Positions 1 to 64,000 of a DNA stretch of 64,000 bases are shown piece after piece. Positions within the stretch are counted from its first letter, which is position 1, and every line of letters begins with the position of its first letter. The stretch is from Melghiribacillus thermohalophilus. GTDB lineage: Bacteria > Bacillota > Bacilli > Bacillales > Alkalibacillaceae. A program made the translations under genes and the position numbers. Location of the stretch: contig NZ_SMAN01000004.1 in the NCBI RefSeq assembly GCF_004342905.1, forward strand, positions 62,001 to 126,000. The letters are read 5' to 3'. Under the pieces are notes generated by a model. It made no database searches, was not told where the DNA came from, and worked only from the letters and a program-made list of their open reading frames with translations.

Positions 1-18
1 AAATAAGGGGGTAAACAT

Positions 19-981
19 GTGAGTAAAAAACAAATCTATATCTGGTCCGGTACGATTGCAATTATTGTTGTCCTAGGTTTTGTTCTGATGACCAGCTGGT
101 ATACCGTTGATGAATCAGAACAGGCTGTCGTACTTACATTTGGAGAAGCAGAAACTACTGTCGTCGACCCTGGTTTGCATTTCAAGCTGCCATGGCCGAT
201 TCAGGAAGTCGAAAAATTATCACAGGAAACTTTTAGTCTGGATTTTGGCTATAATCCCGATGATGAGAAAGATGATACGATTCAAATGATAACAGGAGAT
301 GAAAATATTGTTCTGGCTGATCTGGTAGTTCAGTGGAAAATTACAGAACCGATAAAATATTTATATCACTCGGAAGATCCAAGACACACGCTTTACAATG
401 CAACATCTGCATCACTTCGGGGAATTATTGGTACTTCCACCATAGATGAAGCATTAACTTCTGGTAAATCGGTGATCGAAAATGATGTTCAAACACAACT
501 TACCAGTCTGATCCAGAAGTATGATATAGGCATATCAATTATCGATGTGAAATTGCAGGAAGTTGATTTGCCGAACGAAGAGGTCAGGAAGGCCTTCACT
601 AAAGTGACAGATGCCCGTGAAACGATGAATACCAAAATCAATGAAGCCCGCAAATACGAAAACCAGAAAATGGAAGAGGCCTATGGCGAACGTGATGCCA
701 TCATATCAAGAGCAGAAGGAGATAAGGTCGCCCGCATTGAACAGGCTCGGGGAGATGTGGCAACCTTCAATGCACTATATGCAGAATATGTCAACTCGCC
801 GAATGTAACAAGAGACCGTTTAGTCATTGAAACACTTGAAAAGGTTCTTCCAGAGGCAAAAATCTATGTCATGGATGAAAATGGAAATACAATCAAATAC
901 TTGCCCCTTGGCAATGAACAAACACGTACTGTACCTCCGGTAAAAGAAGAAAGCGAAGAGAAAGAAGGGGATCAGTCATGA
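19..981 (+). CDS. hflK: SPFH-family membrane protease regulator HflK
   Basis: Predicted 320-residue subunit of the HflKC complex, which in bacteria surrounds and modulates the membrane protease FtsH. A single membrane segment lies near residues 9-27 and is followed by an SPFH/band-7 domain; residues 200-245 are a charged, coiled-coil-like stretch rich in Glu, Arg and Ala. The start is GTG, chosen because GGGGG at 7-11 precedes it at normal spacing; the ATG at 17 is followed at once by a stop in its own frame. The gene overlaps hflC by four bases (ATGA), so the two are translationally coupled. B. subtilis lacks this pair, which hints at a different Bacillaceae lineage. The family call is firm; the role with FtsH rests on family knowledge. 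Confidence 0.9.
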   Translation: MSKKQIYIWSGTIAIIVVLGFVLMTSWYTVDESEQAVVLTFGEAETTVVDPGLHFKLPWPIQEVEKLSQETFSLDFGYNPDDEKDDTIQMITGDENIVLADLVVQWKITEPIKYLYHSEDPRHTLYNATSASLRGIIGTSTIDEALTSGKSVIENDVQTQLTSLIQKYDIGISIIDVKLQEVDLPNEEVRKAFTKVTDARETMNTKINEARKYENQKMEEAYGERDAIISRAEGDKVARIEQARGDVATFNALYAEYVNSPNVTRDRLVIETLEKVLPEAKIYVMDENGNTIKYLPLGNEQTRTVPPVKEESEEKEGDQS

Positions 982-1907
982 CCGAAGAAAACATCATTGA
1001 CATGGAACAAAAAAAATCCTTTAATTATAAAAGTTCTATTAAAAACGGGATATTCTTGTTTCTGATCATAGCTTTGGTTGTTCTTGTGTTAAACAGCGTA
1101 TTTATTGTTCGCGAAGGGGAATACAAAGTAATTCGCCAATTTGGTGAAGTTGTTCGCATTGAAAGTGAACCCGGCCTGAAATTTAAGATACCATTCATCC
1201 AGACCCTTACGGTGATGCCTAATAAACAGCTTATTTATGATATGGATGAACAGGAAATCAATACGCTGGATAAAAAGCGGATTATTATTGATAATTATGC
1301 CGTCTGGACCATTACCAACCCGCAGGATCTAATCAACAATGCCCGTACAGTTGCCAACGCAGAAGCAAGGATGGGTGAATTTATATTTTCTGTGGTTCGT
1401 TCAGAGCTCGGACAGATGAGCTATGAAGAAATTATTAATGATGAAAAGTCTTCCCGAGGGGATTTGAACACCAGGGTAAAAGAGGCTGTAAATAAGAGCC
1501 TTGAACAAAATAAATACGGCATTCAAATCACCGATGTTCGAATTAAGCGGACAGATCTTCCAAATGACAATGAAGAATCTGTATATCAGCGAATGATCTC
1601 TGAACGGGAATCTACCGCTCAGGAGTACTTATCCAGAGGTAATGCAGAGAAAGAAAGAATTATTGCAGAAACCGACCGTCAGGTTAAAGAAATGTTGTCA
1701 AAAGCCGAAAGAGAAGCGGCAGAGATTCGGGCAGAAGGGGAGCAGGAAGCTGCCCAGATTTATAATGAAGCCTTCCAGAAAGATGAAGAGTTTTACCGTC
1801 TCTACCGCACTCTGCAATCGTATACCGATGTTGTAAATGGAGAAACAACGATTATTCTGCCACATGATTCGCCTTATACAAGAGTACTATTAGGTTACTT
1901 TGAGTAA
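978..1907 (+). CDS. hflC: SPFH-family membrane protease regulator HflC
   Basis: Predicted 309-residue partner of HflK. A charged cytoplasmic N-terminus is followed by one membrane segment around residues 25-45, the SPFH domain (REGEYKVIRQFGEV begins it), and a long Ala/Glu/Arg-rich helix (about residues 215-265) typical of HflC and prohibitin oligomerisation. It starts inside the hflK stop region by ATGA overlap and ends in a strong terminator 8 bases after the stop codon, so hflK-hflC form the end of an operon whose upstream part lies outside the window. Confidence 0.9.
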   Translation: MTEENIIDMEQKKSFNYKSSIKNGIFLFLIIALVVLVLNSVFIVREGEYKVIRQFGEVVRIESEPGLKFKIPFIQTLTVMPNKQLIYDMDEQEINTLDKKRIIIDNYAVWTITNPQDLINNARTVANAEARMGEFIFSVVRSELGQMSYEEIINDEKSSRGDLNTRVKEAVNKSLEQNKYGIQITDVRIKRTDLPNDNEESVYQRMISERESTAQEYLSRGNAEKERIIAETDRQVKEMLSKAEREAAEIRAEGEQEAAQIYNEAFQKDEEFYRLYRTLQSYTDVVNGETTIILPHDSPYTRVLLGYFE

Positions 1908-1914
1908 ATCAGAT

Positions 1915-1970
1915 GCGTTTTTTCCTTCTATGAAAGAACATGATAAAATAGAAGGGAAAAACGCTTTTTT
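1915..1970 (+). terminator. Rho-independent terminator after hflC
   Basis: The 17-base arms 1915-1931 and 1948-1964 pair with one mismatch and are followed by six T residues (1965-1970). It ends the hflKC transcript and separates it from polA. Confidence 0.8.
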
Positions 1971-2107
1971 GTGGAATATAACCTGAACCGGCAGGTCGTT
2001 CAAAACATCGGATTGGTCAGCCATCTGGTGTGCTTGTAGCCGATAAGCAGGAAAGCAGGAACCGTTTGAGAACGGAATTTTGAACATGGAATGAAGGAGT
2101 GCGGTCA

Positions 2108-4741
2108 ATGACCAAAAAATTAATTTTAATGGATGGAAATAGTATACTTTACCGGGCCTTTTTTGCCCTCCCCCTGCTCAATAACGATAAAGGGGTTTAT
2201 ACGAATGCCGTGTATGGCTTTTCCACTATTCTTTTGAAAATGCTTGAAGAAGAGCAGCCGACACATATGCTGGTTGCCTTTGATGCCGGGAAAACCACAT
2301 TTCGCCATGAAACATATAAAGAATATAAAGGGGGCAGACAGAAGACCCCGCCCGAATTGTCCGAACAGTTTCCGATTGTAAAGGAACTTCTGAATGCCTT
2401 TGGAATTTCCCATTACGAACTGGATCAGTATGAAGCGGATGATATTATTGGTACGATGGCGGAACAGGCTAAAAAGAACGATTTTAAGGTGAAAATCATT
2501 TCCGGTGACCGGGACTTGCTGCAACTCGTTGATGACTCAGTAGAAGTGGCTGTTACAAAAAAAGGGATCTCAAATGTAGAAACGTATACGCCTTCCGATC
2601 TGAAAGAAAAAATCGGAATCCGCCATGATCAGGTCATCGATATGAAAGCGCTGATGGGAGATAGTTCAGATAATATCCCCGGTGTTCCGGGAGTAGGAGA
2701 AAAAACAGCAGTTAAATTGCTGAACCAATTCGGAACCGTTGAAGAATTGTTCGAACATCTGGATGAGGTTAGCGGCAAAAAACTCAAAGAAAACTTAATG
2801 AATCATAAAGAAGAGGCGTTCATGAGTAAAGAGCTGGTCACCATAAACCGTCACAGTCCAGTGAAAATCAACCTGGATGATCTTACATATAAAGGGTACG
2901 AGAACAGGAAAGTGCTGGAGCTTTTCAAAGATTTAGGATTTCAGTCATTGCTGGAACGGATCGAAAGCAATGAAAATGAAAAGCCGGCCGAAATATTATC
3001 AAAACTGGATTACCTCATCCCAGAAGACATCACAGAGGATATGTTTACAGGAAAAGATGCCTTTGTTCTCGAAATGCTGGATGAAAATTATCATTACGGT
3101 AAAATCCTTGGCTTTGCGGTCGTGAATGAGACCGGAAAATATTTTTTTAAACCAGAAACGGCTTTGCAGTCCGATGTATTTAAAAAGTGGGCCGAGGATG
3201 AAAGCAATGAAAAATACTTATTTGACGCCAAAAAGATCACCGTCGCCCTTAAAAATAAAGGAATTGATCTGAGAGGAATCACATTTGACCTTTTACTTGC
3301 ATCGTATTTAGTCAATCCGGCAGAAAATCATCATGATATTCCTTCCATCAGCCATCGGCTGAATGAGAAGGATATATCCTATGATGAAGAAATATACGGT
3401 AAAGGTGCCAAACAAAAGGTTCCGGAATTAAAGACGCTGTCTGAACACGTCGTACGAAAAGCAGATATGCTGCTTCGAATGAAAGATCGGGTGATTGAAC
3501 AATTAAAGGAAAATCAGCAATATGAACTATTCCATGAACTGGAGCTGCCCCTTGCCGGAATTCTCGGTGATATGGAACACGAAGGGGTTACCGTAGATAC
3601 GAATCGGCTGGAGAAAATGGGTGAAGATTTAAAAAACCGCCTTGATCAAATCGAAAAAGAAATCCATGAACTGGCGGGAACAACTTTTAATTTAAATTCA
3701 CCCAAACAACTAAGCCATATATTATTTGAAAAATTGAACCTGCCGGTCATTAAAAAAACGAAAACTGGATATTCTACATCAGCAGAGGTGCTTGAACAGC
3801 TGAAACCTTACCATGAAATCATCCCGAAAATCTTAATGTACCGGCAGCTGGGCAAGCTTTACTCCACCTACATTGAAGGATTATTGAAAGTTGTAGATCA
3901 AGCGGATCATAAAATTCATACCCGTTTTAATCAGGCCCTTACCCAGACTGGCCGTTTGAGCTCAACCGATCCGAATTTGCAGAATATCCCAATCCGACTG
4001 GAAGAGGGAAGAAAAATACGTCAGGCTTTCGTTCCATCCCATAAAGGGTGGGTCATATTTGCTGCCGACTATTCCCAGATTGAATTGAGGGTGCTGGCCC
4101 ATGTGGCAGGGGATGAAAAGTTAATACAGGCTTTTCGGGACGACATGGACATTCATACAAAGACCGCTATGGATATTTTTCATGTGGATAAAGATGAAGT
4201 GGATTCAAACATGAGACGACAGGCTAAAGCTGTTAATTTTGGAATTGTCTATGGAATCAGTGACTACGGGTTGAGCCAGAACCTTGGCATTACGAGAAAA
4301 GAAGCCCAGAAGTTTATTGACCGTTATTTTGAAAGCTATCCTGGCGTAAAAAATTACATGGATGAAATTGTGCAGGAGGCGAAACAAAAAGGATATGTGA
4401 CCACCATTATGAAGCGCCGCCGGTATTTGCCGGACATTACAAGTCGGAATTTCAACCGCCGCAGTTTTGCGGAGCGAACAGCGATGAATACCCCGATTCA
4501 GGGAAGTGCTGCGGATATCATCAAAATTGCGATGATTCATTTAAATAACAGACTCAGGAAAGAACAGATGAAAGCGAAAATGCTTTTACAGGTCCATGAT
4601 GAACTTATTTTGGAGGCTCCTGAAGAAGAAGTGGTACAGCTTGAACAAGTCGTCCGGGAAGAAATGGAAGAGGCCGTACAGCTAAAGGTGCCTTTAAAAG
4701 TTGACACAGCTTATGGACCGACATGGTATGACGCTAAGTAA
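2108..4741 (+). CDS. polA: DNA polymerase I
   Basis: Predicted 877-residue DNA polymerase I, which removes RNA primers and fills gaps during replication and repair. Order of domains: 5'-3' nuclease (about residues 1-290), a degenerate 3'-5' exonuclease domain (about 300-465), and the A-family polymerase. Polymerase motifs are intact: DYSQIELRVLAH (motif A), RRQAKAVNFGIVYG (motif B/O-helix) and QVHDELILE (motif C). The proofreading domain lacks the DxE metal ligands (VLEMLDEN at the equivalent place), as in other Bacillus Pol I enzymes, so proofreading is probably absent. I chose ATG 2108 rather than GTG 2099 because AAGGAG at 2094-2099 gives 8-base spacing to the ATG. It is followed by mutM 14 bases later. 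Confidence 0.96.
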   Translation: MTKKLILMDGNSILYRAFFALPLLNNDKGVYTNAVYGFSTILLKMLEEEQPTHMLVAFDAGKTTFRHETYKEYKGGRQKTPPELSEQFPIVKELLNAFGISHYELDQYEADDIIGTMAEQAKKNDFKVKIISGDRDLLQLVDDSVEVAVTKKGISNVETYTPSDLKEKIGIRHDQVIDMKALMGDSSDNIPGVPGVGEKTAVKLLNQFGTVEELFEHLDEVSGKKLKENLMNHKEEAFMSKELVTINRHSPVKINLDDLTYKGYENRKVLELFKDLGFQSLLERIESNENEKPAEILSKLDYLIPEDITEDMFTGKDAFVLEMLDENYHYGKILGFAVVNETGKYFFKPETALQSDVFKKWAEDESNEKYLFDAKKITVALKNKGIDLRGITFDLLLASYLVNPAENHHDIPSISHRLNEKDISYDEEIYGKGAKQKVPELKTLSEHVVRKADMLLRMKDRVIEQLKENQQYELFHELELPLAGILGDMEHEGVTVDTNRLEKMGEDLKNRLDQIEKEIHELAGTTFNLNSPKQLSHILFEKLNLPVIKKTKTGYSTSAEVLEQLKPYHEIIPKILMYRQLGKLYSTYIEGLLKVVDQADHKIHTRFNQALTQTGRLSSTDPNLQNIPIRLEEGRKIRQAFVPSHKGWVIFAADYSQIELRVLAHVAGDEKLIQAFRDDMDIHTKTAMDIFHVDKDEVDSNMRRQAKAVNFGIVYGISDYGLSQNLGITRKEAQKFIDRYFESYPGVKNYMDEIVQEAKQKGYVTTIMKRRRYLPDITSRNFNRRSFAERTAMNTPIQGSAADIIKIAMIHLNNRLRKEQMKAKMLLQVHDELILEAPEEEVVQLEQVVREEMEEAVQLKVPLKVDTAYGPTWYDAK

Positions 4742-4755
4742 GGGAGAGAACCAGC

Positions 4756-5604
4756 ATGCCGGAACTTCCAGAAGTGGAAACCATTAAAGAAACTTTAAAG
4801 CCCTCTGTGCTTCATAAGACGATTAAAAAGGTAACCATTTACTGGGAACGAATCATTCAGTATCCTGAGCCAGATCGGTTTTCTGCCCTTCTTCAGTCAC
4901 AAGAAATTTTAGATATGAAAAGAAGGGGAAAATATCTGCTGTTTTATTTGACGGATGATGTTCTTATTTCCCATCTGCGTATGGAAGGGAAATATGGCTT
5001 ATATAAGAAGGGTGATCCAATCGATTCTCACACCCACGTGATTTTTCGGTTTACTGATGATACGGAGCTGCGTTACAAGGATGTTCGTAAATTCGGTACG
5101 ATGCATCTTTATCGGAAAGGGACGGAATTTCATCTTCCGCCTCTTCATCATTTAGGCCCGGAACCATTTTCTTCTTCTTTTAACGGCAATCATCTGTATG
5201 AAAGGTTTCAAAAGACAGAGAGAGTTGTGAAAAACGTGTTGTTGGATCAGAGGATTGTTGCTGGCCTGGGCAATATTTATGTCGATGAAGTACTGTATAG
5301 GTGCAGCATCCATCCAAATACAAAAGCGAGAAATCTATCTTTTGAACAGTGTGAGACATTAGCAGAAGAAACGAAGACAACTTTGCGTGAAGCAATCAAT
5401 GCAGGAGGAACAACGATCCGAACCTACGTAAATACACATGGAGATATTGGGCTGTTTCAACTGAATCTCTATGTTTACGGACAGGAAGGGAAATCATGTA
5501 AACAATGCGGTGTTCCCATTGAAAAAATCAAGGTAGGGGGCAGGGGAACTCATTTTTGCCCCGGGTGTCAGGGAGACTATCAAGAGAGGGAGATGGAACA
5601 ATGA
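4756..5604 (+). CDS. mutM: Formamidopyrimidine-DNA glycosylase
   Basis: Predicted 282-residue Fpg/MutM base-excision enzyme that removes 8-oxoguanine and ring-opened purines. The N-terminus MPELPEVETI carries catalytic Pro2 and Glu3. A conserved beta-hairpin lysine lies in HLRMEGKYG, and the C-terminus is a four-cysteine zinc finger (CKQCG ... CPGC). Cotranscribed with polA (14-base gap) and overlapping coaE by four bases. Length is normal for the family. Confidence 0.95.
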   Translation: MPELPEVETIKETLKPSVLHKTIKKVTIYWERIIQYPEPDRFSALLQSQEILDMKRRGKYLLFYLTDDVLISHLRMEGKYGLYKKGDPIDSHTHVIFRFTDDTELRYKDVRKFGTMHLYRKGTEFHLPPLHHLGPEPFSSSFNGNHLYERFQKTERVVKNVLLDQRIVAGLGNIYVDEVLYRCSIHPNTKARNLSFEQCETLAEETKTTLREAINAGGTTIRTYVNTHGDIGLFQLNLYVYGQEGKSCKQCGVPIEKIKVGGRGTHFCPGCQGDYQEREMEQ

Positions 5605-6200
5605 CCCTGGTAATTGGTCTGACCGGGAGTATTGCCACAGGAAAAAGCACGGTTGCTAAAATGTTTCTGGAACTGGGTGTTCCCGTAATTGATGCCGATC
5701 AAATTTCCCGGGAAGTGGTGGAATCCGGAGAAAGGGCATATGAGAAGATTGTAGATGTTTTTGGAAAAAGAATCTTGCGCGATGACGGCACCATAAACCG
5801 AAAAAAACTGGGGGCTATTGTATTTCAGAATGAAGAAAAAAGGAAAGTGTTAAACCGTATTGTACATCCCGAGGTAAGGAAAAAAATGCTCGAACGCCGT
5901 GATCGGTTAGTGGATGATAATAAAAAAGCAGTTGTACTGGACATTCCTCTTCTTTTCGAGAGCAAGCTCACCCACTTTGTAGAAAAAACCGTAGTAGTAT
6001 ATGTTAATCCAGATGTACAGCTTAAGCGGCTTATGAGCAGAGATGACATAACGGAAGAGGAAGCTTTGCATCGAATCCATGCACAGATTCCCATTGGGGA
6101 AAAAGCGGAAATGGCAGACGAAATCATCGATAATAATGGAACGATTGAGGAAACTTATCAGCAGGTCAAAAACATATTAAAAAAATGGAACATCATATGA
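5601..6200 (+). CDS. coaE: Dephospho-CoA kinase
   Basis: Predicted 199-residue enzyme for the last step of coenzyme A synthesis, phosphorylation of the ribose 3'-OH of dephospho-CoA. The P-loop GLTGSIATGKST lies at residues 5-16; DADQISREV and DIPLLFE are typical CoaE motifs. The frame is open upstream to 5556, but ATG 5601 overlaps the mutM stop (ATGA) and gives the family N-terminus. In B. subtilis, ytaF lies between mutM and coaE (from memory); here the two genes are directly coupled, so ytaF is missing from this position. Confidence 0.95.
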   Translation: MTLVIGLTGSIATGKSTVAKMFLELGVPVIDADQISREVVESGERAYEKIVDVFGKRILRDDGTINRKKLGAIVFQNEEKRKVLNRIVHPEVRKKMLERRDRLVDDNKKAVVLDIPLLFESKLTHFVEKTVVVYVNPDVQLKRLMSRDDITEEEALHRIHAQIPIGEKAEMADEIIDNNGTIEETYQQVKNILKKWNII

Positions 6201-6213
6201 AAGCAGTACCCAG

Positions 6214-6247
6214 ACCCGGTCCGATAACATAGCCGGGTTATTTTTTT
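6214..6247 (+). terminator. Terminator after coaE
   Basis: A six-base GC-rich stem (ACCCGG 6214-6219 with CCGGGT 6233-6238) is followed by a T-rich run to 6247. It ends the polA-mutM-coaE operon just before the repeat array. Confidence 0.65.
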
Positions 6248-6289
6248 GCCCAAAAGAGGAGAGGTACAGTTTCCTGCTTGGTAGTTGAT

Positions 6290-6583
6290 CGCCCAAAAGT
6301 GATGGCAGACAGCCCAAGGGACCTTGCTGATGGCCCATGAATGCTGGCAGACGACCCAAAAGGAAGAGTTGACGACCCAAGGGACCTTGCTGATGGCCCA
6401 AGAATGCTGGCAGATGACCCAAAAGGAAGAGTTGACGACCCAAGGGACCTTGCTGATGACCCAAGAATGCTGGCAGACGACCCAAAAGAAAGAGCTGACG
6501 AGCCAAGAAAGATGACTAACGGCCCAAGAAAGTTTGCTGACGGCCCAAGGAGAGAGTGCAATCGCCCAAAGGATTCAACAGAG
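6290..6583 (+). repeat. 21-bp tandem repeat array, locus 1 (14 units)
   Basis: Fourteen units keep an exact 21-base period: the core (G/A)CCCAA has its first C of CCC at 6292, 6313, 6334 and so on to 6565, with no insertions or deletions. The bases before the core are usually GAC, GAT or AAC. A 63-base higher-order period is visible, since units beginning CCCAAGGGACCTTG recur at 6313, 6376 and 6439. A lone degenerate core lies at 6249. Because 21 is a multiple of three, several frames stay open on both strands and produce low-complexity reading frames; none has a ribosome site or family resemblance that I can see. The same repeat family forms the larger array at 43.3-43.9 kb. Confidence 0.9.
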
Positions 6584-6804
6584 CGAACCGAATAGAACGT
6601 AATCGCAACACACAACACAGACAGTGAATTTTTCTGGAGAAAGAGAGCTGTACCTTATGGTTCGAGAGGTGCCATCCAGGGGCATCAACGTTTTCATGCG
6701 CAGTTGCTCATCAATGAATGATGAAAATATACAAAAAACATATCCTAATAAATGCGTACTCATTTATTATATTCTTGATTTTTATATCCAAAAAAACAAT
6801 CATA
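6584..6804. other. AT-rich spacer before gapB
   Basis: About 220 bases between the repeat array and the gapB promoter. A reading frame at 6624-6872 runs through it, but it overlaps the gapB promoter and has no family resemblance, so I do not call a gene. I see no RNA gene here. Confidence 0.5.
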
Positions 6805-6815
6805 TGTGTTATACT
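6805..6815 (+). promoter_or_regulatory. gapB promoter -10 region overlapping a CcpN-type operator
   Basis: TGTGTTATACT fits every position of TRTGHYATAYW, the operator I recall for the gluconeogenesis repressor CcpN of B. subtilis. It also contains an extended -10 (TGT-TATACT); no good -35 is visible 17 bases upstream. Operator overlap with the -10 would allow repression of gapB on glycolytic carbon. The site lies 53 bases before the gapB start. I did not find a clear second copy. Confidence 0.6.
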
Positions 6816-6868
6816 AATTTTGAATTTAATAAAAAAAGTGTGACACAAATATATAGGAGGAGTTTCTC

Positions 6869-7903
6869 ATGAATAAGACACGAATCGCCATCAATGGTTT
6901 CGGAAGAATTGGACGTATGGTTTTTCGTAAAGCCATTCATGAAGATCAACTGGATATTGTGGCGATCAATGCCAGTTATCCAGCTGAAACGCTAGCTCAC
7001 CTTGTGAAATATGACAGTGTTCATGGAACATTTCAGGGAGAAGTGAAAGCTTTGGAAGATGGCTTACAAATAGATGATCATTTTGTTAAACTGGTCTCAA
7101 ACCGTAACCCAAAAGAATTGCCCTGGGATGACTTGAATATTGATATCGTGATTGAAGCGACGGGTAAATTCCGTACAAAGGAAGCTGCATCCGCACATAT
7201 TGAAGCTGGTGCCAAAAAAGTAATCATTACCGCTCCAGGAAAAGAAGTGGATGCTACGATTGTCATGGGAGTTAACGAAGAAGCGTACAATCCGGAAGAG
7301 CATGACATCATTTCTAATGCATCCTGTACCACAAACTGTCTGGCACCAGTTGTTAAAGTGCTGGATGAGCAGTTTGGCATCGAAAACGGTCTGATGACCA
7401 CAGTTCACGCTTTTACCAACGATCAGAAAAATCTCGATAATCCCCATAAGGATTTACGCCGGGCACGCAGCTGTACCCAGTCCATCATACCTACTTCGAC
7501 GGGAGCTGCGAAAGCCCTGGGTCTGGTGTTGCCCCATTTAAACGGAAAATTGCACGGGATGGCATTAAGGGTACCAACACCAAACGTCTCCCTGGTGGAT
7601 TTAGTGGTCGACCTTAAAACGGATGTTACAGCTGAAAGGATAAATGAGGCCTTTAAACACGAGGCAGAAAACGGTTTGAAAGGGATTCTATCCTTCAGCG
7701 ATGAACCATTAGTATCTGTCGATTATACAACTTCCGAGTATTCATCCATTGTAGATGGGTTATCTTCAATGGTTATGGGAGACCGTAAAGTAAAAGTATT
7801 GGCCTGGTATGACAATGAGTGGGGATACTCCTGCCGTGTAGTCGATCTGACAAAATACGTCGGTGAACGGATGATAACCAGGGAAGCCCAGCTGTCTTCC
7901 TGA
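6869..7903 (+). CDS. gapB: Gluconeogenic glyceraldehyde-3-phosphate dehydrogenase GapB
   Basis: Predicted 344-residue GAPDH. The Rossmann start INGFGRIGRMVFRK and catalytic cysteine motif ASCTTNCLAPVVKV are present. The GapB-type sequence NASYPAETLAHLVKYD replaces the glycolytic GapA form, pointing to the NADP-preferring enzyme that runs 1,3-bisphosphoglycerate reduction in gluconeogenesis. AGGAGGAG at 6856-6863 sets the ATG. The next gene is speD, as in B. subtilis. A CcpN-like operator upstream agrees with the gluconeogenic assignment. Confidence 0.92.
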   Translation: MNKTRIAINGFGRIGRMVFRKAIHEDQLDIVAINASYPAETLAHLVKYDSVHGTFQGEVKALEDGLQIDDHFVKLVSNRNPKELPWDDLNIDIVIEATGKFRTKEAASAHIEAGAKKVIITAPGKEVDATIVMGVNEEAYNPEEHDIISNASCTTNCLAPVVKVLDEQFGIENGLMTTVHAFTNDQKNLDNPHKDLRRARSCTQSIIPTSTGAAKALGLVLPHLNGKLHGMALRVPTPNVSLVDLVVDLKTDVTAERINEAFKHEAENGLKGILSFSDEPLVSVDYTTSEYSSIVDGLSSMVMGDRKVKVLAWYDNEWGYSCRVVDLTKYVGERMITREAQLSS

Positions 7904-7962
7904 AGAATAACCAGCCATTGCAATGGGTAAAATGAAAAATAACGTCTGGGAAAAATTTTGTC

Positions 7963-7991
7963 TTGCAAATTTCAAACAATCGATATATACT
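7963..7991 (+). promoter_or_regulatory. Sigma-A promoter of speD
   Basis: TTGCAA (7963-7968), a 17-base spacer and TATACT (7986-7991). The predicted leader to the speD start is about 120 bases, long for a simple gene; it holds a weak pairing between AAAGGGTTAG near 8027-8036 and CTAACTTT near 8049-8056. A perfect 12-base palindrome CCATTGCAATGG lies upstream at 7915-7926, just after gapB. Neither element matches a riboswitch class I know. Confidence 0.6.
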
Positions 7992-8117
7992 TTTTTTGAA
8001 CTTCTGAAAACAAAATATGGCTACTTAAAGGGTTAGGACCTCTCTGGACTAACTTTCCCCCGTGGTAGTTCATATCCATCAGTAAGAAGTAAATATATTG
8101 TAGAGGGGGACATTGCA

Positions 8118-8495
8118 ATGGACACAATGGGAAGACACGTAATCGCTGAATTATGGAATTGCAATGCGGATAAATTAAACAACATGGCTCTGATTGAACA
8201 AATCTTTGTCAATGCTGCATTAAAAGCAGGTGCAGAAATTCGTGAAGTTGCTTTTCATAAATTTGCACCTCAGGGAGTAAGCGGAGTGGTGATTATTTCT
8301 GAATCCCATTTAACCATTCACAGCTTCCCTGAACACGGGTATGCGAGCATCGATGTATATACATGCGGAGACCGGATTGACCCGAATGTTGCAGCACAAT
8401 ATATTGTTGAAGCGCTGGAAGCTGAAACAGTCGAAAAGGTCGAAGTTCCTCGAGGAACAGGGCCAGTAAAAGTAAAGGAATTTCAGGCTATGTAA
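8118..8495 (+). CDS. speD: S-adenosylmethionine decarboxylase proenzyme
   Basis: Predicted 125-residue class 1B AdoMet decarboxylase, which supplies the aminopropyl donor for spermidine synthesis. The self-cleavage site is clear: Glu62-Ser63 in SESHLTIHS, where Ser63 becomes the pyruvoyl group. His68 and Cys83 (DVYTCGD) are the other active-site residues at the positions known from bacterial homologues. AGAGGGGG at 8102-8109 sets the ATG. It has its own promoter and terminator, so it is monocistronic. Confidence 0.95.
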
Positions 8496-8508
8496 ATACG
8501 AAAAATAT

Positions 8509-8542
8509 AAAGCCGTGCCACACAAAAGTGGTACGGCTTTTT
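8509..8542 (+). terminator. Terminator after speD
   Basis: The stem AAAGCCGTGCCAC (8509-8521) pairs with 8528-8540 with one mismatch, closing a six-base loop, and runs into T residues. Confidence 0.85.
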
Positions 8543-8638
8543 CAAATCCATCGCCACTCACTCTGACGGATTATTCATGCCTTCCATCCATACCCACAGC
8601 TTTTATTCATAAACTGGTAGATGTTTAATTGTAAATTT

Positions 8639-8647
8639 TGATATAAT
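8639..8647 (+). promoter_or_regulatory. Extended -10 promoter for the unknown gene at 8667
   Basis: TGATATAAT is an extended -10 element (TGN-TATAAT) with no clear -35. It covers an apparent upstream ATG at 8646, which excludes that codon as the start and supports ATG 8667. Confidence 0.5.
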
Positions 8648-8666
8648 GGTAAAAGAGGTGGAATCG

Positions 8667-9047
8667 ATGGGACTAAAATCGACATTAATCAAGCTATTTG
8701 GGAATCATGCGGAGACATCTGACACACCTCAAGACCCGGCATTAAAAACACGATATTTTAAAGTGAATAAAGACACGGCTTATGATGCCCTTTATAAATT
8801 GTTTCAAAAAAAGGGTTATGATATTGTTGCTGAATCAAAGGATCATGGTGAAATCAGTGCCAATATTAGAGGGAAACGGAAGATGTTTATCGTAGCGTCG
8901 GTTATTATGGTACAACCCTTTCGCACAGCGATTGATCTGACTGTGACAGTAGAGTCCAGTTTGCCCTTTGATTTTGGCTACCGCTATCGGCAGATTCAAA
9001 ACATCTATGATGAGTTGAAACAAACCTTGCCATACATAACAGACTAA
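8667..9047 (+). CDS. Conserved cytosolic protein of unknown function
   Basis: Predicted 126 residues, soluble, with no signal peptide or membrane segment. Pattern: a basic N-terminus, an alpha/beta middle (RYFKVNKDTAYDALYKLF, then GYDIVAESKDHGEISANIRGKRKMFIV split by turns) and a C-terminal helix. I have a recollection of similar short proteins in Bacillus and Geobacillus but no function. The start is ATG 8667, preceded by AAAGAGGTGG; the more upstream ATG lies inside the promoter. It sits between speD and nrdR, and a hairpin overlaps its stop codon. Confidence 0.7.
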   Translation: MGLKSTLIKLFGNHAETSDTPQDPALKTRYFKVNKDTAYDALYKLFQKKGYDIVAESKDHGEISANIRGKRKMFIVASVIMVQPFRTAIDLTVTVESSLPFDFGYRYRQIQNIYDELKQTLPYITD

Positions 9048-9087
9048 TCGTCACCCTGGCTGCTCCTTGTTCAATGGTGACGGTTAG
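9044..9087 (+). other. Inverted repeat between the unknown gene and nrdR
   Basis: Arms 9044-9055 and 9076-9087 pair over 12 bases with a single G-U or mismatch position and a 20-base loop. The left arm overlaps the stop codon of the upstream gene and the right arm ends just before the nrdR start region. There is no T-run, so it is not an ordinary terminator; it could stabilise mRNA ends or modulate nrdR translation. Confidence 0.5.
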
Positions 9088-9104
9088 ACATGGAGTTGAT
9101 GTTA

Positions 9105-9572
9105 TTGAGGTGCCCCAATTGTCAATATAAAAGTACAAAAGTGCTGGATTCAAGACCGATTGAAGAAGGCCGCGCCATAAGAAGGAGGCGTGAGTGCGAA
9201 CAATGTCAGTTTCGTTTTACAACCTTTGAACGGATTGAAGAAGTTCCCCTAATTGTAGTAAAAAAGGAAGGGACAAGGGAAGAATTCAGCCGGGAAAAGC
9301 TCATGAGAGGGCTGATCAAAGCCTGTGAAAAAAGACCGGTATCGATGGATCAGATTGAACACATCGCTCTGGAAGTGGAGAAAGAGCTCAGAAACCGCGG
9401 GGTTTCAGAAATTCAGAGTAACGAAATTGGTGAAATGGTGATGGACAGGCTGGCGGAGGTCGATGAAGTGGCATATGTGCGCTTTGCATCCGTATATCGC
9501 CAGTTCAAGGATATTAATGTGTTTTTAAAAGAACTTAAGGAACTCATCAATAAATCCGAAACGGACCATTAA
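9105..9572 (+). CDS. nrdR: Transcriptional repressor NrdR
   Basis: Predicted 155-residue regulator of ribonucleotide reductase genes. An N-terminal zinc ribbon (CPNC ... CEQC) with RRRREC is followed by an ATP-cone domain ([16 protein letters not shown] onward). I chose TTG 9105 because it gives the family N-terminus (Met-Arg-Cys-Pro) and has GGAG at 9092-9095 with 9-base spacing; ATG 9090 or 9099 would add five or two residues. It is followed by dnaB, as in B. subtilis. Confidence 0.92.
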
Positions 9573-9576
9573 CAGT

Positions 9577-9609
9577 CAGCCCCTTTGATCAGGGGTGCTT
9601 TCATTTTTT
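9577..9609 (+). terminator. Probable terminator after nrdR
   Basis: A short stem with CCCC (9580-9583) and GGGG (9592-9595) plus flanking AGC/GCT pairing, followed by TTTCATTTTTT. The T-run is interrupted, so read-through to dnaB is possible. Confidence 0.45.
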
Positions 9610-9678
9610 GGCGAGAACAGATGATCCGTAAAGTTGTCACCTGGCGAAACAGAGAAGAAGAAAGGAGTCGGGCCATAT

Positions 9679-11043
9679 ATGAATGAGAGAATAAAGGAAT
9701 TGCTGCCCAAAGACCGATATCGAGTTCATCTTGAAGACACGTTGAGGCAGGATTATGTTCAGGCTTTGACTCATCTTTATCAACCTTTAATCGGAGTGAC
9801 AGCTGTTTCCATTTATCAGACATTTTTGCATGAATACGGGGTTCAGTCTAAAATCGGGGAGCCATCGACCCATCACGCATTAATTAATATCATGAACATC
9901 AGTCTTGATCATTTTTTTGAGGAACGGAAAAAGCTTGAAGCAATTGGGCTATTAAAAACATACGTTTTGGATGATGAGCACGCACGCACATACTATTATG
10001 TGGTTGTTCCCCCTTTTTCCAGTAGAGCATTTTTTCAGGATCCGATGCTTTCGATTCTGTTGAAACATCACGTTGGGGAGATCCAGTATAATCGTCTGAA
10101 AAATTGTATGATGGATCAAAATAAACTGCCAGAAAACGTACAGTCCCGGACGCGTTCCTTTAATGAGGTATTCACAACCGTACTGCCGGAGATGCCTGAC
10201 TTTGATGAAGCCATGGACCAGGTTTCTTCCACAGAAGAACAGGCAAAAGATTATTTGATAGATTTCGAGTATCTGGCACAGGCACTGCAAAAGTACAATA
10301 TACCAGATCAACATATTTTAACTCCCGAAAATAAACAATACATGAATAGTCTTGTCCGGATTTATCAGCTTAATCAGCTGGAAATGGAAAAGGCATTGCT
10401 CTGGTCGATTGATGAATCCTTTCATCTGTCAACAAGTGATTTACATGAAGCCTGTTTAGACTTCTATGCAAAAAAATATGGACAGACAAGACCAGCACTT
10501 AACGTTAAAGCTGAATCCCGGCAATCGGGAAAAAAACAGGGGACAGGCACGAAGGAAGATAAACTAATCGAACATTTTGAAACCATTACCCACAGAGAAA
10601 TCCTGGAGGACTATTCTTCAACTGGATTTGCTTCCGAACAGGAAGTGAAGATGATTACCAACATCATGCACCAGCACGGACTTCCACAGCCTGTCATGAA
10701 TGTACTCATTCATTATGTTTTACAGAAAACAGATATGAAATTGACCAGGAATTATGTTGAAAAAATTGCTACTCACTGGTCGAGGAAAAAAGTAAAGACA
10801 GCCAGAGAGGCCATGAAACTTGCGAAATCGGAAAACAGGCTGTATCAGTCCTGGGGAACCGGTAGAAAATCAAGATCAGAGAGCAGAGAAGTGCTTCCGG
10901 AGTGGTTTAAGAAGCAAAAACAAAAGGAAAAAGATGAATCCAGCCAGACAAACACACGAAGGAATCAGCGGGATATAGAAAAAGAAAAACAGGAATTAGC
11001 ACGGGCATTGAAGAACATTTCTTCTAAACCATTAGGAAAATAA
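9679..11043 (+). CDS. dnaB: Replication initiation and membrane attachment protein DnaB
   Basis: Predicted 454-residue Firmicutes DnaB (not the helicase), which with DnaD and DnaI loads the replicative helicase at oriC and restart sites. The N-terminal winged-helix-like part (LTHLYQPLIGVTAVSIYQTF) and the C-terminal DnaD/DnaB_2 part (EHFETITHREILEDYS) are recognisable. The C-terminus is a charged, Gln/Lys-rich tail. Start ATG 9679 is preceded by AAAGGAG (9661-9667). The gene ends 11 bases before dnaI, giving the usual dnaB-dnaI pair. Confidence 0.93.
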   Translation: MNERIKELLPKDRYRVHLEDTLRQDYVQALTHLYQPLIGVTAVSIYQTFLHEYGVQSKIGEPSTHHALINIMNISLDHFFEERKKLEAIGLLKTYVLDDEHARTYYYVVVPPFSSRAFFQDPMLSILLKHHVGEIQYNRLKNCMMDQNKLPENVQSRTRSFNEVFTTVLPEMPDFDEAMDQVSSTEEQAKDYLIDFEYLAQALQKYNIPDQHILTPENKQYMNSLVRIYQLNQLEMEKALLWSIDESFHLSTSDLHEACLDFYAKKYGQTRPALNVKAESRQSGKKQGTGTKEDKLIEHFETITHREILEDYSSTGFASEQEVKMITNIMHQHGLPQPVMNVLIHYVLQKTDMKLTRNYVEKIATHWSRKKVKTAREAMKLAKSENRLYQSWGTGRKSRSESREVLPEWFKKQKQKEKDESSQTNTRRNQRDIEKEKQELARALKNISSKPLGK

Positions 11044-11054
11044 GGATGATTCAT

Positions 11055-11978
11055 ATGGAACCCATTCAGTCAACACTTAGAAAATGGATGCGGGAAAGTG
11101 AACGTTTTCAAAAAACCTATCAGCATATGAAACAAAGTCTTCTGGATTCTCCGGAAATCAAAGATTTTCTTGATCGGCATCCCGATTTGACGGAGAGAGA
11201 CATAGAAACCCAGCTGATCAAACTGTATGAATACCATTCCCAGTCCAAAAAGTGCGAGCATTGCCCTTCTCTTAAAGAATGTAGAAATTTAGTCAGGGGC
11301 TATGTGCCGCACATTCATGCCAGTGGCGGTCATATTCGGATTACTTATGACCGCTGTCCCAAAAAGAGACAGGCCGATGAACAAAACCGTAAAAAATCTT
11401 TGGTCCAGAGCCTCTACATGCCAAAAGAGATTCTGGAGGCTAATTTTGATGATATCTGGCTGGATGATCCGGAGCGATATGAGGCGATTCGAAAAATCAG
11501 ACAATATCTTGAGCAGGATCAAATTACCAGAGGTCTTTACCTGCATGGTCCTTTCGGTGTTGGAAAAACCTATTTACTGGGAGCGCTGGCCAATAAACTG
11601 GCCGAACGAAATATACAATCCCTTTTTATTTATATGCCTGAATTTGTCAGAGAGATTAAATCATCCATCAATGACTCTACATTAAATGAAAAAATCGACC
11701 GCTTTAAGCGGGTGCCGGTTTTAATTCTGGATGATATTGGGGCTGAATTTCAGTCTTCCTGGTTTCGAGATGAGGTGCTTGGTGCCATCCTTCAGTATCG
11801 AATGATGGAACATCTTCCGGTATTTTTCACTTCCAATTATAGTCTGAAAGAACTGGAAAAAAACTTATCCTCCAATCACAGGGGAGAAACAGAATTGATG
11901 AAAGCCGGAAGAATTGTTGAACGAATCCGCCAGGTCAGTGAACCAGTAGCGATGTGGGGACAGAATCATCGCCGCTAA
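11055..11978 (+). CDS. dnaI: Primosomal helicase loader DnaI
   Basis: Predicted 307-residue AAA+ loader of the replicative helicase. The N-terminal zinc-binding region (CEHCPSLKEC) is followed by the ATPase domain: Walker A GPFGVGKTYLLGA, Walker B LILDDIGAE and sensor-1 FFTSNYS. ATG 11055 is favoured over ATG 11046 because AAGGA at 11042-11046 gives 8-base spacing. No terminator follows; the next gene, ytxC, starts 81 bases on. Confidence 0.94.
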   Translation: MEPIQSTLRKWMRESERFQKTYQHMKQSLLDSPEIKDFLDRHPDLTERDIETQLIKLYEYHSQSKKCEHCPSLKECRNLVRGYVPHIHASGGHIRITYDRCPKKRQADEQNRKKSLVQSLYMPKEILEANFDDIWLDDPERYEAIRKIRQYLEQDQITRGLYLHGPFGVGKTYLLGALANKLAERNIQSLFIYMPEFVREIKSSINDSTLNEKIDRFKRVPVLILDDIGAEFQSSWFRDEVLGAILQYRMMEHLPVFFTSNYSLKELEKNLSSNHRGETELMKAGRIVERIRQVSEPVAMWGQNHRR

Positions 11979-12059
11979 TTTTTTCCCCTGATGATTCATT
12001 TTATCTCCTTCCCGCCCATATAATGTAACAGTTTGTTATGGGATAAGGAGGATGTCAGG

Positions 12060-12905
12060 TTGAGGCGGATCGAACTTTGGTTTGAAAATTTGCAGGAGGC
12101 ACATGCTTTTTCTAATTTTGTCTGTGAACGGGATTCATCATTAAAAGTCCGTTATGAAAAAGCGTTCGATGATACAGGGTATCATTTGCTTATTGACCTT
12201 TCCCCCCGGCCTGCAGAAAACCTGAAAGAACTGCTGGTCAGGGGAATTGTTCATGTCATGGAAAGCTATTATTTTGATAACTGGTATAAAACCATATTAA
12301 AAGAGAATTATTACTTTACGAATGAACAGGAAATTGAACAGATTCTCCCCTTTATTCGATCGGTTGTAAAAGAACCGAAACAGTATGTACCCGAAAAATT
12401 TCAGCACCGGCAGTCATGCGATTTATACAGCTTTGTTCAGTCCGGTCTGTATTCCGGCCGATCCTTTCATTTCAATCTCTTTTTAAAGAAAGCCAAACAG
12501 GATTATTATGAATGGCTCATTGAACTGATCGGCTATGCCATCGACGAATGGAAAAGGGAGTCGGAATACCAGGAGTTTATTCACCACCTGAGAAATGAAG
12601 TAAACAGAAAGAATATCAAATGTGACGCGCTGATCATATACTCCGACCATTCCTTTCAGTATTACAACTCAGATGGCGTACCCTATACGAGACGGGAAAT
12701 TAAACAGCTGCAAAATAAAGAGCCCTTATATTTGTACGGACAACAAACGACAGATCCGAATCTCTCCCCCCTACTGGCATTGAACCCACGCTGCATTCAA
12801 ATTTATACACATAAGCCAGAAGATCCGCTGGTACAAAAGGTGGTCAGCGTTTTTCAGGAACGGGTAGAAATTCTTCCAGCAGAAAAGTTTCCTTATACAT
12901 CATAA
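12060..12905 (+). CDS. ytxC: Putative sporulation protein YtxC
   Basis: Predicted 281 residues, the same length as B. subtilis YtxC, an uncharacterised family restricted to endospore formers. No signal peptide, membrane segment or catalytic motif is evident; the N-terminus MRRIELWFENLQEAHAF is followed by mixed alpha/beta sequence. The start is TTG 12060, set by AAGGAGG at 12045-12051; the frame stays open to 12033 without a better start. Position between dnaI and thrS matches B. subtilis. Function unknown. Confidence 0.85.
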   Translation: MRRIELWFENLQEAHAFSNFVCERDSSLKVRYEKAFDDTGYHLLIDLSPRPAENLKELLVRGIVHVMESYYFDNWYKTILKENYYFTNEQEIEQILPFIRSVVKEPKQYVPEKFQHRQSCDLYSFVQSGLYSGRSFHFNLFLKKAKQDYYEWLIELIGYAIDEWKRESEYQEFIHHLRNEVNRKNIKCDALIIYSDHSFQYYNSDGVPYTRREIKQLQNKEPLYLYGQQTTDPNLSPLLALNPRCIQIYTHKPEDPLVQKVVSVFQERVEILPAEKFPYTS

Positions 12906-12911
12906 AAAGGC

Positions 12912-12940
12912 TTGATTTTATCCTAACGAGCCGCTATAAT
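12912..12940 (+). promoter_or_regulatory. Sigma-A promoter of the thrS T-box transcript
   Basis: TTGATT (12912-12917), a 17-base spacer and a perfect TATAAT (12935-12940), immediately before the T-box leader. Confidence 0.8.
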
Positions 12941-12944
12941 ACCT

Positions 12945-13219
12945 ACATAATAAAATCCAACATAGCCAGGCAGTAATGATGAGGACATGAACAATATGGA
13001 ACCTGCTCGAACAGAGAGGGAAGCCATGGGCTGAAAGCTTCCTGAGTGACGGCATATTGTTTACCACCTCTGAACTCTGATTGTGAACAAAGAGTAGCAG
13101 TCAGCGTTGATCCGCGTTAAGGACCAGCCAGAGTGCCGCATATGGCTGTATGCGGAACAAGGGTGGAACCACGGGTTTAAGCAACGCTCGTCCCTTTTTT
13201 TGGGATGGGCGTTTTTTGA
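12945..13219 (+). ncRNA. T-box leader, threonine-specific
   Basis: A tRNA-sensing leader that terminates transcription unless uncharged tRNA binds. The stem I elements AGAGAG (13012-13017) and the apical CTGAAAG (13031-13037) are present. The specifier is most likely ACC (13063-13065, threonine) followed by A. The T-box sequence AGGGTGGAACCACGG covers 13160-13174. The terminator pairs 13183-13194 with 13202-13213 and runs into T residues to 13217. The downstream transcript carries a GNAT acetyltransferase gene before thrS. Confidence 0.9.
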
Positions 13220-13295
13220 TTTTCAAAATCAGAAAGGGATTTTCCGAAGCAGGCTAATTGTGAGTCGCAATGATTGTTATGGGGAGGAGAGAAAT

Positions 13296-13853
13296 ATGTT
13301 TACCTGTCCGCTGGATGAACACTCATATCTGAAGTTACTGGACATTCAGGATAGTGAAGCCTTATATGAATTAACCGATCAGTCAAGGGACCATTTGCGA
13401 ACATGGCTGCCCTGGGTTGACCATACAAGATCCGAGGAAGACACAAACGTCTTTATCAGATCTTCATTAAAAAAGTTTGCGGATAACAATGGCCTGGATG
13501 CCGGCATCTGGCATAAGGGAAGGATAGCGGGCGTGATCGGTTTTCATTTCATCAACTGGTTAAACCGTTCAACGAGCATTGGCTACTGGCTGGGAAAAGA
13601 TTTTCAGGGACTCGGTTTAATGACAAAGGCTACGAAAGCAATGGTAGATTATGCGATCAATAACCTGAATTTAAATCGAGTGGAAATCCGGGCCGCTGTC
13701 GAAAACCATAAAAGCCGAGCGATTCCTGAACGCCTTGGATTTCAAAATGAAGGAACCTTAAGACAATGCGAATGGCTGTATGATCATTATGTAGATCATG
13801 TTGTTTACAGCATGCTGAAAGAGGATTGGAGCCCAATCAACCAACATTCATAA
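13296..13853 (+). CDS. GNAT acetyltransferase of the RimJ/RimL (YdaF-like) group
   Basis: Predicted 185-residue N-acetyltransferase, close in pattern and length to B. subtilis YdaF. It begins [23 protein letters not shown] with the acetyl-CoA segment [17 protein letters not shown], and ends with [16 protein letters not shown] and [10 protein letters not shown], as in RimJ/RimL enzymes. The substrate is unknown. ATG 13296 is preceded by GGGGAGGAGAG; the open frame upstream to 13107 is T-box terminator sequence and is not coding. The gene lies between the threonine T-box and thrS, 13 bases before the thrS start, with no terminator between, so threonine starvation should induce both. That arrangement is unusual. 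Confidence 0.88.
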
Positions 13854-13866
13854 AGGAGTGACAAGA

Positions 13867-15813
13867 ATGGCTGAACAATTGCAAATTTCGTTTCCAGACG
13901 GATCCATGAAGGAGTTTCCACAGGGCACAACCGCTGAAGATGTAGCAGCATCCATCAGCTCAGGCTTGAAAAAACAGGCATTGGCCGCAAAGTTTAATGG
14001 AGAATTGATTGACCTCAGAAGGGAGCTTCCGGGGGATGGAACGATTGAAATCGTCACATACCGGGATCCCGAAGGTCTGGAAGTGCTTCGCCACTCAACT
14101 GCCCATTTAATGGCCCAGGCCATCAAACGTTTATATAAACATGTCAAGCTTGGGGTAGGCCCTGTCATTGAAAATGGGTTTTACTACGATATTGATATGG
14201 AAGAGAAAATAACACCGGAAGATTTGCCAAAAATCGAAAAAGAAATGAAAAAAATTGTGGATGAAGCCCTTGAAATCAAACGGAAAGAAGTTACCCGCGA
14301 AGAAGCCAGAGAGATTTACCGGGAAATCGGCGATGATTTGAAGCTGGAGCTGATTGACGATATTCCTGAGGGTGAAACTATTACCATCTATGAACAGGGT
14401 GAATTTTTTGACCTTTGCCGCGGCCCGCATGTTCCACATACAGGAAAAATCAAGATTTTTAAATTGCTGAGCATCTCCGGGGCCTACTGGCGCGGCGACA
14501 GTGACAACCAGATGCTTCAGCGGATCTACGGTACTGCTTTTGAAAAGAAAAGCCAGCTGGACGAGCACTTAAAAATGCTGGAAGAAGCGAAAGAACGAGA
14601 TCATCGCAAACTTGGAAAAGAACTTGAGATCTTTACCGTATCCCAGAAAGTCGGTCAGGGGCTGCCGCTGTGGCTGCCGAAAGGTGCAACCATCCGGCGC
14701 ACCATTGAGCGCTATATTGTGGATCTGGAAGAACGTCTCGGTTATAACCACGTATATACACCTGTTTTAGCCAACGTTGATTTGTATAAAACAAGCGGAC
14801 ACTGGGATCATTACCAGGAAGACATGTTCCCGCCAATGGAAATGGACAACGAAGAGCTGGTGTTAAGACCGATGAACTGCCCGCATCACATGATGATCTA
14901 TAAAAATCAGCTGCATAGTTATCGAAATTTGCCGGTCCGTATTGCCGAACTGGGTATGATGCACCGTTATGAAATGTCCGGGGCACTGGCCGGTCTGCAG
15001 CGGGTTCGGGCGATGACCTTGAATGACGCCCACATTTTCTGCCGTCCAGATCAGCTGAAAGATGAGTTCATTCGGGTGGTGAAATTAATCCAGAATGTGT
15101 ATAAGGACTTCGGAATTGATGATTATTACTTCCGTCTGTCCTACCGGGATCCGGAAGATAAAGAAAAATACGTGGATAACGATGAAATGTGGGAAAAGGC
15201 ACAATATCTCCTGAAGGAAACCATGGAAGACTTAAACCTGGATTATGTGGAAGCGGAAGGTGAAGCCGCTTTTTATGGACCGAAGCTGGACGTTCAGGTG
15301 AAAACCGCTTTAGGAAAAGACGAAACCCTTTCGACTGTACAGCTGGACTTCCATTTGCCAGAGCGGTTTGATCTGACCTATATTGGCGAAGACGGCAAAG
15401 AACATCGTCCCGTTGTCATTCATCGCGGGGTCGTTTCCACTATGGAACGATTCGTCGCTTTCCTCATTGAGGAATATAAAGGAGCTTTCCCGACCTGGCT
15501 TGCACCTGTCCAGGCCAGAATTATTCCGGTTTCTCTGGAAGCACATCTGGATTATGCCAGAGAGCTGGAAGAAAAGCTCCGCATGGAAGGCATCCGGGTA
15601 GAGCTGGATGAACGAGATGAAAAAATCGGCTACAAAATCCGGGAAGCACAGGTTCAGAAGATTCCGTTTGCCCTTGTTGTCGGAGATCAGGAAATCGAAC
15701 AAAGTGCGGTCAATGTTCGCCGCTACGGTGAAAAGAAATCGGAGACCAAATCGTTTGAGCGTTTTCTGGAGGAGATCAAACAAGACATTCACGAAAAAAG
15801 ATTAAGAAAGTAA
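13867..15813 (+). CDS. thrS: Threonyl-tRNA synthetase
   Basis: Predicted 648-residue class II synthetase. Order: TGS domain (residues 1-65), second additional/editing domain with [10 protein letters not shown] (HxxxH), class II catalytic core ([12 protein letters not shown]; motif 2 [17 protein letters not shown]) and a C-terminal anticodon-binding domain ([15 protein letters not shown]). AAGGAG at 13853-13858 gives 8-base spacing to ATG 13867; GTG 13858 is too close. Controlled by the upstream T-box; transcription ends at the terminator 6 bases downstream. Confidence 0.97.
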
Positions 15814-15818
15814 AGAGG

Positions 15819-15854
15819 AAGGAGTCAGATACTAGCTATCTGACTCCTTTTTTT
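15819..15854 (+). terminator. Strong terminator after thrS
   Basis: A 13-base perfect stem (15819-15831 with 15837-15849) closes a five-base loop and is followed by T residues. Confidence 0.92.
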
Positions 15855-16049
15855 CATAGAATGAGAAAATCGTTGAGCTACTTTGGACATTTTTTAGCTA
15901 CAGCAGATTCCCGTAGTCCTCATCCCTTAATCGGTGATGATCAGCAATCCGTGCGTTCTTTCTTCTAAAAGCGCAGGTCTATTCTGCTACATTCAAGTTA
16001 GGCAATGGCTTTTTTTCGCGACGAGTCGTCTCCGATTTATTCCACTCTT

Positions 16050-16058
16050 CATAAAGTA
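16050..16058 (+). promoter_or_regulatory. Possible sigma-K -10 element before sat
   Basis: CATAAAGTA fits the sigma-K -10 consensus CATANNNTA, 56 bases before the sat start. At the -35 position (16-17 bases upstream) the sequence is CC or TC rather than AC, so the match is partial. The gap 15855-16113 holds no other clear promoter, S-box or cysteine T-box that I can see. Confidence 0.3.
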
Positions 16059-16113
16059 TCCATAGGACCAAATCAAAAACATCAAGCTTTCGAAAATATT
16101 GAGGAGGGATAAA

Positions 16114-17286
16114 ATGATTCCTCCGCATGGCGGAATTTTGATTCAGAGGGAAGTGAATCAAGAATGCAAAGACGAATGGATCAAAAAGGCACATAAGTTA
16201 CCGTCTGTAGCATTAAACGCATGGGAGTTATCGGATCTGGAAATGATAGCTACTGGTGCATTCAGTCCCCTCGATGGGTATATGAACGAAAACGACTATG
16301 TACATGTGTTAGAAACGATGCGTCTATCTAATGGTCACATTTGGCCGCTTCCCATCACGTTAACCATAACAAAAGATGAAGCACAAACGATTCAGCCGGG
16401 TGATCACATTGCATTGAAGGGATCCGACGGCATCATTTATGGAATGATGGAAGTACAGGATCAATTTGCGTGTGATAAAGTGTTTGAGGCAAAATCAGTA
16501 TTTGGAACAATAAATAATGATCATCCAGGCGTGAAAAAGACGTTAAGTAAAGGGGACATTTGTCTTGGAGGTCCGATATGGCTTCTGAGGAGACCATCTC
16601 ATGAACCATTTGAGGATTATGCCATGACACCAGAAGATGCAAGAAAGTATTTTGATGCAAAGGGCTGGAAAACGATTGTCGGTTTTCAGACCCGCAATCC
16701 GATTCATCGCGCTCATGAATATATTCAAAAAATTGCCCTTGAACTTGTCGATGGCCTCTTTGTTCATCCTCTGGTAGGGGAAACGAAAAGAGACGATATA
16801 TCTCCTGTCATCAGAATGAAAAGTTATGAAACGATTTTGGAACGATATTTTCCTAAAAACCGGGTGAAACTATCTATTTTTCCGGCTGCAATGAGATATG
16901 CTGGCCCCAGGGAAGCAGTATTTCATGCGCTTGTGAGAAAGAATTATGGCTGCACTCATTTTATAGTTGGCCGTGACCATGCAGGGGTGGGAGATTATTA
17001 TGGAACTTATGATGCCCAAAACATTTTTCAAACATTTAAAAAAGAGGAGATTGACATAGAAATTTTAACCTTTGAACACGCCTTTTATTGCCATGTTTGC
17101 GCTCAGATGGCAACGCCAAAAACGTGTCCACATAAAAAACAAGATCGCCTGGAGCTGAGCGGAACCAGAGTGAGAGACATGTTAAGAAATGGTCAAAAGC
17201 CTCCAGTTGAACTGACAAGACCTGAAGTAGCAGAAATACTGATTGAAGGACTAAACCAGAATAGAACGGGAAGACAGAACTCGTAA
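16114..17286 (+). CDS. sat: Sulfate adenylyltransferase (ATP sulfurylase)
   Basis: Predicted 390-residue enzyme that forms adenosine 5'-phosphosulfate (APS) from sulfate and ATP. Motifs of the monofunctional Sat family are present: QTRNPIHRAHEY (the nucleotide-binding QxRNPxHRAHE), VGRDHAGVGDYYG and a cysteine set near FYCHVCAQMATPKTCPH. ATG 16114 follows GAGGAGG at 16101-16107. The next gene begins within its stop (TAATG). The operon is sat, sulfate permease, cysC; there is no cysH, so the product is PAPS with no reductase beside it. Confidence 0.94.
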   Translation: MIPPHGGILIQREVNQECKDEWIKKAHKLPSVALNAWELSDLEMIATGAFSPLDGYMNENDYVHVLETMRLSNGHIWPLPITLTITKDEAQTIQPGDHIALKGSDGIIYGMMEVQDQFACDKVFEAKSVFGTINNDHPGVKKTLSKGDICLGGPIWLLRRPSHEPFEDYAMTPEDARKYFDAKGWKTIVGFQTRNPIHRAHEYIQKIALELVDGLFVHPLVGETKRDDISPVIRMKSYETILERYFPKNRVKLSIFPAAMRYAGPREAVFHALVRKNYGCTHFIVGRDHAGVGDYYGTYDAQNIFQTFKKEEIDIEILTFEHAFYCHVCAQMATPKTCPHKKQDRLELSGTRVRDMLRNGQKPPVELTRPEVAEILIEGLNQNRTGRQNS

Positions 17287-19070
17287 TGAGCTGGGAAATC
17301 ATGTTTGTTCTCAGTTCGATACTGATTATGGTATGTGCTATGATCTTCGAGGTGATGAGGACTGAAATCATCATGGCCCTGACACTGGTCTTGTTTCTCT
17401 CGGTAGGAATCATTTCACCGGAGGAAGCGGTTAAGGGTTTTTCCAACCAGGCCATGATAACGGTCGGGCTTCTCTTTATTATAGCTGGTACAATTAAAAA
17501 AACGGGAATCATCGACCGGATCATCTACACCGTACTAAAAAAACCGTCTTCGGATAAAGCAACATTGTTGAAAATATTATTGCCCTCGTCATTATTTTCA
17601 GCTTTTCTAAATAATACTCCGATTGTGACTGCATTTGCCCCGGCGGTTAAAAACTGGTCAGAGGAACATCATCAATATCCATCCATTTTTCTGCTTCCAC
17701 TATCTTATGCAACCATTCTTGGAGGAATGATTACGTTAATGGGAAGCTCGACCAATGTTATCGTTCATGGAATGATGATACAGGAATTCCAAGAAGGGTT
17801 TTCTTTTTTTGAATTAGCCATCATAGGGATACCTGCATTAGTTATTGGATTAGCCTATCTGGTGGTGTTCAGTTCCAGATTGCTGCCCAAACACCAGAGC
17901 CTAAAACAACAAATAAGGAAGCGTTCCAGAGAATATTTGGGAGAAGTTCTGGTTACCGGTGACTATCCCTATTTGGACCGGACTGTTAAAGAAGCGGGCT
18001 TGAGAGAATTACAGGGCCTTTACTTAATCATGATTGTCCGCAACGGGGAAAACCTTTCTCCTGTAAAAAGCACGACGGTCATTGAAGAAGGAGATCGTCT
18101 CATTTTCACAGGACTCATATCGACCATTGTTGAGCTTCAGGGACAAAAAGGGCTTGAGATCATAACTGATGATGACCAACAATTTAACAGACATGTATGG
18201 GATGATGCCAGGCTGGTTGAAGCGGTTGTTTCACATCAATCGTCATTGCTTTTTAAAAAAATTAAGGAAAATGGATTCAGAGGAAAATATGATGCAGCTG
18301 TGATTGCTGTCCACCGCAAAAATGAACGGCTGAAACAGAAAATTGGGGATATTGTTTTAAAACCCGGTGATACGCTACTGCTCCTCATCGGTTCCGATTT
18401 TGATTTTAGAAATCATGAAGAAGACTTTTATATAGTCACCCCTATTTTTAAGACAAATCCATTTTCATCAACCAAAACAATCATGCAGGGATGGATCGAT
18501 GTTGGATTGTTTTTTTTGACCATTCTCCTGATATCTGTAAAGATTGTCCCCTTATTATCTGGAGTCGCGATGTTAACTATACTGTATTTTGTTCTTGGAA
18601 AGGTATCACCTGATGAAGCTAAACAGTATGTTCGCTTTAACGTCCTTTTTATCATAGCATGTTCGATTGGAATTGGTGAGGCGCTTGTCCAGTCAGGAGC
18701 TGCGTTCTGGCTTGCAGAAAAAATCGTACTCTTATTACAACCTTTCGGAATCGTTGCAGCCATGCTGGGGATTTATATGCTAACCAATCTTTTTACCGAA
18801 GTGATGACAAACCATGTCTCTGCGATTATCATGTTTCCGATTGCGATGGAAGTGGCCAATACCCTTCAGATCGACCCATCCGGTATGGCTGTCATCATCG
18901 CTTGTGCCGCTTCTTCCAGTTTTTCCACGCCTATTGGTTATCAGACGAATTTAATTGTTTATGGTCCGGGTGGCTATCAGTTTTCAGACTATATCAAGTT
19001 TGGATCACCATTAAATGGCATGGTTATGGTGTTGACCATATGGATTGTTTATTTTAGATGGATGATGTAG
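17286..19070 (+). CDS. SLC13/DASS-family permease with two RCK_C domains, probable sulfate importer
   Basis: Predicted 594-residue inner-membrane carrier. Two bundles of membrane segments (about residues 1-205 and 410-594) flank a soluble insert holding two TrkA-C/RCK_C-like domains (around 215-295 and 305-385). The DASS family signatures appear as [13 protein letters not shown] and, in the second half, [15 protein letters not shown]. Substrates of the family include sulfate and dicarboxylates; the position between sat and cysC argues for sulfate. It overlaps sat by one base and ends 11 bases before cysC. Confidence 0.85.
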
Positions 19071-19081
19071 GGAGGATTCGG

Positions 19082-19693
19082 ATGAAACAAAAACATGTGT
19101 TCTTACAAGAAGGTCTAATCACAAAGTCCGATCGGCAGCGGCTGAATGGACACAAAAGTTGTGTCGTCTGGTTTACAGGTTTATCCGGGTCAGGAAAATC
19201 TACTCTTTCAGTATCCCTTGAACAAACGTTGCATCATCTGAATGTAAGAACTTACCGATTAGATGGAGATAATATGAGACAGAGATTAAATCAGGATTTA
19301 GGTTTCTCAAAAAGAGATCGGGAAGAAAATATCAGACGGGTCGGAGAAGTATCAAAATTGTTTATAGACGCAGGAATCATTACCCTTGCAGCCTTTATTT
19401 CCCCTTATAAAAAGGATCGTGATAGGATACGGAGTCTTCTGAATGAGGGGGAATTTATCGAAGTGTATGTAAAATGTGATGTAAAAGAATGTGAGAAACG
19501 GGATCCTAAAGGGCTTTACCAGAAGGCGAGAAATGGAGAAATTAGCGGTTTTACAGGTATTGATGATCCCTATGAAGAGCCTGAAAATCCTGAAATCGTT
19601 GTGAAAACGGATCAGATGACAGTTGAGCAATGCACAGAAAAGATTTTGAAATATTTAAAAGAAAAAGGTTATTTGACCGTTCGTTCTATGTAA
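19082..19693 (+). CDS. cysC: Adenylylsulfate kinase
   Basis: Predicted 203-residue APS kinase that converts APS to 3'-phosphoadenylylsulfate (PAPS). Walker A is GLSGSGKST near residue 35; [20 protein letters not shown] and [10 protein letters not shown] are typical APS-binding stretches. ATG 19082 is preceded by AGGGAGG. It is the last gene of the operon and is followed by a terminator. Without CysH nearby, PAPS could feed a distant reductase or a sulfotransferase. Confidence 0.94.
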
Positions 19694-19716
19694 AATATCC
19701 CATGAAACACATTGAG

Positions 19717-19745
19717 CAGGTCCTGTGTCCGGACCTGCATTTTCA
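19717..19745 (+). terminator. Terminator after cysC
   Basis: A perfect eight-base stem (GCAGGTCC 19717-19724 with GGACCTGC 19732-19739) followed by ATTTTC. Confidence 0.75.
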
Positions 19746-19887
19746 TTGCTTCGGAAACAATAAAACTCAGTGAATGTGGATTACCTTTTCAGCGCAGTCC
19801 CCGATTCGCTTCGGTTTTTGTTGCTGAAGGCTCAGACAGCTTCATCGTGGATCCTGGGACTTTATCAGTCACATCTTATGAGGTGCA

Positions 19888-20943
19888 TTAAAGTTGTTTT
19901 AACATCATTTTAAATTGCCTTCCATACTGATCCAGCGAAAATTTCGTCTGAACCAATCGGTGTGCCCGAGTAATGATTTTTTTTCTTAAGGTCTGATTGG
20001 TCAGTAGTTCTTGTCCTTCCTGAATGGCATGGAGCGGTTTATCATCTGGAACTAATTTTCCAGTAACGTTATGGGTGATGAAGATTTGAACTCCGTCTGA
20101 ATCGGTGGCCAGAACTGGACATTTGCAACTCATTGCTTCCTGTACACAATAGGGGGAACCTTCTGACAGGGAGGTGGAACATAAAAACCCCCCTGAATCC
20201 CCTGTCATGGAATAGTAGTCTGGCATTTGTTCATGCGGAATGTTTGTATACAACGTCAAATTGGACTGCAGTTTTAAACCTTTAATCATCTTTAAAAAGT
20301 CTTCTTTTTCCGGTGAAAGCTGGTCATCAATGAACATCCATATTTTCATATCTCGTTGTTTCTGAATCAGTCCTTTACATATTCTCAAGAAATATCGCCA
20401 GTTTTTGTTCTTTTCCAGACGTCCTACCCAGGAGATGACCGGACATTTGGGAGGAGGAAGCGGGCGGTAGGTAAATGATTCTGTGTCAAGGCAATTGTTA
20501 AAAATAAATGTTTTTTTCTCTGGCAGGATTGTTTTGGTTAATTGAACGATGTGCGGCGTTTCAGGAAACATCATGGCATCTGCGTGGTGTAACAAAATAG
20601 ATCGAGCGTTGGTAAGCCATCGTCTCGCCTGTTTATAACCTCCTAGACCTTGTATTTCATAAATTATTTTTCCCTTATACCCCATAGATTTTAAACGCTG
20701 AATAAAGGTATGATCAGAACAGATGACAACGGCATCGTATTGATGTTTGGTTAATATGTCTTTAATTCGTTGATTATGATTGGTGATGAAGACCGTCATG
20801 TTTTTTACGTTTTTCATTCCGCTTCCTTCTCTCATATAAAGAAAATGAGAAGTGATGCCTGCTTTTTTTAAAGCTTTCCATCTCTGTCGGTTTAACGTTT
20901 CTACCCCTCCTCCTGGCACATAAAAGACAAATAAAACTTTCAT
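19888..20943 (-). CDS. Glycosyltransferase family 4-like protein
   Basis: Predicted 351-residue GT-B glycosyltransferase. It begins MKVLFVFYVPGGGVETLNRQRW, the donor-side half carries WVGRLEKNKNWRYFLRI, and the nucleotide-sugar motif is LSEGSPYCVQEAMSCKCPVLA (a GT4 ExxxxxxxE pattern). No signal peptide or membrane segment, so it is cytoplasmic. Two ATGs in tandem lie at 20946 and 20943; GGAGGG spaces better to the second. It is the last gene of a minus-strand operon with the GT4 gene and the 47-residue gene upstream of it. Sugar and acceptor unknown. Confidence 0.85.
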   Translation of the reverse strand: MKVLFVFYVPGGGVETLNRQRWKALKKAGITSHFLYMREGSGMKNVKNMTVFITNHNQRIKDILTKHQYDAVVICSDHTFIQRLKSMGYKGKIIYEIQGLGGYKQARRWLTNARSILLHHADAMMFPETPHIVQLTKTILPEKKTFIFNNCLDTESFTYRPLPPPKCPVISWVGRLEKNKNWRYFLRICKGLIQKQRDMKIWMFIDDQLSPEKEDFLKMIKGLKLQSNLTLYTNIPHEQMPDYYSMTGDSGGFLCSTSLSEGSPYCVQEAMSCKCPVLATDSDGVQIFITHNVTGKLVPDDKPLHAIQEGQELLTNQTLRKKIITRAHRLVQTKFSLDQYGRQFKMMLKQL

Positions 20944-20967
20944 CATTTATCCCTCCAAAGGATTTGT

Positions 20968-22194
20968 TCAGGCGAGCTGTATGGCACGTTGATATAAATT
21001 TTCTACATCATGAAGCAGGCTTCTGGTTGACCAGTGTTGTTCCCCCCACTTTTTCGCTCTTTCTCCCATCTGAATTCTCAACGTGTCTTTTTCCAGCATT
21101 TCCGTTAAACAGCTGTACAGTTTTTTGCTGTCGCCGGCAGGAAATATAAAGCCTGTTTCTCCATCTTGTACCAGTTCAGGTAATCCGTGCGAATCACTGA
21201 CAATGGCGGGCAGTCCAAATAACTGGGCCTCAATTAATGCAAAGGGCTGATTTTCCTGTAAACTGGGAAGGACAAAGATGTCAGCTTGCTGAAGATAGTA
21301 ACCGACATATTGGGTAGTCCCAAGGAAAAACACACGGTCATTTAGTCCAAGCTGACAGGCCTTCTCTTCAAGCTCTTTTTTCATTTCACCGTCCCCAAGA
21401 ATCCAGCAAACCCAGTCATCTCTTTCCTGTTTGAGCCGTTCAAGAGAATCGAGAAGATCATGAATGCCTTTTAAATAGACGAGTCTGCTAGTGGTTAGAA
21501 TCACTTTTTTGTTTTTAGGTTTTTGTATTTGCGAGGAAATCCCCTGAGGATATTGCTGTAATTCTTTTATATCCATTCCATAAGGAAATGTGACTATCTT
21601 GTCAGGTTTAACAGAAAACCGATTGGTAATATTGTTACGCATCCAGCGTGAGGAAGTATGAATCAGATCACTGGATTGATAGCCGATTCTCTCGAGAAAC
21701 TTGTAATACTGATAGGTATCTGTTTGGTAGATTTCTTCGTCTGAAAGGTTACGGTTCCCGGTTTTTAATGAGTAGTAAATGGCTCCTGACAGATAGCCGT
21801 GTACACTCGTAACAATCGGGATATGTCGCGGTTTGACACGGCGAAATGATCTTGCTGCAATCACATCCTGGGCATGAATGATATCGTATTGTGCGAGATT
21901 GAGTGATGCCGTAACGAATTCAAAACAATATCGGTTGATTTCCGCATTTAAAATACGATTGTTTGTGACAAAATCATCCTTACCAAGAATCCGGATAAGG
22001 AAATTTCTGAAAGGGAGTTTATCAAACGTTTGGTTCTTATTGTATAGATGATAATCATTTAGTTCTGGGCTCTGTCCAAAAATGTCCACCTCATGCCCTT
22101 TAAGTTCGAGCTGATTTTTTAAATGCCTGACAAACGTCCAGATTCCACCACCGGGAATGCGGAAGGATGTCGCAATTAAAATTTTCACATTCAT
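20968..22194 (-). CDS. Glycosyltransferase family 4 protein
   Basis: Predicted 408-residue GT-B enzyme. The N-terminal motif RIPGGGIWTFVRHLKNQLE, the donor motif LTTSRLVYLKGIHDL and the GT4 pattern ENQPFALIEAQLFGLPAIV are present. The ATG at 22194 overlaps the stop of the small upstream gene (ATGAATG); AAGGAAGGG directly adjoins it, and a GTG six bases in (22188) has better spacing, so the exact start is uncertain. Cytoplasmic. Member of the glycan island, 21-24 bases upstream of the next GT gene. Confidence 0.87.
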   Translation of the reverse strand: MNVKILIATSFRIPGGGIWTFVRHLKNQLELKGHEVDIFGQSPELNDYHLYNKNQTFDKLPFRNFLIRILGKDDFVTNNRILNAEINRYCFEFVTASLNLAQYDIIHAQDVIAARSFRRVKPRHIPIVTSVHGYLSGAIYYSLKTGNRNLSDEEIYQTDTYQYYKFLERIGYQSSDLIHTSSRWMRNNITNRFSVKPDKIVTFPYGMDIKELQQYPQGISSQIQKPKNKKVILTTSRLVYLKGIHDLLDSLERLKQERDDWVCWILGDGEMKKELEEKACQLGLNDRVFFLGTTQYVGYYLQQADIFVLPSLQENQPFALIEAQLFGLPAIVSDSHGLPELVQDGETGFIFPAGDSKKLYSCLTEMLEKDTLRIQMGERAKKWGEQHWSTRSLLHDVENLYQRAIQLA

Positions 22195-22334
22195 CCCTTC
22201 CTTGATAAAGGCTTTGAAGTTTTATCTTTTTTTACGTTCATCCATTTAACCATCTCGGGATCTGGAATTTGATATCCTTTCGGCAAATTTTTTTTTGCTT
22301 TTTTCCAGAGTTCTTCTGCAGAATAGTCTTTCAT
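22191..22334 (-). CDS. Small 47-residue protein opening the GT4 operon
   Basis: A short gene beginning MKDYSAEELWKKAKKNL, with TAGGAGG at good spacing before the ATG at 22334 and its TGA overlapping the start of the next gene. It is basic, soluble, and Lys-rich at the C-terminus; I recognise no family. Support comes from the strong ribosome site, translational coupling to the glycosyltransferase and a sigma-K-like promoter 36 bases upstream. It could be an adaptor for the glycosyltransferases or a coat-associated peptide; both are guesses. Confidence 0.65.
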   Translation of the reverse strand: MKDYSAEELWKKAKKNLPKGYQIPDPEMVKWMNVKKDKTSKPLSRKG

Positions 22335-22369
22335 ACAGATCCTCCTATCACCTGATATTTCCCACAATT

Positions 22370-22397
22370 TACTATATGGAATATCGGAAGCTTCTGT
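22370..22397 (-). promoter_or_regulatory. Sigma-K-type promoter (minus strand) for the GT4 operon
   Basis: Reading the minus strand: AC (22397-22396), 17 bases, then CATATAGTA (22378-22370), a full match to AC-N16/17-CATANNNTA. It lies 36 bases before the start of the 47-residue gene. Confidence 0.55.
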
Positions 22398-22448
22398 ATA
22401 GTTGCACTGCCCTTGCGCAAAAAATAAAAAACTAGTGAAAGGATGGAT

Positions 22449-22476
22449 ACGGGCCAGCGTATGGATGCATAAATTA
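22449..22476 (+). promoter_or_regulatory. Sigma-K-type promoter for the GT2 gene at 22493
   Basis: AC (22449-22450), 17 bases, CATAAATTA (22468-22476), a full match to the sigma-K consensus. It diverges from the minus-strand promoter at 22370-22397. The -10 ends only 17 bases before the ATG, so the leader would be very short and the ribosome site GGGTGAG would sit close to the transcript end. Confidence 0.45.
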
Positions 22477-22492
22477 ATAGCGGGTGAGAATC

Positions 22493-23206
22493 ATGTATAA
22501 TCCAAAAGTATCGATTATTATCCCCTTTTATAATTGCCCCTATGTCGATCATGCAATTATGAGTGGACTGAACCAGACTTATAACAATAAGGAAATCATT
22601 CTAGTGAATGATGGTTCAGATCAATATGTGGAAAAGCTGGAACCTTATATGGACCAGATCATATATATTGAAAAAGATAATGGTGGAACCGCCAGTGCAT
22701 TAAATGCAGGAATAAAAGCAGCAAGTGGTGACTATATTTCCTGGTTAAGTTCAGATGATATCCATTACCGGGAAAAGACAGAAAAACAAATAGCATTTAT
22801 GACCTCAAAAAGGATCCGCTGTACATGCACGAACTATCATATTATGAACCATCAGTCAAAAATCGTAAGGAAATATGCCGGAAAGTCATTTGCCACACGG
22901 GATGAGTTTGATCAATATGTATTAAAAGGCATCAATCCTATTCATGGCTCTTCTGTCATCATTCAAAGAAACGTATTTGAACAGACAGGATTATTTAACG
23001 AAAAACTAAAGTATGTTCAGGATTTTGAATTATGGCTAAAGGTGATGGAACTGGAAACGATTGTCTTTTTGAAAGAACCTCTTCTTTTATATCGCATTCA
23101 TGGCCGTATGGGGACGAGAAGAAACCAGGAAGAAATCAAAAAGGAAAAAGAAATGTTCTTAAAGGAGCATTTACCAGCCATCCGAAAAAGACAGATCAAT
23201 AAATGA
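22493..23206 (+). CDS. Glycosyltransferase family 2 protein
   Basis: Predicted 237-residue GT-A glycosyltransferase: VSIIIPFYNCPYVDHAI at the start, VNDGS, then the SSDD metal/nucleotide motif, and VQDFELWLKV near the catalytic base region. No membrane segment. It is a close paralogue of the product at 29368 (shared VSIIIPFYNCP, LNQTY, NDGS and GTASALNAGI). ATG 22493 is used; a GTG lies 9 bases upstream. Monocistronic, ended by the terminator at 23239. Confidence 0.87.
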   Translation: MYNPKVSIIIPFYNCPYVDHAIMSGLNQTYNNKEIILVNDGSDQYVEKLEPYMDQIIYIEKDNGGTASALNAGIKAASGDYISWLSSDDIHYREKTEKQIAFMTSKRIRCTCTNYHIMNHQSKIVRKYAGKSFATRDEFDQYVLKGINPIHGSSVIIQRNVFEQTGLFNEKLKYVQDFELWLKVMELETIVFLKEPLLLYRIHGRMGTRRNQEEIKKEKEMFLKEHLPAIRKRQINK

Positions 23207-23238
23207 TTAAGAGTCCCACCATGTTATCCTCACTGTAA

Positions 23239-23287
23239 TGGGCTGTCTCACAAGCACGGTATCGCTTTGAGACAGCCCAGATTTTTT
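23239..23287 (+). terminator. Terminator after the GT2 gene
   Basis: A perfect 12-base stem (23239-23250 with 23268-23279) and six T residues (23282-23287). Confidence 0.85.
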
Positions 23288-23396
23288 AAAAGATATCTGT
23301 TCCCATACAGCCCCTTGAGCTGCTTCCATCATGCTGTGAATCAGAAATTCTCCAGCCAGGCCCTTCAACAAAAACGGGTCGACTTTTCATTTCTAA

Positions 23397-24359
23397 CTAA
23401 TCTACAGGATGAATCGAGAAGATGGCATTTAGTCCGAACTCTTCAACTTCAAAATCCCAGAGAAATGTTTGCGAATGTAAATCATAACAGGCTAACCGAG
23501 TAGGCATAACTCCATAACCTCCGAGACGAATTTCTTTTCCATCTTCCCGGATTTTTTTGGAGGGTCGGATTCTGGAAAAACCTACGATAGCCTTGCCGTC
23601 AGAAAATACATGAATTCCTCTGGTCCATCCGAGGGGTTTATCAACATCGGTCATGGCATTTAAATTATACCGTCGTTTCACCTGCAGATGATTCCGGTCG
23701 ATTTCGATGATATAGCCGTTCACCTGTGTAAAGTAAATGGAATCATCAAGGATAAATCCATCATGAATGTAGGCATTTCCTACGTCAATAACTTTTCTGG
23801 GATTCGTCAGGCAAATCGCATCCTTTTGATGACATCTTGTAGCAAAAATATCATTTTCTACAGTGAATACATAATTGGGATGAGACTTATGGGGTTTGGT
23901 TGAAGGCACCTTTCGATAATCGACTTCTTTTGAAAATCGTTCCCAGGGACTGTCAATCACTCCCCATTCTCTGATAACGGATCCCTTCTGAGTAACTTCC
24001 AGGACCATATCCAATCCTGTGTTCACAACTAGCAGGTTTCCATTTTCGCGGGGACGAACATGATGAATATCGTTAAAACAGGGGAGTGTGATATACCCCG
24101 ATAGTTGAAAATCGGGCAGGGAATAAATCATAACCTCTGTTTGCGTACCTACGTATAATTTGTCATTCTTGATGGTAGCAGCGGTAAAATGAGTAGATGT
24201 ACCGCCATCAGCACAAACTTCTTTGGGCGATTGATACTCCAGTACAGTTTCCTGGGTTCCTTTGTCAGTATCCACTTTTAAAATAAGCCCTTTTTCATAC
24301 TGCTGCCAGTCTTTTAAAACTTCTCCTTTTTGTTTTCCTCCAACGATATATAGGTTCAT
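23397..24359 (-). CDS. Beta-propeller-like protein of unknown function
   Basis: Predicted 320 residues, soluble, without a signal peptide. Repeated beta-blade-like stretches are visible (LYVGTQTEVMIYSLPDFQ, NLLVVNTGLDMVLEV, IFATRCHQKDAIC, IYFTQVNGYIIEID, AIVGFSRIRPS), with His, Asp and Arg residues in loops. The layout resembles orphan propellers of the TIGR03032/DUF4915 kind, but I cannot confirm that. ATG 24359 follows GAGGTG; a GTG 9 bases upstream is less likely. It lies alone on the minus strand inside the glycan island. It may bind or modify a glycan or act as a scaffold. Confidence 0.65.
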   Translation of the reverse strand: MNLYIVGGKQKGEVLKDWQQYEKGLILKVDTDKGTQETVLEYQSPKEVCADGGTSTHFTAATIKNDKLYVGTQTEVMIYSLPDFQLSGYITLPCFNDIHHVRPRENGNLLVVNTGLDMVLEVTQKGSVIREWGVIDSPWERFSKEVDYRKVPSTKPHKSHPNYVFTVENDIFATRCHQKDAICLTNPRKVIDVGNAYIHDGFILDDSIYFTQVNGYIIEIDRNHLQVKRRYNLNAMTDVDKPLGWTRGIHVFSDGKAIVGFSRIRPSKKIREDGKEIRLGGYGVMPTRLACYDLHSQTFLWDFEVEEFGLNAIFSIHPVD

Positions 24360-24392
24360 ATCCCACACACCTCATTTGTTCGTATTCCCTGA

Positions 24393-24401
24393 TAGTTTAT
24401 G
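24393..24401 (-). promoter_or_regulatory. Sigma-K-like -10 element for the beta-propeller gene
   Basis: On the minus strand, CATAAACTA fits CATANNNTA and lies 34 bases before the ATG, like the other sites in the island. No AC is present 16-17 bases upstream, so the -35 is unsupported. Confidence 0.35.
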
Positions 24402-24435
24402 TACAAAAACAAAAGATGCATGGGTTGCTATAAAA

Positions 24436-24463
24436 ACAGCAACATAGTTTTTTTCATATATTG
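24436..24463 (+). promoter_or_regulatory. Weak sigma-K-like promoter for the nucleotide-sugar operon
   Basis: AC (24436-24437), 17 bases, CATATATTG (24455-24463): one mismatch in the last TA. The -10 also fits the sigma-E form CATAYAHT (CATATATT), but no sigma-E -35 is visible. It is 29 bases before ATG 24493. Confidence 0.3.
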
Positions 24464-24492
24464 AAGAGAAATTTCAAAAAAGGAGTTTGATC

Positions 24493-25410
24493 ATGAACGT
24501 TTTAATCACAGGCGGATGTGGATTTGTAGGGTCCCAGACCGTAAAACAATGTGTTGAAAATGGAATGAATGTATCTGTGATTGACAACTTGAGTACCGGG
24601 TCAAAAAATAACATTAAACCTTATTTGCAGGATGTACAATTTTTTAATCAGGATATATGTGAACCTCTTGGTGAAATTTTCCGTCAGAGTAAACCGGATG
24701 CAGTCATTCATCTTGCGGCCCAGGCCAGTGTTCCGAAGTCAAAAAAGAACTTTTTTTACGATGCTAGAGTTAACATTTTAGGAACCCTGAATGTCCTATC
24801 GTTTGCCAGTCAATATGATGTTGAAAAAATGGTTTACAGCTCGACATCTGCCGTATACGGGGAACCGGAATATTTGCCTGTAGATCCAAACCATCGCACA
24901 GCTCCTAAATCGCCATATGGGATTTCCAAACTCGCATCAGAATTATATCTAAAAAATAATCTGCGTTTGACAGGTATACCGTACACGGTTTTAAGATATG
25001 GAAACGTTTATGGACCTGGTCAGAATATTCAGGGAGAGGGTGGGGTAGTTGCTATATTTGCCCATAAACTTACGAGAGGCATGAAACCCGTCATTTATGG
25101 TGACGGGGAACAGACAAGGGATTTTGTATATGTCGAGGATGTAGCCAGGGCAAATGTCATGGCAGTACATCACGGAAATAATTGCGTTGTGAACGTTTCA
25201 ACCGGTATATCAACAAGTCTAAATGAACTCTGGAATCTCATGACGGAACTCGAAAATCTTCAGATAAAACCGGTATACAAAAAAGCAAAAGACGAAGATA
25301 TTAAACATAGTTTATTAGATTCAAGCAGTGCCAGAACGCATTTAAACTGGGAACCCCTTACCTCCTTCAAAAAAGGGTTGAAAAACACTTTAGATTTTTA
25401 CCGCCCATAA
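24493..25410 (+). CDS. NAD-dependent epimerase/dehydratase (UDP-glucose 4-epimerase-like SDR)
   Basis: Predicted 305-residue extended short-chain dehydrogenase acting on a nucleotide sugar. The cofactor motif ITGGCGFVGSQ (GxxGxxG) and catalytic SPYGISKLASELYL (YxxxK) are intact; SSTSAVYGEPEYLPV is the usual Ser/Thr site. GalE or WbpP-type 4-epimerisation is the most likely reaction, with the exact substrate unknown. AAAGGAG precedes ATG 24493 (the frame begins with TTG 24487). It opens the plus-strand operon that leads through the 2-epimerase to the glycosyltransferases. Confidence 0.85.
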   Translation: MNVLITGGCGFVGSQTVKQCVENGMNVSVIDNLSTGSKNNIKPYLQDVQFFNQDICEPLGEIFRQSKPDAVIHLAAQASVPKSKKNFFYDARVNILGTLNVLSFASQYDVEKMVYSSTSAVYGEPEYLPVDPNHRTAPKSPYGISKLASELYLKNNLRLTGIPYTVLRYGNVYGPGQNIQGEGGVVAIFAHKLTRGMKPVIYGDGEQTRDFVYVEDVARANVMAVHHGNNCVVNVSTGISTSLNELWNLMTELENLQIKPVYKKAKDEDIKHSLLDSSSARTHLNWEPLTSFKKGLKNTLDFYRP

Positions 25411-25495
25411 AGACAACCTGAAAGTCGGTGACAGCAGATCACGGATCTTCCCCGGCACATCGCCTCTTTCCTGTTTTTTTAAACTTCTATCATTT

Positions 25496-25522
25496 ACCAT
25501 CTTGCTATTTAGACATACTCTG
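25496..25522 (+). promoter_or_regulatory. Weak sigma-K-like site before the 2-epimerase gene
   Basis: AC (25496-25497), 16 bases, CATACTCTG (25514-25522), one mismatch from CATANNNTA. It lies 35 bases before ATG 25557 in the 146-base gap of the operon and may be an internal promoter. Confidence 0.25.
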
Positions 25523-25556
25523 ACAGTGAGAAATGAAAAAACCGGAGGATTGCCTC

Positions 25557-26648
25557 ATGAAGATTATGACGATTTTAGGAACCAGACCGGAAATTATCCG
25601 GTTGAGTTTAATCATGCCATTACTGGATCAATATGCGAAGCAGCATGTGATTGTTCATACCGGTCAAAATTTTACTCGTTCATTAAATGATGTTTTTTTT
25701 GCTCAACTTGGCCTTCGTACGCCTGATTATGTGCTCTCCCACTCACAAAAATCATTTGGGGAACAACTGTCAATCATTTTTACAGAACTGGAAACCATCC
25801 TGTCACAGGAAGAACCCGACCGTGTCCTGATATTGGGAGACACGAATAGTGCCTTAAGCGCCATTCTTGCGGAGAGAATGAATATTCCCGTTATTCATAT
25901 GGAAGCGGGTAATCGCTGTTTTGACAGGGAAGTGCCAGAAGAAATAAACAGAAAAATGGTGGATTCCGTATCATCTTTTAACCTTCCTTATACTGAAAGA
26001 AGCAAACAACATCTTATTCAAGAAGGAATTCCAGTCAACCGTATATATGTGACGGGAAATCCTATTTATGAAGTGATTCAGCATTATGATGAAGACATTT
26101 CGAAAAGCAATATTCTGGAGAGACTAAAGGTGGATCCCTATCAATATTTTTTAGTTACGTTCCACCGTTCGGAAAACGTGGATTGCCCCGAACATCTAAA
26201 TGAGATTATTCAGGGGTTGAATCTCGTGGGAATACATTATGGCCGCCGAATCATTTGCAGTATTCATCCAAGAACACGCTCAAAAATAAGCAAAGAACTT
26301 CTGGATGAACTTCACCCCCTTGTTGAATTTTATGAACCCTTTGGTTTTTTCGAATTTATACATCTCCTGCAGCATGCAGCATGTGTTTTAACCGACAGCG
26401 GTACCGTACAGGAAGAGTGCTGTATATCCCATGTGCCTGCCGTTACTTTAAGAAAGACAACAGAACGTCCGGAGACGATTGAATGTGGCAGCAATGTTCT
26501 ATCAGGTCTTGATGCCAGAAGTATTCTGGAAAAAACAGATGTGATGTTGAAGTGTCAAAGGAACTGGAATTGCCCGGAGGGTTATCTCGATCGGAATGTA
26601 TCAGATCGGGTCGTGAAATTTTTGCTTGGAGGTGCAGCAATTGTTTGA
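25557..26648 (+). CDS. UDP-N-acetylglucosamine 2-epimerase family (WbjD/WbvD/FnlC-like)
   Basis: Predicted 363-residue non-hydrolysing 2-epimerase. It starts MKIMTILGTRPEIIRLS; HTGQNF, the catalytic DTNSAL/HMEAGNRCFDR region, TFHRSENVD and the late DSGTVQEECC site are all present. CFDREVPEEINRKMVD departs from the MnaA form and resembles enzymes that epimerise 2-acetamido-2,6-dideoxy-L-hexoses. GGAGG at 25543-25547 sets ATG 25557. Immediately followed, with an 8-base overlap, by the 4,6-dehydratase and then an RmlD-like reductase; together they form a complete pathway set. Confidence 0.85.
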   Translation: MKIMTILGTRPEIIRLSLIMPLLDQYAKQHVIVHTGQNFTRSLNDVFFAQLGLRTPDYVLSHSQKSFGEQLSIIFTELETILSQEEPDRVLILGDTNSALSAILAERMNIPVIHMEAGNRCFDREVPEEINRKMVDSVSSFNLPYTERSKQHLIQEGIPVNRIYVTGNPIYEVIQHYDEDISKSNILERLKVDPYQYFLVTFHRSENVDCPEHLNEIIQGLNLVGIHYGRRIICSIHPRTRSKISKELLDELHPLVEFYEPFGFFEFIHLLQHAACVLTDSGTVQEECCISHVPAVTLRKTTERPETIECGSNVLSGLDARSILEKTDVMLKCQRNWNCPEGYLDRNVSDRVVKFLLGGAAIV

Positions 26649-27627
26649 AAACCGAAAGATACTCATAACTGGAGGAACCGGATCATGGGGACAGGAACTG
26701 ACACGGCAAATTTTAAAAAAGAACCCGTCTGAAGTAAGAATTTTTTCCCGCAATGAATCCAGTCAGGTGGAAATGAAACAAATGTTTAATGAGCACCCGG
26801 CTTTGTTTTTTATTTTGGGAGATGTCCGCGATCAGAAAGCTCTGTCAGATGCATGCAAAGGTGTTGATTATATCTTCCATCTCGCTGCTCTGAAACACGT
26901 TCCTGTTTGTGAATATCAGCCCTATGAAGCATTAAAAACAAATGTAACTGGAACCAGGAACGTGATTGAAGCAGCTCTTGTGAATCAGGTTGAAAATGTG
27001 ATTTATATCTCAACGGATAAAGCAGCAAATCCGGCCAATTTTTATGGGTTTACAAAAGCAATAGGCGAAAAATTGTTTATTCATGCCAACACATTAAGTT
27101 CCCGCTCGAAGTTTATCTGTATTCGATCCGGAAATGTTTTGGGAACCAATGGCAGTGTTATTCATGTCTTTAAAGATCAAATGGAGCGAAAAGGAAAAAT
27201 CGAAATCACAGACAGGAGAATGACCAGATTTTTCCTTACCATTGAAGATGCTGTTGAATTATTGTTCAGGGCAACGGAGGAAAGCATCGGGGGAGAAATA
27301 TTTGTGATGAAAATGCCAGCAATCAGAATCATAGATCTGGCTCACGTTTTAATCGAGCATTCTGGAAGTGAAAACATAAATATTGAAGAAAAGGGCTTAC
27401 GTCCTGGAGAAAAAATTCATGAATTATTGCTGACAGAATTTGAAAGTAATCATACGGTTGTCTATAAAGATCATTATTATATTATTCTTCCACCCATTGA
27501 AATCGAAGGGGTTAGGGAACATTATAAACATTTCCCGGCAATGAGCGGAGAAATTTATCATTCCAATTATAACCTCATGAGCAAATTGGAAATAAAAAGA
27601 ATGCTAGAAAAAGGGGGGTTTTTATAG
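26641..27627 (+). CDS. UDP-GlcNAc 4,6-dehydratase/5-epimerase (WbjB/CapE/PseB-like)
   Basis: Predicted 328-residue SDR. The cofactor motif TGGTGSWGQEL, the STDKAANPANFYGFTKA segment containing the catalytic YGFTK in place of YxxxK, and GNVLGTNGSVI are diagnostic of the inverting UDP-GlcNAc dehydratase family. It forms the 4-keto-6-deoxy-L-hexose intermediate from UDP-GlcNAc. TTG 26641 is the start, set by GGAGG at 26628-26632; it lies inside the end of the 2-epimerase gene. The reductase gene follows with one-base overlap (TAGTG). Confidence 0.88.
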   Translation: MFENRKILITGGTGSWGQELTRQILKKNPSEVRIFSRNESSQVEMKQMFNEHPALFFILGDVRDQKALSDACKGVDYIFHLAALKHVPVCEYQPYEALKTNVTGTRNVIEAALVNQVENVIYISTDKAANPANFYGFTKAIGEKLFIHANTLSSRSKFICIRSGNVLGTNGSVIHVFKDQMERKGKIEITDRRMTRFFLTIEDAVELLFRATEESIGGEIFVMKMPAIRIIDLAHVLIEHSGSENINIEEKGLRPGEKIHELLLTEFESNHTVVYKDHYYIILPPIEIEGVREHYKHFPAMSGEIYHSNYNLMSKLEIKRMLEKGGFL

Positions 27628-28457
27628 TGAAGATCCTGGTTCTGGGCGGAAGAGGAATGGCCGGGCATATGATTGTAGATTATTTTCATAAAAGAACAGA
27701 GCATGATATTTTTTATACCTCCCGTGACCGGGATGACAAAGAAGGTTTTTTTCTGGATGTAAGGGATCCAGATAAAACAGAACAATTGATCAAACAGGTA
27801 AGTCCGGATATTTTAATCAACTGTATCGGGCTGTTAAATGAAAATGCGAGCAAAAATAAAGTGGACGCCTTTTACGTCAATGGGATATTGCCGCATCAGC
27901 TGGCTTCGTGGATGGAGAGGAAAAACGGGAAGCTCATCCACATAAGCACGGATTGTGTATTTAGCGGAGAAAGGGGAAGTTATACCGAAAATGACCAGCC
28001 CGATCCAGTTTCAGTATATGGGAAGACAAAAGCTCTGGGGGAAATCAAGGAAAGTGATGTCCATCTTACGATTCGCACCTCGATGATTGGTCCGGAACTA
28101 AAAGAGAATGGGATTGGACTGTTTCAATGGTTTATGAAACAGAGGGGAGAAATTTTCGGATATAAACAAGTATTCTGGAATGGGGTAACGACACTGGAGC
28201 TGGCTAAAGCCATTAATCAAATGATCAATAACAATATCACTGGCTTATATCACCTTTGTTCTGAATCGAAAATATCGAAACATGATTTATTAAAATGGAT
28301 CAAACAAGTTTTTCAAAAAGATGATGTCCGAATACTGGAAGATGAATCCCATCAGCTTGATCGAACACTTCTTCAAACAAGATCGGATTTTCATTATGCA
28401 GTTCCGGACTATGAACAGATGCTGATCGAGCTGAAAAATTGGATGGATCAGTCATGA
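27627..28457 (+). CDS. RmlD-like nucleotide-sugar 4-reductase (WbvR-like)
   Basis: Predicted 276-residue SDR of the dTDP-4-dehydrorhamnose reductase group. It begins with GTG: LVLGGRGMAGHMIVDYF gives the cofactor motif, STDCVFSGERGSY is the RmlD signature and VYGKTKALGE the catalytic YxxxK. Unlike WbjC/CapF it has no cupin domain, and the short RmlD form is what is found in UDP-L-QuiNAc pathways (WbvR). The likely step is reduction of the 4-keto-L-sugar made by the preceding enzyme. ATGA overlap with the next gene. Confidence 0.85.
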   Translation: MKILVLGGRGMAGHMIVDYFHKRTEHDIFYTSRDRDDKEGFFLDVRDPDKTEQLIKQVSPDILINCIGLLNENASKNKVDAFYVNGILPHQLASWMERKNGKLIHISTDCVFSGERGSYTENDQPDPVSVYGKTKALGEIKESDVHLTIRTSMIGPELKENGIGLFQWFMKQRGEIFGYKQVFWNGVTTLELAKAINQMINNNITGLYHLCSESKISKHDLLKWIKQVFQKDDVRILEDESHQLDRTLLQTRSDFHYAVPDYEQMLIELKNWMDQS

Positions 28458-29368
28458 CTGTAACGTCCGATATTTTAATTACAGGTGCTGGTGGTTTTAC
28501 CGGTCAGCATGCATGCAGGTATTTTGCCAGTCAGGGTTATCGGGTTACCGCGTTAACCCATAAACAGCATCTGAAAGATCCGACAGATGATCAGGTTAAG
28601 GAAGTAAAGGGTGATCTGCTTGAATGGAAGCAGGTCAGGGATCTGGTGAAAACTGTAAGGCCAGAAAACATCCTTCATCTCGCAGGACAAAATCATGTAG
28701 AAGAATCCTGGTCACACCCCTTAAAGACAATGAACATGAATTTTTTGGCAACCCTTTACCTCCTGGAAGCCGTCCGTAATGAAAAACTGCCCGCAAAAAT
28801 ATTGCTTATCGGATCCGCACTTCAGAATGATCAGCCACACATGATGCCATCCAAACACCCCTATGAATTAAGCAAAACATTTCAAACGATGCTGGCGAAA
28901 AATTGGTCTGCATTTTATCAGATGAATATCGTCATAGCCAGACCCACTAATTTAATTGGCCCGGGGCCTTCCAGGGGGGTCTGTTCGATGATTGCGGAAA
29001 AAATTGCATCAATGGAAAAAAAGATGGAATCTGACCCTATAACAATTGATGACCCTTCAGTTCAAAGAGATTTTCTTGATGTCCGGGATGCTGTAGCCGC
29101 TTATGAACGGCTGTTTCAAAAAGGGATTCCGGGGGAAGAGTACGACGTCGGTTCTGGTAAAAGCAGGTCACTGGCTGAAGTGGTAGAAGCTTTTCAATCA
29201 CTAACCAGTGTTTCCTTACCTCAATATTCCATCCAGGAGAAAAACACATTCAGTGTAAATATAGAAAATATTAGACAACTTGGATGGAAACCAGTCCGAA
29301 GTTTCCCTGAATCTTTAAAAGATGTATTGAGCTATTATCGTATTCATGCTGAAAAGGAGGAAGCATAA
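28454..29368 (+). CDS. NAD-dependent epimerase/dehydratase (GDP-4-keto-6-deoxymannose reductase-like)
   Basis: Predicted 304-residue extended SDR. TGAGGFTGQHACRYF is the cofactor motif; HLAGQNHVEESWSHP and HPYELSKTFQTML (catalytic YELSK) resemble GDP-6-deoxy-D-lyxo-4-hexulose reductases (Rmd). The true nucleotide sugar cannot be read from sequence. It is translationally coupled to both neighbours (ATGA upstream, TAATG downstream), so it belongs to the same sugar pathway or supplies a second sugar. Confidence 0.8.
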   Translation: MTVTSDILITGAGGFTGQHACRYFASQGYRVTALTHKQHLKDPTDDQVKEVKGDLLEWKQVRDLVKTVRPENILHLAGQNHVEESWSHPLKTMNMNFLATLYLLEAVRNEKLPAKILLIGSALQNDQPHMMPSKHPYELSKTFQTMLAKNWSAFYQMNIVIARPTNLIGPGPSRGVCSMIAEKIASMEKKMESDPITIDDPSVQRDFLDVRDAVAAYERLFQKGIPGEEYDVGSGKSRSLAEVVEAFQSLTSVSLPQYSIQEKNTFSVNIENIRQLGWKPVRSFPESLKDVLSYYRIHAEKEEA

Positions 29369-30096
29369 TGGAAAAAGTATCCATTATCATTCCCTTTTAT
29401 AATTGTCCTTTTATCGATCAGGCCATTCAAAGTGCATTGAACCAGACCTACCAAAATGTGGAGGTTATTGTGGTGAATGACGGTTCTACATCCCATACGA
29501 GACAAATATCACCTTTTTTATCAAAAATCAAGTATATCGAAAAGGGGCATGCAGGGACTGCGAGTGCTTTAAATGCTGGCATCACCCATGCAACCGGCGA
29601 GTATTTTGCCTGGCTCAGTTCAGATGATGTATTCTTACCCGATAAAATTCAGAAACAACTGGCACATATGAAAATAAACCGGACAAAAGTATCCCACACC
29701 GCTTATAAGTTAATCGACGGGAAGGGTCAAAATATTGGAAGTCCGATTCAGTTTCATTTTGCCAATAAACAATCATTTTATAAAACATTGCTGAAACAAT
29801 GCCCGGTGAATGGCAGTACGGTGATGACCCATATGGATGTATTTCAGAAGGTTGGACTTTTCGATGAGTCATTAAGGTTCACTCAGGATTATGATATGTG
29901 GTTAAGACTAGCCAAAATATATGACTTTACGTATTTAAAATGGCCTCTCATTCAATATCGGGTCCATACCGGAATGGGGAGTTTTAAATATGCATCAGGG
30001 TTGAGAAAAGAAACGATGAAAGTAATGGACAGACACAGGAAGGACATTAAACAGTTGATAATAAGGGAGAGAAAGAAAAAATGGACTAATCACTGA
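29368..30096 (+). CDS. Glycosyltransferase family 2 protein (paralogue of the 22493 product)
   Basis: Predicted 242-residue GT-A enzyme: VSIIIPFYNCPFIDQAI, VVNDGS, GTASALNAGI, LSSDD and TQDYDMWLRL. The pattern matches the 22493 product closely, indicating a duplication within the island. Lys/Arg-rich C-terminus, no membrane segment. One-base overlap with the upstream SDR gene, AAAGGAGG just before the start. Confidence 0.87.
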   Translation: MEKVSIIIPFYNCPFIDQAIQSALNQTYQNVEVIVVNDGSTSHTRQISPFLSKIKYIEKGHAGTASALNAGITHATGEYFAWLSSDDVFLPDKIQKQLAHMKINRTKVSHTAYKLIDGKGQNIGSPIQFHFANKQSFYKTLLKQCPVNGSTVMTHMDVFQKVGLFDESLRFTQDYDMWLRLAKIYDFTYLKWPLIQYRVHTGMGSFKYASGLRKETMKVMDRHRKDIKQLIIRERKKKWTNH

Positions 30097-30118
30097 TTCG
30101 AACACTTTTCATAAGATA
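30092..30118 (+). promoter_or_regulatory. Sigma-K-type promoter for the GT2 gene at 30151
   Basis: AC (30092-30093), 16 bases, CATAAGATA (30110-30118): a full match to AC-N16/17-CATANNNTA. It lies 32 bases before ATG 30151, the same distance as for the minus-strand sites at 22.37 and 33.94 kb. Confidence 0.55.
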
Positions 30119-30150
30119 AAACAGAAGATAAAGAGAAAGGTGGGTCTGGT

Positions 30151-31026
30151 ATGACTAAAAAACCTATAGTTTCCATTATCTTCCCGGCAAAAAATGAAGG
30201 GAATCATGTAAAAGAGACACTCCAATCCTTATTTTCGGTAAAAACCCATGTAACTTTTGAAGCCATTGTAGTCGATGATCATTCTGATGACGGATGCTGT
30301 CATTTTTTAAAACATCCCAGCTCTTTTCAGGGAGTGAAGCTTATTGAAACGAAGGGACTTGGAGCCTCTAACGCAAGAAATGAAGGAGCTAAACATGCAA
30401 ATGGAGAGTATTTCGTATTTTGTGATGCTCATTTACAATTTGAACATAGGTGGTTAGACCGTCTACTAGAGCCGCTTCAGCACAACAGGGCGGATGCCGT
30501 TACCCCTGGCATAGCTGCTTCTGAAAACCCACATCATATCGGGTATGGACAAACATTAAACAGTAAATTGAAAGTTACCTGGAATCCGAGACCCAATCAT
30601 CTTTCGGAGACAGCTATTTTGCCAGGGGGCTGCTTGATGATTCATCGAGATGTTTTTGAACATGTGGGAGGGTTTGACAGGGGGTTCAAAGTATGGGGAT
30701 ATGAGGATGTAGAATTGTCTATTAAATTATGGCTATTCGGTTATCGTCTTTCTGTTTGTCCCGTTGTAACTATTTTGCATAAATTCAGGAAATCTCATCC
30801 ATATCAGGTATCCATGAAACATGTCCATTATAACCTTCTCAGGATGGCCTATTCTCATTTCAATTTTAAACGGATTCAGAAATGCAAAAAATTAATTGAT
30901 CATGATGCCCATTCCATTCAAAGGGACATTATTCGTGATGGCGTGTTATCCCGGCGGGAAATGTATTTTAAAATGCGAAAGTATGATGATGAATGGTTTT
31001 TTCGAAAATTCAACATTCCATTTTAG
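30151..31026 (+). CDS. Glycosyltransferase family 2, polypeptide GalNAc-transferase-like
   Basis: Predicted 291-residue GT-A enzyme. It begins VSIIFPAKNEGNHVKETLQSLF; FCDAHLQFEHRWLD supplies the DxH metal motif, and PGGCLMIHRDVFEHVGGFDRGFKVWGYEDVELSIKLW, read in parts, gives the GGFD and WGYEDVELS motifs typical of GT2/GT27-type polypeptide or chondroitin transferases. A DxH plus WGxEDxE arrangement is compatible with protein O-glycosylation. AAAGGTGG sets the ATG. It has its own sigma-K-like promoter. Confidence 0.85.
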   Translation: MTKKPIVSIIFPAKNEGNHVKETLQSLFSVKTHVTFEAIVVDDHSDDGCCHFLKHPSSFQGVKLIETKGLGASNARNEGAKHANGEYFVFCDAHLQFEHRWLDRLLEPLQHNRADAVTPGIAASENPHHIGYGQTLNSKLKVTWNPRPNHLSETAILPGGCLMIHRDVFEHVGGFDRGFKVWGYEDVELSIKLWLFGYRLSVCPVVTILHKFRKSHPYQVSMKHVHYNLLRMAYSHFNFKRIQKCKKLIDHDAHSIQRDIIRDGVLSRREMYFKMRKYDDEWFFRKFNIPF

Positions 31027-31032
31027 TCCATG

Positions 31033-31061
31033 AAAAAATCCCCAGAAATCGTTTCTGGGAA
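31033..31061 (-). terminator. Terminator of the coiled-coil/JAMM operon (minus strand)
   Basis: On the minus strand the arms 31060-31052 and 31048-31040 (TCCCAGAAA with TTTCTGGGG) close a three-base loop and are followed by TTTTTT (31038-31033). Confidence 0.75.
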
Positions 31062-31424
31062 TTAAATCATGTTAAACTCGGCACGCTCCGCCTTCCCTTT
31101 GCGAATATAATAACATTGAACATCCGGAGAGGAAGATGCAAGAGAGACAATAAAATAGGGAAGGTTCTGGTAATGAAAATGATCCATGTCTTCTTTCGAT
31201 GGATATGGACTTGCGGAAGGATGGGAATGAAAAACTCCCATAAATTGTTCACCCAGATAGTGTATTCTTTCCAGGACATCATTGATTTCTTCCGGATCCA
31301 TCATAAAAGATTCGGGACTGGCATCTATGTTTTTCATTTTCCAGATTCGGGAAATTACAGTCGAGTTTCCTGAAAGAATTCCACAGCCTTCGTTAGGAAG
31401 TTCGGAAATACAATGGTCAATCAT
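31062..31424 (-). CDS. JAMM/MPN (JAB1/Mov34) metalloprotease-like protein, start uncertain
   Basis: The frame encodes 120 residues from the first ATG. The zinc-protease motif is complete: Glu in LPNEGCGILSG, HSHPSASPYPSKED (HxHP...S...D). Conserved family sequence continues in the same frame upstream of this ATG (HAILIHRHAYDA), so 31424 is probably not the true N-terminus. No ATG, GTG or TTG lies in that upstream part, and no ribosome site precedes 31424. A separate frame upstream (31587-31465) has a good ribosome site and would join this one if one A were lost from the A8 run at 31495-31488. Bacterial JAMM proteins cleave ubiquitin-like or sulfur-carrier fusions; the target here is unknown. 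Confidence 0.72.
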   Translation of the reverse strand: MIDHCISELPNEGCGILSGNSTVISRIWKMKNIDASPESFMMDPEEINDVLERIHYLGEQFMGVFHSHPSASPYPSKEDMDHFHYQNLPYFIVSLASSSPDVQCYYIRKGKAERAEFNMI

Positions 31425-31464
31425 GGCATCATACGCATGTCGATGAATCAGAATGGCATGGTGT

Positions 31465-31587
31465 TTACTTGCAGCAGTCCGATCCCCTTTTTTTTCTAAT
31501 CGTTTTTTTAAACGTGAGAGAAGGTTTGCTGGTTACTGGAACTGACCTTTTTCTTCTGTACAGCAATTGAAGATCGCTTCTTTTCAA
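31465..31587 (-). other. Possible N-terminal exon-like frame of the JAMM gene (frameshifted)
   Basis: A 40-codon frame starts at TTG 31587, with AAAGGAG at 8-base spacing, and ends at TAA 31465. It is very basic (Lys/Arg-rich). It overlaps the upstream extension of the JAMM frame, which is open from just after 31530. Deleting one base in the A8 tract (31495-31488, followed by GGGG) would give one 174-residue protein. It could be programmed slippage, a real frameshift mutation, a sequencing error or an independent small gene. Confidence 0.4.
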
Positions 31588-31615
31588 TCTGATCACTCCT
31601 TTCAACATTGAACCT

Positions 31616-32608
31616 TTATTGGGTATATTTAAAAGGGTTAAAAATTAAACGTTCCTCAGCCTGATCGGTTTCAGGATAATAGGAAGGCTGGAACTGTTCT
31701 GAAATGTGGCTTGATTTGTAATCGCTATTTTCCTGATGTGTCTTCTTTTTCTTTGGTGCATCTGATTGTCTGTTTCGTTCCATTTTTCTTAATAGCAACT
31801 TTAATTCATTCATTTCATTTTTGTAGCTTTGTTCTAAATCTTTACTCATTTTTTCCATATGGTCAAAAAACGTTTCGTATTCTGTGAGTTGATCCTGAAG
31901 CTTTTGCAATGTAATCATGATTTCGTTCATTTTATCTTCGTATGGTATTTGTTTCGTTTTTTTTTCGTCGTTATTCCAGAAATTGAAAAACATTTCTCTA
32001 ATCCCTCCTTCTTTATGATCATTTTCAGCTGTCAAATGAAGATCATTTATGATCTGGGCGAAATAATTCTTTTTTTCATCAATGAATTGTTGAATATTTA
32101 GATGTTTAGATTCATATCTCTTAATTGTGTGAAACATTTGATCGAGCATATAGGTTTTCTTTTTTACTAAATAATTGAATAGCTCTTTACATCTGGTATC
32201 TGTTTTTGTTTTCTCTAAATTATGCACATGTCTGGATAAAAAAAGAATGGTTTGCTGGCTTTCGGATAGCCGATCATTCAACTTTTTTAATTGGCGGCTC
32301 AACTCTTCGTTTTTTTTCATTTGATATTGACGGTCTTTTTTGGATATCGTTTGTTTTTGTTGAATTGCATTTAATCGTCTGATCAAAGATTGAATCCTGT
32401 TTTTCATGTCTGGACTTTCATCTGCATTACATTCACTATTCTGGAAGTGTGTGCGTATAACGGTTAGCCGATGTCTGGAATTCATAACATCACGTGAAAT
32501 CTTTCGGGTTTCCAATTCATATTCGTCAAGCTGTTTTTTTAATTGATCCGTTTTCCATCCCAAAAAGGCAAGGGACCGGTTGTCAGAAGGAACCGTTTGA
32601 TTAGACAT
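31616..32608 (-). CDS. Coiled-coil protein of unknown function
   Basis: Predicted 330 residues, highly charged and helical: heptad-like Leu/Ile spacing runs through about residues 15-270, with a polar C-terminal tail (KKKTHQENSDYKSSHISEQF). No signal peptide, membrane segment or enzyme motif. AAAGGAGG precedes the ATG. It is 28 bases upstream of the JAMM reading frame and probably cotranscribed. A structural or scaffold role, for example in spore surface assembly, is suggested only by context. The product at 35414 is a second coiled-coil protein in the same island. Confidence 0.7.
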   Translation of the reverse strand: MSNQTVPSDNRSLAFLGWKTDQLKKQLDEYELETRKISRDVMNSRHRLTVIRTHFQNSECNADESPDMKNRIQSLIRRLNAIQQKQTISKKDRQYQMKKNEELSRQLKKLNDRLSESQQTILFLSRHVHNLEKTKTDTRCKELFNYLVKKKTYMLDQMFHTIKRYESKHLNIQQFIDEKKNYFAQIINDLHLTAENDHKEGGIREMFFNFWNNDEKKTKQIPYEDKMNEIMITLQKLQDQLTEYETFFDHMEKMSKDLEQSYKNEMNELKLLLRKMERNRQSDAPKKKKTHQENSDYKSSHISEQFQPSYYPETDQAEERLIFNPFKYTQ

Positions 32609-32706
32609 GAAAGATCCTCCTTTCTTTCATTAGTATATTCATTGAACAGAATGGGATTGAATCAGTCCGGGAAAAATAGGCGTATGTAGCAAAAAATAGA
32701 GAGTAA

Positions 32707-32725
32707 GGGGAGTTAAGTCCTCCCC
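32707..32725 (-). terminator. Possible terminator after the Cys-rich protein gene
   Basis: A six-base GGGGAG/CTCCCC stem on the minus strand with a seven-base loop. The T-run comes about nine bases later, so the terminator is weak. Confidence 0.35.
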
Positions 32726-32734
32726 ACACCCTTA

Positions 32735-33916
32735 TTAATCATCATCATTATTATTTGTAAGAATATCGTTAAAGGTACGGCATTCGCTGTAATTGACAAG
32801 TGCATCTACTACTCCGCTATCAAACACAACCTGACCTGAACTGTTTCTCAGGATTAAGCGGAACTGATCTGGATCATTGAAAATGTTAAGTTCATAGAAC
32901 AGCGTTTCTTCCGTTCCATCAAATGAACGTCTTCCCTCGCCAAACGCTGTCAATGACTCTTCAGCCAGATTGCTTGTGACCCGTTCAATTGTTGTAGGAA
33001 CAAATGTAAAACTATAATCAAACGGAGATGGAGTAGGAGTTGGCGTTGGTGTAGTATCTGGATCCGTAGCATCAAATTCATAGTAGAACGTGCTATTAGC
33101 CACTGAACACTCTTGAGCAATTTCAGCTTCAAGTGTCGATAAACCAGTTACGACTGTTCCGTTAAACTCTGCGACGGTATCTTCATTTCGGGCCAATGCA
33201 GTAGCCTGGCTTTCAGTATTTTGTCTAGGGAAGATGGCGGGACATTGCTCAGGAAATTCGAGCAGATCAAGATCACAAGGGAACGTTTGCTCAGGTAATT
33301 CAATATCATTCGGACGAGGAAAGCAAAATTTAGCCAGTACTTCTAATTTGACCGGGTATTCAACCTGAACATCTTTACAAAGGATTACCCTCACAGGAAC
33401 CATTGGTCCAAATGGATCCGATCCCATTAACACCCCATTATTTGATGGGCAAATAACCTGTGTGGCCCGGCAGTTGATATTGTCATTTGTAATTCCAGAG
33501 GGAACACATAGGGCAATCTCATCCCTGAATTGGGTACGTACGGTAAACGTGCAGGCTACATTGCCATTAATTAGAACAGAGACTTCTACTGGTACAGTCC
33601 ATATAATCTGAACTCTTCCTGGATTTCCATTTTCAAGTATGGTCGCGTTGCACAGTACATCATCCGGGTCTGCCGGGTCGCATTGCACGGTTACTTCTTC
33701 TCCCTGTTGAAGGGCATTTGTAACAGCTGTACGGCAGGCCTCATCTGGAATCATGTTTTTGTTTTGATATTCAGTTGTAAAGAAAACCCAGTCGTAAACT
33801 TTATCTACACGAATGCATTCGGGAGTCAGGTCATTTGGATCTAATGGAATGCCTGTTGGAGTCGGTGAAGGAGTAATCTGTGATCCCCTGATCGATTTAC
33901 GCTTACTCACAAACAT
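32735..33916 (-). CDS. Cysteine-rich protein with Thr-Pro stretches, candidate spore-surface protein
   Basis: Predicted 393 residues with roughly 15 cysteines, no signal peptide and no membrane segment. Near the N-terminus is ITPSPTPTGIP, then a region starting ECIRVDKVYDWVFFTTEY, a beta-rich section (VQIIWTVPVEVSVLING, ACTFTVRTQF, PVRVILCKDVQVEYPVKLEV), a Thr-Pro linker DTTPTPTPTPSP around residue 292, a second beta-rich domain and an acidic tail (NNNDDD). Cys-rich, leaderless proteins of this kind occur in spore coats and exosporia. A full sigma-K-type promoter lies 27 bases upstream. The Thr/Ser-Pro stretches are plausible O-glycosylation sites for the neighbouring transferases. The family is not one I can name. 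Confidence 0.7.
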   Translation of the reverse strand: MFVSKRKSIRGSQITPSPTPTGIPLDPNDLTPECIRVDKVYDWVFFTTEYQNKNMIPDEACRTAVTNALQQGEEVTVQCDPADPDDVLCNATILENGNPGRVQIIWTVPVEVSVLINGNVACTFTVRTQFRDEIALCVPSGITNDNINCRATQVICPSNNGVLMGSDPFGPMVPVRVILCKDVQVEYPVKLEVLAKFCFPRPNDIELPEQTFPCDLDLLEFPEQCPAIFPRQNTESQATALARNEDTVAEFNGTVVTGLSTLEAEIAQECSVANSTFYYEFDATDPDTTPTPTPTPSPFDYSFTFVPTTIERVTSNLAEESLTAFGEGRRSFDGTEETLFYELNIFNDPDQFRLILRNSSGQVVFDSGVVDALVNYSECRTFNDILTNNNDDD

Positions 33917-33942
33917 TCATCCTTTCTGTATTGGAGTCACTA

Positions 33943-33969
33943 TATCGTATGGCTAAATGGGGGTTCGGT
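33943..33969 (-). promoter_or_regulatory. Sigma-K-type promoter for the Cys-rich protein gene
   Basis: On the minus strand: AC (33969-33968), 16 bases, CATACGATA (33951-33943). Full match to the consensus, 27 bases before the start codon. Confidence 0.55.
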
Positions 33970-34062
33970 AAATTTTAAATGCCTATTTTTGTGAAATTTT
34001 TTAGATTTTGTTTTATTTTTGAATGACTTATATAGACGGAATAGCAAGAGGAGGTTGGGCAT

Positions 34063-35211
34063 TTGCATATCCCTGTTTTTTTGAATGAAAACAAAGTACT
34101 GGAAATTCCTTCTAGCGATTTAATAAAATTTAAACGGTTTTGCGAGTTAAATGGGTATCAGCTCAAGTGGAAAGATTCCCTACAGGGAATAAAAATAGAA
34201 TCAGCTCTTCCCCAGAAGATGATTAACATCAATCTGTCGGATCATGGTCAAAAAAAAGAAGAGATGTACATGAAGAAGGAGCTTACACGATTATTAAATG
34301 GAGATGTTTTATTTGTCAGTAATCAACATCATGAAAAAAAAACTGCTGACCTAACACTTGTTCTGGAAGGAAGGGTAAATCCATACACAAGTACTCCTAC
34401 AGTGACCATTTTATATACAGTTGACCTAAAACCTCATTTTAAAAAACATCTGGATGCATTCCGGATTCAGAACAACTTTAAACGGGCAGCAGATAAAAAT
34501 ACAAGTCTGCTGATTGTCCAGTTGAATATTCCTAAAGCCCTTGAGGATTCTGACCAATCTTTCTACAGGAGGCTCGCGATCTCACTCGCTTCGGGGATTA
34601 TGGACTATTTCCTGGACAAAAAAAATAGCAGCCACGCATTCCCTGTCGAAGTGTTAAAGATGTTTACCGGCAACCACCAAAACAATCAAGTATCCATTGC
34701 ACCCAAAGAATCATCCCGTTTGCCAAAAAGGGTTCCCGGTACCAGGGAACAACTCATTGATATGTATCTGGATTATACGATTTATCCCTCCAGTGAAGAA
34801 GAGATGTACATTATAAAGGGAGATATAGTTATCAAAAACAGCGGAAACACAGATGTAAACAATCCTCTAGTATGTTTAAAAGTAGACCCGGTTGACACGA
34901 TTTCAATCGGGGGACAAATTTTGCCTCCTGATATAGCTGAAACCATGGGAGTGCACACATCAAAAGGAATTAGTGGTTGGAAATTCATGTATGAAGACTG
35001 GTTTGAACGGGCGAAAGAACGGGGAGAATACTGGATATCTCCAATATCCGATTTTACGATAACATCTGGAGAGCAACTAAAAATAAGTGATGTACAATTT
35101 ATTGTAAAAAAACCTTCACAGCAAAACATGGCTAGAATCAAAAGTTTTCTGATTACTTCTGAACAAAACCAAAAATTTCCTTCCCAAAACAGTATAACCA
35201 TTTCTTTTTAA
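34063..35211 (+). CDS. Unknown two-part protein with C-terminal beta-sandwich-like domain
   Basis: Predicted 382 residues starting at TTG 34063, set by AAGAGGAGG with 8-base spacing. The N-terminal part (about 1-210) is alpha/beta with charged helices; the C-terminal part (about 235-360) is beta-rich and has CARDB/Ig-like features: IVIKNSGNTDVNNPLVCLKV, then ERGEYWISPISDFTI and SGEQLKISDVQFIV. No signal peptide or membrane segment. It diverges from the Cys-rich protein gene across 146 bases in which I find no plus-strand sigma-K site. Function unknown; a surface or coat component is an inference from neighbours. Confidence 0.6.
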   Translation: MHIPVFLNENKVLEIPSSDLIKFKRFCELNGYQLKWKDSLQGIKIESALPQKMININLSDHGQKKEEMYMKKELTRLLNGDVLFVSNQHHEKKTADLTLVLEGRVNPYTSTPTVTILYTVDLKPHFKKHLDAFRIQNNFKRAADKNTSLLIVQLNIPKALEDSDQSFYRRLAISLASGIMDYFLDKKNSSHAFPVEVLKMFTGNHQNNQVSIAPKESSRLPKRVPGTREQLIDMYLDYTIYPSSEEEMYIIKGDIVIKNSGNTDVNNPLVCLKVDPVDTISIGGQILPPDIAETMGVHTSKGISGWKFMYEDWFERAKERGEYWISPISDFTITSGEQLKISDVQFIVKKPSQQNMARIKSFLITSEQNQKFPSQNSITISF

Positions 35212-35225
35212 GGTGATCGGGTCTG

Positions 35226-35251
35226 CCGCAATCCTCAGGGTTGCGGTATTT
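35226..35251 (+). terminator. Hairpin after the 34063 gene, possible terminator
   Basis: A nine-base stem (35226-35234 with 35238-35246, one G-T pair) with a three-base loop, followed by only a short TATTT. It could terminate weakly or protect the mRNA end. Confidence 0.45.
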
Positions 35252-35396
35252 GAGTTATCCCCGGAATCACTGCATCTAACTGAAAGTCCTCAGGCAGCTC
35301 CCAGGATCAGTGCTGCGTTCCCTAATCAGGAATGTTTGATGAATGTTATTCACTGGACTGTCCGATCGGGCATATGCTGAAGGAGGGGGATCCATT

Positions 35397-35417
35397 ATGA
35401 GAGGGTGGATGACATGA
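35397..35417 (+). CDS. Six-codon leader reading frame before the coiled-coil gene
   Basis: ATG 35397 has an excellent ribosome site (AAGGAGGGGG, 35380-35389) and encodes MRGWMT before a TGA that overlaps the ATG of the next gene (ATGA at 35414-35417). Translation of the mini-frame could couple initiation of the coiled-coil gene, which has only GAGGGTGG of its own. It could also be a fortuitous frame if transcription begins inside this region. Confidence 0.4.
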   Translation: MRGWMT

Positions 35418-36415
35418 ATCAAACATTGTCCGGTGATTGCCTGGAGCTTGAACAAAAACTGATTCACTATAAATCGGAACTGGAAAAATATAAAAGGATC
35501 ATTCATCAATATGAACGGAATATGGATGTCCAATTGTTAAAATATTATAAAAAGAAAAACATGGAGCTTGAAAAGACGAATAACGAATACGAAAAAAAAC
35601 TGGAAGATCAGTATTTTGAAATCCAGGAGCTGCAAAAGGAGTTAGCCGAATTAGGGGAAATGTATCAACGGGATCTAAAGGAAAACGAAAGGAAAATAAA
35701 GCATCTTAACCAGAAATTAAACGACCGGAACCAGCTAATCGAACAGTTAAAGGAGCAGATGGCTGATCGTGATTCCGAGAAATCCCGACAGCAGCATGCT
35801 ATTTCTCAATTAAACGACCACATCCAAAAAATTGAACAATTAAATACCACATACCAAAACAACATAAAACAATTATCAGAGGATAATGGGGTTCTGATGA
35901 AACAGAACACCGAAATGATCAATAGAGAAAAGGATTTAAAGACTGAGATACACCGTTTAGAGGGAAAATATAAACAAATTGCAAATGCTCATACCAGATT
36001 GAAACAAGAAAACGCTTCTTTACAGCATGAATTGGAAAAAGCGCTTCAGGAAAGAAAAGAATTAGAAAATAGCTATCAAGAAAAAATGAAAGAACTTATC
36101 GTTTTAAACAATGAACAACAGCGGTTTTATATGAGTTCAATATATGAACTGGAAAGACAGATGAATGAGCTATTGGATGATGAAGAGCTTCCGAAAAACC
36201 AAAATGATGACCGGTTAGAAAACAAGGATGATTTTGATAAAAGCCAGATTGAGCTGCTTTTATGGGAACTTCAACATTCAGAAGCGAAGCTGTCAGAAAG
36301 TGAAGTAATGATTCATTCACTGGAACAAAAGGTTAGCTTGCTCACCGATGAGTTAAATGATGTAAAGGTAAAGCTTAAAGAATACGAACAGAAAACACCT
36401 AAGGATACAAATTGA
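35414..36415 (+). CDS. Long coiled-coil protein of unknown function
   Basis: Predicted 333 residues from ATG 35414, almost entirely helical coiled coil: Leu/Ile/Tyr repeats separated by Glu, Lys and Gln from about residue 10 to 325, with a short acidic break (LLDDEELPKNQNDD) near residue 250. No other domain or membrane anchor. Similar in character to the 31616 product on the other side of the Cys-rich gene, without obvious sequence identity. Scaffold role inferred only. GTG 35405 is an alternative start. Confidence 0.68.
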   Translation: MNQTLSGDCLELEQKLIHYKSELEKYKRIIHQYERNMDVQLLKYYKKKNMELEKTNNEYEKKLEDQYFEIQELQKELAELGEMYQRDLKENERKIKHLNQKLNDRNQLIEQLKEQMADRDSEKSRQQHAISQLNDHIQKIEQLNTTYQNNIKQLSEDNGVLMKQNTEMINREKDLKTEIHRLEGKYKQIANAHTRLKQENASLQHELEKALQERKELENSYQEKMKELIVLNNEQQRFYMSSIYELERQMNELLDDEELPKNQNDDRLENKDDFDKSQIELLLWELQHSEAKLSESEVMIHSLEQKVSLLTDELNDVKVKLKEYEQKTPKDTN

Positions 36416-36602
36416 TATTTTAAAGCTGCTCTCGCTTATACCTCCCCAATCATACTGCTTTTGTAATGCATAGATTAAATGTAGAAACAAAATGAAAATT
36501 TCCTCTTTTACTGGCTGTAGCCGGAAAAAATGCAACGAAGATAAAAGATAAACATTAAACATAGCGAATAAATAAAAAAGGTCGTTTTTTCACAGTATTA
36601 AC
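36416..36602. other. Intergenic region, no feature recognised
   Basis: About 190 AT-rich bases between the accessory island and the infC promoters. I see no gene, RNA or repeat. Confidence 0.5.
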
Positions 36603-36631
36603 TTGTCTCATACAAGCCAATGTGATACAAT
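36603..36631 (+). promoter_or_regulatory. Upstream sigma-A promoter of the infC operon
   Basis: TTGTCT (36603-36608), 17 bases, TACAAT (36626-36631). One of two tandem promoters before the L20 leader. Confidence 0.5.
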
Positions 36632-36661
36632 CCTTTGTGTTCTGGACTGCACAAAGAAAAC

Positions 36662-36691
36662 TTGACATGCCGGTGATGTATTGCATATAAT
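36662..36691 (+). promoter_or_regulatory. Main sigma-A promoter of the infC operon
   Basis: A consensus TTGACA (36662-36667), 18 bases, and TATAAT (36686-36691). The start would lie near 36698, giving a leader of about 225 bases to infC. Confidence 0.8.
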
Positions 36692-36697
36692 ATAAAA

Positions 36698-36855
36698 GGT
36701 ATAAAAATGGATAAGGTCTTCAGACAAGTAGAAGCACCCGCTTCTCACCTGATCGACGTCAGAACGACAGTTGGCAGGTTCAAAAGAGTCTTCTTTTATG
36801 AATACGGAAGATTTGGTGTAGTGTGGGTGCAGTATGTATGCCACACTTTTTTTAA
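36698..36855 (+). ncRNA. Ribosomal protein L20 leader of infC-rpmI-rplT
   Basis: The leader ends in an intrinsic terminator: AGTGTGG (36820-36826) with CCACACT (36841-36847) and a run of seven T. Its position matches the L20 autoregulatory leader of Bacillus, in which L20 binding favours termination. I infer the L20-binding fold from position; I did not model it. Confidence 0.7.
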
Positions 36856-36922
36856 TGGATAAAACGGAGCTTGTCGGAAAAAAGACCTTAATGTTTTCAA
36901 AAATTTGTGGAGGTGGCTAACT

Positions 36923-37438
36923 ATTAGCAAAGATATGTTTGTCAATGAGCGGATTCGCGCCCGCGAAGTTCGGCTCATTGATGTAAATGGGGAACAGCTG
37001 GGTGTGAAATCACGCCAGGAAGCTCTTGAGCTTGCCGAAAAGGCAAATCTTGATCTCGTGATGGTGGCTCCAAATGCGAAGCCTCCGGTATGCCGGATTA
37101 TGGACTACGGAAAATACCGCTATGAACAGCAAAAGAAAGAAAAGGAAAAGCGCAAAAAACAAAAAGTGATTAATGTGAAAGAAGTGCGCCTGAGTCCGGC
37201 CATAGAAGAACATGACTTCAATACCAAGCTTCGCAATGCCAGAAAATTCCTCGGCAAAGGGGATAAAGTGAAGGCGACGGTTCGTTTCCGGGGCCGTGCG
37301 ATCACTCATAAGGAGCTTGGACAGCAGGTGTTGGAACGCATGGCAGAACAACTTGAAGACCTTGGCGTTGTGGAAACGAAACCAAAAATGGAAGGGCGCA
37401 ATATGTTTATGATGATTGCTCCCCGCAATGAAAAATAG
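36923..37438 (+). CDS. infC: Translation initiation factor IF-3
   Basis: Predicted 171 residues. N-domain [21 protein letters not shown] and C-domain [26 protein letters not shown] are highly conserved. The start is the rare AUU codon at 36923, placed correctly after GGAGGTGG and giving ISKDMF, as in B. subtilis infC. The AUU start is discriminated against by IF3, providing autoregulation; ATG 36935 has no ribosome site. First gene of the infC-rpmI-rplT operon. Confidence 0.93.
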
Positions 37439-37475
37439 GAACGAGTTCGAGCACTGATTAAAGGAGGAAGCGATT

Positions 37476-37670
37476 ATGCCAAAGATGAAAACCCATAAAG
37501 GTTCTCAAAAACGTTTCAGAAAAACAGGAAAAGGCAAATTTAAACGTTCTCATGCCTATACCAGTCATTTATTCGCTCATAAAACGCAAAAACAGAAAAG
37601 AAAGCTCCGTAAAGCAACATTGCTTTCGAAGAGCGACTACAAACGAATTAAGACCATGCTTCCAAAATAA
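37476..37670 (+). CDS. rpmI: 50S ribosomal protein L35
   Basis: Predicted 64 residues starting [20 protein letters not shown], the standard L35 sequence; strongly basic. AAAGGAGGAAG precedes the ATG. 37 bases after infC, 50 bases before rplT. Confidence 0.97.
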
Positions 37671-37720
37671 AGATCGTTGAGAACAAGAAATATGGTTTTT
37701 GACAATAGGAGGGAAAGAAT

Positions 37721-38077
37721 ATGCCACGTGTAAAAGGTGGACCACAGACAAGAAGACGTCGCAAACGCATTTTAAAATTAGCTAAAGGATACTATGGTGC
37801 CAAGCACTCTTTATTTAAAACAGCCAAACAGCAGGTGATGAAATCCGGTCAGTATGCCTACCGTGACCGCAGACAGAGAAAACGTGACTTCCGTAAACTA
37901 TGGATCGCCCGAATTAATGCGGCAGCACGTATGAACGATATGTCATACAGCCGTTTCATGCATGGACTGAAGCAAGCCGGAATTGACATTAACCGTAAAA
38001 TGCTTGCAGATCTTGCTGTAAACGATGAAAAAGCTTTCGCTGAGCTTGTATCAAAAGCGAAAGAAGCACTGAAATAA
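37721..38077 (+). CDS. rplT: 50S ribosomal protein L20
   Basis: Predicted 118 residues; [21 protein letters not shown] and [18 protein letters not shown] are L20 hallmarks. An assembly protein of the large subunit that also represses its own operon through the leader at 36698-36855. Followed by a terminator 14 bases on. Confidence 0.97.
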
Positions 38078-38091
38078 AAGATGATACACGA

Positions 38092-38122
38092 AGCCCTTGC
38101 TTACGGTGAGCAAGGGCTTTTT
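38092..38122 (+). terminator. Terminator of the infC-rpmI-rplT operon
   Basis: A 10-base stem (AGCCCTTGCT 38092-38101 with AGCAAGGGCT 38109-38118) followed by TTTT. Confidence 0.88.
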
Positions 38123-38163
38123 CATTGATTTTGAAAAATCTATATCTATTTTAGGAGGAGCCT

Positions 38164-38433
38164 ATGAACGGATGGTGGCTTTATTATTTTGTTTTTGTAA
38201 ATGCTGTGACAGTTGGGCTTATGGGGACTGATAAATATAGGGCGCGAAAAGGAAAGTGGAGAATCAGGGAAAGAACGATTTTTTTATGGTCTCTGGCCGG
38301 GGGAGCGTTTGGGACATTATTCGCCATGTATCTATATCGCCACAAAACGAAGCATCAGTCCTTCATCCTGATTATTCCTGTTCTCACGATCGTACATGGA
38401 GTTCTTTTGATTTACTTCGGGATGATGTCATAA
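38164..38433 (+). CDS. ysdA: DUF1294 membrane protein YsdA
   Basis: Predicted 89 residues with three hydrophobic segments (about 4-20, 40-56, 68-86). The signature GTDKYRARKGKWRIRERTIF and GGAFGTLFAMYLYRHKT identify DUF1294. It follows rplT as in B. subtilis. TAGGAGGAG sets the ATG. Function unknown. Confidence 0.88.
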   Translation: MNGWWLYYFVFVNAVTVGLMGTDKYRARKGKWRIRERTIFLWSLAGGAFGTLFAMYLYRHKTKHQSFILIIPVLTIVHGVLLIYFGMMS

Positions 38434-38486
38434 AGGCTCGTCTATTGTCATATAGATAGAATAAATCAAAGGAAAGGGGCTCTTTC

Positions 38487-39074
38487 ATGGAACATCTTGG
38501 ATCATGGATCCTCACCATTGTAGAGTCCAGCGGCACCATGGCGCCGGTATTATTTATCATTTTGCATCTGCTGAGGCCCTTTTTTTTCCTGCCTGTCGCA
38601 TTTATTTGCGTATCAGGAGGGATCTTGTTTGGGATGGTTACCGGCACGGTGTACTCGGTGATCGGTGTCACCCTGTCGAGCATTGCCTTTTATCAAATGG
38701 CCTCGAGTGCACCCGGAATGATCAACCGGCTGATTCGGCTGAAAGGAAAAATGCTGGGAGAACATACAAAACTGTCAAAAGGGCAGCTGATTCTGCTCAG
38801 ATTAATGCCTTTTATTCATTTTCACCTGTTATCGCTCTGTATCATTGAAATGTCTAAAAGTTTTCGGGAATACGTCCGATTATCGGTTATGTCCAATGTT
38901 CCCCTCGCATTTGTCTATACATCATTTGGAAAATGGATCTCAACGATGTCCCCGCTGGTGATGGGAATGGTTGTCATTGCTTTGCTTCCCCTCCTCTACC
39001 TCATTAGACAGAAAGAAATCGTCATGAAATGGGAGGATTTCTTTAACAAAAACGCCCATACGTCTGTTTCCTGA
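38487..39074 (+). CDS. TVP38/TMEM64 (VTT-domain) family membrane protein
   Basis: Predicted 195 residues with about five membrane segments. Family features: FFLPVAFICVSGGILFGMVTGTVYS, and RLMPFIHFHLLSL in the second half. In B. subtilis the family includes YtxB; related VTT proteins act in membrane or lipid transport, but the substrate here is unknown. AAAGGGGCTC precedes the ATG; ended by its own terminator. Confidence 0.78.
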   Translation: MEHLGSWILTIVESSGTMAPVLFIILHLLRPFFFLPVAFICVSGGILFGMVTGTVYSVIGVTLSSIAFYQMASSAPGMINRLIRLKGKMLGEHTKLSKGQLILLRLMPFIHFHLLSLCIIEMSKSFREYVRLSVMSNVPLAFVYTSFGKWISTMSPLVMGMVVIALLPLLYLIRQKEIVMKWEDFFNKNAHTSVS

Positions 39075-39081
39075 TCAGAAG

Positions 39082-39114
39082 CAGGAAGGATGATGCCCTT
39101 CCTGTTTTATTTAT
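39082..39114 (+). terminator. Terminator after the TVP38-family gene
   Basis: CAGGAAGG (39082-39089) pairs with CCTTCCTG (39097-39104); a TTTTATTTAT tail follows. Confidence 0.8.
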
Positions 39115-39136
39115 GGGCACATAGAATAGGGGGAAT

Positions 39137-39164
39137 TTGTCGGGAATACGTTGTTTGATATAAT
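39137..39164 (+). promoter_or_regulatory. Promoter of the 39197 gene
   Basis: TTGTCG (39137-39142), 16 bases, TATAAT (39159-39164), with an extended TGA before the -10. Confidence 0.6.
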
Positions 39165-39196
39165 TCAAAACGAAATAAGATGTGAGGGTAAATCAG

Positions 39197-39574
39197 ATGA
39201 AGAGGGGAATATTTCTTAGTTTTGTAGTATTGTTTATGGCCATGCTTACTGCTGTCATGATAGTAAGCAAGCCTGACGAGCAGGACTTCGTAAACTGGCT
39301 ATCTGCTGAAGATCATGAACATACATTTACGTGTCTTTTACCTGATTGCAGCAAACTCTCTCTCGTACTGCCTGGAGATGGGGGATCCGGCAGTATGGAA
39401 TTTGTGCTGAAGAAAAGTCTGTATGATCCAGGTATTTCGAATGAGAGTGGAACCGAGAATATCAGTCATATAATGGAAATAATAGGTTTGTCGTTTCAGC
39501 AAAGGGCTTTCTGGGGAAGATATATGCAGATGCGAAACTGTTTAACAATCCATGATGATCATAAAGAAAAGTAA
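39197..39574 (+). CDS. Hypothetical exported or membrane-anchored protein
   Basis: Predicted 125 residues. A positively charged start and hydrophobic segment (FLSFVVLFMAMLTAVMIV, about residues 5-22) make a signal anchor; the rest, including CLLPDCSKLSLVLPGDGGSGS, would be outside the membrane. No family recognised. ATG 39197 is preferred to GTG 39182, since GAGGGT lies between them. Own promoter; a loose inverted repeat (39614-39620 with 39641-39647) follows without a clear T-run. Confidence 0.6.
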   Translation: MKRGIFLSFVVLFMAMLTAVMIVSKPDEQDFVNWLSAEDHEHTFTCLLPDCSKLSLVLPGDGGSGSMEFVLKKSLYDPGISNESGTENISHIMEIIGLSFQQRAFWGRYMQMRNCLTIHDDHKEK

Positions 39575-39782
39575 ATATGTGCCTATTCTTAATCCTGAGT
39601 CGACATAAAATGAACCGGGTTCTGTCTCCCTGCCAAGACCACCCGGTGTTTGTGTCTTTTTTAAGAAGCAACTTTTATTTGATGAATCTCTGTTTAAACA
39701 GAACGGACGTCAGAAGGTTCACGGATTTCCCATAATCTCATGGATCTGTCCGCCCCTCACGTATGTGGTCAGAGGGAGAACC

Positions 39783-40628
39783 CTAACTCTTCATAGGCGA
39801 AAACAGCTTCCCGAGCTCCTCGGAACGGGCAGCTGCTTCCTTAATGCACTCCACCAGTGCATCTTTAGAACGGAAGTATTCCAGTTTTTTAATGCCAGCC
39901 TCGGTTGTCCCTCCTTCACTGGTTACCTTTTTGCGTAACATAGAAGGGGGTTCATCAGTGGATGACATCATACTCGCCGCTCCAAGTATGGTCTGAATGA
40001 CGAGAGACCTTGCTTTGTCTGCAGATATCCCCAGATGACGGGCTGCTTCTTCCATTGCTTCAGCAAAATAATAGATGTATGCAGGACCGCTGCCGGATAG
40101 TCCGGTAACAGCGTGAATGTCTTTTTCGTCTTCCAGGATAACCGTCGTGCCAATGGACTGGAATAATGTTTCAGCCATTTTCAGATGTGAGTCATTTGCA
40201 TGTTTACCAGGTACAAGTGCGGTTGCCGACAGTCCGATCGATGCTGAAGTATTTGGCATGGCCCGAATGATGGGAAGGTCCAGGCCGAGACGGTAGGTCA
40301 GATATGCTGTTGATACCCCCGCTAGTACTGAGATGAACAGCTGTTCTTTTCGAACAAAGGGTTTGATCGTTTCAACCGCTTCATCCACATCTTTTGGTTT
40401 GACAGCCAGCAAAAGAATATCCCCATGTTTCACGACTTCCTTTGTATTTCTGGAACATTTCACATCGTAGGTGTGATTGATTTCTTGAAGGCGGTCATCG
40501 TTTTTCCGATTCGTTATGAACACAGAATCTGGTTGTATGATTTCCTTTTTTAAAAGTCCGGATAGGATCGCTTCCGACATAGCCCCTGCCCCGATGAACG
40601 AAATCTTTGTGTTTTGAAGGTTTGTCAT
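39783..40628 (-). CDS. proC: Pyrroline-5-carboxylate reductase
   Basis: Predicted 281-residue enzyme of the last step of proline synthesis. ISFIGAGAMSEAILSGL is the NADPH-binding motif; SGSGPAYIYYFAEAM and SEGGTTEAG are ProC hallmarks. ATG 40628 follows AAAGGAG. The open frame upstream to 40961 is T-box RNA and is not coding. Controlled by a proline-specific T-box. Confidence 0.95.
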   Translation of the reverse strand: MTNLQNTKISFIGAGAMSEAILSGLLKKEIIQPDSVFITNRKNDDRLQEINHTYDVKCSRNTKEVVKHGDILLLAVKPKDVDEAVETIKPFVRKEQLFISVLAGVSTAYLTYRLGLDLPIIRAMPNTSASIGLSATALVPGKHANDSHLKMAETLFQSIGTTVILEDEKDIHAVTGLSGSGPAYIYYFAEAMEEAARHLGISADKARSLVIQTILGAASMMSSTDEPPSMLRKKVTSEGGTTEAGIKKLEYFRSKDALVECIKEAAARSEELGKLFSPMKS

Positions 40629-40658
40629 TCTCTGCAGCTCCTTTCTTTTTACCCAATG

Positions 40659-40905
40659 AAAAAAACCCTTTTCCTCCCTGTAAAAGGACGGAAAGGGTTC
40701 CGCGGTACCACCTTTATTGACACGTGATGAACATGCCCTCTTGTCACCCTTATCGCGGGAAACGGTCAGGTTTTTGCCTGACAACTCCGGGGTAGGTTCG
40801 ATAAGCTCATGACTGTGGAATCTTTCAGCCGGTGGATTCCACTCTCTGTTGCCAGAAATCTTATCTACTGGCCCCTTCACCGTTTCAGTCATATGGTTTA
40901 TGTTT
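40659..40905 (-). ncRNA. T-box leader, proline-specific, upstream of proC
   Basis: Minus strand. AGAGAG and CTGAAAG elements of stem I are present; the likely specifier is CCT (40796-40794, proline) followed by A, just after GATAAG/CTTATC pairing. The T-box sequence AAAGGTGGTACCGCGG covers 40715-40700. The terminator pairs AACCCTTTCC (from 40698) with GGAGGAAAAGGGTT and ends in T residues near 40660. Confidence 0.88.
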
Positions 40906-40911
40906 TTTAGT

Positions 40912-40940
40912 ATTATTACGAAAATCCTGGTCGATGTCAA
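40912..40940 (-). promoter_or_regulatory. Sigma-A promoter of the proC T-box transcript
   Basis: On the minus strand, TTGACA (40940-40935), 17 bases, AATAAT (40917-40912). It lies between the ysdB stop and the T-box. Confidence 0.65.
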
Positions 40941-40982
40941 GAAAATTTGTGATTTAGACAACGATTATGTTCACTCTCTGGA

Positions 40983-41363
40983 TTACTCGAGCAACTGTTT
41001 AATCGGATATTTCCATTCTACTTTGGCGTGGGGGTAACGAATTAAAATTTCTTTTTCCAGAAAATAAATATCATCTTTTGTAATGCCTGTGAGCCTGTCT
41101 GAATGATGGGTCCAGACATTCACTGTTACCACATGAAAGGCCTGGTCAGTAGTTCCTAAATATTTTTCGCCTTCAAACATCATTCCTTTGTATGTCATGA
41201 AAAAATTTTTTTTGACATTTTCCGGATCATCCAGGAAATAAAATTGTTTTTTTTCATGGGCTGCTTCCAGTTTACGCTTTGGATTGATCATATATTTATA
41301 AACGGCATAAATCAGAAATACCACAGCGAAAAGTATGAACATCCGAAATAAAATCACAATCAT
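40983..41363 (-). CDS. ysdB: Sigma-W pathway protein YsdB
   Basis: Predicted 126 residues. A membrane segment near residues 3-24 is followed by INPKRKLEAAHEKKQFYFLDD and TYKGMMFEGEKYLGTT, the pattern I know from B. subtilis YsdB. Synteny agrees (rplT, ysdA, ysdB, ysdC). GGGGTCG precedes the ATG. Molecular function unknown. Confidence 0.82.
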   Translation of the reverse strand: MIVILFRMFILFAVVFLIYAVYKYMINPKRKLEAAHEKKQFYFLDDPENVKKNFFMTYKGMMFEGEKYLGTTDQAFHVVTVNVWTHHSDRLTGITKDDIYFLEKEILIRYPHAKVEWKYPIKQLLE

Positions 41364-41509
41364 GTTTGAACGACCCCTATACTCTATTTTTTATTTAAAA
41401 ACTATGGATTTGCCTGTTAGATATTTTTTTATATTTACGTCCTGCTGATGTCTTATGTTTCACTTTTTTTGGTTAAGTTTTAGATTTTAAAATCGACTGG
41501 CTACCGACA

Positions 41510-41518
41510 TGTTATAAT
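41510..41518 (+). promoter_or_regulatory. Extended -10 promoter of the dUTPase gene
   Basis: TGT-TATAAT with no convincing -35; 23 bases before the ATG. Confidence 0.5.
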
Positions 41519-41541
41519 ATAAAGAAAAAAGGAGTACTCGA

Positions 41542-42036
41542 ATGAACTGGGACAAGCTTTATCAGATGCAGGACAAGCTAGATGGTAGAATTAAAAAGCA
41601 GCACAACCTGAACGGGAAAGACCTGTTCGATGAAAAAGTAATGGCTCTGTTAGTTGAAGTGGGCGAACTGGCTAACGAAACCCGCTGTTTTAAATACTGG
41701 AGCACAAAAGGACCTAACGAACAATCCGTCATCCTCGAGGAATATGTAGACGGACTTCATTTTATTTTATCTCTCGGAATCGATATGAATTATTTTTTCA
41801 AGGGGGAGGAAATCGAGTTGACATCCCCACCACCTGACACCCTGACAGAACAGTTTTTGGCCGTATATGATCAGATTAGACTGTTTCACACAATGAGCAC
41901 CATGGATCATTATAACAATCTCTGCATTCAGTATGTAAGGCTGGGAATCAAGCTCGGATTTACGACCGACATGATCGAACAGGCGTATTTGAAAAAAAAT
42001 GAACTAAATCATGAACGGCAGGATCAGGGGTACTGA
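41542..42036 (+). CDS. Dimeric dUTP diphosphatase (MazG-like all-alpha fold)
   Basis: Predicted 164 residues. The metal-binding EVGELANE (ExxE) and EEYVDGLHF (ExxD) motifs define the dUTPase_2 family, which hydrolyses dUTP to dUMP and keeps uracil out of DNA. AAAGGAG sets the ATG. In some Bacilli related genes are phage-borne; here there is no phage context. Confidence 0.88.
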   Translation: MNWDKLYQMQDKLDGRIKKQHNLNGKDLFDEKVMALLVEVGELANETRCFKYWSTKGPNEQSVILEEYVDGLHFILSLGIDMNYFFKGEEIELTSPPPDTLTEQFLAVYDQIRLFHTMSTMDHYNNLCIQYVRLGIKLGFTTDMIEQAYLKKNELNHERQDQGY

Positions 42037-42041
42037 TTTTT

Positions 42042-42070
42042 TTGTTAAATGCATGTAAAAGCGTTATAAT
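42042..42070 (+). promoter_or_regulatory. Sigma-A promoter of ysdC
   Basis: TTGTTA (42042-42047), 17 bases, TATAAT (42065-42070). Confidence 0.7.
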
Positions 42071-42110
42071 GGGAATGGTTTGAGTAACTTTGTCAAAGGG
42101 AGGATACATA

Positions 42111-43196
42111 ATGGTAAAAATGGATGAGACGTTAACGATGCTGAAAGAGTTAACGGATGCGAAAGCGATTCCAGGGAACGAACGGGAAGCAAGAGAAGTG
42201 ATGAAAACACACATTTCCCCATATGCCGATGAAGTTTATACTGATCATCTGGGAAGTTTAATTGCCAGAAAAACCGGAGATGAAAATGGCCCTAAAATTA
42301 TGGTTGCCGGACATCTGGATGAAATTGGATTGATGGTCACCCGCATCGATGACAAAGGGTTTGTTTATTTTCAGACTGTCGGCGGATGGTGGAACCAGGT
42401 GATGCTTGCCCAGCGTGTAACCATCATGACGAGAAAAGGGGATATAACCGGTATCATTGGATCTAAGCCTCCTCATATTATTTCTGCTGAAGCCCGTAAA
42501 AAACCAGTTGAAATCAAAGATATGTTTATTGACATCGGAGCTAGTAGCAAAGAAGAGGCAGAAGAATTTGGGGTTCGCCCCGGGGATTCCATTGTTCCGT
42601 ATTTCGATTTCACCGTGATGAAAAATGAAAAAATGCTACTTGCCAAAGCCTGGGATAACCGAATCGGCTGTGCCATTGCCATTGAAGTGCTAAAACGGTT
42701 AAAAGACGAAAAACATCCTAATATTGTATATGGTGTAGGAACTGTTCAGGAAGAAGTGGGCCTTCGAGGTGCCAGAACATCTGCTCATGCCATTCAACCG
42801 GATATCGGATTTGCTGTTGACACAGGTATTGCCGGTGATACACCGGGTATCACGGAAAAAGAAGCTACTAGCAAAATTGGCAAAGGCCCACAAATTATTT
42901 TGTATGATGCGTCCATGGTTTCCCATAAAGGTCTCCGTGATTTTGTTGTGGATACAGCAGATGAGCAAAAGATTCCTTATCAGTTTGATGCAATTGCAGG
43001 CGGAGGAACAGACTCCGGAGCTATTCATTTAACAGCAAATGGGGTGCCTGCCCTGTCCATTACGATTGCAACCCGATATATCCACACCCATGCTGCCATG
43101 ATTCATCGGGATGATTTCGAGAATGCAGTAAAATTAATTGTTGAAGTCATCAAGCGTCTTGACCGGAACAAAGTCAATGAAATTACGTTTGGATGA
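42111..43196 (+). CDS. ysdC: M42-family aminopeptidase YsdC
   Basis: Predicted 361-residue cytosolic metallo-aminopeptidase of the M42 (glutamyl aminopeptidase/TET) family, the same length as B. subtilis YsdC. Metal and catalytic motifs: GHLDEIG (metal His and Asp), [21 protein letters not shown] (catalytic Glu pair), [11 protein letters not shown] and the late [10 protein letters not shown] (metal His). ATG 42111 follows AAGGGAGG; the frame is open to 42090. Position before sspI matches B. subtilis once the arabinose genes found there are removed. Confidence 0.88.
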
Positions 43197-43204
43197 ATCA
43201 CATG

Positions 43205-43235
43205 AAAGGAGCGCTTCCACGTGCGCTCCTTTTTA
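43205..43235 (+). terminator. Terminator after ysdC
   Basis: AAAGGAGCGC (43205-43214) pairs perfectly with GCGCTCCTTT (43223-43232), then T residues. The second repeat array starts about 100 bases downstream. Confidence 0.88.
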
Positions 43236-43341
43236 ATTTGAGAATTTATAAGCGGTTGCAAGGAAAATGCACTTCACGATTTTAAGTCTGGAGACTTGCG
43301 AAGGAAAAGGGGTTTCTGGCCGTTCAGTGGAGAAGCGCTAT

Positions 43342-43888
43342 GGCCCAAAATCTGGGGACGACGGCCCAATCTGCGTGCGTAATGGCCCAATCCCCTGGCG
43401 TAACAGCCCAACCCCGGGGAGCAACGGCCCAACCTCTGGGCGTAACAGCCCAAGCATGGGGGGCAACGGCTCAATCCCCGTACGTAACGGCCCAATCCCT
43501 GGGTGTAACGGCCCAAGCCACGGGCGTAACAGCCCAAGCATGGGATGCAACGGCCCAACCTCTGGGCGTAACAGCCCAAGCATGGGGGGCAACGGCTCAA
43601 TCCCCGTACGTAACGGCCCAAGCCCCGGGTGTAACGGCCCAAGCCCTGGGTGTAACGGCCCAAGCATGGGGGGCAACGGCTCAAACCCTGGGTGTAACGG
43701 CCCAAGCATGGGGGGCAACGGCTCAATCCCCGTACGTAACGGCCCAAGCCCCGGGTGTAACGGCCCAAGCCCCGGGTGTAATGGCCCAACCCCGTGGAGC
43801 AACGGCCCATGCAAGGGATTCAATGACCCAAAGACAGGAGCTGATTACCCAAGAAAGTGCTTTAATGGCCCAAAGGTAGAGGCTTCCC
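43342..43888 (+). repeat. 21-bp tandem repeat array, locus 2 (26 units)
   Basis: Twenty-six units keep an exact 21-base register: the first C of the core (GGCCCAA, AGCCCAA or GGCTCAA) falls at 43344, 43365 and so on to 43869. The bases before the core are mainly GTAAC or GCAAC. A 126-base (six-unit) higher-order repeat is clear: the variant unit CTCAATCCCCGTACGTAAC recurs at 43470, 43596 and 43722. The last units drift to forms like those of locus 1 (CCCAAAGACAGGAGCTGAT, CCCAAGAAAGTGCTTTAAT). Frames on both strands remain open through the whole array for arithmetical reasons; I do not call them genes. The array lies between convergent ysdC and sspI. Confidence 0.92.
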
Positions 43889-44162
43889 CCCAGGAAGCTG
43901 TGCTACAGCCCAAAGATTGCTGCTGACCCCAGGGAACCAACACAACCTTCAAAGGTAGTGCACTGCTCATAGAGATCATTACCACAATGAATATACCTGG
44001 ACAAGCACAAGTTCATTTAAAATGAAAAGTCCCTCATTACCCTTTTGACGGACAATAAACGAAGCTTTTGAGTCAGAACATGTTCAATGGAAAACCTGTT
44101 TCATCCCCGGTTGCGGATCGGATACATAATAAGAGCCCGATCAGGCAGACACGCTAAAGATT
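43889..44162. other. Intergenic region between repeat array and sspI
   Basis: About 270 bases with no recognisable gene or RNA. One further core (GCCCAAAG near 43908) lies out of register. A weak GCCTGATCGGGC stem near 44135 may end sspI. Confidence 0.45.
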
Positions 44163-44378
44163 TTATGTGGCATTCTTTATTCCCTCTTCAAGTATGTCAA
44201 TCATATGATCCTTTTCTTCATCTGTAGCCTGCTGCCAGATGAGTTCGAACAGTACACCAAGACCAGGCAGCATCTTCTCTTCACCGCTCTGAACGGCATC
44301 CACTATAGTAGCTTCCAATTGTTCCGCGTTATTTTCAGAAATATTGTTTAAGATGGCTTTACGCAAATTTAAATCCAT
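44163..44378 (-). CDS. sspI: Small acid-soluble spore protein I
   Basis: Predicted 71 residues, the family length: [28 protein letters not shown] and [13 protein letters not shown] are SspI signatures. Packed in the forespore core. ATG 44378 is used rather than the upstream Met at 44405; a GGGGTG ribosome site lies between them. A sigma-G promoter is expected upstream, but the best candidate (CAAACTA -10) has a poor -35, so I do not list it. The gene proves that the organism forms endospores. Confidence 0.92.
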
Positions 44379-44481
44379 GTTTTCACCCCACTCAAGATTA
44401 GTCACAGGATTAGTTTGACCTCACGGATGTAAAATATGTATCATAAGGTACATGAAACAGATTTAGAAACAGGTGAAACAG

Positions 44482-45228
44482 ATGATTCAGTCCATTCAAA
44501 ATGGAAAAGTAAAAAAATGGAATAAACTAAAGAAAAAGAAGTGGCGTGAAAAGACACAGACTTTTTTAGTTGAGGGTCCTCATCTGATTGAAGAGGCGAA
44601 TAAAAGCAGCTGGCCGATCAAAGAGTTGATCTTAACCGAGGATTTTCGATTAGGTTTTGACCCCGGAGAACTCCCTGTTTTTCGGGTCAGCGATGAAATT
44701 ATGTCTTATTTGTCAGACACTGAGACATCACAGGGAATACTGGCTGTTTGTGAGATGAAAGAGATTCCGTTTCGTTCATCATTCAAAAGAGTGCTGATGC
44801 TAGATCGTGTTCAGGATCCAGGAAATGCAGGAACCATAGTCCGTACAGCGGATGCGATGGGATTTGATGCAGTGATTTTTGGAAAAGGAACAGTTGACGT
44901 ATACAATGAAAAAACCATACGTGCGACCCAGGGCTCCCTTTTTCATCTTCCTGTATATAGAGGGGACTTGCCTGAGTGGAGTGAACAGCTGAAGAAACTT
45001 GGTTTTTCCATTTGGGCAACGGCCATTGAGGAGGGAAAACCTTTTCAAAGCCTTCAAGTTCCTGATGCACTAGGAATTGTTTTCGGCAACGAAGGAGAAG
45101 GCGTTCAGGAAAAGATACTTACCATAGCTGATGAGCGGGTCTACATTCCGATGAAAGGAAAAGCGGAATCGTTAAATGTCAGCATCGCAGGCGGCATTTT
45201 AATGTATTATTTGCAGGCACAGGCTTGA
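44482..45228 (+). CDS. ysgA: SpoU/TrmH-family RNA methyltransferase YsgA
   Basis: Predicted 248 residues. An N-terminal substrate-binding part (KVKKWNKLKKKKWREKTQTFLVEGPHL) precedes the SPOUT methylase domain with motifs DPGNAGTIVRTADA, IVFGNEGEGV and SLNVSIAGGILMY. Probable 2'-O-ribose methylation of 23S rRNA. ATG 44482 with AGGTGA; divergent from sspI and directly upstream of the pheST leader. Confidence 0.9.
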   Translation: MIQSIQNGKVKKWNKLKKKKWREKTQTFLVEGPHLIEEANKSSWPIKELILTEDFRLGFDPGELPVFRVSDEIMSYLSDTETSQGILAVCEMKEIPFRSSFKRVLMLDRVQDPGNAGTIVRTADAMGFDAVIFGKGTVDVYNEKTIRATQGSLFHLPVYRGDLPEWSEQLKKLGFSIWATAIEEGKPFQSLQVPDALGIVFGNEGEGVQEKILTIADERVYIPMKGKAESLNVSIAGGILMYYLQAQA

Positions 45229-45253
45229 AAAAGAAAATACCTTCTTCTATAAT
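45225..45253 (+). promoter_or_regulatory. Sigma-A promoter of the pheST T-box transcript
   Basis: TTGAAA (45225-45230), overlapping the ysgA stop, 17 bases, TATAAT (45248-45253). Confidence 0.8.
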
Positions 45254-45264
45254 AAATTTCATAA

Positions 45265-45530
45265 TCAAATATGCTAAAAGTGTTGAAGGAGTCCAGTAGA
45301 TGATGGGAACCTTCGATCGCAGGGAGGAAATGCCGCAGACTGAAAGCATTTCCATCGAAGCCGTCATCGAACTTTCGCTCTGGAGCTGACACCGGGACCT
45401 TGCCAGGTGCAAGTAAAGGTGTTTCGGAAGCATCCGTTATCTTGAATGAAGCGGGCACATCTGTGCCAAAAAGGGTGGTAACGCGGAAATCCAGTCTCGT
45501 CCCTTGTTTTGAGGGGCGGGGCTTTTTCAT
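45265..45530 (+). ncRNA. T-box leader, phenylalanine-specific, upstream of pheST
   Basis: Stem I with CTGAAAG is visible; the likely specifier is TTC (45374-45376, Phe) followed by G. The T-box motif AAGGGTGGTAACGCGG (45471-45486) departs from the usual ACC core by having AAC. The terminator pairs about 45493-45505 with 45511-45523 and ends in T residues. Confidence 0.88.
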
Positions 45531-45556
45531 TTTGATAAAAAAGGAGGAAACAACCC

Positions 45557-46591
45557 ATGAAAGAACGCCTGGAAGAATTACGCAATGAAGCGCTTGAAAA
45601 AGTGAAGAAAGCAGAAAACGTGAAAGAACTGCAAGATGTACGTGTTTCTTATTTAGGGAAAAAAGGTCCCATAACGGAAGTGTTAAGGGGTATGGGAAAA
45701 TTGCCGGCAGAGGAACGCCCGATCATTGGCCAACTGGCTAATGAAGTGCGTGAATCCATTGCAAAGTCCATTGAAGAAAAACAAACTCAGCTGGAGAAGG
45801 AGGCTCTTGAAAAGCAGCTTCGGGAAGAAACCATTGATGTGACACTTCCTGGCCGTCCGAACACGGTTGGAGGTCCTCATCTGTTAACCAAACTGATTCA
45901 GGAAATTGAAGATCTATTCATTGGAATGGGCTTTGAAGTGGCAGAAGGTCCCGAAGTGGAATCGGATTACTATAACTTTGAAGCGTTAAATCTGCCAAAG
46001 GGGCACCCGGCAAGGGATATGCAGGATTCCTTTTACATTACTGAGGAAATTTTAATGCGTACTCATACATCTCCTGTTCAGGCAAGAACCATGGAAAAAC
46101 ATGAAGGGAAGGGTCCTGTGAAAATTATATGCCCTGGTAAAGTGTACCGCCGGGATACCGATGATGCGACCCACTCCCATCAATTTACCCAGATTGAAGG
46201 GCTATATGTTGATAAAAATGTCCGGATGAGTGATTTAAAAGGCGTTTTAAATACATTTGCGAAAAAGATGTTCGGAGAAGACCGAGAAATTCGGCTGCGG
46301 CCCAGCTTTTTCCCGTTCACGGAACCTTCTGTGGAGATGGATATTTCCTGTAAAATGTGCCATGGAGAAGGATGTTCCGTATGTAAGGGAACGGGCTGGA
46401 TTGAAATATTAGGAGCCGGAATGGTTCATCCAAATGTCCTCAGAATGGCTGGCTTTGATCCGGACGAATACAATGGGTTTGCTTTTGGAATGGGACCGGA
46501 GCGGATCGCCATGCTGAAGTACGGAGTGGATGATATTCGCCATTTTTATATCAATGACGTACGATTCCTGAAACAATTCCATCATGCGTAA
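45557..46591 (+). CDS. pheS: Phenylalanyl-tRNA synthetase alpha subunit
   Basis: Predicted 344 residues. An N-terminal coiled coil (1-85) precedes the class II core: [17 protein letters not shown] (motif 2 region), [10 protein letters not shown] and [10 protein letters not shown], ending in [14 protein letters not shown] (motif 3). AAAAAGGAGG sets the ATG. Operon with pheT 15 bases later. Confidence 0.97.
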
Positions 46592-46606
46592 AGGAGGACG
46601 CCAACA

Positions 46607-49036
46607 ATGCTAGTATCCATAAACTGGTTAAAACAATATATTGATTTAGATGATATTACCCCTGAAGAACTGGCGGAAAAAATCACAAAAAGCGGAATCG
46701 AAGTGGACAGTGCCAGACCAATCGTTGATCAAATCAAAAAGGTTGTCGTCGGTTATGTTAAATCATGCGAAAAGCATCCAAATGCTGACAAACTGAACCT
46801 CTGTCAGGTCGATGTCGGGGATGAGGAACTGCAGATTATCTGCGGGGCGCCAAACGTGCAGGCAGGACAAAAAGTGGCAGTGGCAAAACCCGGAGCCAGA
46901 CTTCCAGGTGGGATGAAAATTAAGAAAACCAAACTTCGGGGAGTGGAATCCCAGGGAATGATTTGTTCCCTTCAGGAGCTTGGCATTGATGATAAATTTG
47001 TTCAGAAAGAATTTGTAGATGGCATTTTTGTGTTCCCGGATGATGTGGAAGTCGGAGAAGATGCTATTAAACTTTTGAATCTGAATGATACGATTCTCGA
47101 GCTGGAACTGACCCCTAACCGGTCCGACTGTTTAAGCATGATTGGGGTAGCTTATGAGGTGGCAGCTATTCTCGGAAAAGACTTAAAGCTTCCGGAGGTA
47201 TTGATTGATTCCATGAACGAAGATGCAGCCGACTATGTTCAGGTAAAAGTGGAGAATCCGGAGTTAAATCCATATTATGGGGCCTTTATCATTAAAAATA
47301 TTCAAGTAGGCCCATCCCCGCTATGGATGCAGAACCGGTTAATTGCAGCGGGAATCCGTCCCATTAATAATGTGGTAGATATTACAAACTATGTCCTGTT
47401 AGAATATGGCCAGCCACTGCATGCCTTTGATTATGACCGATTTGGCTCTAAGGAAGTGGTGATCCGAACGGCTAAAAAGGATGAAAAGATTCAAACCCTT
47501 GATGACGAAGAACGTACCCTTAAAGAGGATCATCTCGTCATTACGAATGGAAAAGAACCCGTTGCCATTGCTGGCGTCATGGGGGGAGCCGATTCAGAAG
47601 TAAGTCAAGAAACGACGACCGTTTTACTGGAAGCGGCTTATTTTGATCCCCAGACGGTACGTAAAGGATCAAAAGACCATCAGCTTCGCAGTGAAGCAAG
47701 CATCCGATTTGAAAAAGGAGTGGACCCGAAACGGGTAAAAGAAGCTGGTCTGAGGGCTTGCCAGCTTCTGGAGCAGTATGCGGGAGGAAAAGTACTGTCC
47801 GGTGTTGTGGAATTTAATGAACTTGAGGTTATAGAGAATGTTGTAGAATTTTCTTCTGATCAGATCAATCAGGTGCTTGGAACCAATATCTCCAAAGGGG
47901 AAATGGAGGAGATCATTGCCAGACTTCGATTTGACTATGAGCATAAAGGAGAGGGCTTTAAGGTAATCGTTCCGACCAGGAGAGGGGATGTTTCCATAGT
48001 AGAAGATATGGTGGAAGAAATTGCCCGAATTTATGGCTATGACCGCCTGCCATATACACTTCCTGAAGGAACGGGGCATGCGGGACGGTTAACGGAACAA
48101 CAACAGCTTAAACGAAACATTCATCGGTATTTACAAGGATCTGGACTGAATGAATCATGGACGTACTCCCTGACTACTCGTAAACGTTCCGGATTACTGG
48201 TCAGTCCTGAAGTGAAAGCATTAAACCCTGTGCCAGTTAAACTGGCTATGCCGATGAGTGAAGCTCACAGTCACTTGCGTTTAAGTCTGCTGCCAGAACT
48301 GCTTGCAAGCCTTCAGTATAACATTGCGAGAAAACAAGCCGATCTTGCCCTTTATGAATTGGGTTCTGTTTATATCAATCGAAAGAAGGGCTTAATCAGT
48401 CTGCCTGAAGAACAACTTCGGATTGCCGGTGCTCTGACTGGTCTATGGATGAACCACCCATGGCAAAAAGAAACAAAGGCTGTCGATTTTTACGTGGTCA
48501 AAGGAATTCTGGAGGGACTATTCGATTACATCCACTTAAATGGAGTTCAATTCGAAGCTGATGAAGTTGAGGGGATGCATCCAGGACGATGTGCGGTGTT
48601 AAAAGTCAATGGGGAAACATTCGGCTTTCTTGGACAACTGCATCCATCACTGCAAAACGAGTATGACTTGAAGGACACTTATGTATTTGATATCAATCTC
48701 GAAAAAATATTAGAACATATGGACAAAGTAGAACAGTTTGTACCGATCCCACGTTATCCATCCGTCAGCCAGGATCTTGCTTTTGTCGTTAGTGAACAGG
48801 TTTCATCCAGTGATATCCTTGAAGTGATAAAGGATGCGGGAGGATCTTATCTGCAAAAAGTTGACGTATTTGATGTTTATCAAGGTGAACATATGGAAAA
48901 AGGCAAAAAATCCATCGCTTACCGTTTATTATTCCAGAATCCGGAGGCAACGCTCACTGATGAGGAAGTGGATCAGGCCAGAGAAAACATCATTACATCT
49001 GTGAAAGAAAAGTTCCACGCTGAACTGAGAGGATAA
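46607..49036 (+). CDS. pheT: Phenylalanyl-tRNA synthetase beta subunit
   Basis: Predicted 809 residues. Order: N-terminal part, EMAP/tRNA-binding domain (VVVGYVKSCEKHPNADKLNLCQVDVG), B3/B4 editing domain (about 210-400), B5 domain, catalytic-like core, and C-terminal FDX-ACB anticodon domain (IPRYPSVSQDLAFVV). Operon partner of pheS; followed by a strong terminator. Confidence 0.97.
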   Translation: MLVSINWLKQYIDLDDITPEELAEKITKSGIEVDSARPIVDQIKKVVVGYVKSCEKHPNADKLNLCQVDVGDEELQIICGAPNVQAGQKVAVAKPGARLPGGMKIKKTKLRGVESQGMICSLQELGIDDKFVQKEFVDGIFVFPDDVEVGEDAIKLLNLNDTILELELTPNRSDCLSMIGVAYEVAAILGKDLKLPEVLIDSMNEDAADYVQVKVENPELNPYYGAFIIKNIQVGPSPLWMQNRLIAAGIRPINNVVDITNYVLLEYGQPLHAFDYDRFGSKEVVIRTAKKDEKIQTLDDEERTLKEDHLVITNGKEPVAIAGVMGGADSEVSQETTTVLLEAAYFDPQTVRKGSKDHQLRSEASIRFEKGVDPKRVKEAGLRACQLLEQYAGGKVLSGVVEFNELEVIENVVEFSSDQINQVLGTNISKGEMEEIIARLRFDYEHKGEGFKVIVPTRRGDVSIVEDMVEEIARIYGYDRLPYTLPEGTGHAGRLTEQQQLKRNIHRYLQGSGLNESWTYSLTTRKRSGLLVSPEVKALNPVPVKLAMPMSEAHSHLRLSLLPELLASLQYNIARKQADLALYELGSVYINRKKGLISLPEEQLRIAGALTGLWMNHPWQKETKAVDFYVVKGILEGLFDYIHLNGVQFEADEVEGMHPGRCAVLKVNGETFGFLGQLHPSLQNEYDLKDTYVFDINLEKILEHMDKVEQFVPIPRYPSVSQDLAFVVSEQVSSSDILEVIKDAGGSYLQKVDVFDVYQGEHMEKGKKSIAYRLLFQNPEATLTDEEVDQARENIITSVKEKFHAELRG

Positions 49037-49054
49037 ATGCCTGTCACAGCTAGA

Positions 49055-49088
49055 AACCCGGTCATGAAAGACATGACCGGGTTTTTTA
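49055..49088 (+). terminator. Terminator after pheT
   Basis: A perfect 12-base stem (AACCCGGTCATG 49055-49066 with 49072-49083) followed by T residues. Confidence 0.92.
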
Positions 49089-49198
49089 TTTTTATAACAT
49101 AAAAAAGATCGGATCTCCTTAGTGGTCCTCCAGCCGTCTTCGGGGCTAAGAGGTGCGCCTCGTTTTTTTTAAGTATTCCGCCTTGCTGAAAAGATTTT

Positions 49199-50107
49199 TC
49201 ATAAAAGACGGGTGGCCTTGTCTGTGTTTGCGAAATGGATCTTGGCACAGGAGTTCAGGGTCTCCCTCCCTTTTATTCGGATTAATCGGGCCGCTGTTTC
49301 ATCTACCTGATGTCCTGCACCTTTTGGAAGTTCAATTCCTAATTTCGCCGAAAGATGTTTAAGCGCTGATAAAAATTTATACCTGGCAATGATGGAGGCT
49401 GCTGCTACTGCAAGCGAATAACGTTCAGCTTTTTTAAGAAAAAATAAATGATCCGGCATTTCTAAATTTTCGGAATATAAGTGGCGCTTAAAAACATCTT
49501 TTTCAGCAAATTGGTCTATGATGATCCCTTCCAAAGGGTTATCCATATGTAATTTTGAAGTTAATTTTTCAATGACATGGTAATGAAGGAGGGCTTTCAT
49601 TTTTCCCTGTGACCAGCCTCTTTTCTGGAGCTCATTATATTTCTCATTTTCCAGGGTCATCAGTGAATAGGGGATGTCCAATTGAACAATTTTTCTGGCA
49701 AGCTCCTGAACAGTTTGGTCGGATAAGTTTTTAGAGTCCTTTACGCCAAGATCTTTCAGCAGTTGAATCTGATCTTTCTGGATGTAAACCCCTGCGACGG
49801 TAACCGGACCAAAATAGTCACCAGTTCCTGCTTCATCCGTCCCTATGTGATTTCCTTCGATCCAGGATGGCAGTGAAGGAGATGTTTCTTCTTTGAATGC
49901 ATCATAGTCTCCCCATTTAAGGGCTTCTTTTTGACAATTGTTTCCCTGAAAAAGTACTTTTCCTGACTGATAGGCTGTAATGGTACACCCGTCAATCTTT
50001 GCAGCAAAAACGGTACCTGCTGGTGAATTTCTTTTCAAATATTCTTTGTAATACCGATTCATTTCCTGTATGGTTTCGTAGGGTAATGTTAATACCGCCT
50101 GTGACAT
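49199..50107 (-). CDS. rnhC: Ribonuclease HIII
   Basis: Predicted 302 residues. An N-terminal TBP-like substrate-binding domain (residues 1-85) is followed by the RNase H core: IGTDEAGTGDYFGP (catalytic Asp-Glu), KDSKNLSD and IIDQFAEKDVF, with ASIIARYKFL. Degrades RNA in RNA-DNA hybrids. ATG 50107 follows AGAGGGG; the frame is open to 50134. Convergent with pheT as in B. subtilis. Confidence 0.93.
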   Translation of the reverse strand: MSQAVLTLPYETIQEMNRYYKEYLKRNSPAGTVFAAKIDGCTITAYQSGKVLFQGNNCQKEALKWGDYDAFKEETSPSLPSWIEGNHIGTDEAGTGDYFGPVTVAGVYIQKDQIQLLKDLGVKDSKNLSDQTVQELARKIVQLDIPYSLMTLENEKYNELQKRGWSQGKMKALLHYHVIEKLTSKLHMDNPLEGIIIDQFAEKDVFKRHLYSENLEMPDHLFFLKKAERYSLAVAAASIIARYKFLSALKHLSAKLGIELPKGAGHQVDETAARLIRIKGRETLNSCAKIHFANTDKATRLL

Positions 50108-50427
50108 CCATAATCCCCTCTTGTTTTTATTCATAGTATAACAGAAGGAATGCGAGTTCTAAACAAAGGATGGACAGACTTTACCTTCCATGCAAAAAAC
50201 TATATCTTTATACCTGAATCTTATACATTATATAGAGGGACATTTATCCTGCAAACAAACGTTCCTCCGCAGAGTCATGTTGCAGTAAAAAGCGAAAATA
50301 ACGGATGATTACAACATTTATAAACAAATATAAACATCTATGTAAATGTGTACGAATCTAATTAACAAATTGTATATTATGTTTCATAAAAATTAACATT
50401 TTTTTGCGAAAAAAGAGAAGTTAGGGG
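50108..50427. other. Intergenic region between rnhC and the EAL gene
   Basis: About 320 AT-rich bases between two divergent genes. There are near-repeats of ATAAACA around 50310-50340 and an inverted ACATTTA/TAAATGT pair near 50310-50350. No promoter is convincing and no gene or RNA is recognised. Confidence 0.4.
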
Positions 50428-51192
50428 ATGGAAGGATTGGATCCAATTGATCAGTTATTAAACAATAAACAAATTTCTCATCATTTTCAGCCCCTCTATG
50501 TTTTGTCAGATTGGCGAACTTATGGGATGGAAAGCTTTATTCGATTTCAAGATATGAACCCGGAACAGCTGTTTCGAATGGCAAAGGAAAAGAATCAACT
50601 TTATGTTCTCGATACAAAATCGGTTTTTCAGTCAGTTAAAACCTATTTTAAGTCTGGAATGGAGAAAACGTTATTTTTAAATGTCTTTCCTTCAACTCTA
50701 ATGAATCCTGCATTTTTTGATTTTGTAAAACAGTTAGGTTCAGAATTCCCCCTGTTTAAACAGAGGGTTGTATTTGAAATCAATGAAGCCGAACCGATTG
50801 AAGACATATCTGAATTGAGAAAAGCAATTGTCCGGCTCAGGGAAGAGGGGATTCGCTTTGCCCTTGATGATTTTGGTAAAGGAAGTTCCAATATTTCAAC
50901 CTTAATCGAACTTGAGCCTGAATACATAAAGCTGGATAAATATTTTGCAGAGGGTTTACATCAGTCAAAGCAGAAACAATTTTTTATTGAATCCATTCTT
51001 GATTATTGCAAAGATCAGATGCAGCTAATTCTGGAAGGGATTGAAACGGCGAAAGATCTTGCCATGGCCAAAAGCATCGGGGTTCCAATTGCTCAGGGGT
51101 TTCTGCTCAATGAACCAAAAGACTTGCGGGATTTGATTAAGGAACAACGAGACTTTCCTTTGAATTTAAAACTCTCGTTATATAACAAGTAG
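50428..51192 (+). CDS. Stand-alone EAL-domain protein (c-di-GMP phosphodiesterase-like)
   Basis: Predicted 254 residues consisting of one EAL domain, without GGDEF, PAS or membrane parts. The signature reads MESFIRF in place of xEALxR, keeping the glutamate. Other metal and catalytic residues appear kept: Asn in LNVFPS, Glu in FEINE, Asp pair in ALDDFGKG, Lys in YIKLDKY, Glu in LEGIET and Gln in IAQGFLL. The loop-6 sequence DDFGKGSSN differs from the usual DDFGTGYSS. It could be an active hydrolase or a c-di-GMP receptor. The AGGGG motif abuts ATG 50428; TTG 50437 is an alternative start. Inserted between rnhC and zapA, which are neighbours in B. subtilis. Confidence 0.82.
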   Translation: MEGLDPIDQLLNNKQISHHFQPLYVLSDWRTYGMESFIRFQDMNPEQLFRMAKEKNQLYVLDTKSVFQSVKTYFKSGMEKTLFLNVFPSTLMNPAFFDFVKQLGSEFPLFKQRVVFEINEAEPIEDISELRKAIVRLREEGIRFALDDFGKGSSNISTLIELEPEYIKLDKYFAEGLHQSKQKQFFIESILDYCKDQMQLILEGIETAKDLAMAKSIGVPIAQGFLLNEPKDLRDLIKEQRDFPLNLKLSLYNK

Positions 51193-51201
51193 TTGCCCCC
51201 G

Positions 51202-51831
51202 CTAAAAAACTTTTTCCAGATGATCTAAATCAAATGAATGGGAAGGTACAGTAATCTGGAATGAAAATTCATTATGTTCTAAATTAAATTCTTTTACACG
51301 AACATGAAAATGGCTTTTCGTTTTCATTTGAGTTACGGCCGCATAAATCCGGTGTCTGGCAGGATCAATGATCACCCATTCTGGCAAATGGTAATGATCC
51401 CGGATATAGTCGAGAACTTTTTTGTTTGGAAGGGGAAGACGTCCAAGGGTAACCGAAATGACATTTAATACAAGATCACCATTTTTTAACACATAAGGTT
51501 CCATCGTCATTTCAATCGGCACTTTTCGGCCAAAGGCCATAATTGAACCGCTTAGCTGAACATTTTGATTCAAGTTTACCGAATAATTATAGATATCACT
51601 TTTAGGCAACTGATCAAGATATGAATTAATTAAAATATTTAGATTTTCCCTGGTTGAATTTACTGTGAATATAGCAGTTTGTTCATCATAAATGGGTTGT
51701 TGGTCCTGCTGAATATTTACCGGGAGAGCAAATAGATAGGAGAATAGCCAGCATAAAAATGCCACATTGATCCCCGCCAGAACGAAAAATAGCGTTTTCC
51801 ACTTGTTTTCACTGGTGAATCTGCTAAACAT
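51202..51831 (-). CDS. ypmS: DUF2140 membrane-anchored protein YpmS
   Basis: Predicted 209 residues. A membrane anchor near residues 10-32 is followed by an extracellular beta-rich domain including LNQNVQLSGSIMAFGRKVPIEM and LGRLPLPNKKVLDYI, which I recognise as YpmS. Function unknown. ATG 51831 is set by GGGGG with 9-base spacing. 32 bases downstream of ypmR, as in B. subtilis. Confidence 0.85.
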   Translation of the reverse strand: MFSRFTSENKWKTLFFVLAGINVAFLCWLFSYLFALPVNIQQDQQPIYDEQTAIFTVNSTRENLNILINSYLDQLPKSDIYNYSVNLNQNVQLSGSIMAFGRKVPIEMTMEPYVLKNGDLVLNVISVTLGRLPLPNKKVLDYIRDHYHLPEWVIIDPARHRIYAAVTQMKTKSHFHVRVKEFNLEHNEFSFQITVPSHSFDLDHLEKVF

Positions 51832-51863
51832 AATTGGTTCCCCCGCTTTGATCAATCTAGAAA

Positions 51864-52727
51864 TCAGTAATGGATCAAATAGTAAAGAATACGCCGGGCA
51901 ATGAGCTCATACCCCTTTGTATTGGGGTGAAAATGATCACTGTGAAAGAGGTTGTGATCTCGATTGGAAAACAAATCTTTAGTTGGAATAAAGACTGCAG
52001 GCGGGAATTGCTGAACCGTATTCCGTCCAATTCGGTTCCAGTCGTCAACAATACGGTCAAGTTCCTGAATATCCCCAAAATATTGTTCAAATGGATTAAA
52101 CATACCTAATAGGTAGATTTTCGCATCCCCATTCAGCGTGCGAATCCGTTCAAAGATTTTTCTGAGACGTTCCTGATAAGGTAGTTGTTCTTCAACGAAT
52201 TTTTCATAAGTCAATTCGGTAAAATGATTTTTCACAACTTGCATGACATCGTTGGCACCGATTGTCAAAATCACGATGTCTGCCTGTTTAATAGCTGCAG
52301 CTATTTCCTGTTCTTCCAGTCGTTTGATCAGCTGATCAGTTCGAAGTCCCCTTTTTCCAAATGCCTGAATATGCCCCCTCTGCTTTAAATGCTGCTGAAC
52401 GATTCCTACATAACCTCCCTGCTCCGATTGATCTCCGACCCCCTGCGTCAGGGAATCCCCGATTGCTACAATGTGGATATATTGATTTCTGAAGGCCGTA
52501 ATCGTATGAAAGGAACGCAATGTGTGATGAAAAATCCTGGAGAAAGATTCTTTTTGGAACGATGGTGAACTTTCTTCGCTGTCGTCATTAGATGTTAGTA
52601 TCTCTTTCATTGATTGATTTATGTTTTGTTTGTCTGTGATCGGAAAAGACGGCAATATATAGTTGAAAAGAATCGTTAAGAATAATACACCCAGGACCCC
52701 CAGGAGGATTGTACCTTTATTCCACAT
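51864..52727 (-). CDS. ypmR: SGNH/GDSL-family hydrolase YpmR
   Basis: Predicted 287 residues. A membrane anchor (about 5-27) and linker precede the hydrolase: block I AIGDSLTQGVGD (catalytic Ser), block III GANDV, block V SDHFHPNTKGYELIA (catalytic Asp-His). An extracellular lipase or esterase by family; the substrate is unknown. ATG 52727 follows AGGTGTGAG; the frame is open to 52748. Confidence 0.87.
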   Translation of the reverse strand: MWNKGTILLGVLGVLFLTILFNYILPSFPITDKQNINQSMKEILTSNDDSEESSPSFQKESFSRIFHHTLRSFHTITAFRNQYIHIVAIGDSLTQGVGDQSEQGGYVGIVQQHLKQRGHIQAFGKRGLRTDQLIKRLEEQEIAAAIKQADIVILTIGANDVMQVVKNHFTELTYEKFVEEQLPYQERLRKIFERIRTLNGDAKIYLLGMFNPFEQYFGDIQELDRIVDDWNRIGRNTVQQFPPAVFIPTKDLFSNRDHNLFHSDHFHPNTKGYELIARRILYYLIHY

Positions 52728-52984
52728 TTCATTCTCACACCTGATCAAAAGTAATATATAAGACCCTCAAATGCAGTCCTGTCTGCTTTCCGGACCCAGC
52801 TCACGACTGCTCAGCCTGTCATGAATCGTCAGGCTGTCTTTAGAATCGGTCATGGTGTTTGCATTTTCTCTATTTATTGTATTCAGTCAAAGGGGCAGTT
52901 AAAACAGGAAAATTGATGTTTTGCAATCTCGTGAAATGGTAATGGGAACATGCGAACGGGTAGGGACTCGTTTACGAGTAATCC
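52728..52984. other. Intergenic region between divergent ypmR and zapA
   Basis: About 260 bases. The only structure I note is a short palindrome, ACTCG-TTTA-CGAGT (52966-52979), just before the zapA promoter; no gene or RNA is recognised. Confidence 0.4.
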
Positions 52985-53014
52985 TTTCCAACTAGCTCAC
53001 AATCATGTTAATAT
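52985..53014 (+). promoter_or_regulatory. Probable promoter of zapA
   Basis: TTTCCA (52985-52990), 18 bases, TAATAT (53009-53014). Moderate match. Confidence 0.4.
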
Positions 53015-53047
53015 ATTCTTTAGATGATAGATGAGGAGGCTGTTTCT

Positions 53048-53320
53048 GTGACACAGTCAAAAAAAAATCGGACAACGGTTGAAATTCATAACCGAAAATA
53101 TACAATAGTGGGAGAAGAACCTCCCCATCATATACAAATGGTCGCCGGCATGGTGGATCAGAAAATGAAGGAGATTCAGGAGGGGAATCCTCATCTGGAT
53201 ACGACTAAACTGGCTGTTTTGACAGCTGTCAATACGATGAATGATTATTTAAAATTAAAAGATGAATACACCGATTTGTTAGATCAAATTCAGAAAAAGG
53301 AAAGAAAGAAAAATGGTTGA
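53048..53320 (+). CDS. zapA: Cell division protein ZapA
   Basis: Predicted 90 residues. The N-terminal beta part (TTVEIHNRKYTIVGEE) and C-terminal coiled coil (LAVLTAVNTMNDYLKLKDEY) match ZapA, which promotes FtsZ bundling at the division site. GTG 53048 is set by GAGGAGG (53032-53038); the more upstream ATG 53024 would place the ribosome site inside the gene. Overlaps cvpA by eight bases. Confidence 0.9.
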   Translation: MTQSKKNRTTVEIHNRKYTIVGEEPPHHIQMVAGMVDQKMKEIQEGNPHLDTTKLAVLTAVNTMNDYLKLKDEYTDLLDQIQKKERKKNG

Positions 53321-53876
53321 TATATTTATTTTTATACTAATAATCATGGGAATTTTCATTGGATTAAGACGCGGATTTATCATGCAGTTCATGCATCTTA
53401 CCGGTTTCATCATTGCTTTTGTTTTTGCTGTTATTTATTATGACAATCTTGCTCCCCTGCTGGAGTTGTGGATTCCATACCCTGAAATACAGGATGACAG
53501 TACCTGGGCGATATTTGTCAATACTTTGCCCCTTGAACATGCCTTCTATAATGCGGTAGCATTTGCTATTTTGTTTTTTGGGGTAAAAATCATTCTTCAA
53601 ATCGTGGCCAATATGCTTGATTTTATTGCCGAACTTCCAGTGCTAAACAGTTTTAACGGGATGCTTGGGGCAGTACTTGGGTTTATAGAAGTGTATTTTA
53701 TTTTATTTATTATGCTTTACTTCCTTTCACTTGTACCCGTAGTGTTTATCCAGAAGTTAATCGACAGTTCCTTTCTGGCCCAGTTTATTGTTGAACACAC
53801 CCCTGTCATCTCGAATCAAATAAAATCCTTGTGGTTTACCCATGTTGCCGATTATTTTTCGAACTTCTCATCTTAA
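53313..53876 (+). CDS. CvpA-family membrane protein (YshB)
   Basis: Predicted 187 residues with about four membrane segments; MVDIFIFILIIMGIFIGLRRGFIMQF and GMLGAVLGFIEVYFIL mark the CvpA family. Related to colicin V production proteins; role in Bacilli unknown. It overlaps zapA, and its stop codon lies inside a terminator hairpin. Confidence 0.87.
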   Translation: MVDIFIFILIIMGIFIGLRRGFIMQFMHLTGFIIAFVFAVIYYDNLAPLLELWIPYPEIQDDSTWAIFVNTLPLEHAFYNAVAFAILFFGVKIILQIVANMLDFIAELPVLNSFNGMLGAVLGFIEVYFILFIMLYFLSLVPVVFIQKLIDSSFLAQFIVEHTPVISNQIKSLWFTHVADYFSNFSS

Positions 53877-53900
53877 TAGCATGAGAAGTTCTTTATTTTC
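53861..53900 (+). terminator. Terminator overlapping the cvpA stop codon
   Basis: GAACTTCTCAT (53861-53871) pairs perfectly with ATGAGAAGTTC (53881-53891), followed by TTTATTTTC. The left arm is inside the cvpA coding sequence. It ends the zapA-cvpA transcript. Confidence 0.8.
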
Positions 53901-54133
53901 TTCTAGTGAAGTCATTGCCTGTGGACAATTATCCATTTCTTTTTTAAAAAGAATAAGTTGAGTCTGTTCCTATCCTTCAAATGGAAGAGTTTGTTGTTCA
54001 GATTCGGCACCAGCCCCTCGAGCTACTATGATTTTGCCGGGATGTCCAGCCCTTCAGCAGTGGGCGGGATTAAGCAGGTGTGTGAAGCATTTCTTAAGTC
54101 ATTCATTAGAACCCCGTGAAAGTGAGTGGTAGT

Positions 54134-55852
54134 ATGAAAGTAAATAAAAAAGAAGTCATCAGACTTTTGGAGAAAATTGCCATATACCTTGAATTAAAAG
54201 CTGAAAATCCGTTTAAAATAGCAGCTTACCGGAAGGCTGCACAGGCACTGGACACCGATGACCGTTCCCTCGCACAGATCGATGATTTGACAACACTGAA
54301 GGGAATAGGTAAAGGAACAGCTGCTGTTATTCAAGAGTATATCGAAAAAGGGGAGTCCCAGACCTTAAAACAGCTTGAGGAAGAAATTCCAGCAGGCTTA
54401 ATCCCCCTGTTAGAATTGCCGGGGCTTGGAGGCAAAAAATTAGCCAGGCTATACCAGGAACTGGGAGTAACAGATGCATTTAGCTTAAAAGAGGCGTGTG
54501 AAAGCGGGAAAGTGGAACAATTAAGCGGTTTCGGGAAAAAATCTTCTGAAAAAATAGTAAAGGCGCTGGAAGATGCTTCGGAAAAACCTGAGCGCCTTCC
54601 CGTCGCATTTATGATTCCTATTGCAAATAAAATTGAAGCCCGGTTAAATGGGATGGATGGGGTTGTTCGTTTTTCCAGAGCCGGAAGTATGAGGCGTATG
54701 CAAGAAACGATTAAAGATCTCGATTTTATTATCGCGACGGATCACCCCGAAAAAATAAAAAAACAACTTGTTGCCCTGGATGGCATACAAGAAGTTGTAG
54801 CTCAGGGCGATACGAAAGTAACAGTCATCTTCTATGAAGGTTATGATGTGTCGGTTGATTTCCGAATCGTCAGTCCTGAAGCATTTTCCACTGCTCTTCA
54901 TCACTTTACCGGTTCGAAAGATCATAACGTAGCCATGCGCCAGCTGGCAAAAGAACAGGGAAAAAAGATTAATGAATACGGGGTTGAAGACGTTGAAACA
55001 GGAGAGATTCACACTTTTGATTCAGAAGAAGCATTTTTTCAGTCTTTCGGCCTCCATTATATTCCGCCTGAACTCAGAGAACATCAGGGTGAAATCGAGG
55101 CCTTTAAACAGGAGGTCTCTCTTATAGAATTTACAGATATCCGGGGCGATTTGCACATGCATACAACCTGGAGCGACGGCGCCCAGTCTCTGGAAGAAAT
55201 GACCGAAAAAGCAATTGAAAAAGGGTATGAGTATATCGCCATTACGGATCACTCAAAATACCTCAGGGTAGCAAACGGTCTTGACGAAAAGCGGTTGAGA
55301 AATCAGCGGGAAGAAATTGCGCGTTTGAATGAAATATATCCTGAGATTCATATTTTTTCTGGTGTTGAAATGGATATATTACCAGATGGAAATCTTGATT
55401 TTTCTGAAGATTTCTTGAAAGAAATGGATCTGGTTATTGCATCTATCCATTCTGGTTTTAAACAATCAAAAAAAGACATCATGAAGCGGATCAAATCGGC
55501 AATGGAATGCCCTTATGTGCATTTGATCGCCCATCCAACCGGCCGATTAATTGGCAGAAGATCCGGATATGACGTAGACTTTGAACAGCTCATCCACTGG
55601 GCAAAAGAAACGAATACGGCACTTGAATTGAACGCGAATCCGAATCGACTGGATCTTTCATGGAAATGGCTAAAGAGAGCCCAGGAGACTGGTGTGAAAA
55701 TAGCGATTAACACAGATGCCCACAGCTTTAACATGCTCGATGATATCCATCTGGGTGTGATAATGGCCAGAAAAGGATGGCTCAAAAAAGAAACTGTACT
55801 GAATACCTGGTCCCTAAAGCAGCTTGAACAGTTTTTAAACAAAAATAAATAA
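54134..55852 (+). CDS. polX: Family X DNA polymerase/3'-5' exonuclease PolX
   Basis: Predicted 572 residues. Helix-hairpin-helix region (GIGKGTAAVIQEY), polymerase palm with catalytic aspartates in DLDFII and DVSVDF, and a C-terminal PHP phosphoesterase domain (GDLHMHTTWSDG, AITDHS, GVEMDIL, IAHPTGR, INTDAHS) that provides exonuclease activity. Repair of gaps and abasic sites. ATG 54134 gives the family N-terminus; GTG 54116 is an alternative. About 235 bases after the cvpA terminator, with no promoter I can pick out. Confidence 0.93.
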   Translation: MKVNKKEVIRLLEKIAIYLELKAENPFKIAAYRKAAQALDTDDRSLAQIDDLTTLKGIGKGTAAVIQEYIEKGESQTLKQLEEEIPAGLIPLLELPGLGGKKLARLYQELGVTDAFSLKEACESGKVEQLSGFGKKSSEKIVKALEDASEKPERLPVAFMIPIANKIEARLNGMDGVVRFSRAGSMRRMQETIKDLDFIIATDHPEKIKKQLVALDGIQEVVAQGDTKVTVIFYEGYDVSVDFRIVSPEAFSTALHHFTGSKDHNVAMRQLAKEQGKKINEYGVEDVETGEIHTFDSEEAFFQSFGLHYIPPELREHQGEIEAFKQEVSLIEFTDIRGDLHMHTTWSDGAQSLEEMTEKAIEKGYEYIAITDHSKYLRVANGLDEKRLRNQREEIARLNEIYPEIHIFSGVEMDILPDGNLDFSEDFLKEMDLVIASIHSGFKQSKKDIMKRIKSAMECPYVHLIAHPTGRLIGRRSGYDVDFEQLIHWAKETNTALELNANPNRLDLSWKWLKRAQETGVKIAINTDAHSFNMLDDIHLGVIMARKGWLKKETVLNTWSLKQLEQFLNKNK

Positions 55853-55891
55853 TGGTTGACATGTATTTTAAAGCATAAAGGAGAAGGAAAC

Positions 55892-58240
55892 ATGAATGAC
55901 CGAGTTTACAAAGTCCTCGAGTTTGATAAAGTAATCCACCAGCTGAAAGAGCATGCCAGTTCATCACCTGGTAAAGAACTGGTAGCAACATTAGAACCTT
56001 CTACAAACCTTGAGGAAGTTGTTAGATGGCAGGAAGAAACAGACGAGGCTTTTCAGGTTTTGCGTGTAAAAGGACATATCCCCCTTGGTGGTATCAAAGA
56101 TATACGTCCGAGCATCAAGCGGGCCAAAATCGGCGGGATGCTCCAGCCTGATGAGTGTTTAGACGTTGCCAGTGTCATCAGTGCCAGTAAAACGTTAAAA
56201 CGTTTTATTGAGGAAATTGATGAGGTGGATATTCCGATATTAAAACATTTAAGTGAAGAAATCACCCCTTTAAATGAACTGGAAAGAAGCATAAAAAGTT
56301 GTATTGATGATCATGGTCAGGTTCTGGATAGTGCATCAGACAGGCTGCGATCGGTCCGCAGGCAAATTCGTTCTTTTGAAAGCAGGATCAGGGATAAATT
56401 GGAACATGATACCCGGACAAAAAGTAAGATGCTTTCGGATGCCATCATTACTATACGCAATGACCGTTATGTATTGCCGGTTAAACAGGAATACAGGGGA
56501 GCATTTGGAGGCATTGTCCATGACCAGTCTTCCTCAGGGGCAACACTGTTTATAGAACCCGGTGCTGTTGTGGAGCTAAACAATGAACTGCAGGAAGCGC
56601 GATCCCGGGAAAAACAGGAAATCGAACGGATTTTGAGGGAACTGACCGAAAAGATTGCCCAGGACGCAGAACCGTTAAATCTCCATATGAATATTCTGTC
56701 GAAAATTGACTTTATGACGGCGAAAGCAAAGTATGCGAGAAAGATAAAGGGTACTAAACCTGAAATGAACGACCGGGGAATCATCGATATGAAACAGGCA
56801 AGACATCCATTGATCCCTGCAGAAGAAGTGGTTGCAAACGATATTTCTATCGGTAAAGATTCTACAGCCATTGTCATTACCGGTCCGAATACCGGGGGGA
56901 AAACCGTCACTCTTAAAATGGTAGGGTTAACAACCTTAATGGCTCAGTCCGGATTAATGGTTCCTGCCCTTGATGGGTGTAAAATGGCGGTTTTTGAACA
57001 TGTTTTTGCCGATATTGGCGACGAACAGTCCATTGAACAGAGTTTGAGCACTTTTTCTTCCCACATGACCAATATTGTTGATATCCTGAATCATGTAAAC
57101 GATCAAACCCTGGTGCTGTTTGATGAATTGGGTGCGGGGACTGATCCTCAGGAAGGAGCAGCTCTAGCCATGGCCATACTGGATGAAGTGGTTGAAAGGA
57201 ACGCCAGAGTCATTGCCACCACCCATTATCCGGAACTTAAGGCGTATGGATACAACAGGGAACAGGTCATCAATGCATCAGTCGATTTTGACGTGAAAAC
57301 ATTAAAACCGACTTACCGCCTTCTCATAGGTGTACCGGGAAGAAGCAACGCGTTTGAGATTTCCAGAAAGCTTGGTCTGAGCGAAGAAATCATCCACAAA
57401 TCCAAAACGTTAATCGGCCGGGATTCCCAGAGTGTGGAGAACATGATTGCCTCACTTGAAGAGTCGAGGAGAAAAGCAGATCAAGACTACGAGGAAGCAG
57501 CAAAAGTTCTTGATGAAGCAGCAAACCTCCTCCAAGATTTGAAAAGAAAATGGAAGCAATTTGAACAGAAAAAAGAGCATTTGTACAAACAAGCGGAAGA
57601 AAAAGCGAAAAAAGAGGTTGAAAAAGCAAAACAAAAAGCCGAAGAAATCATTGACGAGTTACGCTCCATGCAACAACAGGCCCATATAAAAGAGCATCAG
57701 CTAATTGATGCCAGAAAACAGCTCGAGGAAGCACAGGTGGAATTTGCTCAGAAAAATCAGTCAGCAGATCACCCCGCGAGCCAGCAGCCAAACAAATCTT
57801 TACAGCCCGGAGATGAAGTAAAAGTGCTTTCTTTAAATCAGGAAGGGCATATTGTTGAACAAATGAATGATTCAGAATATCAGGTTCAGCTGGGAATCAT
57901 GAAAGTAAAAGTGAATCAACAAGATTTACAATTTATTCACCGCCCGGAGTCTGTTAAAGAACAATCCCTATCAACGGTTAAGGGGAGTTCATACCATGTC
58001 AAACCAGAATTGGATCTCAGGGGAGAACGCTATGAAGATGCTCTTCACCGATTGGAAAAGTACATTGATGATGCAATCCTTGCTGGTTATCCACAGGTCT
58101 CCATCATCCATGGAAAAGGTACCGGGGCTTTGCGACAGGCTGTTCAAAATTTTGCTAAACAGCATCCTTCTATTCAGTCATCCAGATTGGGAGGAATGAA
58201 TGAAGGCGGAAGCGGTGTGACGGTGTTGAAATTAGGATAA
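55892..58240 (+). CDS. mutS2: Endonuclease MutS2
   Basis: Predicted 782 residues. No mismatch-recognition domain; core clamp region (coiled), ATPase with Walker [13 protein letters not shown], Walker [14 protein letters not shown], a long coiled coil (about 515-630), and a C-terminal Smr nuclease domain ([23 protein letters not shown]). Acts in ribosome-collision rescue and recombination control by family. ATG 55892 follows AAAGGAGAAGG; the frame is open to 55856. Confidence 0.94.
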
Positions 58241-58256
58241 AATTTAGGGGGGAAAG

Positions 58257-58670
58257 ATGATGTGGAAAAGTTTTTGGGAATATCCCCTGGTTGAGACAGC
58301 AGCGACTTTTAGTGTTGTGATCTTATGCGTGATTGTTTTTCTTGCAGTTTTTGAATTGGTGACAAAATACAATAACTGGAAGGAAATTCGGAAGGGGAAC
58401 GTATCAGTTGCTATGGCTACAGGGGGGAAAATATTCGGGATTACAAATATTTTTCGGTTTTCCATTCAGCATAACGATACGATGCTGGAGAGCATAGGGT
58501 GGGGAACGTTTGGGTTTTTGCTATTGCTTACAGGCTATTTTATTTTTGAATTTCTGACGCCAACGTTTCGTATCGATGAGGAAATCGAGGCTGACAACCG
58601 GGCAGTTGGCTTCATATCGATGGTCATATCTGTAGGATTATCTTTTGTAGTTGGGGCTACGATCTTATAA
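58257..58670 (+). CDS. yshE: DUF350 membrane protein YshE
   Basis: Predicted 137 residues with four membrane segments; GNVSVAMATGGKIFGITNIF and ADNRAVGFISMVISVGLSFV are DUF350 features. Follows mutS2 as in B. subtilis. AGGGGGG precedes a doublet ATGATG; either codon may start. Function unknown. Confidence 0.85.
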   Translation: MMWKSFWEYPLVETAATFSVVILCVIVFLAVFELVTKYNNWKEIRKGNVSVAMATGGKIFGITNIFRFSIQHNDTMLESIGWGTFGFLLLLTGYFIFEFLTPTFRIDEEIEADNRAVGFISMVISVGLSFVVGATIL

Positions 58671-58683
58671 GGAGAGCTGGGAA

Positions 58684-58764
58684 ATGGAAACGTTAGCAAA
58701 AGTGTTAATGATTGTAGCAGCAATATTTGTGGTGATTGGTATTGTATATTTAATGATTGGATGA
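58684..58764 (+). CDS. Small single-span membrane peptide
   Basis: A 26-residue frame beginning METLAKVLMIVAAIFVV, with one hydrophobic helix filling nearly the whole peptide. AAGGAGAGC precedes the ATG. It starts 13 bases after yshE and before the operon terminator, so it is cotranscribed. I recognise no family, but the ribosome site, composition and position support it. Confidence 0.6.
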   Translation: METLAKVLMIVAAIFVVIGIVYLMIG

Positions 58765-58777
58765 TGTTGCTGCTGTT

Positions 58778-58815
58778 GCACCCGAAAAATAGAAAAACTT
58801 TCGGGTGCTTTTTTT
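58778..58815 (+). terminator. Terminator after yshE and the small peptide gene
   Basis: GCACCCGAAA (58778-58787) pairs with TTTCGGGTGC (58799-58808), then seven T. Confidence 0.9.
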
Positions 58816-59094
58816 GTTCCCATGAAAGACTATAGAAAGGATAACGAAGAGGGCCATAGGGTTCAGTCATCGTGATTGGTGGTGCGTTGTCTTTGTTATG
58901 GCTGAAGGGGTTCCTATCTATCTTTTTAAACATTTACGATTGATCTCAGGCTTTCTGGCGTTGTTCCCCGGACACTCTTCGGTCAGTTTTTCACTGGCCA
59001 TCGGGTTTTCTGATGCCTGACAGAGCGGCCAATTTTGTGACTTGAACCACAGCGTGATGACGCCAGGTTATTTTTCAGATGATTTACAATAATA
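58816..59094. other. Intergenic region before lcfA
   Basis: About 280 bases with no gene or RNA recognised. I looked for a second TGAATGA-type FadR operator here and found none. Confidence 0.45.
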
Positions 59095-59123
59095 TTTCAA
59101 ATCAGACAAAAAAAGTTTATAAT
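59095..59123 (+). promoter_or_regulatory. Sigma-A promoter of lcfA
   Basis: TTTCAA (59095-59100), 17 bases, TATAAT (59118-59123), 31 bases before the start codon. Confidence 0.6.
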
Positions 59124-59153
59124 AAACTTAAAGAAACTAAAGGAGGTTATGAT

Positions 59154-60854
59154 ATGACGAAAGAAGAGAAGAAGGTGTGGCTTGATTTATATCCTGAAGA
59201 AATTCCTGCAACCATTGATTATGATGAAAAACCCCTTCATGAGTTTTTGATTGATACAGCCAGCCGTTATCCTGAAAAGAAAGCGCTTCATTTTTTGGGG
59301 AGAGAAATGACATACAGGGATCTGCTGGAATCGTCGAAAAAAATGGCATCTTTTTTGCAGTCATTAGGTCTGGAAAAAGGTGAACGAGTGGCAATCATGC
59401 TCCCCAACTCCCCTCAATCCATTATCGGTTATTATGGAGCTTTGATGACCGGGGCCATTGTGGTGCAGACCAATCCCCTGTATACTGAACGGGAACTGGA
59501 ATACCAGTTGAAAGATTCAGGTGCAACATATATGATCTGTCTGGATATGCTGTTTCCGCGGGTGAAAACCGTAAAAAATCAGACAGATCTTCAGCATGTG
59601 ATTGTCACCAGTATGAAAGATTATCTTCCTTTCCCAAAAAATGTATTATACCCATTCGTTCAAAAGAAGCAGGGTCAGCATCCCGGGAAAATCGAACAGA
59701 CAGAAAACGTACATCACTGGAAACAGGTTTTGAAGCAGTCCGGGGATGGTGTAAAGCAAGTAGATATTGATCCAAAAGAAGACCTTGCTCTGCTTCAGTA
59801 TACAGGCGGAACCACTGGTTTTCCAAAGGGAGTTATGCTCACTCACCTCAATCTCGTTGCCAATACTCAAATGTCCAAAGCCTGGCTTTATAAAGTCAAG
59901 GATGGCGAAGGTGTTACCCTGGGAGCACTCCCGTTTTTCCATGTTTATGGCATGACCTCTGTGATGAATTTTTCAGTCATGATGGGGCAAAAAATGATTC
60001 TTATGCCGAAATTTGACCCGGAAGAAATTTTAAAAATGATTGAAAAGGAACGCCCGAGCTTATTTCCTGGTGCACCGACGATGTACATCGGTTTACTGAA
60101 TCATCCCAAAATCAAAGATTACGATCTTTCGTCAATTGAGGCCTGTATCAGCGGTTCTGCTCCTCTTCCGGTAGAGGTCCAGGATCAATTTGAAACGATC
60201 ACCGGGGGGAAACTGGTGGAAGGCTATGGGTTAACCGAATCATCACCTGTTACCCATGCTAATTTTATCTGGGGTGACCGGGTGTCAGGAAGCATTGGTG
60301 TTCCATGGCCTGATACCGATTCGAAAATATTCAGGACGGATACGATGGAAGAAGCGGAAGTCGGAGAGGTAGGAGAAATTGCTGTTAAAGGACCTCAGGT
60401 GATGAAAGGGTACTGGAATCGCCCGGAGGAGACTGAAAAAGTATTAAAGGATGGCTGGTTGTTTACCGGTGATATGGGTTACATGGATGAAAGAGGATAT
60501 TTTTATGTAGTGGACAGAAAAAAAGATATGATTATTGCAGGGGGATATAATATTTACCCACGGGAAGTCGAAGAAGTGCTATATGAACACGAGGCCGTTC
60601 AAGAAGCAGCCGTTGTAGGCGTGCCCGATCCATACCGCGGAGAAACAGTCAAGGCATTTTTGGTGCTAAAAGAGAGTAAAACTGTTTCAGAAGAAGAACT
60701 TGACGAATTTTGCAGAAAACATCTTGCCGCATATAAAGTTCCACGCATCTATGAGTTCAGGGATGAACTGCCAAAAACGGCCGTAGGGAAAATTTTAAGA
60801 AGAAAGCTGGCAGAAGAAGAAAAGGCCAATCAGAGCGAGGAAAACGCACAATGA
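59154..60854 (+). CDS. lcfA: Long-chain acyl-CoA synthetase
   Basis: Predicted 566-residue ANL-family ligase that activates fatty acids to acyl-CoA. AMP-binding motifs: YTGGTTGFPKGVMLTH (P-loop-like), EGYGLTESSPVTH, GWLFTGDMGYMDERGYFYVVDRKKDMI and the C-terminal catalytic lysine in LPKTAVGKILRRKL. AAAGGAGG precedes ATG 59154. It heads the fatty-acid degradation block before fadR. Symbol follows the B. subtilis locus. Confidence 0.94.
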   Translation: MTKEEKKVWLDLYPEEIPATIDYDEKPLHEFLIDTASRYPEKKALHFLGREMTYRDLLESSKKMASFLQSLGLEKGERVAIMLPNSPQSIIGYYGALMTGAIVVQTNPLYTERELEYQLKDSGATYMICLDMLFPRVKTVKNQTDLQHVIVTSMKDYLPFPKNVLYPFVQKKQGQHPGKIEQTENVHHWKQVLKQSGDGVKQVDIDPKEDLALLQYTGGTTGFPKGVMLTHLNLVANTQMSKAWLYKVKDGEGVTLGALPFFHVYGMTSVMNFSVMMGQKMILMPKFDPEEILKMIEKERPSLFPGAPTMYIGLLNHPKIKDYDLSSIEACISGSAPLPVEVQDQFETITGGKLVEGYGLTESSPVTHANFIWGDRVSGSIGVPWPDTDSKIFRTDTMEEAEVGEVGEIAVKGPQVMKGYWNRPEETEKVLKDGWLFTGDMGYMDERGYFYVVDRKKDMIIAGGYNIYPREVEEVLYEHEAVQEAAVVGVPDPYRGETVKAFLVLKESKTVSEEELDEFCRKHLAAYKVPRIYEFRDELPKTAVGKILRRKLAEEEKANQSEENAQ

Positions 60855-60887
60855 CGCAAAATCATGTATGTATGAATGCCACGAAAG

Positions 60888-60916
60888 TTGACATAAATTT
60901 TAAGGGGTTGTAGAAT
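60888..60916 (+). promoter_or_regulatory. Sigma-A promoter of the fadR operon
   Basis: TTGACA (60888-60893), 17 bases, TAGAAT (60911-60916), directly upstream of the FadR operator. Confidence 0.8.
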
Positions 60917-60922
60917 GAAGAG

Positions 60923-60940
60923 TGAATGACTGTTCATTCA
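60923..60940 (+). promoter_or_regulatory. FadR operator
   Basis: A perfect palindrome TGAATGA-CTGT-TCATTCA at the expected transcription start, matching the known Bacillus FadR box. It should mediate autorepression and control fadB-etfBA, relieved by long-chain acyl-CoA. Confidence 0.85.
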
Positions 60941-60966
60941 GTTTTTGTCAGACAGAGGAGATGGCT

Positions 60967-61569
60967 ATGAAACGAAATAAACCAAAGTACAAACAAATCA
61001 TTGATGCAGCTGTTGAAGTAATCGCCGAAAACGGATACCATGCCTCACAGGTGTCAAAAATTGCAAAAAAAGCCGGTGTAGCTGACGGCACCATTTATTT
61101 ATACTTTAAAAATAAAGAAGACATCTTAGTATCTGTATTCAGAGAAAAGATGGGTGAGTTTATTGAAAAAATCAGAGAAGAAATCACCAAAAAAGAATCA
61201 GCAGAAGATAAATTATATTCCCTGATTGAAATCCACTTTAAACAACTCTCTTTAAATCATCAGCTGGCGATTGTGACTCAACTGGAACTTCGTCAATCCA
61301 ATAAAGATTTGCGTATGAAAATTAACAATTCCCTGAAAGGTTATCTTGCAATTATTGATCAGATTCTTAAAGAAGGTATTGAAGAAGGATTGTTTCATCC
61401 GCAAATTAATATTAAACTATTAAGACAGATGATATTTGGTACAGTGGATGAGGTCGTTACGAACTGGGTGATGAAAGATCAGAAATATGACCTGGTCAAA
61501 CAGGCAAAAGATGTCCACTATTACATTCTTAACGGTCTAAAATCCACTGATGATAAAAAAGGGAGTTGA
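60967..61569 (+). CDS. fadR: TetR-family fatty-acid degradation repressor FadR
   Basis: Predicted 200 residues. N-terminal TetR helix-turn-helix ([23 protein letters not shown], read in parts, and [14 protein letters not shown]) and C-terminal ligand domain typical of FadR. ATG 60967 has AGAGGAG at 6-base spacing; the frame upstream to 60922 is promoter and operator. Followed by fadB with only 4 bases between. Confidence 0.93.
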
Positions 61570-61573
61570 GATT

Positions 61574-62350
61574 ATGGGAAAAGTCTTGCTAACGAAGAGT
61601 GATCACATCGCCACCATCACACTGAACAGTCCCCCTGCCAATGCTCTTTCCACAGATGTTCTTACCGATTTGTCTGAAGCATTGGATCAGGTCGAACAAG
61701 ACAAATCCATAAAAGCCGTTATCTTGCATGGTGAAGGTAGATTCTTTTCAGCAGGTGCTGATATTAAAGAATTTACCGGTCTTCAAAACGAGGATGATTA
61801 TACAAAACTGGCGAGAAAGGGTCAACAGCTTTTTGACCGGATTGAACATTTTCACGTTCCTGTAATCGCTGCCATTCACAAGGCAGCCCTCGGCGGTGGT
61901 CTGGAGCTTGCCATGTCCTGTCATATCCGGATAATCACAGAAGATGCCAAATTAGGACTTCCTGAACTGACCCTTGGCATTATTCCAGGTTTTGCAGGTA
62001 CCCAGCGGCTTCCACGCTATGTCGGCATACCAAGAGCCTATGAAATGATTCTGACAGGCGAACCGATTTCCGGTAAGGAAGCATTTCAGTATGGGCTGGC
62101 CAACAAAGTGGTTGCCCAGGATGATGAATTGCTAGATGAAGCGCGGAAACTGGCTGCGAAAATTGCCCAGAAAAGCGGTCCAACGATTCACGCGGTGATG
62201 AAACTCTTGCCGTATGCCCAAACCTCTCAATTTAAAGAAGGGGTTCATCAGGAAGCCATCGAATTTGGAAAAGTCTTCGGTACAGAAGATGCAAAAGAAG
62301 GGGTTCAGGCATTTATTGAAAAGCGAAAACCTAATTTCAAAGACCAATAG
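61574..62350 (+). CDS. fadB: Enoyl-CoA hydratase
   Basis: Predicted 258-residue crotonase-fold enzyme of beta-oxidation. Oxyanion-hole motifs [13 protein letters not shown] and [13 protein letters not shown], with the catalytic Glu in [18 protein letters not shown]. In the B. subtilis fadR operon the equivalent gene is fadB. AAAGGGAG precedes ATG 61574. Confidence 0.92.
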
Positions 62351-62368
62351 ATTCAGGGAGGTTATGAC

Positions 62369-63142
62369 ATGAACATTTACGTATTAATGAAGAGAACATT
62401 TGACACAGAAGAAAAAATTGTGATCGAAAATGGACGTATCGAGGAAGAGGGCGCAGAATTCATCATTAATCCTTATGATGAATATGCCATTGAAGAAGCC
62501 ATTCAACTTCGGGATGAGCATGGCGGTGAAGTGACGGTTGTCACGATTGGAAATGAAGAATCCGAAAAGCAACTGCGGACTGCTCTGGCTATGGGTGCGG
62601 ATAAAGCCGTTCTGATCAATATAGAGGATGATCTGGAGGAAACCGATCAGATAACCACTACAAAAATTCTGGAAGCGTTTTTCGAGGATAAAGAATACGA
62701 TCTGATTTTAGCCGGCAATGTTGCGATTGATAACGCAAGCGGTCAGGTAGGCCCGCGTCTGGCTGAACGTTTAGGTATACCATATGTCACCACAATTACC
62801 GACATTACCATTGACGGGGATACGGTTCATATTGAACGGGATGTTGAGGGTGATGTTGAAAAAGTGGACACATCCCTGCCGCTTCTCGTTACCTGTCAGC
62901 AAGGCTTAAACGAACCCCGTTATCCATCTCTGCCGGGGATTATGAAGGCAAAGAAAAAGCCGCTCGAGGAATTAGAGATTGACGATCTTGATTTAGACGA
63001 AGATGATGTAGAGCCGAAGACAAAAACCCTCGAAGTATTCCTGCCCCCTGAAAAAGAGGCTGGCCGGATTCTGGAAGGGGAAATGGATGATCAGGTTAAA
63101 GAACTCGTTTCATTATTGCGAAGCGAAGCAAAGGTACTATAA
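62369..63142 (+). CDS. etfB: Electron transfer flavoprotein beta subunit
   Basis: Predicted 257 residues. MNIYVLMKRTFDTEEKI starts the family; NPYDEYAIEEAIQLRD and LAGNVAIDNASGQVGPRLAERLGIP are EtfB signatures. It takes electrons from acyl-CoA dehydrogenase with EtfA. AGGGAGG sets the ATG. Confidence 0.95.
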   Translation: MNIYVLMKRTFDTEEKIVIENGRIEEEGAEFIINPYDEYAIEEAIQLRDEHGGEVTVVTIGNEESEKQLRTALAMGADKAVLINIEDDLEETDQITTTKILEAFFEDKEYDLILAGNVAIDNASGQVGPRLAERLGIPYVTTITDITIDGDTVHIERDVEGDVEKVDTSLPLLVTCQQGLNEPRYPSLPGIMKAKKKPLEELEIDDLDLDEDDVEPKTKTLEVFLPPEKEAGRILEGEMDDQVKELVSLLRSEAKVL

Positions 63143-63175
63143 TACGAACAGCAGAAGAAAGGGGAATCGATTCGA

Positions 63176-64000
63176 ATGGGTAAAAAACTACTAGTCATTG
63201 GTGAAGTCCGTGATGGTGCGCTTCGTAACGTGTCTTTTGAAGCTGTTGCAGCTGCAAGAAAAATAAATGAAGATGGAGAAGTTGTTGCCGCATTGTTTGG
63301 TGAAGGAAATCTGGAACAGTTAGGAAACGAAATGATTTATTATGGAGCCGACCGGGCGGTGGTCGTTCAGCATGAAAATTTGAAAAACTATACTTCCGAG
63401 GGATATGCACAGGCTGCCATGGCTGTGATTGAAGATGAAAATCCTGAAGGCATCATCATGGGACATACCGCTCAGGGGAAAGACTTGACTCCGAAAATTG
63501 CGAGTAGACTTGAAAGCGGTTTAATTTCTGATGCTACAGATATTGAAGTTGACGGAGATGATGTTGTATTCACACGTCCGATATATTCCGGAAAAGCTTT
63601 TGAGAAAAAAGTGGTTACAGAAGGCTTGTTGTTTGCGACAATCCGTCCAAACAACATTGCTCCACTGGACCGTGACGACACCCGAAGTGGAGAAGTGGCT
63701 GTAAAAGATGTAGAAATCAAAGATCTTCGTACAGTGATTAAAGATATTATCCGTAAAACCACTGAAGGTGTAGATTTGTCCGAAGCAAAAGTCATCGTTG
63801 CCGGAGGACGGGGTGTGAAAAGCGCCGATGGGTTTAAGCCGCTTGAAGAACTGGCAGAAGTTCTTGGGGGTGCCGTAGGTGCATCTCGTGGTGCGTGTGA
63901 TGCAGGATACTGTGATTATTCACTGCAAATCGGCCAAACCGGTAAAGTGGTTACACCAGATCTTTATATTGCCTGCGGAATCTCTGGTGCGATCCAGCAT
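63176..64000 (+). CDS. etfA: Electron transfer flavoprotein alpha subunit (cut by the window end)
   Basis: The frame is open from ATG 63176 to the window end, 275 codons without a stop; the usual length is about 325. Start MGKKLLVIGEVRDGALRNVSFEA; GHTAQGKDLTP and GGRGVK mark the family, and VGASRGACDAGY followed by QIGQTGKVVTPDLYIACGISGAIQH is the FAD-binding C-terminal part. GAAAGGGGAAT precedes the start. EtfA holds the FAD cofactor. Confidence 0.95.
   Translation, partial: MGKKLLVIGEVRDGALRNVSFEAVAAARKINEDGEVVAALFGEGNLEQLGNEMIYYGADRAVVVQHENLKNYTSEGYAQAAMAVIEDENPEGIIMGHTAQGKDLTPKIASRLESGLISDATDIEVDGDDVVFTRPIYSGKAFEKKVVTEGLLFATIRPNNIAPLDRDDTRSGEVAVKDVEIKDLRTVIKDIIRKTTEGVDLSEAKVIVAGGRGVKSADGFKPLEELAEVLGGAVGASRGACDAGYCDYSLQIGQTGKVVTPDLYIACGISGAIQH

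Follow-up and report, generated by a model that had tools for sequence, protein, structure and literature searches.

What could bring a block of dispersed, divergent glycan and spore-coat genes under common control? In the window, the 64-kb stretch of DNA analysed here, this question is raised by a block of about 16 kb with genes for sugar building and for the spore coat (19.9-36.4 kb, Table 1). A first-pass annotation had read the block as a set of genes switched on by sigma-K late in the mother cell to build or decorate the outside of the spore. Our analysis supports that reading: sigma-K-type sites stand before the starts of the island's units and not before other genes, they carry the -35 base expected of sigma-K and resemble sites at sigma-K genes of the same genome, they turn up again in a sister species as well as in Rossellomorea and Aliibacillus, and the island encodes a protein of coat family NF052457. 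We put at about 0.9 the probability that this is a sigma-K/GerE-controlled spore-surface glycan and coat island, most units of which would be started by sigma-K late in the mother cell.

Table 1. Genes and candidate regulatory sites of the island (window coordinates; distances run from site to start codon)
Feature	Position	Strand	Remarks
GT4a, family 4 glycosyltransferase	19888..20946	-	PF00534
GT4b, family 4 glycosyltransferase	20968..22194	-	PF00534, PF13439
Small ORF heading GT4b-GT4a unit	22200..22334	-	Open from ATG 22334, AGGAGG ribosome site; at least 45 codons
Sigma-K-type promoter ACAGAAGCTTCCGATATTCCATATAGTA	22370..22397	-	Exact; before small ORF and GT4b-GT4a; 35 nt to ATG 22334; highest matrix score in window
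Sigma-K-type promoter ACGGGCCAGCGTATGGATGCATAAATTA	22449..22476	+	Exact; before GT2a
GT2a, family 2 glycosyltransferase	22493..23206	+	PF00535
Beta-propeller-like protein (prop)	23397..24359	-	No Pfam family; kept in Rossellomorea islands, 49-53% identity
GC-N16-CATAAACTA	24393..24419	-	One mismatch; before prop; 33 nt to ATG 24359
AC-N17-CATATATTG	24436..24463	+	One mismatch; before epi1; 29 nt to ATG 24493
NAD-dependent sugar-nucleotide epimerase (epi1)	24493..25410	+	PF01370, PF16363
AC-N16-CATACTCTG	25496..25522	+	One mismatch; before wecB-type operon; 34 nt to ATG 25557
WecB-type UDP-GlcNAc 2-epimerase	25557..26648	+	TIGR00236 272 bits vs cut-off 210
PseB/FnlA/CapE-like UDP-GlcNAc 4,6-dehydratase	26626..27627	+	PF02719
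RmlD-like reductase	27627..28457	+	PF04321
Second NAD-dependent epimerase/dehydratase	28439..29368	+	PF01370, PF16363
GT2b, family 2 glycosyltransferase	29368..30096	+	PF00535
Sigma-K-type promoter ACTGATTCGAACACTTTTCATAAGATA	30092..30118	+	Exact; before GT2c; 32 nt to ATG 30151; matrix rank 4
GT2c, family 2 glycosyltransferase	30151..31026	+	PF00535, PF02709; G001 ortholog 61% identical
JAB/MPN-type metallopeptidase-like protein	31062..31424	-	NF041370 61 bits, under 130 cut-off
Coiled-coil protein (coil)	31616..32608	-	C-terminal FNP-x-KY motif; aligned to G001 and Rossellomorea positional homologs
BMQ_0737-family morphogenetic spore coat protein	32735..33910	-	NF052457 80 bits vs cut-off 71
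Sigma-K-type promoter ACCGAACCCCCATTTAGCCATACGATA	33943..33969	-	Exact; before spore coat gene; matrix rank 2
GerE-type box AAATAGGCATTT	33977..33988	-	5' end 19 nt upstream of -35 AC
g34, conserved uncharacterised protein	34063..35211	+	Homologs in L013, L081, L012, L016
AC-N17-CATATGCTG	35352..35379	+	One mismatch; before coil2; 34 nt to ATG 35414
coil2, coiled-coil protein	35414..36415	+	G001 ortholog 32% identical

Placement of sigma-K-type sites

An exact site was defined as -35 AC, a spacing of N16/17 and -10 CATANNNTA. All four exact sites listed in the first-pass annotation were recovered, with the coordinates and strands given there, and its three partial matches at 24393(-), 24436(+) and 25496(+) are present with one mismatch each. 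A fourth one-mismatch site, at 35352(+), was absent from that annotation. When a score matrix built without the window was applied to the 64 kb, three of the four exact sites ranked first, second and fourth; the remaining one, 22449(+), ranked 16th and is the weakest of the four, lying only 16 nt from ATG 22493 with a leader of about 10 nt. The JAB, coil and g34 units of the window lack a site even when one mismatch is allowed, so the sites do not account for every unit.

Does such a set of matches mean anything in AT-rich DNA? By number, hardly. Genome-wide, the pattern has 151 exact matches against 249 for the reversed control pattern and is not enriched; the first-pass annotation was right to warn that the motif by itself is weak evidence. 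The window has 7 exact matches, against 3.5 expected under a Markov model, so raw counts say little. Density was rejected as evidence, since a few further 11.6-kb segments of the genome contain four exact sites as well. In the background, a 300-kb genome sample combined with pattern searches, an exact site lies within 75 nt of only 1 of the 255 gene starts sampled elsewhere, that of sigK, and one-mismatch sites lie within 75 nt before only about 4% of starts. For the island, which was delimited after the sites had been seen and whose unit starts we assigned ourselves, 4 of 11 unit starts have an exact site and 8 of 11 have one within one mismatch, against shuffle means of 0.014 and 0.49, respectively, with neither island count reached in 1000 shuffles. 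The placement of sites before unit starts is far beyond chance, and the sigma-K consensus, uninformative by count, is informative by position and conservation.

The same data bear on the proposal that the sites are chance matches in AT-rich intergenic DNA and that sigma-A drives the island, which would then make a polysaccharide of vegetative cells or biofilms. The missing genome-wide enrichment fits this proposal, as does the coincidence of at least two exact window matches with sigma-A-type promoters: outside the island, 36665(+) lies within a perfect sigma-A promoter, TTGACA-N18-TATAAT, before an L20 leader and infC, and 44423(+) shares bases with a plausible sigma-A site in front of an rRNA methylase gene. 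We rejected both as sigma-K sites, and also rejected as a promoter the match at 17327(-), a coding match inside a transporter gene. Over the three strong exact island sites, however, we found no good sigma-A promoter, and sigma-A-like sites in the region are not above shuffle. Given also the placement, the shuffles, the positive controls and cross-species conservation described here, and a spore coat protein gene inside the island, we consider this proposal extremely improbable.

Sigma-K and sigma-E

A subtler alternative is that the units carry sigma-E promoters and are expressed at an earlier mother-cell stage, since sigma-E and sigma-K promoters have the -10 element in common (PMC517825). 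What separates the two is a base at -35, C and not T for sigma-K, and every one of the eight window sites has C there; across loci, among 60 units picked by the -10 alone, the base is C in 52 and T in 5. Units with T, which would suit sigma-E, are few (coil in the window; g34 in L012, L016 and L013). The host SigK (TIGR02846, 372.9 bits, over the cut-off) carries Arg, and the host SigE Gln, at the position that reads the discriminating base, as is known for these factors (PMC517825). As positive controls from the same genome, exact sites were found at sigK, gerE, the gerPA and gerPF homologs and dpaA. The host also encodes a GerE homolog, 84% identical to a B. subtilis GerE sequence; GerE works later, in the phase of sigma-K, which again argues against sigma-E. 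We thus rejected sigma-E as the main factor on the -35 base and hold that role to be very unlikely. Dual recognition by sigma-E and sigma-K is known, however, so sigma-E may make a minor contribution.

The coat gene and its GerE-type box

The coat promoter lies 26 nt from ATG 33916, or 32 nt from GTG 33910, which alignment with the Rossellomorea ortholog indicates as the real start. All 14 orthologous loci carry it in exact form; the promoter is conserved in the sister species (G001), Rossellomorea and Aliibacillus, and a perfect GerE-type box stands exactly 19 nt upstream of its -35 in 13 of the 14, counts to which the Rossellomorea species, as close relatives, contribute loci that are not independent. 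Among more distant coat homologs from other genomes, 18 of 21 have a sigma-K-type site, 10 of them exact. The GerE consensus is RWWTRGGYNNYY, and a box of this form at a fixed place was found for the coat unit only, which suggests that this unit is probably tuned by GerE.

The protein itself passes the NCBIfam cut-off of the family of BMQ_0737 from Bacillus (Priestia) megaterium, a protein located in the outermost spore layers of that species (PMC4656864). The window protein differs in its length of 391-393 aa, of which only residues 34-230 match the 199-position NF052457 domain; association with a glycan island is a feature seen for the window gene.

Extent of the proposed regulon and possible exchange among relatives

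How far does sigma-K control reach across the island? Perhaps only coat, coil and GT2c depend on it, with the sugar-nucleotide operon and the GT4 and GT2a units using other promoters; the sites of prop, epi1, wecB and coil2 each have one mismatch, 22449(+) is weak, and coat and GT2c show the strongest conservation. Yet one-mismatch sites, found at about 4% of background starts, precede four further island units, such sites also stand before different glycan genes in other loci, and the GT4b-GT4a unit holds the window's top-scoring site. We regard so restricted a regulon as unlikely and favour sigma-K control of most units.

The sister species G001, of the same genus, fills the corresponding thrS-infC slot mostly with other sugar genes, yet promoters of the same type recur there: 4 of its 9 unit starts have an exact site, and 8 of 9 have one within one mismatch. 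GT2c orthologs in L012 and L016 have AC-N16-CATAAGATA at the matching place, the coil2 ortholog in L081 has an exact site, and g34, without a site in the window, has an exact one in G001. In Rossellomorea the island is placed elsewhere, between kor/ymdB genes and miaB, and occurs with at least two glycan gene sets; the JAB/MPN-type gene is conserved beside the coat gene there. We see about an even chance that this is an exchangeable spore-surface 'serotype' locus, in which glycan genes are swapped within a conserved scaffold and each incoming unit brings its own sigma-K promoter; the scaffold would comprise the coat protein and the coiled-coil protein, partly joined by GT2c, g34 and coil2. If so, new cassettes would enter the late mother-cell programme from birth. 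The same slot, with different glycan genes and the same promoters, offers a natural comparison for the diversification of spore-surface glycans on the sporulation clock.

Proposed function and comparison with known systems

Under sigma-K control, RNA polymerase with sigma-K would start most units in the mother cell at a late stage of sporulation. Each unit would have a promoter of its own, usually some 29-35 nt ahead of the start codon, so that dispersed and divergent units would switch on together as soon as sigma-K is active. The coat unit would probably be adjusted by GerE through its upstream box. The predicted products include the BMQ_0737-family outer coat protein and coiled-coil proteins, and the UDP-GlcNAc 2-epimerase, PseB/FnlA-like dehydratase and RmlD-like reductase could yield at least one deoxy-amino sugar nucleotide, from which glycosyltransferases would attach sugars to the spore surface. 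Judged by its sequence, the dehydratase is related to the dehydratase/5-epimerase of the UDP-L-FucNAc pathway (FnlA/CapE, CapF, CapG type), and it scores below the equivalog cut-offs (TIGR04130, 244 vs 730; TIGR03589, 332 vs 408 bits).

Since sigma-K signals precede most units and the best ones are conserved in relatives, the block most likely decorates the spore exterior, like comparable B. subtilis gene sets. The crust and coat glycan genes of that species (spsM, the sps operon, yfnHGFED, ytdA-ytcABC, cgeAB-cgeCDE) likewise encode glycosyltransferases and sugar-nucleotide enzymes for the spore surface, and sps has a mapped sigma-K promoter whose transcription is enhanced by GerE (PMC517825, PMC7439481). 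The B. subtilis genes, however, form several scattered operons with other gene content, whereas in the window about eight candidate promoters and a BMQ_0737-type coat gene are gathered in a single island. Sigma-K/GerE exosporium genes of B. thuringiensis (bclA, bclB, bxpB, cotB, exsY) share the sigma-K-type promoters; there, 5 of 7 sigma-K-dependent genes related to the exosporium have mapped starts 10-33 nt upstream of the start codon, and GerE binds several of the promoters as well (PMC4750369). The B. thuringiensis genes specify proteins of the nap and the basal layer, whereas the island encodes a different, glycan set. We consider the island a well-supported in silico sigma-K/GerE regulon that joins a BMQ_0737-family coat protein to glycan enzymes, in a lineage other than the Bacillus species studied so far.

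Fold models differ in quality between two of the island's less familiar proteins: that of the beta-propeller-like protein is all-beta (pLDDT 79) with propeller matches in the PDB, and that of g34 is poor (pLDDT 67, pTM 0.41). The adjoining sat/transporter/cysC operon prompted us to consider a sulfated glycan, which we rejected, as there is no sulfotransferase among the island genes tested; a terminator-like hairpin stands between that operon and the island.

Candidate sigma-K promoters and their placement

The island most likely forms a late mother-cell regulon in which sigma-K RNA polymerase would start the dispersed units together, GerE would tune the coat unit, and the products would build the outer surface of the spore and attach sugars to it. 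The first-pass annotation had proposed such a late-sporulation regulon, and its reading is supported by site placement, the -35 base, conservation and the coat family. All four of its exact AC-N16/17-CATANNNTA matches occur where it had placed them, in coordinates and strand alike, and its three partial matches carry one mismatch apiece; a further one-mismatch site precedes a coiled-coil gene. The site lies 29-35 nt from the start for seven of the eight sites, the exception being 22449(+), at 16 nt; so short a leader is possible for the glycosyltransferase gene GT2a, because in B. thuringiensis mapped starts lie 10-33 nt 5' of the start codon in five exosporium-related genes that depend on sigma-K (PMC4750369). 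The coat gene probably starts at GTG 33910 rather than ATG 33916, since Rossellomorea orthologs start there, and its promoter-to-start distance would then be 32 nt.

Features of the window and their coordinates
Feature	Coordinates	Strand	Remark
Sulfate-operon site	16031-16058	+	TC-N17-CATAAAGTA, ~55 nt 5' of operon
sat/transporter/cysC operon	16099-19693		sulfate activation
Island	19888-36415		
Exact site	22370-22397	-	
Exact site	22449-22476	+	
GT2a	22493-23206	+	
Beta-propeller-like gene	23397-24359	-	
Partial site	24393	-	
Inverted repeat	24424-24443		GTTGCTATAAAAACAGCAAC
Partial site	24436	+	
epi1, sugar epimerase	24493-25410	+	
Partial site	25496	+	
Exact site	30092-30118	+	
GT2c	30151-31026	+	
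coil, coiled-coil gene	31616-32608	-	
Coat gene	32735-33910	-	
Exact site	33943-33969	-	
g34	34063-35211	+	
One-mismatch site	35352-35379	+	
coil2, coiled-coil gene	35414-36415	+	
Sigma-A promoter	36662-36691	+	perfect TTGACA-N18-TATAAT
Exact pattern match	36665-36692		rejected
L20 leader	36720-36858	+	RF00558; infC also 3' of sigma-A promoter
T-box leader	40681-40889	-	RF00230
T-box leader	45274-45507	+	RF00230

Could chance account for these sites? By count they are not more than chance: the window holds 7 exact matches against 3.5 expected, the genome 151 against 249 with the reversed pattern, and four exact matches also fall within each of a few other stretches of 11.6 kb. By place they are more than chance. 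An exact site within 75 nt of the start occurs at 1 of 255 background gene starts (chosen automatically, 300 kb elsewhere in the same genome), and that one is sigK, a gene whose promoter is known to be read by sigma-K. Of the 11 unit starts in the island, four have exact sites and eight lie within one mismatch; dinucleotide shuffles gave means of 0.014 and 0.49, none of 1000 reaching the observed values. With automatic start-picking, 16 island ORFs yielded three exact and four one-mismatch sites and 40 other window ORFs one and none, though the island was delimited with the sites in view and these placement figures are somewhat favourable. The sites of loci in other genomes played no part in that delimitation, and in the same-genus sister genome G001 nine unit starts include four exact and eight within one mismatch. 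The match at 36665-36692 is clearly a false positive of the pattern, overlapping a perfect sigma-A promoter before the L20 leader and infC.

Sigma-factor specificity and conservation

Sigma-E and sigma-K share a common -10 and differ in a single -35 base, which is C in sigma-K promoters, where an Arg reads it, and T in sigma-E promoters, where a Gln does (PMC517825). This base is C in all eight window sites. Across 60 unit starts from the window, the sister and the Rossellomorea/Aliibacillus loci, chosen by -10 only, it is C at either allowed spacing in 52 and T in 5, where two spacings would give C by chance in roughly a third. The genome's SigK reads SRSYVSR where SigE reads SQSYISR. Positive controls with exact sites in the same genome are sigK, two gerPA/F-type genes, dpaA and gerE; yabG, a known sigma-K gene, has a one-mismatch site only.

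The coat gene has an exact promoter match in the window, G001, eleven Rossellomorea or Rossellomorea-like loci and Aliibacillus thermotolerans. At 13 of these 14 loci, Aliibacillus being the sole exception, a perfect GerE-type box (chance ~1.3% per 150-nt stretch) lies on the promoter strand, where its 5' end precedes the -35 A by exactly 19 nt. Of 21 coat-family homologs from other genomes, G001 included, most are ~30-40% identical to the window protein; 18 are preceded within 80 nt by a site that has C at -35 and no more than one mismatch, 10 of these sites being exact. In several Rossellomorea species the positional homolog of the coiled-coil gene carries an exact site of its own, and GT2c has AC-N16-CATAAGATA in loci L012 and L016.

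Gene content

The coat protein scores above the cut-off of the BMQ_0737 family model NF052457 (morphogenetic spore coat proteins); BMQ_0737 itself is found in the outermost spore layers of B. megaterium (PMC4656864). Alongside it are two GT4 and three GT2 glycosyltransferases, a WecB-type 2-epimerase, a PseB/FnlA-like dehydratase, an RmlD-like reductase and two further NAD-dependent epimerases, which point to a deoxy-amino sugar; we do not assign the product, because none of the specific dehydratase models run on the dehydratase reached its cut-off. The remaining genes encode a JAB-like peptidase, two coiled-coil proteins, g34 and the beta-propeller-like protein, which matches no Pfam or NCBIfam family and whose model (pLDDT 79) has propeller structure matches at TM about 0.5-0.6. 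This protein is strongly conserved in Rossellomorea (49-53%), adjoining glycosyltransferases. The island joins a known kind of locus rather than a new one, and would work like the sigma-K-controlled spore glycan genes sps, yfn, ytc and cge of B. subtilis (PMC517825, PMC7439481).

Low-identity coiled-coil proteins (coil, L081:18033-18899 in G001 and L009:11285-12481) have in common an FNP-x-KY motif at the C terminus that may serve as a docking signal. The inverted repeat, terminator-like by scan, overlaps the epi1 promoter and is perhaps an operator, since it sits between the divergent starts of epi1 and the propeller gene.

Setting and possible cassette exchange

The window runs thrS, the sulfate activation operon, a terminator-like hairpin, the island and infC, and the G001 island also occupies the thrS-infC slot. 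That island keeps coil2, g34, coil, coat and GT2c, and has its own oxidoreductase, hexapeptide acyltransferase, other glycosyltransferases, nucleotide-sugar dehydrogenase and PseC-like aminotransferase. The Rossellomorea island resembles the window's but lies between ymdB/kor genes (from L009) and a miaB-type gene (from L016), and L012 and L016 place a different glycan set beside the same coat gene. Differing glycan genes around a shared scaffold suggest that glycan cassettes are exchanged, presumably by horizontal transfer.

The G001 slot lacks the sulfate activation operon. Further along the window, the minus-strand T-box leader overlaps the region where a pyrroline-5-carboxylate reductase-type ORF starts, and the plus-strand one lies 5' of phenylalanyl-tRNA synthetase genes.
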